64,000 nt of DNA from Meandrina meandrites. Lineage: Eukaryota; Cnidaria; Anthozoa; Scleractinia; Meandrinidae. A program made the position numbers and the translations under genes. Below the pieces are notes generated by a model. That model did not search any database. It was not told the DNA's origin and saw nothing but the letters and a program-made list of their open reading frames with translations. Location of the stretch: assembly GCA_963693305.1 (NCBI GenBank), contig OY855903.1, positions 23,938,755-24,002,754 on the forward strand. The letters run 5' to 3'. This document shows positions 1-64,000 of this stretch, piece by piece (the stretch's first letter is position 1; the number at the start of each line of letters is the position of its first letter).

Positions 1-2070
1 GCCTCAGTGTCAAATCAAACCGTCAGAATGACTCTTTTGCTTTGCTTTTTGCATATTATGGCGTTTGGAGTCCAACGCCGCTCATTAAGTCGTTTCGCGC
101 TCTTCGATTCGCTGACTACTACACAACCCGAAGATTATTTTCCGGATCGCACCAGAGCATCTCGGAGATGTGCCAAGTCGGAAACGAGAAGCGAACGACT
201 TTGAAAAAGTGAAATTTAGGCAATACGCTCTAATGGACATCTTCCGTAAGCGGAAATTGAGCACACCTCGCCAATGATGTTAATGTTTTGCCTTTAGAGA
301 GAAACACGCTTTTTCACACCAAAAACAGAACCAAATTAGGGGACTGAGCGGAGCACCAGGGGACTGAGCACCAGCCATTTTCCCGCGCTTTTCCCCCGGT
401 AACCAGTTACCAGGCCACTCAGTCGTATTTTTGCAACTGTTTCAAACAAAACGAAGAAAGCCTGCTGCAAACGGATTTTTCATCAAGGTAAAATTAACCT
501 TGTTTTATTTACCCTATTACTAGTTAAGAAGTGAACGCTTCGCCAGTGAAAAAGCGTGTTCCTTTTACTTAACTCGTCTGTAAGCTTACAGCAAATATGC
601 TGACTTATATAATTAATAAGCTTGTTCTCCAATGAGGAACAATGCGCCAAACTTGGTCAGACAAATTCTCAACGTTCAGCAAAAAATATTTCAACAGCGA
701 CAATTTATATATCTAGCTGTGGTCATTAAGCCTACTGTTTACAAACACTGATCGACATCACATCCTTTTTGCATGAATTCAAATACCGACTATTTAAGAA
801 CTCTTTGTTTTTAATAACAGCCCCTTGATTCAAGATGTAAGGTCCAAAAGCCACTGGATCTCTGGTTAATGCCGTAATATTGTCATACTGTATTTCATAC
901 TGGTGTGGGGGGGGGGGGGGGGGGGGGGGGGAGAGGCGGGGGTGCAAACCCAGGAGTAAATGGGTTGGGAACTCTATGGGAGGTGCCAGTGGGGAAGCAG
1001 GATTTTCAAGGTGGTGGGAACCGGGACAACTTGGGAATAACATTACAACATTGTGTAATATTTTGCAACAGGAATAGACAGAAAGATGCGGGGACTTGGA
1101 AATGGTTTGGGAAGTGGGTAGCTCACACCTTCCCTGCTGCTCCCTCTCCCCTCCCCCGAATTGTAATTATAACATTGTAGTTTGATAGTTTTTCTTTTTC
1201 TTGTTTCTTTCTTTGACATAAAACCCTGCAGGCCAAATGGTAACACAACTGGATGCAAGTAGTCCCAAGTTGAACTTGTGTACAGACTTCAACTTGCGAT
1301 TGAATTGAAAAATGGAGCCCACCATCTGGAAGAGCACCCAAACATTAGTAAGTTTACCAAATTTGAGAGTTATTGGTTATAACGCAAAGGCATGGTACAC
1401 TTTTCAAAACCGCTCAAATAAGAGAGCTTAGTATGGATTGGAGGGACAGTCCATACTAAGCAATCAATTTTAAATATTAGTACCCAGACCCCTGCTCGTT
1501 TAGAACATGGCCAATAATTCAGTACTTGAAGTCAACAACAAGACTTGCGTTGGGTGGCCAACGGAAAAAATAATTGCATTGACTTGCGTGCAAATTTGAT
1601 CTCGACCAAAGTTAAACGCAAGTCATCGCAAGTGCACGCATGTTGTGGCTAAACAGAGACGCAAGATGAAGTAGATGCAAGTTTAATTATAAACAAGATC
1701 CCATCAATCATTCATTAATGGTGCGATAAATGTACATGGATACAGTAAGAATATCAGTTAAAAAATAATATTCATTCCAGTAAATATGTTTGTAAATATT
1801 TTTTTGTAAAATTCACTAAAAAATTCAAAAGCAATGGATCCAGTAAAAGGCACTATTTAGGCCACATGAATGTGCTGTAAATCCCAATAATAGAAAATGC
1901 ATTTTGTATTTTTTTTAAAATTACAGAATTATTACAGGCATTTTGTAATTTTGACATAGAATGGGACCCATTTGCTTCCAATCAGCTGTTCATATTGTTA
2001 ATTTTCAGTGAAGTGTAATATTGCAATGTGTCTAATGCTTGCAAAGTGCGGCATTATTTACTGCAAATGT
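1..2070. other. 3' flank of the decarboxylase gene, no gene seen
   Basis: Holds a G run (907-931), a short perfect hairpin (GCTTAGTATGGA / TCCATACTAAGC, 1426-1461) and AT-rich sequence. ORFs here are short and lack coding character. Confidence 0.6.
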
Positions 2071-4325
2071 TCACTGCTCATCTGTCTTTTTAGGTTTTCT
2101 ACCTGCAAAATAATACGCAAAAGAAGTGACAAAATAATATGCTATTCTATGAGCTTCGTAGAATTGCTGACTGGGCTGGGGGTATAACTGGTCACAATTT
2201 AAACTGACTGCTTTATATTTGTACTTGGGTAAGGTAAAGGTTAGACTGCGAGCAGTCTCTCTTTTGCTGAGAAATTCGCTGTGGCTGGTGCCCCCGCTGT
2301 TTGCCGACCGCGGCTTCGCCGCTTACCGTTTGTCAATTTCTAGGCAAAAGAGAGACTGCTTGCAGTCTAGGTAAAGGTAAAGTCTGCATTCAAAATAAAC
2401 TGGCCTATCAGACCAGAGCTTATCCCAATTTCCCACAGCATAAAGCGACTAGGAGTATTTCTACTCCCCCTGGATGGAATTGCAGGGCTACCCCCAGCAT
2501 TAAATTTGCCAGTACTCATACACATGGGTGAGAAGAGGCACTTTGAGAGCAAAGTCCCGTGTCCAAGAACACAATACGATGACCCCAGCCAGTGCTTGAA
2601 CCTAGGTCTGGACCCCGAGTCCAGCACACTAACCAACTGTAATTGTGCTGTTAATTACTAGACAAAACACTTGTGAACTTAAAATGGACAAATGCTTACG
2701 GTACTTATTAATTAATCAAAATGAAGCTGATAAAACACAAACCTTTCCAAAATATTATAAGATCTTCAAGTGTCTCAGCTTCCTGAAAATAAGAAACAGT
2801 ATGTTGCATAGTAAGATACATACACCAACATATTAAGTGAAACAAGTAGAGGTTCTTCTGGAGCTTTTTTTTATTTTTTATTTTGCCTTGGTGCTTATAT
2901 TTAAATTCTGTGCTCAGAAATTAGCTAAAAAGAACTTTCATTTGGGTCTAGTAGCATATCAGGCTGGAGCTGATCCTGGTTACCATAGCATTAAGACACA
3001 AGGAGTATAAATTTCTCCCCCCCCCTCCCCCCCCCCTGCTGGTCAGTGGGATGCTAGTCCATCGGCAGGATTACCATGTGGAGAGATGCATTGTGAGAGT
3101 TAAGTGCCTTGCCCAAGAACAAAACACAGTGACCCTGGCCAGGACTCAAACCTGGACTGCTTAATCTGGAGTCCAGCAAGCTACCCATTATAAATGAGTA
3201 AGGAATTTTGCTATTCTCTGTGATGGGATGCTAGCATTTATACAGTCTGTACCTCTCTCAATACACCAGGAAATGGGTACCAGCAAAAAAGGGGAGAGAA
3301 TATTTGTATTTTTTCTCTCTATCTCCCTCTACTTTTTGTACCTGCCATGTTGGCTTGGGAGAAACAATCTCTAGAACCAAGGGTAAAGGGGAAGGGAGTA
3401 CTCAAGGGTAAAATGAATGAGAGACATACTAGTTCAATGTCGGGAAAACAATCTACTTTCATACCATGCACTCATAATAATAATTGTTATTTATACATAC
3501 TTTTAATACTTCAAAGTTTACTTTGCCGTCCCCTAGCAGTCGATAACCTACACCAAGAAAAATATCACTTAGCATCACATAGTTGCTGAAGTACATTCAG
3601 AACCAAAAACAGAAAAAACTAAACTGCAGAATACACAATCTAAAAACCCACCTATAACTGGGGGAGCTTGACGGCTACAATGTCGTGAAAATAAAGATAA
3701 AGAATTTGCACCACAGTCATGCAGAACTATGTAATCACCTCGTTCAACCTAGGGAATAACACATTTGTTACATTATTAGCTGCTTATTTCAGGGTTTGTC
3801 ATGTTGTATTGGGCAAACATTGCACTTAGAAGCTATATTTTTGTACTACAACCAGAGAGCAAATAGCACTTTACATTTGTACTTGGGAGGATCAAGGCAA
3901 AAGGAATGTGATTTTAACAACGGCCACACACATGCATTGTATGTACAAATATTTAATAATACTGTTATTACTCTTTGGTGACACCTTAAGTTTATTAATA
4001 ACTTACAACTGGAAGGAAAACATCCCGTTTGACTACATCTCCAGAAAAACACAAAGGTCCAGCAATGTTATAGCGCATTTCCTATGGACAGGATGCAGAA
4101 AAATAAGACACAACTTTATTAGGGACGCTAGAATATAATTTGTTCGCTGGGCTGGTTAAAGAATTATTTCATAGAATTGATGATAAATTTCTTCTCAAGT
4201 GCTGAACATGAAAAAGAAATTGGTTTGAGTTATTGCTATTAATGTATTAACTACCAATAGAAAACTAACAGGGCCCCCGTTGATACCAGTCCTGCGACTG
4301 AAGGGGTCACCCTGTTTAAATATCG

Positions 4326-4400
<75 letters not shown>

Positions 4401-7400
4401 AGTCTTCCATTATCAACCAGATCTTAATATAAATTGTTAAAATTCTCAAATTTTTTAATTTAAGGTTTTCCTTTGGACCATTTTAAAAATACATTGTTGT
4501 ATGCAAACAACCCTGCTTCTTATGAAATGTAATTTACCACTTTAACTATTTAAAAGATGTCCAGATTGTAACATTACCTCTCCTTCTTTTGGCTGTCCCT
4601 TACTGTCAAAAACTTGTACACGTCTCTTTGGAATGAAAGGACACAGTTTCAATGTCATATTTATAATAAGTTCCTTTCCGTCAAACAACAAATTAAATTC
4701 CAATAAAAATTCTCTACATCTTAAGTAGTATAAAGCTTCGATCGCACTTATGTAAAATTGCACAAAGACTGAATCAGCTTTTGAAACTTGCATTCTGTGA
4801 TATGTGAGTCATGGGCTCATCAGCTTGTTCAGCAATTCCATGCTTTTAAAGTTGTGTGACATCGAATGTCTAGATCTTCCTCCAATTAAAACTTCAGAGA
4901 AGTGAGAAAATGTCACCATTTTGTGACAGCCTCAAGTCACTGCACACTATGGCTGCTACTGTGTATAACAGCTTAGCCAATCAAGTTGTAGCATTTGCAT
5001 TATAACACTATACTTTTCTAGTAGTCCATTATCACTCACTCATAGCCTTTGGGTGCATCAATTTCTTTTTATTAAAACTGCATCTCAGATCAATTGAAAA
5101 ATTATTCCAGTTCAAACTTGGGTTATGCCTCCCTTTGTTCAACTTTGCACTAGGGTGGATCATTCTCTGGTTATACCTTTGTGTAATTAATGACCAATCT
5201 AAAACACTGTACAGTTCTCAATGAATGGTGTAAGGTGTACAAAGATCAATGTCTGTTTCTACAGGATATTACATAATGCAATACCTACTTGGTATTTGTT
5301 GACTTTAGGGCAGTAACATGTCCTCATCATCATATCCTTAATCAAACAAGTATAGTTCACATGGTTAATCTTTAAAATGACCTTTGCTTATCTATGTTGT
5401 GAGCAAACAAATTCAAGCCATCAGGTCACAAGGATTTTTTTTTAAAGCTTGATCATCTGAGGGTGGAAAAGAGTATTGATATACATTCAAACCCCTGAAC
5501 AGGATGCTAGTCCATTGTGAGTTCTCCCATCCCAACATTTTGTTTGGTGCCCATCCTTTATACCCCTTGCCAGGGTGGCGAGAGGGACTCTGATAAAACT
5601 CTGATAAAATTATACCAAAGCCTGTGAGGGCTCAAACTTGAATACTTTGATTAGAATCAAAGTCCAATGCACAAACCCTTACCCCACCAGCTACACAATT
5701 TCCAAAAATGATTTTCCATCTCAAAAAGATAAATTCACACCATTCTTGCATTCTCTGCCATATTGGAGGATCAAGAGAGCTCCCAAGGAAATCTGGGTAT
5801 GATAAATACATGTGGTATGGTGGACTATGGTGCAATTGAATCTGCCAATTTGGAGAATAAAATTTTCAGATGGAAATTAAAGTGGAAAACAGTGCAAAAA
5901 GTGTCAACCCTGATTTCCTCCTATGGTAAATTGCTTTTCCACTCTAATAAGCGTGATATGAGAAATGTCTCGAAACAATAGAAAAAGGTTACTAGGTGTT
6001 ACGGTTTACAGGTTTTAGCCCTTAATGACAGCCCTGGCTGCAATTACAAGTAAAAAAAAATTGATGTAAAATATTTACTAGCAAGACACTTTTCCAATTA
6101 CAACTTCTTGTAAGGGTCAATGGAGAACTTATTTTTTTTTAATTCTCAGCCAACTTGAAACAACAAAAGGTTACCAATATTCATGATTGACGAAAACGAA
6201 TGAACTTCTCCAAGTCAACTGCAGCAACTGTCCAAAATTGTTGTTAGTAGTAAAGGGGGTTCTTATAGACTCAATTTCCCATTTTTCCATTTGGTAAAGG
6301 AAATGTATGGGGAAAAAGTGGGACAAAAGTGGATGGATAATGAATTCAAGATGGCGACGGTAGATGGTCGGGAAATGAAAGTGTGAATGGTTGCAAGAGC
6401 GAAGAAATGAGAAACAATAGTACATTATTGTGTAAATGTTTTTTATTGTGAACAAATGTGTTAATTGACTATGAGCTATTGTAAATGGTTTCTCTATATA
6501 TATTACTCTGTTGCCCATTGGTTTAGATCATTCAAGCAGACTGTCGATCACAAGCGCCGCTTGGTAGTTATTGTAAAGCACACAATAATGTTTTTCACTC
6601 TTCCGTCGATAATTTATCAAATCATTATTGTACAAATGAGTGTGAATGGATGCAAAAGCGAAAAAATGTGAAACAATAATACATTATTGTGCAAATGTTT
6701 TTATTGACTAGCTGAGTACATCATCGTAAAGGTCTAGTATTGAAATAGAAGTACATTAAAAAAAAACTGTCGGATACCCAGAGTAAATTTACTTATGTGC
6801 TTTTTTGATCGAAAGATTTATCTCTAGCACATTTTCCACAAATAGAGAAACCATTGTTAAAGGCTTCCTCTCGGTCTAATCCGAAGTCATGAATTGATGC
6901 GTATTCATTGTCTCGGATAACTTTGTTCAAACAGTTAGGATTTATGCACTTATCGTTCCACCCCCTTCCAGTAAAAAATTTGGATATGAACAATGTGTAA
7001 TGCTCTCGTTTCTTGGAGCAATCGAACTTAGCTATTCTTCCGATACCTTCACACAACATTTTACGGCCTTTGGTAGTAACGGAGTAAAAATGACTTCTAT
7101 TTTCCACGACGCTGTGATTGCTAGTAAATTCTTGCCCCTCGATCATAACTATGTCATTTTCAACGAGATATTTAATCATGCTAGCGGCATATTCTGTGCT
7201 CAACATATACGGATTTCTAGAATACCCGTCACTTATTCTATTGTAAGGATGTGTACATAGTTTTAACGTTTTGCCTTGAAAATGTTCCGAAGGCTTGTAA
7301 CTTCTCTTCAGGAGCTCAATGACTTGAGGGAATCTTGTTTCCATAAATGCGAGGGTGAGCCTTGCGTGGGGGGCTACATGGATGCTTTGTCGTACCAGTA

Positions 7401-10400
7401 CAACTTCTACGGTCTGCTCATCAAGACTATCCAGCTTTAAATACGGGTTGTATCTTATAGCAAATTTTCCCCAATCCACGAGTCTGGCTTGCATGTCTAT
7501 TGGCGTGTAACTGGGAGGGAAGCACGTGTCTTCTACCATCAGATACTTGGAGATGTTATATGAAGCAGGTACCAAAATGTCACCTCCCCACCAAAACACA
7601 TCTGGATGTTGAGTTTCAGTTAGCTTTAAAGATCAACTTTTGATTGACATCTATAACTTATGATTTAACCGAAAACTTTTTGGAAAAATGCAATAATTTA
7701 TTCGGCAGTATGCTGCTGAGAGCTTTTGATTCATCCAACATACTCCCACTTTGATTGACAGTGTTAACCTTTTGATTTATCCGACAGCAACTGTTGATTG
7801 TCATCCTTAACTTGTGATCTATCCGACGACGTTTTGAACAAAACCTATAATTTATTCGGCAGTATGCTGTTGAAAGCTTTTGATTTATCGGCCGGGCATG
7901 CCCTCATTTTGATTGACAGTTTTCAAGCGTTTGATTTATCCGACGGCCTTACGTGCTCAAAGACTGTGGCGCGCATTCTTAAGAACATATTTGAGAAAAC
8001 ACTTTCGGTTGGTTTATTATCGAAGTAGTCGTGGCTGCTCCATCTATCAGTTCACAAGGCACACAAACGTACCAAAGTTCACCCATGGCGTTTGTAGTTA
8101 ACACAATTTCCCCAGTAGTGGAACAAGTACAGACTGCAAATGTTGAAACTGAAGAGGAAAAGATGGATCGAATGTGGTTAGATTTACTGATGTGACAATG
8201 AAGTGATCAAGGCTAACGTTTTGGCACATCTTGGTCGCGTGATGGGTGAGCCTAAGAAGAGTTACGAGGGGTTTCGCGAAATATGCATCAATATCCGCCA
8301 AGCACCGTTAACAGTAGTTCTTCCCGGGTTTGCAAAGTGTAGTACAAGTTTCCAAACTGAATGTGTAACTGAGAAATCAAAGGAGAGAAGAGAAGAGCTG
8401 AGCAGAGCAGAGCAGAGCAGAGCTGTGCAGAGGTGGGCATAGGTGAGCAGAGCAGAACAGAACAGAGCAGAACAGAGCAGAGCAGAGCAGAGCTGAGCAG
8501 ACCAGAGCAGACCAGAGCAGACCAGAGCAGACCAGAGTAGGAGAGAAAAGAAGAGCTGAGCAGAGCTGTGCAGAGGTGAGCATAGCTGAGCAGAGCAGAT
8601 CAGATCAGAGCAGAGCAGATCAGATCAGATCAGAGCAGAGCAGAGCTGAGCTGAGCTGAGCAGAGCAGAGCAGAGCAGAGCAGAGCGCGTTGACGAATGC
8701 GGCATTGTTGCAGCTCAGCGGGCAGCCTTTATGGCTAATCGTGTCTTTCAACTTACTTTCACTGCTTTATGCGATGAACTTATTCAACAAAAAAGGTTAG
8801 GTTTAAACGGCTGTTAATCATCCGAGCCAAACGTAGCAGTCCAGCTTGATTATGGATCAGGAAGAGCCGTGGTTCCGTTGGAGAATATATGTTGACCTTG
8901 CGCATGTTATGACAGTTGCAGAAAGTGTTTGTAGCACTAGCTCTTGGATTTTACCTTGGTGAGTGGCAAGGCTACATCACTTAATTGTCCAAACTATCCT
9001 GGACTACCATCTGTCTGGCATCTCTAGAACTCAAGAACTCTGGGAGCATCATAGAGGTAGAGGACATCCAGGATCGCGCTATCTTTGCCATTTATCACGG
9101 TCCCAATGGGCAATAACGGGATGAGTTCAGTGATTTGCAAAGTGCAAGTTAAGGCAGCCATGAGCTGAGGGACACTGAACTGTCAAACGAATATAAAAAG
9201 GAAGAAGAAAGAAATGTAAAACTTAGCATGGACCTTGATTTTGTCATAAATGAGATACAAAACAATTTTCGCTTTTAACCAGTGGACCGACTACTTGTAG
9301 AACTTCGCCGCCGCGGCATCAGACAAACAGACCGTCAAGCATAAACGGTAATTTGTTAATATTCAGGAACGTCTCTTGATAAAGTTGTGACAGGGATCTT
9401 TATTTAGTTATTTTAAGAAAATTGTGCATTCAGGAAGTGCAAAGCGTTTATTACAGCTATAATGCGTCAATAAATGTTATTTTGTGTTTGATGCATGTAT
9501 TTGTGTCATAGCAGCGTATTGTTATGACGGATGGATGGTTTGAATTAAAAGTGTTTGTGATTTTTAAGAATGTAGTTTTAGCGCTGGTTTCAGTCATTGG
9601 AGCATGAATACGATCGACCTGTGATCGACCCAACTCAATGCCTTTCATTCGGAGTAGCATTTGAATAGAACGAGTATATATCTTATTTTGTAAACTCGAA
9701 GCAGTTTGATGACCGTTATCTGCGTATAACGAGTAACGTTTAGTTACCCAGAGTTTCAAAATGAACTTTATTTGAGTTGTTGAATAACTTTAAATTAATT
9801 AGAATGATATTTTGCTTAGCTTCCTTGTATAGTTGATAGTAAAATAGTGGCAAATCAGGCACATGGTATGCAAAGCTTTTCGACTACACTACACTGTCCA
9901 AGAACATAATTTGCGTATCCTAGTGATGTTCCGGTAACAGGTTTTCCGTGTTGAACTCAGTTTAACGCTTCTTTTGTTAGCACAAACATTACACTAAGTT
10001 TAATTAAGCATTGTTTTGTTTTTGCAAATATTTTATTTTACGTACATTGTTATTGCTGGAGAATTTTTTTCCTGATCTATTCGTATGTTAATGTGTCGGT
10101 TATTCCATATACAAACGGTTTTACGTTTCAGTTGCTCGATAAAAGTTTACTTTCGCTGTTCAACTTCAAAGCGTCTATTGATACCTTCCAAAAGTTCTTT
10201 GAAAGAGCCAAAATGGTTTTACTTTTAATTTGGTTCGGGTACGGTAACATTTAAGCGGTTCTCGATATTACAAAACATCTACAGATTTTCTATTAGTCTA
10301 CAACAAAAGTCATTTAATTTCGCGCTTGCATGACAAAACAAGGGACTAAAACAAAGGACTTTTCAGCACAAAAACTATTAAACCAGCGTGTTCTGATTGT

Positions 10401-13400
10401 CAATTCATCACAAGTATGTGCTTGTAGGGTTTGTCATGCACTCAAATATGCATTGAAAATAAATTTTGACAACTACAACTGTGTACTTTATGTATAAGCA
10501 TGTTAGTTGAATATTGTTTCACGCCTTTTCAGTTCGCCTTCATATTCGTTATTCGCCTGGCACTGATTGCATGCCTTGAACTTAATAGGGTTTTCAATTT
10601 TCGCAAAGCTTTCATTCTGTATTTCATAAATCAGTGATATCATATAATCGCAGCAACGTAATGAGAGAAACTCTGTCAAATCTGCCGATTCCATTTGCTC
10701 TTCTTACCTCTGCTCAGCTCTTCTCTTCTCTGCTCTGCACAGGTAATACAACTCTTTCCAACGTTGTGCGTTTTGTCTTAAGTCGTCGATCTGACGTTCT
10801 AACTCAATTTTTGTATTCAATTTTGCACTGCAATCCTTACACAATACTCTCGTCTTTCCATCTTGTTTTTCCTCTGTACAGTCGTTGCACATCATTTCCT
10901 TTTTTATCGCCAAATACGTCAGTTTAAACTCTTCGCACTTCTTTTTCCAATGCTTTGCTGTTTTTTCAGCATCTTCAAGTTTGGCTGTTGTTTCGCGTAG
11001 CTCTTTTACTAAGTTTCAAATAACTTCGCCCATGCTCTTCTGGAAAAAAAATGTAAGGTCACGTGGCAAGATAGAGTGGCTGCGTAATTTCGATGCTCCT
11101 GCACCCAAGATGACTATACACCCTTTAGTAATGTCTGTCGATGTCTACATATTTAATTCAAAAGCAAAAATGTTTCCTTCTGGAAAACACACAGTCCTTA
11201 TATACCTCTTGTTTTACACTGAGAGGATACTCCATAAAGTATTTGCACGATTTCTTTTGATTATTAATCTACTCTGCATTGCTCTGCCAATATTGCTTTG
11301 TGCTACTCGTCTGCCTTCTGCTTCGCTCTACCCTGCTGCTCTGCTTGTCATGCTATACCATGCTGTTTGGCTCGGCTCGCCCAGTTCGCTTTCGCTCGGC
11401 TTAAGTCATTTGGCACATTTAGCATCCTAAATTAATGCTGAATTCTGAACCCCAAGACGAAACTACACTCAGAAGGTTATCACACACAGTTTGATGTTTT
11501 TTTAAATACAAAGAATAACAAAATTATTGAAACAGTCCCGTAGTACAGTAGCCGGCCAGCTAAATAGTATCCCTAATGTTAACTCTTAGTTGTAAAATGT
11601 TTCGCGGTTTTTATCTAATCTGACACATTACAGCTGGGGAAGCTCGTTGTTTACTTGTTTGGCCTTTTCCTAACTTATGCACCTGTTTTCGTCCTCTAGA
11701 CTCGTTTGGTTGAGTATTAATGGATTTCGTGATATTTTCTCTTTCTTCCATGATAAAGAATTTCGTCGTTGTCATTTTTAGTTAAAGTTTGTTTAGAAAA
11801 GTCGTCGTGTTCAATCAGTTTGTTCAATAAATATTTACGTTTATTGATTGCTGCTTCTGCAGCCTCTACGAAGTCCATTTTGTCGTCGTCCATAAAACTA
11901 CGCAGCGTTGTCATAACCTTTTTGTGCACTGGATCAGTTTTAAGAACATGATACCACTTTAAATAGCGCAAATACAAGAATCGTAGCCTCTTTCTGTATG
12001 CGGGAAGTAGTAGAGTTGATGTTTGAAACTCAGCATCCTCTTTCGACAAGCCCTGTGTTACGTATTGTTCTACTTGATCTTCCCAGCATGAACTCAAATC
12101 AATTATGGCTTCCTCGCGCAGCTTATCCCAGGGATCAATATCATCATTTTCATCATCAGTAGTAGTGATTTCATTATCGTCATCACTATGATCTTCATCT
12201 TCGTTGTTTTCGCTTTCATCGTCAGTATCCTCGTCATCATATTCTTCGTCCTGTTCTTCTTCGTCCTGGCTAAGGTTGTCTTCATATTCTTCACCAGGCT
12301 TTCCTTGAACAACCGTAGCCGGAGAGCCCTCACTCATTGCGTATTCACTATCCATCTCCACTTGTTGTTGCTCTAGACGTTTGTGGCAACCTTGCTTCTC
12401 GTGCCGGTCTCTGTTATATCTTCGACTAAATGATCTTTGACAGAACTGACAAAGATGCCCCATGTGTTCTAAGATGTTTACTCGACAATTGGTTCTCTTC
12501 AAATGAGTAAAGTAATATCCCTTGCCTATTAATATAGTCGAGTCACTCAATGGCAGTTATGTTTCGTAAGCTTATTGTGAGTTACTGGCAGGATGTTTAT
12601 TTTTTGCATCTTTTTTTTTTGCACACCGATTATCTTTTTTTTACAATACTCAAACGGTATTGACAGTGCTTTGAGTAACTTTTTTTTCCTTTTTTGTTGA
12701 AGATGTATATGGATTTGTCTAAATGATAAGGTGATCTTATTTCTTTTCAAACACTCGTTTCTTGCTGCAAACCCCGCTCAAAGTTCAGGGACGTAGCGAG
12801 CATATACGCACGTACGTACGTGTGTACCTGCAGAAATCTAAAAAATGATAGTTTTGCAATGGAACCCGGGGGGGGGGGGGGGGTACTCCCATAAATTTCG
12901 GATAGGGGTGTGCCGCGAAGGTTCTTAAACCCTGACCCTATTTAAGGATAAAGAAAACGAAAATTGATACCCTTTTTAAGGCTCAAACCCGAAAAATGAC
13001 ACCCTATTCAAGGAGAGGAGAAGCGATGGGTGACGATCCAAATAACGGCTAACTTCACACGGCAAAACACAAATCTTTACAAAATCGCTTTGCTACTAGT
13101 TGAACGGATAGTTTGGCATTTATTTTAGCTGATAGAATTTAGGTACCCTATCTAAGGATAACAGCGGGAACACAATGCCAAAAGGAGCAAAAATGATACC
13201 CTATTTAAGGACCGAGAACCTCAAAAATCATACCCTATCCCGCGGCACATACCTATATAGCCCATATATGGGAGTACCCCCCCCCCCCCCCCCCCGGGCA
13301 ATGGAATCGGCAGCTTTGACAGAGTTCTCTCATTACGTTGCTGCGATTATATGATCACTGATTTATGAAATACAGAATGAAAGCTTTGCAAAAATTCGAA

Positions 13401-16400
13401 GAAGAACAGGACGAAGAATATGATGACGAGGATACTGACGATGAAAGCGAAAACAACGAAGATGAAGAACATAGTGATGACGATAATGAAATCACTACTA
13501 CTGATGATGAAAATGATGATATTGATCCCTGGGATAAGCTGCGCGAGGAAGCCATAATTGATTTGAGTTCATGCTGGGAAGATCAAGTAGAACAATACGT
13601 AACACAGGGCTTGTCGAAAGAGGATGCTGAGTTTCAAACATCAACTCTACTACTTCCCGCATACAGAAAGAGGCTACGATTCTTGTATTTGCGCTATTTA
13701 AAGTGGTATCATGTTCTTAAAACTGATCCAGTGCACAAAAAGGTTATGACAATGCTGCGTAGTTTTATGGACGACGACGAAATGGACTTCGTAGAGGCTG
13801 CAGAAGCAGCAATCAATAAACGTAAATATTTATTGAACAAACTGATTGAACACGACGACTTTTCTAAACAAACTTTAACTAAAAATGACAACGACGAAAT
13901 TCTTTATCATGGAAGAAAGAGAAAATATCACGAAATCCATTAATACTCAACCAAACGAGTCTAGAGGACGAAAACAGGTGCATAAGTTAGGAAAAGGCCA
14001 AACAAGTAAACAACGAGCTTCCCCAGCTGTAATGTGTCAGATTAGATAAAAACCGCGAAACATTTTACAACTAAGAGTTAACATTAGGGATACTATTTAG
14101 CTGGCCGGCTACTGTACTACGGGACTGTTTCAATAATTTTGTTATTCTTTGTATTTAAAAAAACATCAAACTGTGTGTGATAACCTTCTGAGTGTAGTTT
14201 CGTCTTGGGGTTCAGAATTCAGCATTAATTTAGGATGCTAAATGTGCCAAATGACTTAAGCCGAGCGAAAGCGAACTGGGCGAGCCGAGCCAAACAGCAT
14301 GGTATAGCATGACAAGCAGAGCAGCAGGGTAGAGCGAAGCAGAAGGCAGACGAGTAGCACAAAGCAATATTGGCAGAGCAATGCAGAGTAGATTAATAAT
14401 CAAAAGAAATCGTGCAAATACTTTATGGAGTATCCTCTCAGTGTAAAACAAGAGGTATATAAGGACGGTGTGTTTTCCAGAAGGAAACATTTTTGCTTTT
14501 GAATTAAATATGTAGACATCGACAGACATTACTAAAGGGTGTATAGTCATCTTGGGTGCAGGAGCATCGAAATTACGCAGCCACTCTATCTTGCCACGTG
14601 ACCTTACATTTTTTTTCCAGAAGAGCATGGGCGAAGTTATTTGAAACTTAGTAAAAGAGCTACGCGAAACAACAGCCAAACTTGAAGATGCTGAAAAAAC
14701 AGCAAAGCATTGGAAAAAGAAGTGCGAAGAGTTTAAACAGACGTATTTGGCGATAAAAAAGGAAATGATGTGCAACGACTGTACAGAGGAAAAACAAGAT
14801 GGAAAGACGAGAGTATTGTGTAAGGATTGCAGTGCAAAATTGAATACAAAAATTGAGTTAGAACGTCAGATCGACGACTTAAGACAAAACGCACAACGTT
14901 GGAAAGAGTTGTATTACCTGTGCAGAGCAGAGAAGAGAAGAGCTGAGCAGAGGTAAGAAGAGCAAATGGAATCGGCAGATTTGACAGAGTTTCTCTCTTT
15001 CATTACGTTGCTGCGATTATATGATATCACTGATTTATGAAATACAGAATGAAAGCTTTGCGAAAATTGAAAACCCTATTAAGTTCAAGGCATGCAATCA
15101 GTGCCAGGCGAATAACGAATATGAAGGCGAACTGAAAAGGCGTGAAACAATATTCAACTAACATGCTTATACATAAAGTACACAGTTGTAGTTGTCAAAA
15201 TTTATTTTCAATGTATATTTGAGTGCATGACAAACCCTACAAGCACATACTTGTGATGAATTGACAATCAGAACACGCTGGTTTAATAGTTTTTGTGCTG
15301 AAAAGTCCTTTGTTTTAGTCCCTTGTTTTGTCATGCAAGCGCGAAATTAAATGACTTTTGTTGTAGACTAATAGAAAATCTGTAGATGTTTTGTAATATC
15401 GAGAACCGCTTAAATGTTACCGTACCCGAACCAAATTAAAAGTAAAACCATTTTGGCTCTTTCAAAGAACTTTTGGAAGGTATCAATAGACGCTTTGAAG
15501 TTGAACAGCGAAAGTAAACTTTTATCGAGCAACTGAAACGTAAAACCGTTTGTATATGGAATAACCGACACATTAACATACGAATAGATCAGGAAAAAAA
15601 TTCTCCAGCAATAACAATGTACGTAAAATAAAATATTTGCAAAAACAAAACAATGCTTAATTAAACTTAGTGTAATGTTTGTGCTAACAAAAGAAGCGTT
15701 AAACTGAGTTCAACACGGAAAACCTGTTACCGGAACATCACTAGGATACGCAAATTATGTTCTTGGGCAGTGTAGTGTAGTCGAAAAGCTTTGCATACCA
15801 TGTGCCTGATTTGCCACTATTTTACTATCAACTATACAAGGAAGCTAAGCAAAATATCATTCTAATTAATTTAAAGTTATTCAACAACTCAAATAAAGTT
15901 CATTTTGAAACTCTGGGTAACTAAACGTTACTCGTTATACGCAGATAACGGTCATCAAACTGCTTCGAGTTTACAAAATAAGATATATACTCGTTCTATT
16001 CAAATGCTACTCCGAATGAAAGGCATTGAGTTGGGTCGATCACAGGTCGATCGTATTCATGCTCCAATGACTGAAACCAGCGCTAAAACTACATTCTTAA
16101 AAATCACAAACACTTTTAATTCAAACCATCCATCCGTCATAACAATACGCTGCTATGACACAAATACATGCATCAAACACAAAATAACATTTATTGACGC
16201 ATTATAGCTGTAATAAACGCTTTGCACTTCCTGAATGCACAATTTTCTTAAAATAACTAAATAAAGATCCCTGTCACAACTTTATCAAGAGACGTTCCTG
16301 AATATTAACAAATTACCGTTTATGCTTGACGGTCTGTTTGTCTGATGCCGCGGCGGCGAAGTTCTACAAGTAGTCGGTCCACTGGTTAAAAGCGAAAATT

Positions 16401-19400
16401 GTTTTGTATCTCATTTATGACAAAATCAAGGTCCATGCTAAGTTTTACATTTCTTTCTTCTTCCTTTTTATATTCGTTTGACAGTTCAGTGTCCCTCAGC
16501 TCATGGCTGCCTTAACTTGCACTTTGCAAATCACTGAACTCATCCCGTTATTGCCCATTGGGACCGTGATAAATGGCAAAGATAGCGCGATCCTGGATGT
16601 CCTCTACCTCTATGATGCTCCCAGAGTTCTTGAGTTCTAGAGATGCCAGACAGATGGTAGTCCAGGATAGTTTGGACAATTAAGTGATGTAGCCTTGCCA
16701 CTCACCAAGGTAAAATCCAAGAGCTAGTGCTACAAACACTTTCTGCAACTGTCATAACATGCGCAAGGTCAACATATATTCTCCAACGGAACCACGGCTC
16801 TTCCTGATCCATAATCAAGCTGGACTGCTACGTTTGGCTCGGATGATTAACAGCCGTTTAAACCTAACCTTTTTTGTTGAATAAGTTCATCGCATAAAGC
16901 AGTGAAAGTAAGTTGAAAGACACGATTAGCCATAAAGGCTGCCCGCTGAGCTGCAACAATGCCGCATTCGTCAACGCGCTCTGCTCTGCTCTGCTCTGCT
17001 CTGCTCAGCTCAGCTCAGCTCTGCTCTGCTCTGATCTGATCTGATCTGCTCTGCTCTGATCTGATCTGCTCTGCTCAGCTATGCTCACCTCTGCACAGCT
17101 CTGCTCAGCTCTTCTTTTCTCTCCTACTCTGGTCTGCTCTGGTCTGCTCTGGTCTGCTCTGGTCTGCTCTGGTCTGCTCAGCTCTGCTCTGCTCTGCTCT
17201 GTTCTGCTCTGTTCTGTTCTGCTCTGCTCACCTATGCCCACCTCTGCACAGCTCTGCTCTGCTCTGCTCTGCTCAGCTCTTCTCTTCTCTCCTTTGATTT
17301 CTCAGTTACACATTCAGTTTGGAAACTTGTACTACACTTTGCAAACCCGGGAAGAACTACTGTTAACGGTGCTTGGCGGATATTGATGCATATTTCGCGA
17401 AACCCCTCGTAACTCTTCTTAGGCTCACCCATCACGCGACCAAGATGTGCCAAAACGTTAGCCTTGATCACTTCATTGTCACATCAGTAAATCTAACCAC
17501 ATTCGATCCATCTTTTCCTCTTCAGTTTCAACATTTGCAGTCTGTACTTGTTCCACTACTGGGGAAATTGTGTTAACTACAAATGCCATGGGTGAACTTT
17601 GGTACGTTTGTGTGCCTTGTGAACTGATAGATGGAGCAGCCACGACTACTTCGATAATAAACCAACCGAAAGTGTTTTCTCAAATATGTTCTTAAGAATG
17701 CGCGCCACAGTCTTTGAGCACGTAAGGCCGTCGGATAAATCAAACGCTTGAAAACTGTCAATCAAAATGAGGGCATGCCCGGCCGATAAATCAAAAGCTT
17801 TCAACAGCATACTGCCGAATAAATTATAGGTTTTGTTCAAAACGTCGTCGGATAAATCACAAGTTAAGGATGACAATCAACAGTTGCTGTCGGATAAATC
17901 AAAAGGTTAACACTGTCAATCAAAGTGGGAGTATGTTGGATGAATCAAAAGCTCTCAGCAGCATACTGCCGAATAAATTATTGCATTTTTCCAAAAAGTT
18001 TTCGGTTAAATCATAAGTTATAGATGTCAATCAAAAGTTGATCTTTAAAGCTAACTGAAACTCAACATCCAGATGTGTTTTGGTGGGGAGGTGACATTTT
18101 GGTACCTGCTTCATATAACATCTCCAAGTATCTGATGGTAGAAGACACGTGCTTCCCTCCCAGTTACACGCCAATAGACATGCAAGCCAGACTCGTGGAT
18201 TGGGGAAAATTTGCTATAAGATACAACCCGTATTTAAAGCTGGATAGTCTTGATGAGCAGACCGTAGAAGTTGTACTGGTACGACAAAGCATCCATGTAG
18301 CCCCCCACGCAAGGCTCACCCTCGCATTTATGGAAACAAGATTCCCTCAAGTCATTGAGCTCCTGAAGAGAAGTTACAAGCCTTCGGAACATTTTCAAGG
18401 CAAAACGTTAAAACTATGTACACATCCTTACAATAGAATAAGTGACGGGTATTCTAGAAATCCGTATATGTTGAGCACAGAATATGCCGCTAGCATGATT
18501 AAATATCTCGTTGAAAATGACATAGTTATGATCGAGGGGCAAGAATTTACTAGCAATCACAGCGTCGTGGAAAATAGAAGTCATTTTTACTCCGTTACTA
18601 CCAAAGGCCATAAAATGTTGTGTGAAGGTATCGGAAGAATAGCTAAGTTCGATTGCTCCAAGAAACGAGAGCATTACACATTGTTCATATCCAAATTTTT
18701 TACTGGAAGGGGGTGGAACGATAAGTGCATAAATCCTAACTGTTTGAACAAAGTTATCCGAGACAATGAATACGCATCAATTCATGACTTCGGATTAGAC
18801 CGAGAGGAAGCCTTTAACAATGGTTTCTCTATTTGTGGAAAATGTGCTAGAGATAAATCTTTCGATCAAAAAAGCACATAAGTAAATTTACTCTGGGTAT
18901 CCGACAGTTTTTTTTTAATGTACTTCTATTTCAATACTAGACCTTTACGATGATGTACTCAGCTAGTCAATAAAAACATTTGCACAATAATGTATTATTG
19001 TTTCACATTTTTTCGCTTTTGCATCCATTCACACTCATTTGTACAATAATGATTTGATAAATTATCGACGGAAGAGTGAAAAACATTATTGTGTGCTTTA
19101 CAATAACTACCAAGCGGCGCTTGTGATCGACAGTCTGCTTGAATGATCTAAACCAATGGGCAACAGAGTAATATATATAGAGAAACCATTTACAATAGCT
19201 CATAGTCAATTAACACATTTGTTCACAATAAAAAACATTTACACAATAATGTACTATTGTTTCTCATTTCTTCGCTCTTGCAACCATTCACACTTTCATT
19301 TCCCGACCATCTACCGTCGCCATCTTGAATTCATTATCCATCCACTTTTGTCCCACTTTTTCCCCATACATTTCCTTTACCAAATGGAAAAATGGGAAAT

Positions 19401-22400
19401 TGAGTCTATAAGAACCCCCTTTACTACTGTTGTTTTGAAGACAACTTGGAGTGTATAATGAAAAGAAGTATAAGTTGCCTCTAAATGTATCCAGTCATAT
19501 TGTCATTATCTGATTATAGTAGTTGGAATATTTTTTTCACAGACAATAACTTACAGCTCCAATATGTATGAGAACTATTCTAAGGTCATCTGATACCACT
19601 TTCGTGTATTCCACTCTGCTGGCGAGCCAACCAGCCTGTAAGAAAATGTTGAAAAAAGGCCTCAATCATTCATTGGAAACTAAACCCCTAACTAGGAGGT
19701 TTGCCATGTTTACTTTTGGGTCAATAGTGAAAACACTATGTTAGTATCAGCTAAAAAGGTATGTCATAGCTTTCATCTGACAGTTTTACAGTATTCTACG
19801 AGCGGGCCAACTTAAATTACCGGTATATGTCTTTGCACCATATTTGAAAACAGGTATTAAATCAATATTCTCTACAGTAACTGTCTGAGCGTTAATTCAC
19901 TTTCACAAATCATAGCACTGGCATGAACATCCAAGTGTTGAATTGTGTCAAAGTTTGAGTAATGTCTTTTAATTTCAAGAATGGAAAACTTGGAATTAGA
20001 TCAATGATGAAATAAAATTCTCACCAGTGAATTAATGTAAACATTTTTATTTTAAAACTTCCCAGGCCAATCAGTTCTCTGAGTCTATAATAAAGTGTGT
20101 TTGGCTGCGAATTGCCAGGATGCAAATGGTTGCAGCTTGAAAACAATGGGTTGTCTTTTTCAAGTTTTATCTTTGTTTTGTGGAAAAATCACCAATAACT
20201 GACTATGGCTTGTTCTTCCTTTGAGCAAACCAGTAGATTTCCTTTTCTTGACTTTCTGGGAGTATTCTGTGTACATGAAAAAGCATTTCATTTTGAACAT
20301 CTTTAGCACATTTTCACCCCAAAACGTAAAATCCCAGTGACATTGCCCATTTAAACACAGACTTCAGTACCACCAACTTCTTGGACTCAAAGTTCTTGAA
20401 CCAATTTTTGTTTCCCTTGGCATTTCTACTATACATGCTAAACTGACTGAATCTGGACAATAACAGAGATGTATCAGTCACTTTGCAAGCCTGTACCTTT
20501 GCATTGTAAGCTTGGCCAAACTCAGTTATGACTTTTTTGAATACTCCAAAGCTGGGAAACAATTCCGGAACTTTTTTCTAATAGAAAAGAAAAGAATAAA
20601 AACACCTTTAGCAATTACAATGTTACCAACAAAAATTTAAGATGGATCTTTTATCTATCAGTTTGCTAAATCGAAGAAACAATCTGGAACCATAACTCTT
20701 CAGGTCCCTAAATATTATAAACACCCTTAAACAATAGTTTAAGGGTTTAAACAATAGTTTAAGGGTGTTTCTGTTGCAGAACTTTCAGGTGATTGTTGCC
20801 TCACGGAAATATTTGATTTCTTAAAGTGCTACTATGATCAAATTCGCATATTTTCTTTTGTAGCCGTTTTAAAATATTAACAAGTACTCTTCGTGGGAAG
20901 AAAAATAATGCCATTTACTGTTCTCCAATATCTCTTTTCTTTCCAGAGATATTCAAGTTTTTAAAATATGCAAATTAGCAAAGTAATGACGTCATATACT
21001 CAACCGAATTCTGATTAAATACGAAGAAAGTGATATCTCAGCCAATTTGTATTGAAAGTCTCTGATTCTTTGCAGTAACACTCTGCTAGTAGTGTTTTAC
21101 AACATGAACTTTACACCTTGGTTACCATGGCAACATACTAGGTTCCAGATCCCCCCCATGCTAAAGGCTTTTCTGGCCAATTCTGGCATTCTTTTTTAAT
21201 ATTTGTAAATAATGTTTTTAATGCAAGATCTGGCAAGCATATCAATGGATTTGGCAGACGTCTTGCCTGGGTTTAATTTTTCCGAACTGAAAAATTCTAA
21301 AATATTAAAAACAAATTGATGGGGACTGGAAAAGAATGACTTGCCATGGTAACATAATTTTATTACAGGTATAGGTGTGTCATCTGTGGAACTATTAGTC
21401 TGCCAAGTTTCAATGGTCTCTGCAGAAAAATGACCGAGATAACTTTTTTTTTGTACTTGACAAAAAATTGGGTTGAGTAGATGACGTCAGCAGTCCCCTA
21501 ATTTGCATATTTTACGATTTTTTTTAAGCTAAAATATCTCCGAAACTAAAATAGATATCTGAAAATGGAAAACGGCATTTTGAATCTCTTGTTAAATAGT
21601 CTTTGAAACGCCTAAAATTTCAAGGGGTGAAAATTTGATCATAGTAGCACTTTAAAACAAATATTAGCCCAAGAAGCAAATATTCTAGTTTTTTAGGACA
21701 TCAAACTTCCAAGGGAACTATCACACCGATATTTCTGAAACAAAAAATGCTCTATCATCTTTCTTGTTCAGCACTAAATTTTCTTTCATGTGTCTAAAAA
21801 GCAAGCATGTGTCACAAAAACAAGCATGTTGAATTACTTTTAACTTTTTATGATGAAAGACTTGAAAGCCATTTGAAATGTATTACAAATGCAACAAAAC
21901 CAGACAGGAAACCCACTAAAAGCAAATCAATCAAATACTTACTGGTATTCATGCATATTGTTCTATTTGCCTGTAGGCTCACATGACATGTTTACAAAAA
22001 ATTTTACGATGAGTACTATCCATCCTGGTTTTTTCCTTGCCGGATGGGCAGTATGGGCTGATAGTGTCTCTCTGCAGATGAACACTATCACGTCACGTGA
22101 TCAATTTAAACCAATCAAAATCCAAGAAAATTTAGTGACCTATAATAATTGATAGTAGTTGCAGATTGTGCAGTTGCCAATAGTCAGCCATTGGGTTATG
22201 CTAATTACACTGTACATTTAATATTGCACATGGTTCATTCAAATAGAAAAATGCTTACTTTGAGATCTTGAGCATAGTCGTGAAATGTTGGTCTAAAGGT
22301 ATCATCCTCTCTGTTTACCTATAAAATATTGAAAGCCAGACCTTTGATGTGACATGTACTGATGGACAGAAATGTTGTAAATGTTCTGACTATTATAATA

Positions 22401-25400
22401 AGACAACCTACCGGTAACTTCCTTAGGTTTTAAATGTAAAATCTCAGAAAACCAAATTCAGTCAATAACTGGTTCTCAGTGCAGGCCCGAGTGAGAATAG
22501 TTTCAAATTACTTTTACCATTATAAATAAAGGGGTTTATTCAAACTTATAAGCTTCATTTTCATGTTTCTACAATACGCCTGGGGGGGGGGGGGGGGGGG
22601 GGATAGACTCCATTATGAAACAGACAGGGATGCTCATTGGAAATTTTAAATTTACCTTCTAAACGAGACCTGGGCATGCATTTCACAAGAAAAAGATACC
22701 ATTAAAATCAAAATAGAATTTGTTATTATATTGCTTTGCATGCAACCTTAAATGAGACCTTGGCAGCTAAAAATATCGGCGTTTTGCCCCTAATTTGCAC
22801 CCCTACATGAGACAACCAGCATCCCCGTAGAGTTCTTGTAGTCGGTCTTTTCTCTAAGGGTGAGAGGAGTGCTTTTATATCGGGAACTGGGCGAACCACC
22901 AGGCGGTATGGACGGGGGATATGCCTGTCAGCCCAGCAACGGAGAAGCTGATTGGCCAATTTAAATTGTGCGCGCGAAATGGCGTCGAGGATCTCGCGAT
23001 TAACTGCTTTTTTATTTGCATGCGCGCTGCCTTAGCTCGTTATAAACTTTGCTTCAAGACATTAAGAAAATTCTGCTCCATAACAAGACTAATAACAAGA
23101 CGGTAAGAGGCGCTTGGTTGTATTGGATGAATTTTCAAGCTCATTTAAAGGAACTTCGTGAAACGAAACACTGCATTGACGTGTTGACGCAAACATATAA
23201 GATCCGTAACGCCATTACGCGCACAACTTTTGATTGCGCACATTGGCCAATCAGCTTCTCCGTTGCTGGGCTGACGGATATCCTCAAAAAATGCATAAGA
23301 GTCCGCAGTCTATTTTTCCTCGCGCGCTGTTGTCTCGCCACAATCTCCCCGTCTCGCGTCTTAAACCCTAGTTTACAGCATTCCCTTTCTGAATTTCGAG
23401 AGAAAAACAGACTGCATGCAGTCTAGCATCCCCATCTCTTTCAAGCAAGGAGTCCCCTGGTACAAGAAACAACCTTACTCACAGCTAGTCCACCACCAAT
23501 GTCCATCACATTGACCTGTGTTTTTCCCAACCTGCGATTCACTTCCTAAAACGACACAACACACTATCAATACTATGTTTTCATCTACTGAAACTAACTA
23601 AACAAGAACTTGATCAATTAAACAACTTTGTGTGTATGCATGTGAACACTGCTTGAATAGAACTTATGATCGCATAAGTTTAGTTAGGTGGCAAAGTCTG
23701 TGAAGGAAAAGGTTAAAAAGTTCAAAGAATTTTAAAGCAGTAGCTAATACATGTAGGTAGAAAGGTATCAAGGCCTCAGTGTGAGATTTCCCTGTGATGA
23801 CCGAACGGACGAGGTTAATAAGTAATTTATTTTATGGCCTTTTTAGCGCTGAAAAAGGGAAACGTTTTTCAATATCCGCTTGCGCACACAAGAGGTCATT
23901 CGAGGTCATGTTCCCTGAACCGAAATGAACCCGGCCATGCGATCGAAACCAAAAGAAACGGTTTTTTTGACATTGAGGCAATTTTTGTCTTCATTACGCC
24001 AAGATCTAAAGCAAATTTAACCACAAAACAAACTGACCTGTGTTTACAAGTGCCGAGCCAATCAGAGCGTACGTACTATTGTAGCCATATAATAAAACAT
24101 GATAAAGTTTACACCCAAAACAAAATAGCTATAGCTAAGGAATAAAACTGTGGATGTCCTATTCTCCACCAGAAGGATCTGTAGCAAACTAGACATAAGA
24201 AAATATTATGATTATACATTTCACTGGACAATGTTTTCCTCACCAAAGCAAATTCCACAATGCATTTTACACCACGGGTAAGATCATGACAATCAAAACT
24301 CTGCAAAACATGATAACAAAATGTTGCTGTACTATCTTATTATTTACACATGTTTTTGACACATGCTAGATGGATGAGTGTAATATCTTTATACTTTATT
24401 GTGCCACAGGTATGGTACAAGCCATGCAATAACTCATGAATCAAATAATTTATATACACTGTGCCTTCTAGTCCACTTACTGTAAGTATTAGTTACGCCG
24501 AGAAAAGAAAGAGTTTCCTAGTTTACCCGGCTATGATTAAGCACCCTCCTTCAAAAAGATCCCTCTCTTGCAACCCATAATACTGCAGTGTAATATTTTT
24601 AAGCACTGGCAGTGATGCCCATTCAAAGTATCAATAACAGGAACTTAAAACAAGCAAACATTTGGAGAACATTTGGACAACAGACTTTTGTAAATGCATG
24701 GCATAAAAATAATTATGCCACAATACTCATGTCCATGAATTTTCACTTTTTAACCTGGGTCCGATCCCCCACCCCTCCATCCAGTTCTGGTAAGCGATTG
24801 AGTAATTTCTGATCGAACACTAGTAACTGACATGAACGCTTATTCATTAAATTTTAATTTTTGTCTTCTCTTATGTCTTACCATTGTTAGCAGTGGTAGT
24901 ATACTAACTTGTAAATGTAGTATCTTATATTTACCTGAGACCCAGCATGTATCATGACTCCTAATTAAGTTCTTATATATTAGAATTCTGCATTCAAGCC
25001 TAGTGATCCACCAGGCTGGAACTTATCCTGGTTTCCTATGAAGCAACAACAGTAGGAGTATTTCTACTCCCCCCTGGATGGGCTACTAGTTTTGCAGCGT
25101 TACCCCTCCCAAACCAGCATTAAATTTGCCAGTACCTATTTATACATATGGGTGGAGAGAGGCACTGTGAGAGATAAGTGTCTAGCTCAAGAACACAACA
25201 CAGTGACCCCAGCCAGGGCTCAAATGCAGACCGCTTGATTCAGGGTCCAGTGTACACGGTATTAGGCCACTGCATCTTCCCAACTTTGTTAAAGAAATAA
25301 AAAACGCGCCTGAGTGCATTGTTGAGTTATATAAGCACGCGGGAATTTTTAAGAACACGAGAGAAATGCATAGAGAAGCACGAGGCGTAGCCGAGTGCTT

Positions 25401-28400
25401 CTCGCACTTCTCAAGTGTTCTTAAAAATTCCCAAGTGCTTATATAACTCAACAATGCACGAGGACAAGTTCTTTATTTCTTTTATAAAATGTTAAAGAAA
25501 TTGCGCGCGCAAAACTTGTGACGTAAGCAGCGTGCATTATAACTCCATAAAGCACGCGCGTGACGTAAGCAGCGTTCTTTATGGAACTATAATGAACTCG
25601 AACTGGCCAATCACAGCGCGTGCAATTTCTCGATGATTTTATTATAACTTATAATGTATCTAATTACCTGAGACCCAACATGTATCATGACTGCTGTTAA
25701 CCAAGGTCGATTAATATACCAGCTGATTATTTCTTCTCTTGTTGAATCTGTTAGCTAATCAAAAAACACTTTTTTTAAAAAAGACAAAGATTGGTTGATT
25801 GATTTCTAATACTAAGCTGTCTGAGCACAGTTCAAAATTGAAACCACTTTAATTTTAATGTTTTATAGTAACGTACCATATTTATTTGATTGAGCACTGT
25901 GGCACTCTTTAAGGTGATTCCTCAGTATTGCATTGTGCATTTCTACTGCCCAGAATAAGTATGCGCACATGAACAAAATGGCTTTTTTCTATACGGCTCA
26001 GCTCACATGAGAGACAAATTGTTGTTTTCCCGTTAACAAGCATGGTGACCTATATTTTTTATTGCATAATTTTGGTGTAAAAATTGTCCTCTTTCAGTTT
26101 GACCGGAGGGGAAACAAGATATATGCTGAATGTAAAATGACTCGAGGATGCAAATTATGACCTCGAAAACAGCGACTTGAGGAACGTTTTGATCCGATCT
26201 TCTTTGGATTTGTGTGATTTTTCCCATAAGTTATATAAAACATTGTTCCTTGAGCTATTGAGTTTTTCTTAAGTATCACTTTAATAAACTTTGCGTCCGG
26301 CTACCTCAAAACTGAAAAACATTTTATCCACAAGAATAAATTTCTGAGGCTGGTTTAGACTGAGTTGTATTGTACTTGCTTTTTCAGTTTAACTCCTCAC
26401 ACAACTAAATATACTGGTAGGCTGACAATGCTTTGAATAAGTGCCACATTTTTGAGGCTGGCACCCATAAATATTTTTGCTCTTATATTCGGCACTCATT
26501 TGGGGAAGGCACTTAATCAAGTGAATATGGTACTTTAATGTTTAACAATAAAAAACTGAATTAATGCTGTCTCAAATAATGTTGTACATCATATACATGT
26601 TCATACACTTACTTGGACTCCAAACTTTGAATCAGGGGTACATACACTGTAAGTAAGAATTAAACAGCCAAAACATTAAAACAGTTTGATGAAGTTACAC
26701 TCTGCGGTCTGATGAAATACCAACTCTATTAGTAAACAATTTACAGTCCAGAGGCTGTTCTCTATTTGATATACTGTGTGCCATGTAGTTCAGATTTATA
26801 ATAACAATATAATATTGCAACTACTGCATACATGTAATTCATGAAAGAAAATAAACAAGAATGAAACCAACAGGGAAATTTTTTTCATCACAGAACTCAT
26901 GCATGTCTGTTTGCTTTTATATACACTGTACCTGTAAATCTGATACAGTATATTCACGTATGGCAACGCATTTTGTATTCATATGATTTTATGAATAAAA
27001 TAAATAAATTAAAATAAAAAATACAATAAATTAATTAAAAATTATAATTTAAAATTACAACATAACTTAATTTCAGCTAGTTCACAGGATAATTTTACAT
27101 GTAATTATTGAATGTGAGTTATTTGTGTTTTGTATTTTGTCCAAAAGTATATAATTTCTTACTGATACATGTGGTATAATTCTCACCTCAAAGCTTGAAT
27201 GTCACCAACCCCAATAATAGGATTCAATCTGATGCCAACTGTTGACTTTCTATGCCTGTATATGTGATGTGTATCAGAGAGGATTAAGGCCTACGTTAGT
27301 AAAGTTTATAATTATAATAACTTAAATTATTACTGTTGCTAGGGAAGGTCAGGATTTGAAAATAATATTGAGTATTTTGTCCATAGCTCTGTGAATCATC
27401 CCAATTTTTTGGATACTCCCAAAAATCCCTGGTAAAATCGATCTATCTCCCATCCTCCCCCCTCTGACAACCCTCCTAGTTTATTTTTTTCAAGTTTGGT
27501 CACCAGTGAAAAATTTTAGTCGCTAAATTAAGCTCACGCTTTCAATTCTCCTTCTCAGTTTTAGTTGCCAGACTGGCGACTTTGGTTGCAATTTAGTCGC
27601 CAGCTCAAAAATTTTAGTCGCCATGGCAACTAAAATGGTCTTCACTTGGAGGGTTGTCTGACAAACTAAATTCCTAAAGTCAACCTAAAATAAAAAAACT
27701 TTTTTTGTACTTCCCCATCACCATTATATCATAAAATAATCTGGAGTACCCCCACAACTGGGGCATATGTTAAACTATGAAGATCACATTTTTTCTATGC
27801 ATGCATCTTTACAGTGAGACTACTTGAACCTGGCCACTTGGAAGGGAATGACAATAATTGCAATTAATAATTAATTATTCATTTTGTTCTCAAGAACAGG
27901 ATCTGCAGAAAAATATACAGCATAGAGTAGTCGATTAACAAAATTATGTACTAAGTAAACAGACCTTTATGTGCATTCACTTAGTTTCATATTTTACACT
28001 GCAGTTGCATGTGTCTGGATTATTTTACACGGTAGAACCCCTATTTAGCTGCACTGTCGCTACAAGATTCCATTTAGCCATGGGTGAGGCCCTGCCAGGG
28101 TAAATTCCGACAAATGACATGGGCCAAAAAGTAGCGACAGCGCTCAAACGAAATAGCGACAAACGACTGACGAAGACAAATGTATGTCGGTAAATTTCCG
28201 ACAGTGTTGTGCAGCCTTGACAAAATGCCGACACAAGACATTTTAAAATTCCGACAAGCGACCTGGGACACCCCCCTGGCAGGGCCTCATGGGTCTGTAA
28301 ATATGGTAAGTACATGCATACATGTATGGTAAGTGACACACTTGGCTTCTGCCTCGTGTACCACGTTTTTGTTCTTACCACGTTTTGACATTGTCTGCGA

Positions 28401-31400
28401 TCCATAACTGAACAGACACACAGCAAAATGGAATCTTTTTGTTAAATAGAAACAAAAATCTAATATCATTTTTGTCGCAAATAAAGTAATAAACTTGACT
28501 TACCCAAGATCCTTTACAATTTCTGTTATTATCTCAAGTTCTTGATAATTGTCAACATTTATGAGAATCCCTTTTTCTAAGGCAAACTCTACAACAATAC
28601 AGAAAAGTCAATAATTTTATATGCTTGACGGTATAATGTGTTGTAAAAAATGTAGAGCACCTACAGCCTTCAGTAAAAGAGGAGCAAGTGCTGTGTAGGT
28701 AGACTTACTTAATTCTGGCATTGTTTTCACTGGTGAGTCAAACACTATTTTTTCGGGAGGAAATCCAACTTCCAAGCCATGTAACACTTCGTTGATGGAA
28801 GCACATTCAATACCATGGCCCTATATTAAAAGATAAGAGACAGTCATCAATTTGCACACTTCCAGTTGTTCATAAAAAAAGATTTTCTTTTTGAATGAAA
28901 GAGTTTTACTTGCTGAAATCATTTAAATGTTTTTGGACATCCTCAGAGACCCAGGGGCAGCTTAGTTAGTTGGGGTGAAACGAAAGTACCATGCAGGTAG
29001 AATTTGGAGTGACAAGTTTACAAGAAGGGCAGTAAAGATCAAGCCCCTGACCATGAAAACGATCTCTCCAGACCATTTCCAAATGGCTCTAAAGATGCTG
29101 AGCCTGGCTCATGATTGAGCAGAAAAAATCATTTGTGTTATTCTGCACAATCAGTGAACACTGTAACTTCGATTCAGAGTTCATACATGTACTTTTATTT
29201 TAAATTGACACCGGAGAGTTGAAAAAAGTCAGGAAATCATTTTGGATGTCAGAAAGAAAGATATTTCAAGATCTAAAAGGAAATTTTCATAATTTGGCTG
29301 ATCAGAAGTATTGTAAACAATGGCTTGTTTACCTATGCGATGCATTGGCAGCCATTGGGTCCTTGAAGCAAAAAAGGCATGCAGTATGGAAAAATTCCAG
29401 CTGGCCAAATATACGAAAAGAAAAAAATTGCAATGGGCCATTAATGTGAGCTTGTAGGTGGGTTAAAAGTATTGAAAGTACTGGATTAATATACTGTTTA
29501 AAAATCTTTTATTGGTGGGTTTTCACAGCAAGGACCCATTCTTTTGTGCAGATTTAAGTTAATTCAACCAGAATTCAACTGGAAGCTGTCTGCAGCTTTT
29601 GAACAGATAATAACTGCAAGAAAGAATGAGAATTTATTCATACTGGTCACATTGTTTTAGCTCCTTGCTGTGATTGAGAGGTGAGGGGGAAGGGGGAGAG
29701 GGGGCGGGGAGGTACTTACTGGATTAACAATGCTTGTCAATCGAGTCATTTTACAGTATATCTACTCTAGATACTGCAAAATGCAATTTACCTTGTCTAG
29801 CACAATCTTCAACATAGCTGAAACTGGGTTTGCCTTTATTGCTACTGCATGAAGAAAATCTGGGAGAAAAAAAAAGTATAACAAATTTTAATTAATCCAC
29901 TCACCCTGCTCCGAGATCTGTATGCCCAAGTGGAAACAAACCATCACAGTAGCATTTGTGTTTTGAAAGTTCTCAAATTAAATGGCATGCACCTAAGGTA
30001 ATTTTATAATAATATTGCCACCTCTCCCTTTTGTGAGTGAATCAGCAGAGCTCTATTTTTAACTTCATTCTGAGGATTGAGAGGAGGTGTCTTGATGCAA
30101 AAATATCGATGGTCTCCCAGATTTCCCTTTTTTAGGTTGGCATCTCTGAATAAGGGCTTTTGTTCGGGACCTTTCAAAACAATACTTGTACTCACACAGC
30201 CCGAGATGCACTCCTGTTACAATTTCTTATAATTTCTACAAGCTCACTCCATTAGTCAAGCTAGTATACGCTTTAACACCCTTTATTGTTTTGTGTTTAC
30301 ATTAATATCTTTAATAGTTTATCGTTTTCACTTTTTCTATACTTGGAACATTTTTGAACAACAACAAATTTACTTTGATCATCAACACCTTTCTTGCCAA
30401 GATCTCCCGTAAGGAGTGGCCTTGGGTGAAAAAATATCTGAAGGATAATAAACAGACTAACCTCTTTTTGCATAGCCTCACAAATGTGCAGACATATTTT
30501 GTCCTTGGACGTTTAATTTCTGGCCCTGTTGTACAGTTCATTTCTTGAACGGCAAGTATTTCTTTGCAGGTTGCAGGTTGAAAACACGAATAAACCCCAT
30601 TAAAGGCTAACCGCAAGCAATCTGAACTAATTTAGGCTAACCGGAGTGCTGTTCATTTTTCAGCCTGCAACCTGAAAAAAATACCTGCTCTTGCTTCTCG
30701 GAATAAAGTCTGCGTACAAATTTGGTGTATACGTTGTGGTTTAATTTATCTTTGGTTTAAATTTTTTCAAACCAGTTTGATTTTTAATTTTCATTGTCTT
30801 ACATTCATTATTATAAATTATGTGAAACAAAGGGAAATAAAAATTAAACTGGTTTGAAAAATTTTAAACCAGATAGACAAAGTTAAACCACTGCCACTGT
30901 ATGTTGTGGTTCAATTTTATCCTAGGTTCAAATTTTATTTTCCTTTGTCTTTAACTCATTATCATACATTGCCATTCCCAAAAACAAAGGAAAATAAAAT
31001 TTGAACCAAGGATAAAATTGAACCACAACATATATATTTTGCGTGTTCTCGGAATAAAACATTGCGTATTTTGGTGCCAAATGGAGGTTATTGTTTATTT
31101 AACTTACCTTTATTCTTACTGCCATAAACAAAAAGGCTAAACAGCTTAAAAACAACAAGCTTATAACCGATAAATCTTACTGCTACATTTAAATTACCTT
31201 TTCCAAATGCGTCCTTTGCTCTATCGAGTCCAGCTTCAAACTCGTCGAGATCGTAAAAAAGTGCTGCATGCCTTGGACTTCCCGGCTCATAAACAAGAGA
31301 AGGAGAGCCTAAAATTCCATCAGATATGGCTGCTCTTAGAGCTTTACCAGCTGTTTTCCCCGACATATTTCTTACGTGACCACAGGCCACAGCAGATTGT

Positions 31401-31438
31401 GAAAATGCCGGTTGGACACACGAAAACACTTCATGCAT
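2071..31438 (-). CDS. PLP-dependent decarboxylase, diaminopimelate decarboxylase-like, 18 exons
   Basis: Fold-type III (alanine racemase/ornithine decarboxylase-like) amino-acid decarboxylase, 474 aa once exons are joined. Coding exons, 5' to 3': 31198-31438, 29792-29859, 28709-28820, 28504-28588, 27187-27255, 26613-26646, 25668-25754, 24244-24300, 23483-23545, 22259-22318, 20497-20577, 19555-19635, 4578-4673, 4007-4081, 3652-3748, 3501-3547, 2743-2782, 2071-2102. Every junction has AG/GT sites and the frame stays open throughout. Visible motifs: HAVAIKANP (PLP lysine about K89), MIHVGSQ (about H228), MDIGGGL (266-271), EFGQ (311-314, where the family usually has EPGR/EFGR), GPLCFSGD (Cys about 389) and [12 protein letters not shown] (424-435 region, where the family usually has GAY). 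Length suits the family (about 420-480 aa). In bacteria the relatives make lysine from meso-diaminopimelate; animals lack that route, so the substrate is unknown. The start is the first Met of exon 1; Met25 is an alternative. Intron 12 carries the palindromic element at 6246-19428. Confidence 0.9.
2243..2368. mobile_element. 126-bp MITE with AGACTGC ends
   Basis: AGACTGCGAGCAGTCTCTCTTTTGC at the left and GCAAAAGAGAGACTGCTTGCAGTCT at the right; the terminus itself is a small palindrome (GACTGC.AGCAGTC). Lies in the last intron of the decarboxylase gene. A similar terminus (gactgcatgcagtct) is at 23410-23424. Confidence 0.65.
2403..2640 (-). repeat. tRNA-derived SINE, copy A
   Basis: The minus-strand head has a tRNA-like B box (ggttcaagc), followed by 'ttcttggacacgggac', 'gcctcttctcaccc' and a tail with 'ggagtagaaatactcctagtcgctt'. 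The same arrangement recurs at 2960, 5480 and 25008. Confidence 0.6.
2960..3190 (-). repeat. tRNA-derived SINE, copy B
   Basis: Same family: gctagtccatcg, ccttgcccaagaacaaaacacagtgaccctggccaggactcaaacctgg on the plus strand, with C-rich expansion in the middle. Confidence 0.6.
4326..4397 (+). repeat. (TTA)n microsatellite
   Basis: About 24 uninterrupted trinucleotide units, following a short 'gttgataccagtcctgcgactgaaggggtcaccctgttt' block that looks like a repeat tail. Confidence 0.95.
5480..5690 (-). repeat. tRNA-derived SINE, degenerate copy
   Basis: Only pieces match (ggatgctagtccat, gagggctcaaacttg, aaagtccaatgcaca), so this is an old copy. Confidence 0.4.
6240..6245. repeat. target-site duplication, left (GTTGTT)
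   Basis: Six bases directly outside the AGTAGT terminus, identical and in the same orientation as 19429-19434. Confidence 0.85.
6381..6706. repeat. subterminal direct repeats in the left end
   Basis: Two related units of about 68 bp, 6381-6448 and 6640-6706, share gtgtgaatgg..gc(a)aaagcg and acattattgtg-aaatgtttt. They lie 135 and 394 bp from the terminus; mirrored copies are at 19226-19293 and 18968-19034. Subterminal repeats are often recognition sites for an element's recombinase (inference). A YY1-like CAAGATGGCGAC lies at about 6347. Confidence 0.7.
6793..7599 (-). CDS. element protein with DEP/winged-helix-like region and C-terminal zinc-binding cysteines (left copy)
   Basis: A long ORF (268 codons) running outward toward the element end. 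It has no ATG at its upstream limit; the frame opens after a TGA about 36 bases further up, and the first in-frame Met lies in [12 protein letters not shown], so an upstream spliced exon or that Met is the start. The middle (about residues 125-190) has the pattern [19 protein letters not shown]...[13 protein letters not shown], resembling the DEP/winged-helix region of fungal RGS proteins (weak, by eye). The C-terminus has CINPNC and CGKC, a probable zinc ribbon. AATAAA (minus) at 6700-6705 follows the stop. Nearly identical to 18075-18881. Function unknown; a regulator is possible. Confidence 0.7.
   Translation of the reverse strand: MFWWGGDILVPASYNISKYLMVEDTCFPPSYTPIDMQARLVDWGKFAIRYNPYLKLDSLDEQTVEVVLVRQSIHVAPHARLTLAFMETRFPQVIELLKRSYKPSEHFQGKTLKLCTHPYNRISDGYSRNPYMLSTEYAASMIKYLVENDIVMIEGQEFTSNHSVVENRSHFYSVTTKGRKMLCEGIGRIAKFDCSKKREHYTLFISKFFTGRGWNDKCINPNCLNKVIRDNEYASIHDFGLDREEAFNNGFSICGKCARDKSFDQKST
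7620..7960. repeat. degenerate ~155-bp tandem duplication with iterated GATTTATCCGAC (left)
   Basis: Two imperfect units (about 7626-7788 and 7790-7945) share ttattcggcagtatgctg, ttttgattgacagt and ttgatttatccgac. On the minus strand the unit reads as broken LLSDKSK/ILPNKL-like peptides with stops, so it may be decayed coding sequence. It separates the outward ORF at 6793-7599 from the inward gene starting at 8085. Mirror copy at 17714-18054. Confidence 0.6.
8085..8442 (+). pseudogene. inward-facing element gene broken by a frame shift (left copy)
   Basis: An ATG at 8085 opens a 36-codon frame ([10 protein letters not shown]...) that stops at a TGA after MWLDLLM. The next frame continues at once with about 80 codons ([20 protein letters not shown]...) into the AGAGC tract. 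A single-base frame change separates the two, and both arms have it, so it predates arm duplication or is bridged in expression. It is the only gene in the arm facing the palindrome centre. No family recognised. Confidence 0.5.
8396..8687 (+). repeat. AGAGC-rich pentanucleotide tract (left)
   Basis: About 290 bp of imperfect (AGAGC)n with tgagc, cagatcag and accag variants. The same motif theme recurs at the end of the small coiled-coil ORF (10704-10740), hinting that the tract spread within the element. Confidence 0.95.
9457..9759 (-). CDS. unknown element ORF, possible 3' exon (left copy)
   Basis: A 100-codon open stretch without ATG at its upstream end (it begins with TTG), ending ...[10 protein letters not shown], followed directly by an AATAAA at 9447-9452 (minus). 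The poly(A) signal next to the stop suggests a terminal exon. No family recognised. Identical by eye to 15905-16207. Confidence 0.4.
   Translation of the reverse strand: MKLWVTKRYSLYADNGHQTASSLQNKIYTRSIQMLLRMKGIELGRSQVDRIHAPMTETSAKTTFLKITNTFNSNHPSVITIRCYDTNTCIKHKITFIDAL
10503..10694 (-). CDS. small cysteine protein of the element (left copy, intact)
   Basis: A 63-aa ORF with a true ATG, starting [12 protein letters not shown], with CNQC near the C-terminus and a charged tail. It begins 9 bp after the stop of the coiled-coil ORF upstream. Function unknown. The copies at 14966 and 13303 carry frame-shifting length changes. Confidence 0.5.
   Translation of the reverse strand: MESADLTEFLSLRCCDYMISLIYEIQNESFAKIENPIKFKACNQCQANNEYEGELKRRETIFN
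10704..11033 (-). pseudogene. coiled-coil/zinc-ribbon element protein with an early in-frame stop (left copy)
   Basis: An ATG (MGEVI) is followed by TGA and then 103 open codons in the same frame: a heptad-like charged helix ([17 protein letters not shown]...), CNDC and CKDC about 15 residues apart, and a second helix ending in [11 protein letters not shown] made from the AGAGC-type repeat. Without the TGA it would be a coiled-coil/Cys4/coiled-coil protein. Both arms share the TGA, so either the start is elsewhere (an exon; a good acceptor tttttccag lies just upstream) or the gene died before duplication. Confidence 0.5.
11717..12463 (-). CDS. acidic C2H2 zinc-finger protein of the element
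   Basis: From the ATG in [12 protein letters not shown] the protein has 248 aa; the frame is open 29 codons further up without another ATG. Residues 4-27 are a classical C2H2 finger (CQFC...HEKQGCH). Residues about 55-115 are a long Asp/Glu/Ser run. The rest is basic-hydrophobic and helical ([19 protein letters not shown]) and ends [10 protein letters not shown]. It could bind DNA or act like an acidic histone or polymerase cofactor; no homologue recognised. The 5' 200 bp lie in the loop and exist once only; the rest is duplicated at 13397-13943. Confidence 0.65.
   Translation of the reverse strand: MGHLCQFCQRSFSRRYNRDRHEKQGCHKRLEQQQVEMDSEYAMSEGSPATVVQGKPGEEYEDNLSQDEEEQDEEYDDEDTDDESENNEDEDHSDDDNEITTTDDENDDIDPWDKLREEAIIDLSSCWEDQVEQYVTQGLSKEDAEFQTSTLLLPAYRKRLRFLYLRYLKWYHVLKTDPVHKKVMTTLRSFMDDDKMDFVEAAEAAINKRKYLLNKLIEHDDFSKQTLTKNDNDEILYHGRKRKYHEIH
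12865..13298. mobile_element. poly-G-ended MITE in the palindrome loop, 8-bp TSD
   Basis: Begins CCCGGGGG...GTACTCCCATA and ends with the inverted form TATGGGAGTAC...CCCCCGGG. Flanked by CAATGGAA at 12857-12864 and 13299-13306. The interior contains 'ccctatttaagg' repeats. An 8-bp duplication suggests a hAT-type source (inference). Confidence 0.8.
13300..13396 (+). repeat. third, displaced copy of the small cysteine-gene segment
   Basis: Matches 14965-15060 (and the reverse of 10600-10695) with about five differences including small deletions. It sits in the loop, in the same orientation as the right arm, and joins the right arm at 13397 at a short shared ttcgaa/ttgaa. Confidence 0.85.
13365..13943 (+). 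pseudogene. truncated copy of the acidic zinc-finger gene with a new 5' end
   Basis: The right arm keeps the acidic and C-terminal parts but lost the zinc finger. Instead a stray 90-bp segment from the small cysteine gene is joined in frame, giving a 192-codon ORF starting [15 protein letters not shown]. Changes relative to the left copy: Asp/Glu in the acid run, Thr to Met and Lys to Glu near [12 protein letters not shown]. Confidence 0.7.
14627..14956 (+). pseudogene. coiled-coil/zinc-ribbon element protein with an early in-frame stop (right copy)
   Basis: Mirror of 10704-11033 with the same TGA at 14642-14644. The last 69 residues from the internal Met are identical to the left copy. Confidence 0.5.
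14966..15161 (+). pseudogene. small cysteine protein of the element (right copy, frame-shifted)
   Basis: Same sequence as 10503-10694 but with four extra bases in the ctctctttc stretch near 14993, which moves the frame and brings an early stop. Confidence 0.6.
15905..16207 (+). CDS. unknown element ORF, possible 3' exon (right copy)
   Basis: Mirror of 9457-9759, same 100-residue reading. AATAAA at 16212-16217. Confidence 0.4.
   Translation: MKLWVTKRYSLYADNGHQTASSLQNKIYTRSIQMLLRMKGIELGRSQVDRIHAPMTETSAKTTFLKITNTFNSNHPSVITIRCYDTNTCIKHKITFIDAL
16978..17290 (-). repeat. AGAGC-rich pentanucleotide tract (right)
   Basis: Mirror of the left tract. The arm offset changes by 10 bp here, so the tract length differs by two pentamers. 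Confidence 0.95.
17232..17589 (-). pseudogene. inward-facing element gene broken by a frame shift (right copy)
   Basis: Mirror of 8085-8442 with the same frame break; one silent difference in codon 2 (GCA against GCG). The 3' part runs into the AGAGC tract. Confidence 0.5.
17714..18054. repeat. degenerate ~155-bp tandem duplication (right copy)
   Basis: Mirror of 7620-7960, with the same two units and GTCGGATAAATC motifs on this strand. Confidence 0.6.
18075..18881 (+). CDS. element protein with DEP/winged-helix-like region and C-terminal zinc-binding cysteines (right copy)
   Basis: Mirror copy of 6793-7599, open over the same 268 codons. I saw one amino-acid change: TTKGHK here against TTKGRK in the left copy. 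The poly(A) signal AATAAA is at 18969-18974. The upstream limit again lacks ATG (GTG at 18075), and a possible acceptor (tttaaag) precedes it at about 18050. Intact frames in both arms argue for recent duplication rather than selection on both. Confidence 0.7.
   Translation: MFWWGGDILVPASYNISKYLMVEDTCFPPSYTPIDMQARLVDWGKFAIRYNPYLKLDSLDEQTVEVVLVRQSIHVAPHARLTLAFMETRFPQVIELLKRSYKPSEHFQGKTLKLCTHPYNRISDGYSRNPYMLSTEYAASMIKYLVENDIVMIEGQEFTSNHSVVENRSHFYSVTTKGHKMLCEGIGRIAKFDCSKKREHYTLFISKFFTGRGWNDKCINPNCLNKVIRDNEYASIHDFGLDREEAFNNGFSICGKCARDKSFDQKST
19429..19434. repeat. target-site duplication, right (GTTGTT)
   Basis: Six bases directly after the ACTACT terminus, identical to 6240-6245. Confidence 0.85.
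20825..21651. mobile_element. ~830-bp TTAA-flanked inverted-repeat element
   Basis: Terminus AGTGCTACTATGATCAAA at the left and its reverse complement at the right, both bordered by TTAA. TTAA duplication is known for piggyBac and Kolobok transposons. No transposase ORF inside. Lies in intron 10 of the decarboxylase gene. Confidence 0.75.
22577..22835. repeat. poly-G-headed repeat, possible relative of the MITE family
   Basis: A G run followed by 'atagactccattatgaaacagacagggatgctc', ending near 'gagacaaccagcatccccgtag'. The two ends contain inverted gggatgct/agcatccc. Weak. Confidence 0.4.
22923..23276. repeat. inverted repeat with 36-base arms
   Basis: tgtcagcccagcaacggaga...attggccaat at 22923-22959 is repeated inverted at 23241-23276. 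Probably the ends of a further MITE, or two solo ends. Confidence 0.6.
24932..24960 (-). pseudogene. partial second copy of decarboxylase exon 7
   Basis: Twenty-nine bases match the 3' end of exon 7 (25668-25754) and its donor with one mismatch, coding MIHAGSQ then gtaaat. The match stops after atgact. It lies in intron 7, 730 bp downstream of the real exon. An AG just upstream would give a 26-nt exon that breaks the frame, so it is most likely a dead duplicate. Confidence 0.6.
25008..25275 (-). repeat. tRNA-derived SINE, copy C
   Basis: The best-preserved copy: 'aggagtatttctactcccccctggatggg', 'gcattaaatttgccagta', 'gagaggcactgtgagag' and 'cagccagggctcaaa' on the plus strand. All four copies lie in decarboxylase introns or its 3' part and have the same orientation as the gene. 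Confidence 0.65.
25290..25482. mobile_element. fold-back MITE in decarboxylase intron 7
   Basis: aaagaaataa...gcattgttgagttatataagcac pairs with the reverse at 25430-25482. A GC-rich centre with gaagcacgaggcgtagccgag separates the arms. Confidence 0.7.
28086..28288. mobile_element. GAGGCCCTGCCAGGG MITE, copy 1, 6-bp TSD
   Basis: A 15-bp inverted terminus GAGGCCCTGCCAGGG / CCCTGGCAGGGCCTC, flanked by ATGGGT on both sides (28080-28085, 28289-28294). The interior repeats 'ccgacaa' and 'gcgacaa' motifs. Lies in intron 4 of the decarboxylase gene. Confidence 0.85.
30736..30891. mobile_element. fold-back element, first of an adjacent pair
   Basis: gtggtttaa...ttggtttaaattttt pairs with the reverse at 30840-30891 over about 55 bases. 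In intron 1 of the decarboxylase gene. Confidence 0.7.
30903..31029. mobile_element. fold-back element, second of an adjacent pair
   Basis: gttgtggttcaattttatcc...ttttcctttg pairs with the near-perfect reverse ending at 31029. Related in sequence to the neighbour at 30736-30891 but better preserved (arms of about 50 bp). Confidence 0.8.
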
Positions 31439-31800
31439 GTTAATGTTAGTTATGGCCTTAGCAGCCTGGCCATTGCAAAGTGGTGGTGCGTGACGCGTGA
31501 CGCGTGACTATCATATGGCACCACACGTGAAAACTGCTCAAATATGGAGGTATATCTATGACAAAAATTCACTACTCAGTAGTTGAAATAAAACCATCGA
31601 AGTCATAAGTGCAACTATCCAAAACCAAATTTCAAAAAGCCGATTCTGAAAATAGCCATAGCGCAAAAAGGTATCATGCAAAACGGCATAACGCAAATGG
31701 GCATAACCCAGAACGTACGCGTTTATATGACAATTAAAATATCTTTTTAGGCTATTCAGTGTGATCAATTTATTTACATTTAACTTTTCACGCCCAGACG

Positions 31801-34800
31801 TTATAAACAAGTTTCACGTAACATTTCTAGCTCTGATTGAAACTGTGTTATTGTTATTTGTTTGGACCGTTCAGGTGAAAACTGAGTCATAATTATATCT
31901 GTGTGCTCTTTTTCCAATTGATTGACCTCGTCAATAGTCTTCAGAGTACGCGCCTGTCTTTTCTGTGAGACTTGGAGAAGTGGGATGAGGAAAAGAAGAG
32001 TACAGCCTGTCGCGCTAAATACAGAAGCCGCAATAAAGCTCCATGGATACGAGTGGGTGACGTCATATATCCAACCTAAGGAAACAACAAAACTCGATCT
32101 ATAATGAATGCTAAAAGTTAATAACAAGCCAACAGTCTCGGTATACTGTATTCAACTATCGTAAAGCTCATTAAGCCTCGGTGGTGGGAGTGGGTGGCTG
32201 ATATTTCTTTTTAAGACTTTTTTGAGAGGTGCGTAATCCGTGGCTCATTACAGTAGGAGGGGTGACATGGGGGCTTATTTCAAATTATGTATCAGTTGGG
32301 ATGCATAACTGAAAGAAAATGAGGCGGATTTTTTAGCGGAGCTCTCCAGTGGCCCGAAGGGCCGCAGAGCGGAGCCCCATAACTACTCTGGACCGCGCGA
32401 GGATAGAAATTGAGAAAACCATGCGTTTCCATGCGTTTGAGTTTTCGTGGTCATCGTGGCTAGCAGCATGGCTCGCGGGCGCGTGCGCCTAGCGTCGCCC
32501 AAAGTGGCGGCCATACTCCAGAAAAAGCTTGGCCTGGGCATCTTACGTGTTTGATATTGACCATCCACTTTTCGTTAAAAGTTACCTATCATAGAAGTTT
32601 GTAGGACACTGCACATTTTTTAAATCATGTTGAAAATCGACTAGGGATATTTCATTTCGCCTACACGAATCGATTGCGTGAAAAGGCGACAAAATCTTTG
32701 CTCAACCGCGGGAATGAACACTTGAATTGTGAAGAAAGTGAGCAGGAGAAAATATTTCTTCGTTATTATTTTTCACCCCATCACTTCAGAGATTTTTTCT
32801 TGCATCAAAAAAATGATCTGGACATTTCACATCAACTTAAACGAAGCCATTGCATGAAAAGGCGCCAAAATCTTTGCCACACTGTTCACGTTTAAAGCGG
32901 AATGAAACACGCGAAGAAAGCTGCTGAAGAACATACATCTTTGTGGATATTTCTCGCTCTATTTACCCATCTACATCATGGAAACTTGTTCCAAATCATT
33001 NNNNNNNNNNNNNNNNNNNNNNNNNNNNNNNNNNNNNNNNNNNNNNNNNNNNNNNNNNNNNNNNNNNNNNNNNNNNNNNNNNNNNNNNNNNNNNNNNNNN
33101 NNNNNNNNNNNNNNNNNNNNNNNNNNNNNNNNNNNNNNNNNNNNNNNNNNNNNNNNNNNNNNNNNNNNNNNNNNNNNNNNNNNNNNNNNNNNNNNNNNNN
33201 GAAACGATCGAACGCTTTTCGTTCAATGAGTTTCGTAAAGATGTTTATACTCTGCAAGCCAGCTTGATTTTTTGAGGTGCAAGTCTTAAGGCCAGAGATT
33301 TTAAGTTTAGCCGTTTCCTTTGGTACATGCACGAAATTAAGCAACCAGAAGAGAGGAATTAAATTCAGGCGAGCCAGAGAGTGGAACGTGACGAAGTTAT
33401 CAGCTAAAGGATAGGGCACTGCACTGAAATTAGGCACATTCGTGTACGTACGACAAAACAACCTTTTGCAGAAAGGTCTAAATATGTCAAGCTTTGCTTA
33501 AACATTTTGATAGAGTGACAAGATTGGGTTTTGGTCAAGGCACAATCCTAGTCGAACCGAAGTTTTAAAGTTGAATTTTATCTCTAAAGAAAGCAATCTG
33601 CGGATATAAAATAGATAACAGATATAAAGGCTTACTACTACTTTCATTCTATAAGTGATTCAGAACAGTAGGCTAGATTTAATCCATTAGAAACGTTTCA
33701 TACACTGAGAGATTGATAGAGCCCCTATCGCCAGAACGTTACCACTTACCAGCCAATGGAATGCCCGATAAGAAAGCGAAACCCAGTGCTCCAAACATCA
33801 GACCCACTCCTCTAGAGGCCTTATCACTGCCAACCAGGTCCTCAGCAACCACCGGTCTAAGTAACACAAAGCCACAATCGAAAACCCCGTACAGGGCCAT
33901 CAGCGCTATGAAAGACTCGAAACTAGAAGCCGCCGAAATCAGGGAGGTCGACACAGCCACACCGATCATTGCGATTTGAAAGATATGCACGCGATGGCTT
34001 GAAAACCTGTCGGCAAGTTTACCAGTTAAAAAGGAGAAGATACTGGATGATATTGACCAGGCCATAAGCAAGTAGGCGACCTTGTCTTGTGACACTCCTG
34101 ACTCCCTGGCAAACGAAGGCTAAAGAACAAGGAGGAACAGACGTTTTTCATTCCTAGTTATGTCTAAGAGCGATTAATACCCGATATTATGATATGGTTA
34201 GCTCTGCGCTCGGGCAATAGGAGCCAACTCCTGCTCTGTGATTGGCTGCCCAAGCGGGCAAGATGGGGCTATTTTGCCTGTTCGGGATTGCCCGAAAGAA
34301 AATTATCCTTTATAAACAATGCTTGTTCGGCCAAGGTGGTTGGATATTGGCCAGTTCTGTCCATAAAATTAAACACACAAAACACACTGAGCTTGGCCAA
34401 TATGCAGTCGTCTGGACCGGACAAACATGTTAAATAACCCACATTTCTTTGCTTTATTAACTTTGTAACAAGATCTTTCACGGCCAGGGTAGAGAGATAC
34501 TACCACCACAATATGGTATCAATTAGGGCAATTTCTCAAACCTTCCTTTTTACTGAAGTAAACTTGTTACTGAAAAAAATAAACTATAAATGATTGTTGG
34601 GCGTTGAACAGGTTACAGAAACGTACCGCATACGACGCAGGAATGAAAGAACCACTGGCGTACAAATATATTCCCAGCAAAAAGACCAGGAAATATTTGT
34701 CTTTTAGTAGCGTAAGATCAAAGACATGTTTTGTCTGCAATGGTGTCTTGTTCACATAAGCTTTTCCAGGTGGACCTGTTGGCTGGCGATACGCCAAGGC

Positions 34801-37207
34801 AAAGACTGTGGTCACACTTGCAATTCCCGCCATAATAGCCAATGTCCCGTATAGTCCTCTAAGTATCACCGTGTGTTGAAAGAATGGTCCAGAGAGAATG
34901 CTGCCTGAATATGCGCCTGCAGTACATATGCCGTTCACAAGTGCTAAATGCCTACGAGTAATCATTGTTTTATACGCATTAGTATTCGTTATCTGGATAC
35001 GATTGTTTTAAGGTCAGTCACCATAATAAAGAAAACAAACATGAAAATCTCGCATAGATTTCATATAACGATTCTGTGTAACAGTGCTCGCAGATGAGTA
35101 GCTTGTGAACAAGCTCCCGTAGGGGTGGGCCCCCGGGGGTGGCCGGTGCAGGGAAACGGATCTTCCCCTGCACCCACCTCCCCTAAGGCATCTCGCCGCA
35201 GGCTAACAGATGAGCAGCCGGTACGTTGAAACCACTGTACTCCGGTCGTCCTATCACTCCCCGAATTGCAGTACTTAATGAATTAAACTTCAGCAGACGT
35301 TTCGAAAGCCGCCACTTCAATAAAGGAGTACTGCACAAAAGGAGGAGAACCGAGTGCCCGTATTATAGAGCGTATCCACTCACGTGACCAGCGGCCATAT
35401 TGGTTAACTTAAACAAAAGACGATTTTTGAATAAAAATAGACTTTAATTCCCAGTGGGATGGCTTGGTACACCAATATGGCCGCCGTTCCTTTGTTTTGG
35501 AACACCAATATGGCTGCCGTGACGTCATGTGAATACGTTCCATAGAGGCAGACATATATAGTAGACTGTACTCGGCTATCAGCCGAAAGCCCAGACTTAG
35601 GGAATCCAAGGCTCTCTTGGATTCCTTTACCTGGGGCTGGAACGTTTGGTGAGACTTGCACTGAAGACGGGAGATAACTGTCATTTAAGACTAGCTCTTA
35701 GTGAGGCTACGTTAAATGGCTCCCATTTTAGCTAAACATAACAAAATTTGCATTTATTAGAGAGTTTAAGCTTCACGTTCAAACGGCAAACGTCAGAATG
35801 TTGCTGATTCTGCTTATTTTTTCTCTAATTAATGAATAAATCCATCAGAAAAATGGAAAATAATTTACTGACTCACACCAATCACGAAACTACTCACTTT
35901 GACATACTGAGAGAATAAACGGGAAATGGTAAAAGTTTCCTTTTTGCCGTTCGCGGGAAAAATAAACGTGAAGCTTAACCTCTCTAATATCTAACAGTGT
36001 TGTTAGGTATTAACGTTGTTAGGGACAGCTTGGTTAGTCGAGTTTGTTCTTGTAAAAAGGTCTTCACAAATCGTCGTCAATAACACTGCAGAGACATGAT
36101 CGGAAGTTTTAATACTCAAACTACAGAGGCTGCACTAGTCGTGTTATCTGACCTCTTAAACCACTGCGACACGATTCTGAAGGTTGTAATGAAGGCAAGG
36201 GAAGCACCGATTCCGAACACCACTCCATACGTTAGAAACAGTAGGTAGAGCTGAGTGACGAACGACGATGCAACAAGACCCACCACACACAGTACTCCGC
36301 CAGCAAAAGCAGTGATACGGCATCCCCATAGGTCGCACGCCACAGTGACAAATGGAGCCACAGCATACAGGGCAAACAGGTGGATGGAACACACCCAAGC
36401 TACACAACAAAAACAATACTTAATTTGCAAGCGCAGACATCCAATTTCACTGAAAAAAAAAATCAGGAAGTGTTTCCATGTTTTGAGAAACATGAGTATT
36501 ATTTATAACGACCACGACCGTTTCATTATGGTGAATGACGATTGCTTTCTGCAAACGAAATTAAAGTTAATTTAAACTGATTGCGAATATTTGATCATTC
36601 GTATTCTGGTCGGTGAAAAATGTTTTCTGGTCCCTGAAACATTGTGGATTTTTTTTTCTTTGTGGTTGCCAACCACGAATTCTTTATTAAAGCGTAAAAA
36701 GGTTTCTGTAATCTGTATCTTTAAGGTGGTGGAAAACGAGGACACATTGTTGCCGACACATTGTTGCTCATGATGTTTCTTGGGTGGGCAAACGAGTGGG
36801 ACACAAAACATTTGTTTTGTGTCCATGGCGCGCAAACGGGGAAACATTTGTTGCGGACACAAAATGTTTCTGACAAAAATCAGAAATATTTTTTTGTGTC
36901 TCGGACACAAATTTTGTGCACGGGCAAACGGGGAACCATTTGTGTCCGCAACATTGTGTCTGCAACATTGTGTCCGCAACATTGTGTCCTCGTTTGCCAC
37001 CACCTTTACGATCATATTTAATCAGCGCATTTTTTGTGTACCTGATGTTGCCTTTCCACCGCCAAACTCTTCTAGTATGTAAATATAAAGGATTCCAAAA
37101 CTGTTCTGTATTCCAGCCAGAACAAAGTGCACTGAACAGGCTGCGGCACAGACAAACCAACCATATCCACCATCTGGAACTGACTTCACAGGCAACCTAC
37201 TCTCCAT
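31801..37207 (-). CDS. monocarboxylate transporter-like (SLC16/MCT) protein, 5 exons
   Basis: Plasma-membrane major-facilitator transporter of the SLC16 type, 460 aa. Coding exons: 37042-37207, 36153-36399, 34627-34951, 33750-34119, 31801-32075, all with GT-AG borders and continuous phase. The MCT signature PDGGYGWFV (residues 11-19) opens transmembrane segment 1. The second exon continues with hydrophobic segments and ends at FRIVSQWFKR, a usual exon boundary in this family. Exon 3 starts in HLALVNGICTAGA. Exon 4 has LTGKLADRF, the loop between helices 8 and 9. Exon 5 starts GWIYDVTHSY (helix 11) and ends in a charged cytosolic tail. About twelve hydrophobic segments can be counted. An AATAAA lies just downstream (31769-31774, minus). 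Intron 4 contains the assembly gap and intron 1 a fold-back MITE. Substrate (lactate/pyruvate, thyroid hormone or other) cannot be told. An acceptor-like site just 5' of the ATG (37218) suggests an upstream non-coding exon. Confidence 0.92.
33001..33200. other. assembly gap (200 N)
   Basis: Run of N in intron 4 of the transporter gene. All ORFs across it are artefacts. Confidence 1.
35366..35545 (-). repeat. CRE/YY1-motif repeat, copy 1
   Basis: About 175 bp with TGACGTCA, two 'ggcggccatattggtg' blocks, 'accaagccatccc', 'aaaatcgtcttttg' and 'gccgctggtcacgtgag'. Lies in intron 2 of the transporter gene. Inverted relative to copies at 55238 and 57188. Confidence 0.8.
36725..37004. mobile_element. 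fold-back MITE (GGTGGTGG ends) in transporter intron 1
   Basis: Left TTAA-GGTGGTGGAAAACGAGGACACA, right TGTGTCCTCGTTTGCCACCACC-TTTA. Inside are several inverted 'cggacacaa/ttgtgtccg' and 'gcaaacggg' blocks, so most of it can fold. Right flank differs from TTAA by one base. Confidence 0.7.
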
Positions 37208-38265
37208 CAGCGGGCTTTAAAAGAAGTCAAAATAAGCATAAGTTGATTTGGTTATCTTTAGCATTACTGTGCTTATTGAAGATACTTTAAATAAACAATT
37301 TTTTTTTTATCGCGGTGCGTAATCAATAAGAAAACAAACGTCAAACTTTAACTAAAAAAAAAATGTGACGGAAGCAACGTGGAGTATAGCAGTTAGAAAC
37401 TGACCGTCAAGAAGTCCTTGTTAAAAATAAGTCACGGATGCTTACCAAGCCGTGCGTCCTGTAGGAGATCGACGGAAAATCTATGGTTAGAGCGCCAGCT
37501 TGGCAAACACACAATTTAACGAAAATAGTAACCTAATATTGTGCCGGAACAACTTTGTCCTGCTTATTATCTATTCAAGCGTCCAAGAAAGGACATCGCG
37601 GTAGGATGAAATCAAATAAGGATTTCTTGATTGCTTTTACGTTATTCTGTTTGTCCAAGTCTCGGGTTTGTACGGTATTCCGTACTCGAGATATCCGTCA
37701 AAATGTTTCACACAAATTTACAGAGCTCTGTATGGAAACGCCATGTTGGTGCCCAAGCAGTTGGGCACCAACATGGCGGCCGGAAATCAATGAAAACATC
37801 TGGAATTCACTTCTGCTATAAAAGGCAGTTATATCACTCTCACGAACAACTAAGCGTTCACACAAACACTTCTCACAAAACCTCAACTGTTCAGATTGTT
37901 AAAAATCGTAGGATAAGACATTATTCTGAAGCATACGTGACAGCCTTCAGGCGGCCCTCTTGATGTCCTGTGGCGTGAAATTCCGAAATTCAAAATGGTC
38001 TATCTTAAAGACGGCGGCTGCTATCGAGCTAAAAACCTTCAACAAGATATATATTAAGGATGTCTAATAGCCAGTGAAGGATAAGTACTCAGGGGTCTTG
38101 CGATTCTGGATTTAATGTCTGGCAATTTTCTTCCATAATTAACGTTGGCGAGGAAATCCAGGCTTTTGTGAAGGGATGGTGGTGGGGGCGGTGGTGTTTC
38201 GTTACATATTTGGTGAATTTGTGCGGATGTCTTCATGAGGCCTTTGCCCTATTTTAGACCATTTT

Positions 38266-38728
38266 CCCGGGGGGGGGGGGGGGGGGGGGTACTCCTTGGA
38301 ATTTTTGGTGGGGGTGTGCCGCCCGCATCTCCAAATCCAGACCCAATTTCAGACCAAAAAATGCTATTTTCCACACCCGTTTTCAGACCTGGCCTCAAAA
38401 ATCCATACCCGTTTTCAGACCTGACCTTGCATAGCATATGTATTAGTGCTGAACTGGAAGTCAACGTAACAAAGATGAATAGGTAAAATTTAGCTGGAAT
38501 GATATATTTTATCGATTTCCCTTTCTCTCTCAACAGCTACTCGCCCCGGTTGCTGGGAAGAAAAATAAATTTATAAGCTTTCGTGAACGTTTCCCTGATA
38601 ACCATACCCAATTTCAGACCAAAATGTTCAAAATCTATACCCGTTTTCAGACCAAAACGGCTCAAAAACCATACCCTTTGGGGCGGCACATACCTATATA
38701 CCTGATATAGGGGAGTATCCCCCCCGGG
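38266..38728. mobile_element. poly-G-ended MITE, second copy, 8-bp TSD
   Basis: Same ends as 12865-13298 (CCCGGG(n)GTACTCC ... GGAGTATCC(n)CCGGG), with 'gtgtgccgcc' and 'gcggcacatacctatat' inside. Flanked by ACCATTTT at 38258-38265 and 38729-38736. The interior has diverged (cagaccaaaa-type repeats). Confidence 0.8.
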
Positions 38729-38938
38729 ACCATTTTAGGCCAACATGTCTGATATTTTGACATCCTATATATCAGACCTTACTCAAACATCGATGGTCGT
38801 TTTTAAGTCTAACACATGCTTTTAGTTACCTAGGATGGCTTCTGTTCGCATTTGACATGAGATATCACGCACCAGCTCATATAAAACGAGTAGCATTTCT
38901 GAACAGTACGGTATTAAACTTTAAAAGGGCATATTTGT

Positions 38939-39150
38939 AAGGCCCTGCCAGGGGGGTGTCCCAGGTCGCTTGTCGGAATTTTAAAATGTCTCGTGTCGGC
39001 GTTTTGTCAAGGCTACACAACGCTGTCGGAAATTTAGCGACATACATTCTGTACATTTGGCTTCGTCAGTCGTTTGTCGCTATTTCGTTTGAGCGCTGTC
39101 GCTACTTTTTGGCCCATGTCGCTTGTCGGAATTTACCCTGGCAGGGCCTC
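38939..39150. mobile_element. GAGGCCCTGCCAGGG MITE, copy 2, 6-bp TSD
   Basis: Same element in opposite orientation to copy 1, flanked by ATTTGT (38933-38938, 39151-39156). The first base of the left terminus is A instead of G. Confidence 0.85.
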
Positions 39151-39974
39151 ATTTGTCGGCTTTAATTGCGGCCCGATCGTGACTCATTCGTGGAGGCCAA
39201 TTCACATGTCGGCCTGTTTCTTTGTTTTGCCGTTATCGCAGAAAAATCGGCCCAAATTTTAAAATTTGTTGCACTGCAACAAAGAATTTTTTAAATCGGA
39301 GAGATTTCCATCACGAACTCATTTCATTTACTTGGCCGACAAATAGGAGCTGGTGTAAAATCGCATTTTTTTTGTCAATAATATTTGACCAAATCGGATG
39401 GCCTTTAAACATGGCTTTAAATGAATAGACAATTAAATTTCCACTACCAAAGTTCGCACTATACCTTATGTCCTGTTTGCTAAATCTGATGAATTCTTAC
39501 TATTTCCAACACAAATTAAGGTACTCTGTCTCCTAAGTACGCTTTGACTGGAGCAAAAATTTCTAGAATTTGTCACGCGAGCGCCAAACAAAGAGATTCA
39601 CTGTTCTATTCAGTTGTCATGCGATCGAAAATTTCTAGAATTTCATCACGCGAGCGTAAAATAACAAAGTTTAAACCTTTTTTCTAGTTCAAAAATGTTT
39701 TAAAAATTAAAGCCGCAGTGAAAGTTTCCAATGTTCTCTTCTTTGACAAAGAAGGTTCTTCTCCGTAAAAGAAATTTCCCCTTTGTGTCACTTTGAGAGA
39801 AAATGAGAGGTTCGGTATCATTCTATATTATTATTTTTACTGTCAATAACATTGAAACCACGACAGCTTACACTTACTTTTGTGACGAAGTGATAAATTC
39901 CTCCGGGGGAGGGGGGCGAGACGGTTACCCCTTATAGTGTTTCCCTTATGGGTTTCTCGTTCTACTAAAATTAA

Positions 39975-40285
39975 GGTGGCTCTGAACTCCTCTGGTAGAT
40001 ATAACTTTTTTAACTTTGCCATGGCATGCTGATCATAACTCAATAATAAAAAACTAGGGGTCACCGAGCTCATTTCGAGTTGTTTGCAATAAAAAATGAA
40101 ATAAAGGGTGTTTTAACATGTTACACTATTGCTATGGTAACCACCAATGCCAAGAAAATGATCGTAAAACTTGCCGACCAATGATGGGTTTTATATCATA
40201 CTGTAACAGCAACTAATAAAGAGTTTTAGTGCTGACTCATCAAAGTATAAGGCCTGGGAAACGCTGAAAACCGTTATCAGCCACC
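39975..40285. mobile_element. TTAA-flanked MITE (GGTGGCT ends)
   Basis: TTAA-GGTGGCT ... AGCCACC-TTAA, 311 bp, no coding potential. Confidence 0.65.
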
Positions 40286-40669
40286 TTAATATGAAAGGAT
40301 GCAATAGACGTATCTTGGCTCGCCCAGCCATTAGCCATTAGGTGTGTTTTTTTCGAGATATTTTGAAACGCTCTTCTAGCTAGGTATGAAGCACAAATTT
40401 AAAACCACGTTAAAATAACCATTTTGCATTTATTCGCAATTAAGTCGAGCACACTCGATAGCAATTTTTAGCTGACATTGTTCCAAAACCCGCATTGTCA
40501 TTTGTGTTGTCACGAATATCGTTATAGCTACCAACAGGAGCCGGGCTCCTGCCTGCAAACAAAGCGTTTCCTTCAAACGAAGTCTATAGCCCGTATTCCC
40601 GGATGTACCATAGTACCAGTCCTCCGCATTCGCTTTGTAAATTTTGTTTTTTAACAGACAGGCCCTTAC

Positions 40670-41024
40670 TTATCACGTTTTGGCCTTCTGGTTGCAGAGC
40701 CAGCGTGTCCTGGTTAATGACTAGTCCTTGCGGAAAGAACTCTGGAAAAGTCGCCAGAGCGATGCTAATGTCTTGAGCGTTTAGATGATACACGGTGCTT
40801 CTTCCTGTTTTGCTTGGTGAAGTTGTGTGCTTGTTTGAAACGTCTTTGCAATTTTTAACTGGCAGGCGTCCGTTGATAGCTGTCGTTGGCTCTCCTTTCT
40901 TTTGATCGAAAATGCGGAAAAAATTATCTTTCTCGCCTCTTGTTGTCGAGGATGGTTTCGAATCTTTAGATTCACCTTCGCTTTCTTTCACAACGGAATG
41001 AATATATTGACTTGAGCGGCACAT
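40670..41024 (-). CDS. possible 5' coding exon of an unknown gene
   Basis: ATG at 41024 opens 118 codons of polar sequence (MCRSSQYIHSVVKESEGESK...) up to a good donor site (A|gtaagg at 40669); the frame stays open to 40584. The segment ALATFPEFFPQGL looks like a folded motif. Joining it to the acceptor at 37218 of the transporter gene would give an immediate stop, so it is not a transporter N-terminus in that form. No downstream exon recognised. Confidence 0.35.
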
Positions 41025-43302
41025 AACGAATAAGTCTGGTCAAGTCCGGTTATTTTACTAGATTGGACCCTCTTCTTGAAGATAAACGGAATTTTGTGCC
41101 GTACAAATCCTCTCGCAAGTAAATAGCTCGCTTACAGCTTACACCACTTCACAAGCTGCGTATTTTATCATTTCGAAACTTTTTACAAGCTTTATACTCT
41201 TCAGGTAAGTGTTATTGCTGCAATATGATTGGCTGAGGGTAGAGCGTGTTGATAATAGTTTATTAGGAATTCTCCGCGATCACGTACTATACCCCGAAAC
41301 AGATTAATATTTAATCGAGTTTTCCTTGATTGTATTTGTGTCTAACCGATACAGCTACTAAATCAAAATAGAAAATATCATTTACACTTACAAACTTGAG
41401 GTCGGATATTTAAAAACAAAAGCCCCCTCAATTTCCTTACCATCGGGTGGCATGTCGTTTATTCAGCATAATTGATTTAGTTCTACTAAAGCTCTGCTTT
41501 CTATAGAAAGCTGTTGTAAGCTTTTATTCGGCGGAACGTGTTTCCAAACCGCAATATCCCACTGCAAGTTAAAAACAATGTGTTTTAGACACTGCGTATG
41601 CAAGATTATTGGCTTTTTTCCAGTACATCAAGAAACAAAAAATTAGTGTGTAAATACAATTATTTTAGTCAATAACTGTAGACAGGGAACGGATGTGAAC
41701 GCTTGGTTTGCGCAGAAATCTTATCATATCTGCTAAAATATCAGACTCTTAAAAATTGGCTCAGTCTAATCTGCGACTGGTTTGACAACTTTATTTTGGT
41801 TTTAATAAGCCATATTCAATAACTGATTCCACTTGGTAAGTACAGGTTTCACTTCAAGAGCTTGAATGAAAATTAGAATTTATACAAAAAAATAGCGGCG
41901 CGGTTTACGCGATTCATGTTGTGTGATTGCTTTCGTTCAATTTACAATCTCTTAAAATGAATGCTTTGTTACCGAGGATTTTAATTATTTTTTCTTTAAC
42001 ATTGTAGGGATTCTGAACGTAATTCTGAATACAAACACAATGCCACTACATCGATCTTCCTTGCTCCAGAAAAAAAATTAAGCGCCCTCTAAAACTGAAT
42101 TTCATGCAAAACGTGATCATCCCGGAGATATGTATAATCTTATGCTGCTTATTTCTAAAGAAAGTAGATTTTAAGAGCAAAAGACGAATTTTCTTATCCT
42201 TTTGCTAGTCTAATTGGTTTAACAGGATCAATGTGAGTAATTTTGCCAGCAAGGTGCAAATAAAAATAGATTAAATATTAAAAGTGCTAATTTCCAAATA
42301 TCACGTACTGCTATCCACGAAACGCGAGGAACTGTGTTAAGCCGATCATTCTCGTGATTTGATGCACGCTTTTACTGTAACGTATTTCAAAATAACGAAA
42401 AGTGATCTTAGCGGTTTTCTACTGAGCATCGTAAGCTCCAAAGCAATTACAAGATGCAATCACAGTGAACGAAGGCAACATTACAAACCAATACAAACTC
42501 GAAGCAAACATACGTCGCCGACTTTAAGCGCGGGAAAACGCATGCAGCAAAGTCGCGATTGGCTTTGGTTTCGCATCTGATTGGTTTAGAAGGTGGTGCG
42601 AGCTTTTTAAACCAATCACGCAGTAAAGAAGCTTTGTCACGGATTTGGCCAAATTTATGCATGGGAAATGGCCATAACATTCGGTGAACTGATATAATTT
42701 CAATAACACAGCAAATACAAAAGAAGGTACGGATGGGCAAAAGCGAAGAAGATTGAAACGGATTGCGATATGGGTTTTTGAAATACTGTTGGGCTGAACA
42801 GTTTTCAAAGTTAATCTCATTTGCTTGTAACTTTTTATCAATTATAACGCCCGGGAGACACATTTACATGCATAAAAGTAATTTCTTTGCTAACATTAAG
42901 TTTCATAGCGAGTATTTGGCAAAACTTACCATTCCGGGTTTATACCTTAGACTGAATTGAAAACCTAGCAAAACGTATTTTTTTTCGTTATTGGTTTACA
43001 CGCATAAGTAACGAGCACTGATCTATTTTTCCTTCCTGAAATTGAATCTAGTTTTGAAATATTTTATAATGAGGTGTTTCAGTCTGAAATTTTCCTTGAA
43101 CTGGACCAATGTCTAGTCTTGGTTAAATTGCTCTACCTGTTCGTTATCACTTTTTTGTTGCCAGATGCATTTTTCCATAACGTTTTCTCTTCAGTCCTTA
43201 GCTCAAATAAGAAATTCTCCTCTCTGATTGTAAAACATCTCTTTTGATGATAAAGATGAAATGTTCATTTGTCACGAGCGTGAGACAAATTAAAAGAAAC
43301 AA

Positions 43303-43387
43303 AATCTGAGTCCCCGACGGCAATCGAACTGGGCATGGCCTCCCAGATACCGTTTGGGCGCTCTAACCACTGAGCTACGAGAGGCTC
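43303..43387 (-). repeat. tRNA-like SINE head
   Basis: Reverse strand reads gcctctcgTAGCTCAGTGGTTAGAGC (A box) ... cAGTTCGATTGC (B box) ... gtcggggactcaga. The cloverleaf is imperfect (poor B box, no clear anticodon loop), so it is a tRNA-derived repeat, not a working tRNA gene. Confidence 0.6.
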
Positions 43388-46300
43388 TTGGTGAGCTAAG
43401 CCACTTTCTCGGTTCATATCTCTTTTAATGTTAATTCCAAGAATTGTTTGGTTTATCAAACAATATCTCCTAGCTGATAATTCTCTTAATTCCCATCACT
43501 TGTCTGCTTGTGAATATGGTAAAGAGAAATTCGATGTTGATCATTTGTGGGAAATAAAGAGCTAACAGGACGTGTTGAATGATTGCAGAACCAGAATCAC
43601 TGTTTAATATTTTCTTGTTCCCCTCTTTCACTTTCCCGGTGTGTTTTACATATTTTTTTACCTCTTGTCTGCCGAATTAATTGCGTTTAGACTCCGAATT
43701 TTTGTTGAATTAGACAAACATTCGGTGTTTGCATGAAGTGCCTGGGCGTAAATATTATTATAACTGTGTTGTACTGTGCCGGAGATAAGCTGTCTCAACC
43801 AGGCTGTCAGAATTGACTTATTTTTATTTCCAATTTATTGTTTATTAGCTTTGAGCAGCAGTAAGCTGTAGCTTTTTTTCAGCCATGTCACCGTCGGCTT
43901 AAAACATGCGAAACAAATCACTTTACACAAGAGAGCTTTACAAAAATTCGAAGACTAACAACTTCCTGGAAACCGCGAGCGGAATGACTCCCGGATACAG
44001 TTTAATGCTACCGGGATTAACTCAACAACGAGCCGTTTTAAATACGCTGCAGTTTTGAGTACAGCATATTGGGATTGTTGCTCTGAATCGCCGCTTAAGC
44101 GGACTCCGTGAGAAGATGCTGCAATTGGTTCTGTTACGCATCGTAGAAGGCAAAAGGAGAAGAACACGTTGCGCTTTGGTTGAACTTGTTTGGTTAGAAA
44201 GTCAACGTTCAGTCTTTCATTCTTGATTCATTCACATGTGAAAGATGAGGCCTGACATTTACACTACGTATTTCAAACTTTGGACAGCTTAACGATCAGG
44301 TTGTGTTTGAAAGTATTTTGTAAGTAAATTTTCTGCAGACTCACTGATTCAAACTACAACTGTTTTTGGCACGGGTCACTAATAAACGCGTATTAATATA
44401 TGGAAATAGAGAGATGAAAAGCTGTTTTTATGTAAAACTTTGTAAGCAAGTTTGAAATTCGTTCAGGTTTAACTCATTGTTTTTTTTTCGCGGACTGTTT
44501 TTGACTCAGGTCGTTAGGTCGGTAATAAACTTCTTTTTAACAGTAAGAAGTTTGGTAAAATTCTTTTTATTGCGATTCTGCTATAACCTTGGAATAAAAG
44601 CTGTTAATAAACTTAGGCTTTTCGAAAAGGAGTTAGATATTCCTTTTCGACAGTTGATCCAAAGACGCAACGTGTAATCTTTTACGACGCTAATTATGGG
44701 GTCGTATTAATCAGTGACTTTTTCTTGACAACCTTTGCCAGTTACCTAACAAGTCTTAATTGGGTCGGGCGTTTATACGGTTTTTATTTGAATGTCGAAA
44801 ACTGACCAAAACCAATGTAATTTTAAAAAACCCAGTCACAAAACGGAAACAACATTTTCAGTCGGTTTTTTGTCGAAGTCATTGTGGAGTAAGATCTTTT
44901 CACCTGTTTTTGCGCGCAACATGTTGGCGTTTACGTGCTGCATACATGGTTTTAGGGAGAAGGGCGAAAGTAAGACATTTGTTGATTTGATTTGAGTTGT
45001 TGATTTGGGGATTTTCCTTGGCACTCGAAAAAACCACTCAAATCTTTAGCCTCTCAACCCCAGGGAAGAGGTACTCAAAACTATTTTATACGGGCAGGTC
45101 CAGCGGTGCAACACCTGGCCCTTTTATATATATATAACATTAGCAGAAAATAATAGAAAATCAAGGTTGACAGTTACGTGTGATAAATATTTGCTGGCTA
45201 ATCCATTGCGTTTCGTCCCGGTCAAGGGACTCTTCAGAGACCTTTTTCTGCTAGCAAACTAGTTGAGCATCGCGCTCAAAGTCCGATTCGCAAACAAAGA
45301 AAAAGCTAACCCTTTCATACCTTCGATAGAAAGTGGTAGCTCTTTTACATATCCACAATAGGTGTTTTCATTTGTTTCCTCGTGCCTGGTAAGCCAAAAC
45401 ATGTCTTTTGCATCATTTCATAGTAAAACAAGGGTTTTAAATGATCCAAGTTTTAATACTTTTATTATTATTGTAAATACCATTATGGCACTGTAAGTGA
45501 TCTAATATTGAGGTCAATACCATTAATTCGTATCTGTTTGTGACGAAAAACTGCAGTGGTCAGTGAGTGGTAGAGAAAACCTCTTGAGAAATGCGCAAAG
45601 TAGAAATAAACACTAAGCTCTCAGTTCGTCAGTTTTCAGTACGCTTTCTAGTCATAGGTCATCGTCGGTGTATCGCTACGTTTATCCTCTTTTCCTCGAG
45701 CTAAACGGTGAACCCATGGATGTCATGGATATTTTCATTTTTCATCGAACCATTTCCCGCCTCGTCTCCTTCGTTGATTCTTCTCAAACAGTGTTCTTGA
45801 ATGGACCATGATAGTGGTTTTTCGTTGACTAGGTACTTTCGCTGAATCGTGTTCATTAGAATTTTTTAAGTCACGTTTTCTGGTCATAAAAATAATTTTC
45901 ACGATGAAAACACATAAAAAAATAACAAGTGCTGGCACTCGTGAGCACTATGTAGTTAAGCACGTTAGCTTGACGTCATCAAGCAACGTCATGCATGTTG
46001 CTAAGCAACAAAAACATTCAGATGTCAGGTGTTACGAAATTGAGTTGTTGCGTAATCGAGGGTGCTTACTATTTAGCCAAAAAAATCGGAAATTTCGGTT
46101 GCAAGTCAAATGGAACAGTAATTTTCCGGAAAATCCGTTCGAAAATTGTGGACTTCCTCCAGAGGTGGTCCTCTTTTGCCGTTCGGAATGAAACGTCGGA
46201 AATTTGCTTACCAATTTCCCAGTTCCAGTCTCTCATCAACGGAAAACAATAATAGGAAACCGAATTTCAAATGGTAAGCGCCATCCGGCCCGGTTTGCTG

Positions 46301-46495
46301 ATTTTGGAAAATCCCTTACCATTATTCAATGTTCGTCCCAACCGGTTCCTTCAATCAAATGGTAAGCACCCCGAGTTTCTGTCTCTTTAAATGAAAACAG
46401 ACTATGAAAGTATGGAGGAACTCTCCTCGTCTAATATTACTATCGAGGAATAAGCGGAAAGGCAGCATTTGCTTGCTTGACCACTACCTTGATAT

Positions 46496-46641
46496 AGGGC
46501 GCGTTCGTTTGGGATCAATCCGGAATAAGAATAATTGGAATACTGCAAGTTAGCGTTCGTTTGGCTGCTCTTTCTATTCCGGAATACTTGGATTTCCAGA
46601 ATATATTCTTATTCCAGAATATTCCCAAACGAACGCGCCCT
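46496..46641. mobile_element. 146-bp MITE with AGGGCGCGTTCGTTTGGGA ends
   Basis: Nineteen-base inverted termini are nearly perfect (right end TCCCAAACGAACGCGCCCT). The interior contains tattccggaat-type palindromes. Target-site duplication not clear. Confidence 0.75.
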
Positions 46642-47004
46642 TACATATGCAAGTTAAATGACATATATCCAGCCTTATTAACATAAATTATAATATTCTT
46701 TTCATGAAGTACTGTGACGGCATGCCGACCTCCATTGAGACTATTCCAAACGGCGAAAGACTTGGGTTGACTTGCCTGTGCATTTTGATGAAAGAGAGCG
46801 TAAGTCATCGCAGGTATGAGTTAACTGGTCAAACAGGTTTACAAATGAAAAAAAAATTAAAAACACTTGAAGCCCCAAACTTATCTTAGATATAAATTCT
46901 TCCAGATGGTTTCAACACACATATTAAAATACTAGTTTTGACGAATTTGATGTTAGATCAAGATTAACAATGATTTAATGTAATTCATGATTTTTGTTGT
47001 TCTC

Positions 47005-47120
47005 CTAACCTGCCCCTACTTTGGACTAAAATGGCTCGAAAACGATACCCTTTGGCGCCCTACCTACATATAAAGATTATGTAAGGGAGTACCTTCCCCC
47101 CCCCCCCCCCCCCCCCCACC
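47005..47120. mobile_element. poly-G-ended MITE, right-end fragment
   Basis: Only the right end is present: 'gataccctttgg', 'ctacctacatata', 'aagggagtacctt' and a long C run. No left terminus found upstream. Confidence 0.6.
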
Positions 47121-50100
47121 CCGCGAGTCTGCTCGAAACGCCTGGACAACGTTAAGAGAGATGAAAAGTTGGTCATTCTTGGGAATAGGACATGCGCACA
47201 CAGGACATTTCATGACAGCTTTATAAACCGGGAGGCCAGCTTACCCGGTGTCCTAGTCTTCAGTTCAGCACATCGTGGAATATGTTATACCATCGTCCAA
47301 AACCCATTTACATCGCAAAATTGAGGTATGTTCAGTGTTATGAATGCTTTTAGAATTATTTTGCGAGAAAACGGAAGCTGTTTCATGGCTCACAGCTTTT
47401 TGGTGTGACAATTTTATTTTATCAATATATGCAGCTTTACAGTTTATTTATCATTCGAGAATTCCCTTCAGATCTGTCTTTTCCTACTGGCATATTTAGA
47501 CTGCCATTATGATTATTAGTTCCGCCCCCGCCGTTGAATTAAACATACCGTTCTAAGGCGCATTAACTTTGTCAAAAGCCCATATTACAAAACAAAATTA
47601 TAAGCATGAAAGTGAGAATTGAAATGCTGATTCCGATACACGTTCCGACACACACACACAGCCGGTCGAAAATGGTAACAACAGTAAAGCAATGTAGCCT
47701 CTGATCGGGCGCCCGGAACAAATTTTATTTTTGGCTCTTTGTCTTTTCTCCTTGATAAGAAAAGAATGAAATAAAACCAGCTGGCTGCAGATCTTTGTTG
47801 ATAAGTCCGCCTGATTCCAGCTGTAACGATGCATTGTATGTGAGCAAGAAAGAGACAGCAGACAGATGCTAACGGCGAAAGCGACCAAAAATAAACAAAA
47901 TAGATTAAACAACTTAAGTCTCTATCACTTGAGGCAAGTCTAGGATATAATTCCGCTGTATACGATTTCCCCCCAGATCATAAAGCGAAGAGCGAGCTAA
48001 AAACATGAAAAAGAAAAAACAGGGCGGCCTTGAAAGAAACTCGGTCTCTCCAGTTTTCACACAGAAATTGTTTGAAGTTAACTTGTCCCTCGATGGCTGA
48101 TGGACAAAAAAGGAACTGATCGTGGTCTAGAATGACTCCTTTATTGTTCGAGAAATAATTGACACGTGTCCTAACTGCATCGAAACTACAGCAGCAAGAA
48201 GTTTCAATTTTTTTTCCTTTATCATGAATAATAAAAAAAGAGCCTTGGGTAAAAGTTGGCATGGATTAAAAGAAGATGTACGGATTGGAGAGAGAAGTTT
48301 CTGCTAACTGAAAAAAAAATGTAGTGTAGTAGTGAAAGCGAAAAATGAAGTCGCTGATTAATTGATATTCCTTCCAGCTATATCTGGCTAGCCAACAGTA
48401 GATGAAAAAAAAACTCCGCGTGGACAATCATGGACTGTTCGCAGACCATCCAATTTTCCTAAAGTTCGTCGAGAGCGCACCAGCACAGTATAAACGAACG
48501 CATGGGGAGAGGCGGGGGGGGGGGGGGGGGGGGAGATGAGGGAGGGGAGGGAGGGGCTTTCTTCGTGAATTATGAGCTGGTGGGTTTTACTTTTTATTAG
48601 ACAACGTTTCGAAAAGGTTTATTCAAGCGATTTTCTTATGTTTGGAAATTGTATATTTTAGTGTCTGTCACTGTGAGGGCAGAGGTAACGAACAATTAGA
48701 TCTTTTCAAAGAGAGAAAGTAAATTATGATTGGACGAAGTTATATCTTTCTTTAAGAAGCTTTAAGACCTAAATCCCTGGTATATGCCATTCTTGTATGC
48801 ACTTAAACTGATTGTTTATTCTCAATATAAACCCAAACTTCCTTTCAACAACACCAGCGGTGAAAATGTGTGCGGACGTGAGGTTTTCTTTTGCATGATT
48901 TCCTTTAGTCAGACTGTCACATCCCTCTGTCTCGCTTCTTTTTAGTCAATGTTGATTTTTGTGAAGGTGTTAAATCTTCCGGAATGAGATGAGAATAATC
49001 ACGTACACTTTTTTGTAAGTTATGTGAACGCACTGCCCTCTACCAAAAAATTTTCCAATAGCTGTTTACAGATTTTAAGATGTCTAGGTTTTAACTGAAG
49101 CCAGCTATTCAGCTTTTCCGTGCGTGAATCTTAGCTACACCTTCGTTATCCATGCCGCCTGTGATGAAAAATGTCTTTGCCTAAACAAACTGTCTGTAAA
49201 TTTTTTATTTCGTCTGAGTTTTGCGGCGAAAAATTGATAGCACTGCACGGAATCAGCTCGTCAATTTTGTGCCCCACTTAAGAGAGATATCATCTAATCT
49301 TAAGTATATAAATTCACCCACTGCCAAACAAATACAACAATAAGTATGAAATTGTTATAGCCTCTGACAGGTAAAAGTGGCTCTAAAAACCTGTTTTAAG
49401 TGATTTCATTCTTGCAGAAAACAGGTAATCACCAGGGCGGCCCCCCCACAAACAATAAGCCTTCCGACAAAACACATCTAGCTACTTTATATTCCTTGGG
49501 TACCCCAAAGGAAAATGTTTCTAGGGAAAAAAAATTAAAACGAAAACACGAACGATTGAAAACAACAACTTTTGACCCTAATTGAGGACTCAATTATGAA
49601 TGTAACCACTTTTAGTCTTGGGAGCCTGCGTGGGTTTTATGGTTTTATGTAAGCTCACGTACTCAATTGTTCGTATTTTAAATACATCCACTCAAAAAGA
49701 AAGGTTGATATGTTACTTCGAATTGCTAAACTTTCACTTTTCAAACTGTTCAAATTTAATCTTGCCGCACTGAACCTCATCAACAGAAATTGTGTTTGCC
49801 ATTGATATATTGAAATATTTATGATAAAGACCGGCTCCTAAAACAGACAGATTATTCGAAAGCAACTATTTTGATAAATCAATTACTATTCCCTTTTGTT
49901 AGGTTAAGCCAGAAACTATAATTAAGAAGAAAGAGGAAAAATCGTTTCTTTTTTCTTGTTCGGTCTTCCGAGACAAAACACGCCAAAAATGGTAATTTAT
50001 GCGGATTTCTGGCTAGTCGTTACAATAAGGTGCTAAATTAATTTTCCTAGCCTAATTAATGACTTTTTGTCCTTTTCAGTGAAGGAGGCATTTAAAATAT

Positions 50101-50219
50101 AAGCACGTTTGGATCGCTCAGGAAGCGGCAACGTTACTAAACGCGTAATCTCGTCCCAAACTAAAGAGTTGTGATTTACTCTTCCGATTTCCTGACTTCG
50201 AAGAAGCTTTTGTGACACA

Positions 50220-50660
50220 GTGATTGGCAGTTCAATGTTGAGTTCCATGGAGCAGAACGTTCAAACAGATCCCTTAGAGCCACAGAGGAACACGAGCCCA
50301 AGCACAGCTTTAGCGTCAAGCGAACACCAGGGACCTGATGACTACCATGACATGCTTCAGCGACAACCACAGACGCTTTCACCGGCTGTAGTTAGTGTTG
50401 CATCAAATGAAGACGATAATTCTTCGCAGAGAAGCCAGCAGAAAACAGGAAGCCAGGATGTTGCTCGAATTCAGCCTCGGCCAATCAGTGTTTTACTCGC
50501 TTTCGGCGGGAAATCTACTCTGCGAGGTACGCCGTGGGAAGAGGCACTTTGCAGCGATACGCCACGGACTGGCAAGCGCTCGAAAAAGGCGGGAAATCCA
50601 GTTCAAAGAACTGTTAAGGAGACGGAGATTGTTTCTTTTTGGACGAATTTTTTTGGCTAG
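50220..50660 (+). CDS. weak ORF, polar/low-complexity protein
   Basis: A 146-codon ORF rich in Ser, Gln, Pro and Glu, locally higher in GC than its surroundings; a Met at codon 6 or 9 could start it. A possible donor (gag|gtacgc) lies at about 50526. No domain recognised. It may be a first exon or chance. Confidence 0.25.
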   Translation: MIGSSMLSSMEQNVQTDPLEPQRNTSPSTALASSEHQGPDDYHDMLQRQPQTLSPAVVSVASNEDDNSSQRSQQKTGSQDVARIQPRPISVLLAFGGKSTLRGTPWEEALCSDTPRTGKRSKKAGNPVQRTVKETEIVSFWTNFFG

Positions 50661-53600
50661 CTTATCATGGAGTCTTCAGTTGAGCGTTGTTAAAGTACCG
50701 AAAGGCTGCAATTAACAGAACGCTTAGAAAAGAACGCAATTCACTGCTGTGCTGAGTTCAGATGTTGAACAATTTTCACACTACTGCATGGTGCCGCTGC
50801 GGACTGTAAAATGGATCGACACAGGTTGATGCGGAGGAATTTATTTACCACTAATTTAAACAAACAAGAATTGTTTATCTCAAAAAATACGGGACGATCA
50901 TGGTGCATATTCCATGATGATCAAATCATTTTCATGCGCTTGACAGCAACAACAACAACTATACCTAGACTAGCCTCAGAGTACGTGGCTGTCGTATTTA
51001 AGAGCATATCAACGCCCTCCGGTACTGTATCCGACCGCATTTACGGCTAACTCAGCTTTTAAACGTCTTTACAATCTTCTGGTTTTCTTTGGCTAGTTCT
51101 AACTGTACTGCATTATCAAATAACAGAAGCCTTGCCACCAGTGGATATATGTGACTGAATAAAAAAGCGCGCGATGCGTTGGAGTGTCCGGTTTGTGCTG
51201 CAGATAGTTTAACTGTTGCTACTATTTATATCCATGTTTGCATAACAAATTTGTGCCCGTCGAACACCTTATATCGTCTTGTACGAAACGTTGAAAGAAT
51301 CACTTTCCCAAACTCAAAAATAAGTACTTCAGTTGGAGTCTTTTTACAGTTTTATGATTTATAAAAAATGTAATTTCCTTATAATGAAAACTTGGTAGCT
51401 CGCTTGCAGTATATTACATTTCTAAACATGCTAAAGATGTGCTAATTGCATTACGTTCATGTTTATTGTTGGGCAATACTTTCTATTTCTTCCAGGCATA
51501 TTTGCTGTTTGTTTGTAACATGTTATATCAAGATCTTTCTAGCAACGCTCGCACACGTAAACGTCATCACCGAGTATACAACAGAATTCATTTATTGGTT
51601 GCGTCACTACATACGTCACACGGTTGCCAAGTTTGTTATCACTCTTGCTGCATGCGTCACAGAATAGTCATGTCAAAAAACCTTAAATTACTTTACTTTT
51701 TAGCCATTAATGCTTCAGTATTCTTAATTTATTCAGTCAAAATCGAGTGTCCTCATTAAATCCCATGTGGGTATTGTGAAGAGTCAATTAGACATTTTAT
51801 AATGTTCAACGTTGGGAACGTGAACGACTCTACTTTGTTACTGACATCACGTTTGAGAGCATATTGCTTTGTGGAGTTACCAAACCACATCGCATTTGGG
51901 ACTTGTTGTTGAATTGGCTGAAATAATAATAAAATTTTTACAAGACTGAGTGCTGTGAGTTTGTTTAATAAGTCACTTGATTGCCTGCAGAAAGATTGGA
52001 GGACACGAAGTTCTATTACCATTAAACATAAGTATCACGAAGATCCCCTTGGAAACATTTAGACAAAGCGAAGCCTTTTACAATTTTTGACCTCTATGAC
52101 AAAATCTGCAGAGAAAAAGCCAGTGCCTTTGTAGAATTTGCTTGCTAGGTAAGTTGGACGCGTGTAACCATAGCTTAATGTATACTGATCACGGTAAATC
52201 ACTTTCTTACCCATCGGAGAGTAAATACGGTAATAACACGACACGACGTCAGTAAATAAAACGAGAGGAGTGGAATTTTTGTCAAAACAAAGCGTTATTG
52301 TTCATAAGAATCAGACAAACATATATACCAGTTTAGCGTAATGAATAAAAGCGGCCCAAAACACGATAAATTATAGAGTCGCATTATTTATGCAACTCTA
52401 TATAAAGTAGACACGCATAATTATCACCTTAGCAAATTTGCGTCGCACCGTAAAAAGCGGCAATATCACATAAACGGCGGCAAGTGCAAACAACTTTGCG
52501 CTTTTTTTTAGCTGAACACCTTATACTTGCTAATGAATGTGTGCTATTGTTGTGCTATAGAAAGGAGAGTGAACAGACCCATAGTGTCGTTTTAGCAGAA
52601 GTCGTGAAAATAACCAGAAGTTTTTTAAGTCGTACGAGTCCGGAGAAGCGATAGCTTAACCCTTAGGGTCGATTTACACGGTACGACTTTCTCTCATACA
52701 ACAAGCTTGAATTAGGACCAGTTACACGCGCACGCGCGTCTGTCGTAAGGATGTGGTAGGTTGACTACACGACGAGATTCGAGCTGCAGTCGTGGCATAA
52801 GCGTGTCGCCTGCGATCATCGTAGGCAAAATTGTACCGTCTTACAAACCTTGCCGCTTAGGTTCGGCGTAGCCGGGTATGGCGGTACGTGGTACGCGTGT
52901 CGGTAGCAAAAGCAAGACCTTGTGATCCCTTGTAGTGCTACATGCGGCTCTTACAACAAATCTTTCTTGAGCAGCATTTACTTTACGCGTTAGGCGTTAC
53001 GAGAAAGTAAAGTCTCTTGAAGTTTTTTAGATCTCACGCGCGATTCATCTACTGCTCCCCTGGTCCCGCAGAGGAAAACATGATTGTTTAGTTCACTTCC
53101 ACATTATTGCATTCCCAAAGTTGACCGATAATGAAAGCGAGGCCAGTAAACACACTTTGTAACTGGCGTAAAGTGCGGCAAGTTATTTTTACATACAAAT
53201 TGTGACAGACTGATGTTATAAATTGCGACAGCTTATAACAAAGCGCGGCTAGTGTTATTAGCTTGACTCTTACCGAACCCTGCTGTTTAATCTACGTTCG
53301 GCGTAGCCGGCCGGTTGTAGCGGTGGTGCGCGTTTCGGCCGGAAGCGTAAGCAAGATCTTGTGGTGTTACTTTGCTTTGGAACCGTAAATAAGGCAAAAC
53401 GATTAAAATTTCTTTTTTGGGGGACTGTAGTGATAAGGTGTTTAGGTTTGTTTCGGTGTCTGTTCATTTCATCGTTCATGTTGTTAGTAATAATGCCACG
53501 GGGGTAACCAAAGTAAAGTAATTACCTAGCAACTTAAATCTTGTATCTAGAGGTTTTATGGTTGTTTTAACAAGTGGTTTACAAGGCAAGCTGCTTGGCC

Positions 53601-55129
53601 TGTGGAGATTTTTGTATTGGAAAAATAAAGTGTCAAGCATCGATTACAGGATAGAAAAATTGAACATTTCAAGGCCCTTGCTAAAGCTGTCACACATCAA
53701 CCATTGCTGATCACATCACTTCAACGGGTCTCAATGGGATAATTTTGAAAGTTTAGCAAACGGTCGGTCTGATAAACATTGTAAAATTAAGGCGGGAGTA
53801 CACCTGAAGCCCGTTTTTACACCGCTTAACTTGGGTATAATGCAAATATCTCGTTCCCGTTTCAAGCATTCCCAAAACCCTCTGCTCATCCCACAAAGCT
53901 ATGTTTAGCGGTGTTTTGTAAATTTTTTGGGGATTTTTGGGGATGTTTGGGAAGAGATAGTTTTTCTCAAAGGATTAGTAAAATTTGGAGAAATAAGAAA
54001 TATTAAAGATTTAATGTGATTTTAAAATTAGAATTTGAAGTTAAAAATTAGTAGATGGACACCCAAACAGTCCCCTGACAACCTGGGGTGCTCTTGCGTT
54101 GGGGTCAACTGTCTGGTGGTGTTCCAAAACTAACTTTCTTTCTTCTATCCCTTCTTTAAACCTCTTAAAATTTCACTCAAATTCACCTTTACCCGCGCCT
54201 TAAGGAATCATTGCTATACCTGATTTACATAAAAGCCAGTCTTGAATGAAAACGTTGGCAGTGAGAAACGTGAGTGTTTTTTTCCGACATGTGTTTTCTT
54301 GTCATGTTTGTCACAGCAGTGTGTTTTTTGTTTCTACTGAAGTTAAAATGTAGTGGCGGATCCAGGGGAGGGGCCCTGTGGGGCCCGGGCCCCGGTCTTA
54401 TTTTTTTCGGAAGTAGCGCATTTTCTTTGATCTGCCGGCATTATCTTCGCAGAATTCAACACTCATAGTCAAACCCCAATTCAACACTCATAGTCAAACC
54501 CCACCCCCCACCCCCCCCCCCCCCCCCTTAGGTGAAGACAGAGAAAATTGATTGTAATTTTAAACAAATATCAGCTGTTTGTATTTGTTATTTGCATTGC
54601 TTCTCACAACAAGTCAATTTGCGCTTCTCTCCAGAAATGCACGCCGAGATACCAAATTTACAAATTTTACGATCTTTCGTGTTACGGCCTTGCGAAAATT
54701 ACAAATTTTAAGAACTTTAACTGCGCAAGAAAATGGCTGGAAAATGGGATTTAGGCAAAATTTGGGCTGGGAAATGAGATTTGCACCCTCTCTCCCATTC
54801 AGGACCTTCTTTCGGAGCTCTACAGTAAACGAATAACCAAATAAATGAAAAGAAGCATTACAAGAACACAGCTACTCAGAATATTTCACTTAATCTTAAA
54901 CACTCTTATTTTTCAACAAGGTTTATCATTTTAATTTCATCCATTAATCGTTGAGAACATTTCATTTCATTAAGATGAATCTTCGCACATGCAGTAACCG
55001 TTTTCAGTTAGCTACCCGAAAGTAGCAGTATCCCTAAAACTAGAGACCGGCCACCGAAACTTGGGCGACCTTCAAAATCAGCGATAGGAAAACACTGCTA
55101 AATACGAAAGTAACGAAAATCACTCTTTT

Positions 55130-56225
55130 CAAAACTTTACGTTAATTGAATTTCGGGTTTTCCCCTAAAAATGTTATTGCAATCGAAAACAAAGCAAACT
55201 GCTGTCATTTGGAAAGTAGCAATTTCTTTCTGGCTGGTTTTCATATGACGTCACGGCAGCCATATTGGTGTTCCAAAACAAAGAAACGGCGGCCATATTG
55301 GTGTACCAAGCCATTCACCAATAATTGAACCTGCCATTCACCAATAATTTTTATGCAAAAGTCGTTTTTTGTCTTAGCTAACCAACATGCCGCTGGTCAC
55401 GTGAGTGAAAACGCTCTATACCATACCTTTTCCTAAAAACAAAAATCGCACTTTTCTCTCAAACATGTTACCTGTGTAACTCAGGCTAGAGCCGTTAACA
55501 TTCTTAACGGTTTACTCAAATAGCAAGGTATGAACCAAGAAGGTCAGCGTTTCCCCCGCTATTTTGCTGAAACAGGCTTCTCTTTCATTATAGTAATGGA
55601 GAAGACTTATGGCTCATCTTTTTGTTTATCTCTTGTCTAAATAAATTAAAATAACCAGGATTAGTCTTCACTCTCGTATCTTCCTCTTCTTTCTAACTGC
55701 CATGTTATCACATTACAGTAGAACCCCGTTTAAACGACGGCTATTTTCAAAGTTTTACGTTAATTAAAACGGGTTTACCCCTAAAATGTTATTGGAATCG
55801 AAAACAAAGCAAAGACTAGAGCAATTGACGAGAGCGAGAATGCTTCGCCATTGTCAAGCTGATGTCAGTTGGAAAAGTAGTAATTTCTTCATACCGTATC
55901 TTTTCTCGAAGAAAACAGTAACATACTTTTCTCTCAAACATATTACGTGTATAACTCAACTGGAATTTTATCGAAGGCTAGTAGAGCAGGCTAGAGCCCT
56001 GAGAGCCGTTAACATTAATTATTGAAGGTTTACCCAAATACTAAGGTAAAAACCAAGAAAACTCGCTCTCTTATATCCCAATATTATGTTGAAACAGGCT
56101 CCTCCTTCATTATAGTAAATAGAGAATGAGAATTCTTATGGTTTATCTCTTCTCTAAATAAAATAAGTAAGATTAGTCTTCACTCTCGTATTTTCCTCTT
56201 CTTTCTAACTGCGTACTAGCAAGTT
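55130..56225 (+). repeat. old tandem duplication (~500-600 bp units)
   Basis: Units of about 55130-55720 and 55740-56225 share, in order, cccctaaaa-tgttattg-aatcgaaaacaaagcaaa, cttttctctcaaaca, ggctagagcc..gagccgttaacatt, aaacaggct-ct-cttcattatagtaa and agtcttcactctcgtat-ttcctcttctttctaactgc. Unit 1 is split by the CRE/YY1 repeat at 55238. Confidence 0.7.
55238..55428 (+). repeat. CRE/YY1-motif repeat, copy 2
   Basis: Same order of motifs: catatgacgtcacggcagccatattgg ... gccgctggtcacgtgagtgaaaacgctctata. It interrupts the first unit of the 55-56 kb tandem duplication. Confidence 0.8.
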
Positions 56226-57187
56226 ATCTCATTCAGAGACAGAAGAATCCATTGGGCCGTAAAAATGTACTCGTATTAACCAAGTTGGTTCAAATTTCAG
56301 TTCTCTCCGGACGGCTACCAATCCCTTTTTTTAACAGAACATTTCAAGACAGTTACAGGTATGCACGCACAAAAATAAACAATGCGATACTCCTTCTACA
56401 TCATTACAACTATATATAAACGACAGAAGCAGCTTCCGCATATTTTGTGACGACTAAAATTTTCCTTCTTGATGAGAGTACGCTATTGATCCTTGTGCAA
56501 TAAATTTTTCTTTCAGGCTAGCTCAAGAAAGAGATATGTTTGGACGTTTGTGCTATAATTTTCGCAGAAAGACGTGAAGTATAGTTAAAAACCTGGGAGA
56601 TTTTAACCATTACGTTATAGGGGAACCCTTGCTGACGTCATTGTTTACACTAGCGTACGACTTTGTGTATAGAAGGCATGTTGTGAAGAGTCTGTGAAAC
56701 AAAATAACCGGAGAAATTTTAAGCTCTTGGTTTGTAATGTTGAAGGAGATATTAGCTTTCAAGAACTGCAAAATTTCTGGGTGGCAAAAGCACTAATGAG
56801 GCCATACATTCTTTGTAAAATTCTGAGTTTTCAAACCCGCATCACAGGCTCAAATGTATAGCGAGCATTTATCGTGGCATCATCTTTCACTATAATCACT
56901 AGAATTGATATTTTTGTAGCTCGATCAGAAACTGAAGCGCTTATGTTAATGATGAAAACTATTGTGAATTGTCTTATACTGAAATATACTTAATTTCGTT
57001 TTCGATGTCATTACATACAGGTATGATTTAATTCTGACACCCCAGCAGCATTTTATTGTATTAAATTTGGACAATTTGTATTTCAGTTATCTCACCTATA
57101 AAAAAATGAATAATGAAAATAAAGGTTGGATACTCCAGAAGGCGGTCATTGATTAAAAACGAGACGGTCGTTGAATACAAAGGTATT

Positions 57188-57356
57188 CTCATATGACGTC
57201 ACGGCCGCCATATTTGTTCCAAAACAAAGAAACAGCGGCTATATTGGTGTACCAAGCCATCCCTCCAGGAATTAAAAACTGTTTTTATGCAAAAATCGTC
57301 TTTTGTTTTTTGGAACCAACATGGCCGCTGGTCACATGAGAGAAAACGCTCTATAA
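57188..57356 (+). repeat. CRE/YY1-motif repeat, copy 3
   Basis: Same element ending 'gccgctggtcacatgagagaaaacgctctata'; the CACGTG is mutated to CACATG. About 400 bp upstream of the duplicated exon cassette of the TPR/CHAT gene. Confidence 0.8.
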
Positions 57357-57667
57357 GGCGGCGGGCTTTCTCCGTACCATTTTAAGAGTTTTTCCAGTAA
57401 AGTTTGAAGCTACTTGTTCCTTGTTATTGCTGCATTTATACAATTGTTTTATTTTTGGTGAACTTTATAAAAAATAGAAATAATCTCCTTCCAATTTGCG
57501 CAATGACCTCTTTGCTGCTTTCAATTTCTGACTTAAATTTTAATTTCAGTTTCCACCGACATAATTCTGTGAATCGGATTTAGTTTTATCGTGATGATCT
57601 TATATGTCAGAATTCGGTATTCATAGAACTTCTAGAAAATGCAACAAAAAATGAAATATTTGTATCG

Positions 57668-58763
57668 TTGTCCAATGATGCATTAAACGTAGCGGCAGAA
57701 GATCTCAAGACTTCCTCTAGGCTTCAGTGACTTGTGATTTTCTTACCATACTTGGCTTTAGTTGTTGTCGTTAACCAACGAGTTGACTTCGCTATTCTCT
57801 GCCCGCTGCCGTGGATATCAAGTTTTGTGTGTATTTTTGAGAGAGTCTGTACTGGAAAGTAAGTAACTCAAACTTTTTCCGTCTGTGTACTCGTTTGAAT
57901 TCAAAAGTCTTTCGTGCATTGGTTTTTGAAACGTTCTGTCTCGTCCATTGCTGCAAATTTTGCACTGTTGCAGGTTTCAATTCCTCTCATGTATTTTCAA
58001 TTGTCCTGTCTGCAGGTTGCCTTACCGCTACCCTCAGATCTAGGGACTGAAAAGGCCCAGTTACTTTTAAACAAAAGTAAGTATTAACATTGGATTATAA
58101 TGCATACTACATGATCAGGGAACAATAATCTTGAATGAAATCATGAGCTAATAATCAGTTTTGGTTGAGCTTTTTAAGATCAACAGTTGTTTAAAACTAG
58201 CATTTAACATTAAAAGAGGGACAACCCAATGATACATTGAACTTAGCGCCTGACTATCTCAAGACTTCCTTTATGTTTCACTAAGTAACTTGTGATTTTC
58301 TTTCCATACTTGTCTTTAGTTGCTGTCGTTAACCAACGAGGCGACTTGACTATTCCCTGTCGTGGATATCAAGTTTTGTGTGTTTTTCTGAGAGAGCCTG
58401 TACCGGAAAAGTAAGTAACTCAAACTATTTCTGTCTGTATACTCGTTTGATTTCATAAGGCTTTTCGTGCATTAGTTTTTGAATCACTCTGTCCCGTCCG
58501 TTCCTGCAAATTTTGCACTGTTGCAGGTTTCAACCCCTTTAATTTTTTTTTATTTTTGTCTGCAGGTTGCCCTACCGCTACCCTCAGATCTAGGGACTGA
58601 AAAAGCCAAGTTATTTTTGAACAAAAGTAAGTATTTAGATTGGATTATAATGCCTACTGCATGATCGGGGAACATAACTCTTGAAAAAAAAAATAATGAG
58701 TTAATCATCACTTGTGGTTGAGCTTTCTAAGATCAACCATTGCTTAAAACTACCATTTAACAG
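57668..58763 (+). repeat. tandem duplication (~560 bp x2) carrying candidate 5' exons of the TPR/CHAT gene
   Basis: Two direct copies, about 57668-58225 and 58228-58763, align over nearly their whole length. Each contains an exon-like block with good splice sites (57762-57858, 97 nt; 58320-58410, 91 nt) and a second one of 61 nt (58014-58074; 58566-58626) coding VALPLPSDLGTEKAQLLLNK or VALPLPSDLGTEKAKLFLNK, bounded by ctgcag and gtaagt. Only the 61-nt block has a convincing reading frame. Because 61 is not divisible by 3, using both copies in one mRNA would shift the frame, so alternative use or decay of one copy is likely. Joining the second copy to an acceptor at 59623 stays in frame with the large exon. 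Confidence 0.65.
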
Positions 58764-59625
58764 AAAAAGACTGACAGCTGGTCGTGTTATGTCGAAACAT
58801 TTGCGCCCTGTTGCTTACTCTATATATGTGGAATTTTATTCAAAGAATACAACTAGTTTCAAAATGGGCCGAGATACTTAGCAAGTAGAAAGGGGTTCAG
58901 AATAAAAGTTATTTGTTTCTTTTCTGTTAACGCTAATGTCGACTCTATATGTCTGGAAATTTATCAAAAGCGACAACCAGTTTAAAAACGTTTGGACACT
59001 CTGCATTTAGAGGGTAATTTTGCAGGTTTCACACTTTATATATTGTATCATCCCTTTTCTCCTTTATAATACTATTAGCCTCTGGGGGAAGGGGCTCAGA
59101 ATCAAAGTCATGTCATTGGCAACTAGCCTGGTGTATTTTGTTCTTGCTCTACGCGGTTTCTTGCTCGATTACAATTACTTTTCAGGACTCATACTGTAAG
59201 GCCCTCGTGTCTACAATTTTAAAGTCGAGGACAATTAATGGAAAGACTTTCAAAAAGGTTTTCACGCCGTCAGAATCTTGTCACAAAGGTTACATTAATG
59301 TTATTTTAAGGACCGTAAAGCCTGTCTGTATTTTACTCAATGAACCCTTTAAGTACTACCAACCTGTAGTTTGAAAAACCCGCCAAGATCCTTTGAAGAC
59401 ACATCATCTGTTCCTCCTCACATTGAAGTGGCAGTCTTACTTAGCGCGGTATTACAAAGGGCGGTCTTAAAAAGATAACATTGATTTCAAAGAATACACA
59501 AAGTCCTCACCTCTTTTCGTGTCACGTCATCCTGACACTGAAAAATGGTCTTATTTATATTTCACTTCTATTGAATGTGACCTTGACAGGAGTCAATCAA
59601 ATTCTTCACATCACGTGGAACAGCA

Positions 59626-62600
59626 ATGACAAATAGAGAGATAGAGTATCACAGCCAAGTCCTTAGCATTGCTTATGAATTGGGGGACAAGGCTGCGGAA
59701 AGGGCTGCGTTTAGCAACCTTGGCAGAGCTTTCCGGAGTATGGGTCGTTTTGAACAAGCCATTGAGTGCCACAGCCAAGCCCTTAGCATTGCCTATGAAC
59801 TGGATGACAAGGATGCGAGAGCAGCTGCCTTTAGCAACCTTGCTGATGCATTCCAGAGCATGGGTGATTTTAAACAAGCCATAGAGTACCACACGCAACA
59901 TCTTAGCATTGCCAAAGAACTGGGAGACAGGTGTGGAGAAGGACGTGCTTATGGCAATCTTGGCAATGCTTACGATAGTCTGGGTGATTTTAAACAAGCC
60001 ATAGAGTACCACACGCAACATCTTAGCATTGCCAAAGAACTGGGAGACAGGTGTGGAGAAGGAGCTGCTTATGGCAATCTTGGCTGTGCTTACCGGCGTC
60101 TGGGCGATTTTAAACAAGCCATAGAGTACCACACGCAACATCTTAGCATTGCCAAAGAACTGGGAGACAGGTGTGGAGAAGGACGTGCTTATGGCAATCT
60201 TGGCTGTGCTTACGATAGTCTGGGTGATTTTAAACAAGCCATAGAGTACCACACGCAACGTCTTAGCATTGCCAAAGAACTGGGAGACAGGTGTGGAGAG
60301 GAACGTGCTTATGGCAATCTTGGCTATGCTTACCAGAGTCTGGGTGATTTTAAACAAGCCATAGAGTACCACACGCAACATCTTAGCATTGCCAAAGAAC
60401 TGGGAGACAGGTGTGGAGAAGGACGTGCTTATGGCAATCTTGGCAATGCTTACGAGAGTCTGGGTGATTTTAAACAAGCCATAGAGTACCACACGCAAGA
60501 TCTTAGCATTGCCAAAGAACTGAGAGACAGGTGTGGAGAAGGAGCTGCTTATGTCAATCTTGGCTGTGCTTACCAGAGTCTGGGCGATTTTAAACAAGCC
60601 ATAGAGTACCACACGCAACATCTTAGCATTGCCAAAGAACTGGGAGACAGGTGTGGAGAAGGACGTGCTTATGGCAATCTTGGCTGTGCTTACCAGAGTC
60701 TGGGTGATTTTAAACAAGCCATAGAGTACCACACGCAACGTCTTAGCATTGCCAAAGAACTGGGAGACAGGTGTGGAGAAGGAGCTGCTTATGGCAATCT
60801 TGGCTGTGCTTACCGGAGTCTCGGTGATTTTAAACAAGCCATAGAGTACCACACGCAACATCTTAGCATTGCCAAAGAACTGGGAGACAGGTGTGGAGAA
60901 GGACGTGCTTATGGCAATCTTGGCAATGCTTACCAGAGTCTGGGTAATTTTAAACAAGCCATAGACTACCACACGCAACGTCTTAGCATTGCCAAAGAAC
61001 TGGGAGACAGGTGTGGAGAAGGACGTGCTTATGGCAATCTTGGCTGTGCTTACCGGAGCCTGGGTGATTTTAAACAAGCCATAGAGTACCACACGCAACA
61101 TCTTAGCATTGCCAAAGAACTGGGAGACAGGTGTGGAGAAGGACGTGCTTATGGCAATCTTGGCTGTGCTTACGATAGTCTGGGTGATTTTAAACAAGCC
61201 ATAGAGTACCACACGCAACGTCTTAGCATTGCCAAAGAACTGGGAGACAGGTGTGGAGAAGGACGTGCTTATGGCAATCTTGGCAATGCTTACGATAGTC
61301 TGGGTGATTGTAAACAGGCCATAGAGTACCAAACGCAACATCTTAGCATTGCCAAAGAACTGGGAGACAGGTGTGGAGAAGGAGCTGCTTATGGCAATCT
61401 TGGCTGTGCTTACCAGAGTCTGGGTGATTTTAAACAAGCCATAGAGTACCACACGCAACGTCTTAGCATTGCCAAAGAACTGGGAGACAGGTGTGGAGAA
61501 GGAGGAGCTTATGGCAATCTTGGCAATGTTTACCAGAGTCTGGGTGATTTTAAACAAGCCATAGAGTACCACACGCAACATCTTAGCATTGCCAAAGAAC
61601 TGGGAGACAGGTGTGGAGAAGGACGTGCTTATGGCAATCTTGGCAATGCTTGCTATAGTCTGGGTGATTTTAAACAAGCCATAGAGTACCACACGCAACG
61701 TCTTAGCATTGCCAAAGAACTGGGAGACAGGTGTGGAGAAGGACGTGCTTATGACAATCTTGGCTGTGCTTACCAGAGTCTCGGTGATTTTAAACAAGCC
61801 ATAGAGTACCACACGCAACGTCTTAGCATTGCCAGAGAGCTGGGACACAGGTCTGGCGAGGCAGCTTCGTTTTGCAATCTTAGCCATGCTTACCGTAGTC
61901 GGAGGAACTTAAAAGAAGCCGATAAGTATCAGAAGAAAGCTCTTAGTATTTTCACAGACCTTGGACTGAAACATGGGAAAACAGCTGCTTATAATAATCT
62001 TGGCAATTTTTCCCATGTTCTGGGTGATTTCGAACAAGCCATAGAGTATCACACGCAAGTTCTTAGCATTGCCAAAGAACTTGGAGACAGGTATGGAGAA
62101 GGATGCGCTTATGGCAATCTTGGCAATGCTTACCAGAGTCTTGGCAATTTGGAACAAGCCATAGAGTACCACACGCAACATCTTAGCATTGCTAAAGAAG
62201 TTGGGGCCATGGATAATGAAGCGGGTGTATGTTATAGTCTGGGATGTGATTTTGAATTGTCAGGTGCTTTGCATGAAGCTCTTGATTATTATCGATCTGC
62301 TACAAAACGGTTCGACGAAATGAGAGCTCTTCTTCAGTCCGAAGATGTGTGGAAAATAACCTTTCGCAACCAGTATGAAGCCGCTTACACTGCTCTGTGG
62401 AGAACTCTGTTAAGGCTTAAAAAAGTTGACGAAGCTTTGAATGCTGCTGAACAAGGACGAGCACAGGGTTTGATGGATCTCATGAAATTGCAATATGACT
62501 CTGAATTGCCAGCTTCAGATTCATTAGAACCTAAAGAAAGGATGTCTGACATGTTAAGTGATTTATCTGCCCAAACAGTTTTTGCAGCACTGGAAAGTAA

Positions 62601-63675
62601 GATAATTCATTTATGGGTACTCAGCCCAGGAAGGAAAGTTCAGTTTACACAAATAGAAGTAGAAAAAGAAGATGCTGTTACTTTCTTGGAGTGTTTAAGG
62701 AGGGATGCGGTCAAGGAAATTCAACGCAAACGTTCTGCGAATGACCTGAGAGACGAACTGCCACCCACTGAAGAATCTGGCCAGGAAACAGTAAATTCAT
62801 CACGCTGCAAGCGCAATCCTTTGTGCTTCTTTCATGATTTGATTATTGGTCCCATTGCAGACTTGCTTGAAGGTGAGGAATTGATCATTGTCCCGGATGG
62901 GCCATTATGTTTGGTTCCTTATGCTGCATTTTTAGATGGCAAATCAAGGTACCTAAGTGAGTCTCTCAGGATACGCATTCTTCCTTCACTGACGAGTTTA
63001 AAACTAATCACACATTCTGCTGAGAACTACCACAAAAAGAGTGGGGTGCTGCTTGTGGGAGATCCATGTCTGGAGGAAATTACCAACATATTTGGTGCGC
63101 CGAAATTTGATCCTTTGCCATACGCCAGAAAGGAAGTTGAGGCAATAGGTGAAATGCTGAATATCTCACCTCTAACAGGAAAAGAAGCTACAAAGGGTGA
63201 GGTGCTGAGACGAATTACTTCCGTTGCTGTGGTACACATTGCTGCCCATGGAAAAATCGAAACCGGTGAGATTTTGCTGACTCCAAATTGCGTAGAGACT
63301 TCCACGATCCCTGAAGAGAATGACTACGTTTTGACTATGTCCGATGTGCTGGCGACGAAGATTCCTGCAAGACTTGTTGTGCTCAGTTGCTGTCACAGCG
63401 CAAAAGGCAAGGTCATGGCTGAGGGTGTGGTCGGTATCGCACGGGCTTTCCTGGGTGCTGGTGCTCGTTCTGTTCTGGTGTCACTCTGGGCTATTGATGA
63501 CGAGGCCACCATGGAGTTTATGATAACCTTCTACAAACATCTGCATCGTGGATGTAGCGCCAGTGTGGCTCTTCACCAGTCTATGAAATGTCTCCGAGAG
63601 TCAGAGAAGTTTGGTGACGTAGAGTACTGGGCTCCATTTATACTCATCGGTGATGACGTCACGATAGAGTTTTGA
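59626..63675 (+). CDS. tetratricopeptide-repeat protein with C-terminal CHAT domain (large 3' exon)
   Basis: The open frame encodes 1349 aa from the first ATG. Residues 1-900 are about 22 TPR units of 40 residues with core [18 protein letters not shown]; 17 consecutive units (about residues 83-650) are almost identical. Residues about 900-1090 are a helical linker. Residues about 1090-1349 form a CHAT (caspase HetF-associated with TPRs) domain: VVHIAAHG places a histidine at 1208 and VVLSCCHS a cysteine at 1256, matching the catalytic dyad of clan CD peptidases, and the end [12 protein letters not shown] is typical. Such proteins are scaffolds or proteases whose partners are unknown here. The frame stays open upstream of the ATG to a TGA at about 59585, with possible acceptors at 59590 (ttgacag) and 59623 (ggaacag). 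Splicing from an upstream exon at 58566-58626 into 59624 keeps frame, so the true N-terminus may be longer. An AATAAA occurs at 63827-63832. Confidence 0.93.
59871..61850 (+). repeat. homogenised 120-bp tandem repeat array coding for TPR units
   Basis: Seventeen consecutive 120-bp units, each one TPR, differ at only a few positions: mainly the codon after HTQ (His/Arg/Asp), the residue before AYGNLG (Arg/Ala/Gly), and the [14 protein letters not shown] stretch. The flanking units at 59631, 59751, 61911, 62031 and 62151 are clearly divergent. The His/Arg codon tends to alternate between neighbours, hinting that some duplications copied 240 bp at a time. The antisense strand is also open over most of the array. 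Confidence 0.95.
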
Positions 63676-64000
63676 GGAAATCGATAAGATCATTGTGAGT
63701 AGCACTTTTTTAGACTTTTAACCTTGTCAATTCTCTTAACTATTTAAAAGCACCGTAAAACGATGGCGCCCTACGCACAAGTTTTTAAAGGTACTTGTAC
63801 TTGTGCTTTTCAGGCTCGGTTCCAAAAATAAATATAAGTTCAACGCGAAAATAATCCCTAGGCCTAAGGTAGATTCACTTGTTTATCTATTGTTCACGGC
63901 CTGTCGAACAGCAAACAAATGCAACAGTCTAATTTTCTCGAATATATCATCTGAATACCTTTGAGTGAAGCGTTGCTCCGACGAAAAACTAAGCCTCGAA
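63676..64000. other. 3' flank of the TPR/CHAT gene
   Basis: AATAAA at 63827-63832 is the only signal seen; otherwise unique AT-rich sequence. Confidence 0.6.

What the first reader, a model, noticed from the sequence alone, without database searches (positions are those of the whole stretch)
6240..19434. A transposed palindrome: Polinton-like element made of one end duplicated in inverse
Seen: a 13,183-bp unit with AG...CT ends, 6-bp flanking duplication GTTGTT, and ~6-kb inverted arms joined by a ~1.1-kb loop. Known: Polintons/Mavericks have AG ends, terminal inverted repeats and 6-bp duplications, and encode a protein-primed polymerase. Inference: this is a snap-back deletion derivative, like fold-back defective genomes of protein-primed DNA viruses, that kept one element end twice, lost all core genes and was still integrated as a unit by an integrase supplied in trans. 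I know of no such palindromic Polinton class.
Basis: partly seen in the sequence, partly recalled or inferred. Interest (0 to 1): 0.88.

Follow-up and report, generated by a model that had tools for sequence, protein, structure and literature searches.

The report
Family of palindromic Polinton-derived transposons
In what looks like a coral genome, a large virus-related transposon has given rise to a family of two-armed mirror-image elements that seem to move as whole palindromes and whose two arms stay almost identical, so a duplicated end has become a lasting form rather than a one-off defect.

Summary
Window 6246-19428 is a 13,183-bp unit with (AGT)2...(ACT)2 ends, GTTGTT duplicated on both sides, 6.02-kb inverted arms and a 1,133-bp loop. 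It is not a lone snap-back accident. Its terminus was found at 17 loci. All 14 loci with both ends have perfect 6-bp target duplications, and 12 of these 14 are palindromes of 8.6-13.2 kb (one degraded). Another terminus pair bounds a 37-kb decayed Polinton with an intact integrase frame and PolB pieces, so the Polinton affiliation holds; no core gene was recognised in the palindrome. Two results go further. (1) The palindrome is inherited: window, E1 and E2 share a compound centre (arm 6619 | inverted scar 4450-4351 | 6018) with E3 and E5, whose arms differ from theirs by 5-6%. (2) The arms change in lockstep: 168 of 3,708 columns are fixed between these groups in both arms, and no compared column has the same left/right difference in two elements. 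In one copy (E9) the pattern suggests arm-to-arm conversion after insertion. Whether the first palindrome came from snap-back replication or inverted-repeat extension is undecided. Verdict: new variant of a known kind.

The parts
6246..19428 (.). whole palindromic element, 13,183 bp, ends (AGT)2...(ACT)2
6240..6245 (.). left 6-bp target-site duplication GTTGTT
19429..19434 (.). right 6-bp target-site duplication GTTGTT
6246..12263 (+). left arm (6,018 bp); arm coordinates in the report count from 6246
13397..19428 (-). right arm, inverted copy of the left arm (10 substitutions in 6,018 aligned sites)
12264..13396 (.). loop, single copy, same centre in E1 and E2
12865..13298 (.). nested short MITE-like repeat inside the loop (also in E1 and E2), 8-bp duplication CAATGGAA; 2,192 first-look candidates in the genome, 40 scored
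13299..13396 (-). scar: inverted copy of arm 4450 to 4351, also in E1, E2, E3, E5 and, as the start of a longer copy, E15
6793..7632 (-). 279-aa frame in the left arm (weak winged-helix hit below cut-off); full length without stop only in the 6 arms of window, E1 and E2
11720..12463 (-). 248-aa C2H2/acidic-protein frame spanning arm and loop; homologues in other coral records
13386..13943 (+). truncated second copy of the C2H2/acidic frame, mostly in the right arm
10704..11015 (-). 103-aa frame in the arm, only sub-cut-off zinc-ribbon-type Pfam hits
8384..8686 (+). 5-bp tandem array (AGAGC)n in the left arm; mirrored at 16978-17290

Best explanation
It is one copy of a family of non-autonomous, Polinton/Maverick-derived transposons whose transposing unit is itself a large palindrome: the integrase-distal end of a Polinton present twice, head to head. 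Shown: the palindromes are inserted units with Polinton-type ends and 6-bp duplications; several insertions share the same centre, so a palindrome was copied as a palindrome; the arms evolve in concert, with changes reaching both arms. Inferred: mobilisation in trans by Polinton enzymes (an integrase such as that of the 37-kb relative, plus protein-primed PolB, to which (AGT)2 ends are suited); homogenisation by intramolecular arm-to-arm copying, partly in the chromosome (E9), partly perhaps when a displaced single strand folds into a hairpin during replication; repeated remodelling of the centre by arm extension and central deletion.
For: Terminus: 31 copies of 190 bp or more at 17 loci. 14 of 14 loci with both ends have perfect 6-bp duplications of differing sequence (window; E1-E13). 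Palindrome in 12 of these 14; the other two are E10 (palindrome interrupted by Polinton-type cargo) and E13 (37-kb Polinton). Junctions +-30 bp identical in window/E1/E2 and within one base in E6/E7/E9; compound scar junction shared by window, E1, E2, E3, E5. Left-right differences 0.07-0.49% within the 11 aligned elements versus up to 7.3% between elements (E4, E10, E15, E16 were not aligned). Left and right arm are sisters with bootstrap 100 in 8 of 11 elements, 93 in E1, unresolved in window and E2. 168 of 3,708 columns fixed in both arms between window/E1/E2 and E3/E5, 0 left-versus-right columns. 0 shared left/right differences among 5,165, 5,793 and 2,767 gap-free columns of three overlapping comparisons. 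E9: 20 of 23 one-arm changes at arm <=1500, 24 of 27 both-arm changes beyond it, Fisher 6.6e-8 with a cut chosen after seeing the data, rank test 7.5e-6 without a cut. E13: rve 4e-10 in a 385-aa frame without stop; PolB 6e-22.
Against: No transposition or replication was observed. E13 has broken PolB frames, matches the arm only in its outer 0.9-1.1 kb, and there its right end lies within the diversity of the palindromes (1.9% from the window, 2.5% from E8, 6.9-7.9% from E3/E5), so it is a relative or a recombinant rather than a proven parent. The origin of arm 1,100-6,400 is not shown; parts of it occur in another TIR family (group 2) in a different relative orientation. The E9-type clustering was tested in four related copies and not seen in E7 or E8 (p 0.07, 0.46); E6 shows the reverse tendency (p 0.025). 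Homogenisation before and after insertion cannot be separated for most copies. A few sites fit no simple class: three in E6/E7/E9 plus one with more than two letters, and one in window/E1/E2. Only the best candidates of each genome search are scored, so counts are lower bounds.
Confidence: 0.82

Rival explanations
1. Snap-back origin as first proposed: during protein-primed strand displacement a strand of one Polinton end folded back and copied itself, giving the palindrome in one step, which then propagated.
For: In most centres the loop is the uncopied continuation of the longer arm: E6/E7/E9 6391|5989, E8 6395|6262, E12 6088|5978, E11 6472|5222. This equals the symmetric and asymmetric snap-back genomes described for AAV (PMC8235507, passages seen). 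The ends are of the type said to allow jumping-back in protein-primed replication (PMC8097293, passage).
Against: The window lineage has a compound centre with an inverted scar (4450-4351) before the second jump to 6018, not a simple fold. No single-copy element carrying the whole arm was seen among the 17 loci or the scored hits (40 of 46 candidates).
Confidence: 0.45
2. Inverted-repeat extension: a break near one terminal repeat was repaired from the other end of the same element, copying ever more inner sequence (TIR1-F1-F1-TIR2, as proposed for Galileo), until the far end was replaced; central deletions then trimmed the loop.
For: The three centres of one lineage (E15 6619|4450 and on; window/E1/E2 with the jump to 6018; E3/E5 with a further 5978-5390 deletion) look like arm extension and central deletion. 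E8 and E6/E7/E9 share the long-arm end but not the short-arm end. The Galileo Discussion was read (PMC3573991); it also says that expansion of Polinton inverted repeats has been reported (its ref 12, not read).
Against: E15 can also be a deletion between the scar and the arm, so the order of events is not fixed. No element with the original far end still in its loop was found among the 17 loci.
Confidence: 0.4
3. Assembly artefact (fold-over of unsplit reads).
For: Palindromes are a known artefact class of long-read assembly (recalled).
Against: The repeat ends exactly at the termini and the window's flanks are not mirrored; 14 of 14 duplications are perfect; arms differ by private substitutions; the same centre stands at loci with different flanks.
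Confidence: 0.02
4. Each palindrome was made afresh from its own single-copy parent shortly before insertion, so arm identity only reflects youth.
For: Left-right differences are small (0.07-0.49%).
Against: Three insertions share one centre (window/E1/E2), three another (E6/E7/E9), and five a compound one, while both arms carry the same lineage-specific changes (62 sites in E6/E7/E9; 168 between the window group and E3/E5). No single-copy parent seen among the 17 loci.
Confidence: 0.1

Closest known systems
Polinton/Maverick elements
   Same: (AGT)2...(ACT)2 ends and 6-bp target duplications as in vertebrate Mavericks (PMC8097293, one section and passages seen); a relative with the same termini carries an rve integrase and PolB pieces
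   Different: No integrase, PolB, ATPase or capsid frame recognised; that paper gives 12.7-24.6 kb and terminal repeats of 46-1,447 bp for intact elements, here 8.6-13.2 kb with repeats of 4.3-6.6 kb in the 11 aligned copies
Snap-back (self-complementary) defective genomes of AAV and of protein-primed viruses
   Same: One genome end twice, head to head, with or without a loop (AAV: PMC8235507, passages seen; adenovirus and linear-plasmid cases are recalled only)
   Different: Those are described as subgenomic by-products within a virus population; here the palindrome is integrated and inherited with its centre
Galileo/Foldback elements with long terminal inverted repeats
   Same: Copies made almost only of inverted repeats; repeat extension by recruitment of inner sequence (PMC3573991, Discussion read)
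   Different: Galileo is a P-superfamily element with repeats of about 0.3-1.2 kb; here Polinton-type ends, 6-bp duplications, arms of 4-6 kb
Sex-chromosome palindromes kept alike by gene conversion
   Same: Arms evolve in concert (recalled; abstract of PMC7023750 in a listing)
   Different: Those are chromosomal structures; here the palindrome is dispersed as an insertion

Membership tests
Polinton/Maverick | AG-type ends, commonly (AGT)2//(ACT)2 | tested here: met
   window and E1-E13 by sequence; motif from PMC8097293
Polinton/Maverick | 6-bp target-site duplication | tested here: met
   14 of 14 loci with both ends
Polinton/Maverick | terminal inverted repeats | tested here: met
   met, but 4.3-6.6 kb in 11 aligned copies instead of 46-1,447 bp
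Polinton/Maverick | protein-primed PolB and rve integrase encoded in the element | tested here: not met
   none recognised in arm or loop; present in the relative E13. Hence filed as a non-autonomous derivative, not as a Polinton proper
Polinton/Maverick | capsid and packaging genes | tested here: not met
   no such frame recognised among the arm and loop frames scanned; in E13 no capsid gene was recognised either
Snap-back defective genome | one end duplicated in inverse around a loop | tested here: met
   arms and loop; both arms match the same end of E13 over the outer 0.9-1.1 kb
Snap-back defective genome | formed by folding of a replicating strand | not testable with these tools
   centres are compatible with folding and with repeat extension
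Galileo/Foldback (P superfamily) | target duplication of P-superfamily length (recalled as 7-8 bp) and P-type transposase in relatives | tested here: not met
   6 bp here; the relative E13 has an rve integrase; no search for a P-type transposase was made
Concertedly evolving palindrome | within-palindrome divergence below between-copy divergence, with lineage changes in both arms | tested here: met

The most novel reading that the evidence does not exclude
A self-perpetuating class of palindromic Polinton satellites: passing through a folded single strand is part of their normal cycle, so only one arm's information is inherited each round, and the architecture has arisen more than once in this genome. 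A second family with a distant version of the same central gene also shows long matching arms in some copies and shorter, ordinary-looking terminal repeats in others.
Probability: 0.25. Interest if true: 0.9.

Novelty: new variant of a known kind. Interest (0 to 1): 0.72.

Why it matters
Snap-back genomes are known as by-products of viral replication. Here a virus-related transposon seems to have made such a form heritable: it is dispersed, keeps a gene, and keeps its arms alike. That makes two questions testable in genome data: whether protein-primed elements pass through a hairpin, and how palindromes, usually unstable, persist in animal chromosomes. It also warns annotators that a 6-kb inverted repeat inside a genome may be an inserted unit and not an assembly error.

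Tried and rejected
Rejected: assembly fold-over. Rejected: a lone accident. Rejected: group 2 as palindromes. I first read L043 as the returning arm of a second palindromic clade (so written in notebook entry 2), but one search showed the segment once per locus in most of them (a pair at C11), and searches showed a terminal repeat of about 0.93 kb in the C9 copy; group 2 is therefore reported as a TIR relative that shares two inner segments. Rejected: intactness of the C2H2 frame as proof of selection; a neutral simulation gives 0.11-0.31 for no stop in four lineages, and defined dN/dS values run from 0.13 to 1.33, so constraint is only suggested. Led nowhere: Pfam, PHROGs and PDB profile searches for the arm proteins (PHROGs and PDB only for the 279-aa frame); IMG/VR scans with two arm proteins, no relative confirmed; PDB searches with one E10 and one E13 frame. 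Literature: ten searches of the open PMC library. None of the titles and abstract starts listed describes a palindromic Polinton class, but most calls listed only part of their hits (for example 20 of 44), most subscription papers are not held, and Jurka et al. 2007, cited elsewhere for Polinton repeat expansion, was not read.
Full report
WHAT IS THERE. Window 6246-19428 is a 13,183-bp palindrome: arms 6246-12263 and 13397-19428, loop 12264-13396. The ends read AGTAGTAAAGGGGG...CCCCCTTTACTACT and GTTGTT flanks both. The arms differ at 10 of 6,018 aligned sites; the 1-kb flanks do not mirror each other. The window lies on contig C1 of a 551-Mb assembly in 56 contigs. Protein hits named from Oculina, Montipora and Acropora suggest a stony coral, which is an inference.

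THE FAMILY. A search with the 199-bp terminus finds 31 copies of 190 bp or more at 17 loci (32 of 32 candidates scored, still a lower bound). Besides the window I fetched the other 16, called E1-E16. Fourteen loci (window, E1-E13) have both ends, and all 14 have a perfect 6-bp duplication. Twelve of the 14 are palindromes of 8.6-13.2 kb: window, E1-E9, E11, E12 (E4 is degraded, with shorter arms). E10 (26 kb) is such a palindrome interrupted in one arm by Polinton-type genes (rve integrase 6e-6, below the Pfam cut-off; A32-like ATPase 1e-7). E15 is a partial palindrome near a contig start. E16 has one arm and an inverted piece. E13 and E14 are not palindromes.

THE POLINTON LINK. E13 spans 36,980 bp between the same termini. 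Its left end matches arm 1-377 at 98.1%; its right end matches arm 378-1081 at 98.2% and the outer 193 bp at 95.9%. It has an open 385-aa frame with an rve integrase core (4e-10) and PolB pieces (6e-22) in frames with stops. Its integrase is the only one of its kind among the scored hits; the next are 34-44% identical (107 of 1,747 candidates scored). E14 shares inner stretches with E13 (86-99%) but lacks a 6-kb segment that holds the PolB; I saw no duplication flanking that segment in E13, so it looks native to E13. Frames of 100 aa or more from most fetched pieces of E10, E13, E14 and E16 (E10's last piece was left out) hit arm and loop only where those elements carry arm sequence, apart from one 28-residue match at 2e-4. 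So both arms of the palindrome match the integrase-distal end of an E13-like Polinton, shown for the outer 0.9-1.1 kb only. Against a simple parent role: there E13's right end lies inside the diversity of the palindromes (1.9% from the window, 2.5% from E8, 6.9% from E3, 7.9% from E5).

WHAT THE ARMS ENCODE. A 279-aa frame (6793-7632, minus; winged-helix hit at E 0.033, below cut-off) is full length without stop only in the 6 arms of window, E1 and E2; other copies have stops or pieces. A 248-aa C2H2/acidic frame (11720-12463, minus) starts in the loop and runs outward. It is intact in 10 of the 12 copies where 100 aa or more of it was found; those of E12 and E15 are truncated with stops, and E10 has a 74-residue piece. 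Its relatives occur in other corals. Selection on it is suggested, not shown. Both frames read from the centre towards the ends.

THE PALINDROME IS INHERITED. Sixty bases across the loop-arm junction are identical in window, E1 and E2, and differ by one base at most among E6, E7 and E9. The window loop holds a nested repeat of about 434 bp (about 12865-13298) with an 8-bp duplication. Without it the loop is that of E3 and E5 (97-99% identity). All five share a compound centre: the long arm to 6619, then an inverted scar of arm 4450 to about 4351, then the short arm from 6018. E3 and E5 have in addition lost 5978-5390 of the short arm. E15 has 6619|4450 and continues straight on. E8 shares the long-arm end with E6/E7/E9 but joins it to 6262 instead of 5989. 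Centres are thus inherited and now and then remodelled.

THE ARMS MOVE TOGETHER. In 11 aligned palindromes (window, E1-E3, E5-E9, E11, E12) left and right differ by 0.07-0.49%, while elements differ by up to 7.3%. Left and right arm are sisters with support 100 in 8 of 11 elements, 93 in E1, unresolved for window and E2. In E6/E7/E9, 62 sites changed in both arms of one element or pair; three stray sites and one with more than two letters fit no simple class, and window/E1/E2 have one such stray. Between window/E1/E2 and E3/E5, 168 of 3,708 columns are fixed in both arms of all five. No compared column has the same left/right difference in two elements (0 of 5,165 in window/E1/E2; 0 of 5,793 in E6-E9; 0 of 2,767 in all 11). 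Since these groups share a centre, both arms must have been corrected against each other after the palindrome arose. In E9, 20 of 23 one-arm changes lie at arm <=1500 and 24 of 27 both-arm changes beyond it (Fisher 6.6e-8, cut chosen after the fact; rank test 7.5e-6). The simplest reading is that the inner arms of this older copy went on converting in the chromosome while the outer part did not. E7 and E8 show no such split (p 0.07, 0.46), and E6 shows the reverse tendency (p 0.025).

HOW IT PROBABLY WORKS. Inferred: Polinton enzymes act in trans on the ends; palindromic copies are replicated and integrated whole; intramolecular pairing of the arms (cruciform, hairpin or displaced single strand) lets one arm correct the other, and also causes central deletions and arm extension. 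The origin of the first palindrome is open between folding of a replicating strand (AAV snap-back genomes are the printed analogue: PMC8235507, passages) and inverted-repeat extension as proposed for Galileo (PMC3573991, Discussion).

RELATIVES. Group 2: about a dozen loci with 75-85% nucleotide identity to parts of the inner arm (40 of 46 candidates scored). One of them (C9:7420999-7431035) has ends AGTAGTATCCC, a terminal repeat of about 928 bp and the duplication TTTATA. It holds two inner arm segments in opposite relative orientation, so it is a TIR relative and not shown to be a palindrome. Second family: C2H2 relatives at 35-41% amino-acid identity. A 601-bp piece beside one of them is found at 28 loci, 12 of them as inward-facing pairs within 15 kb and none as pairs of another orientation (40 of 160 candidates scored). 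Four of the 12 (C9, C4, C14:12.54 Mb, C13) have the full piece on both sides; the other eight have only part of it on at least one side. Palindromic and ordinary forms may coexist there; its termini were not reached.

STATUS. New variant of a known kind: a non-autonomous Polinton derivative in which the palindrome is a stable, dispersed, concertedly evolving form. Ten searches of the open literature listed no such class by title or abstract start, though most listed only part of their hits. One paper states, citing an article I could not read, that expansion of Polinton inverted repeats has been reported, so growth of the repeats as such may be known.

Noticed in passing
G000 C9:8569040-8578738, C4:32511988-32517539, C14:12539302-12549533, C13:17751843-17757651: Second family with a distant version of the central C2H2 gene in which some copies have long matching inverted arms and others match on one side only in part; possible recurrent palindrome formation.
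   Followed up: partly
C9:7420999-7431035 and about a dozen related loci (group 2): TIR element of about 10 kb with AGTAGTATCCC ends and duplication TTTATA, sharing two inner arm segments with the palindromes in a different relative orientation.
   Followed up: partly
L026-L028 (E10, about C5:17679735-17697166): Polinton-type genes (rve integrase below cut-off, A32-like ATPase, 912-aa frame with weak polymerase and endonuclease hits) inside one arm of a palindrome; they start with a 204-bp palindrome AGTAGTAATGTCGG...CCGACATTACTACT.
   Followed up: partly
window 28085-28287 and 38940-39151: Inverted repeat of about 0.2 kb, 95-97% complementary, 10.7 kb apart, edged by GGCCCTGCCAGG; looks like the ends of another transposon.
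   Followed up: no
window 59626-63675: 1,349-aa open frame of 40-residue tandem repeats (120-bp array, 59641-62199) with a TPR-like look and a CHAT-like C-terminus (names recalled, not scanned).
   Followed up: no
whole genome G000: Many Polinton-type integrase and PolB matches (107 and 148 matches listed from 1,747 and 1,193 first-look candidates, most unscored), a number of them in frames over 1,000 aa for PolB: possible helpers in trans.
   Followed up: no
E12 (C3:30871615-30884496), first 0.6 kb of each arm: A subterminal tandem repeat of about 59 bp differs in copy number between the two arms.
   Followed up: no
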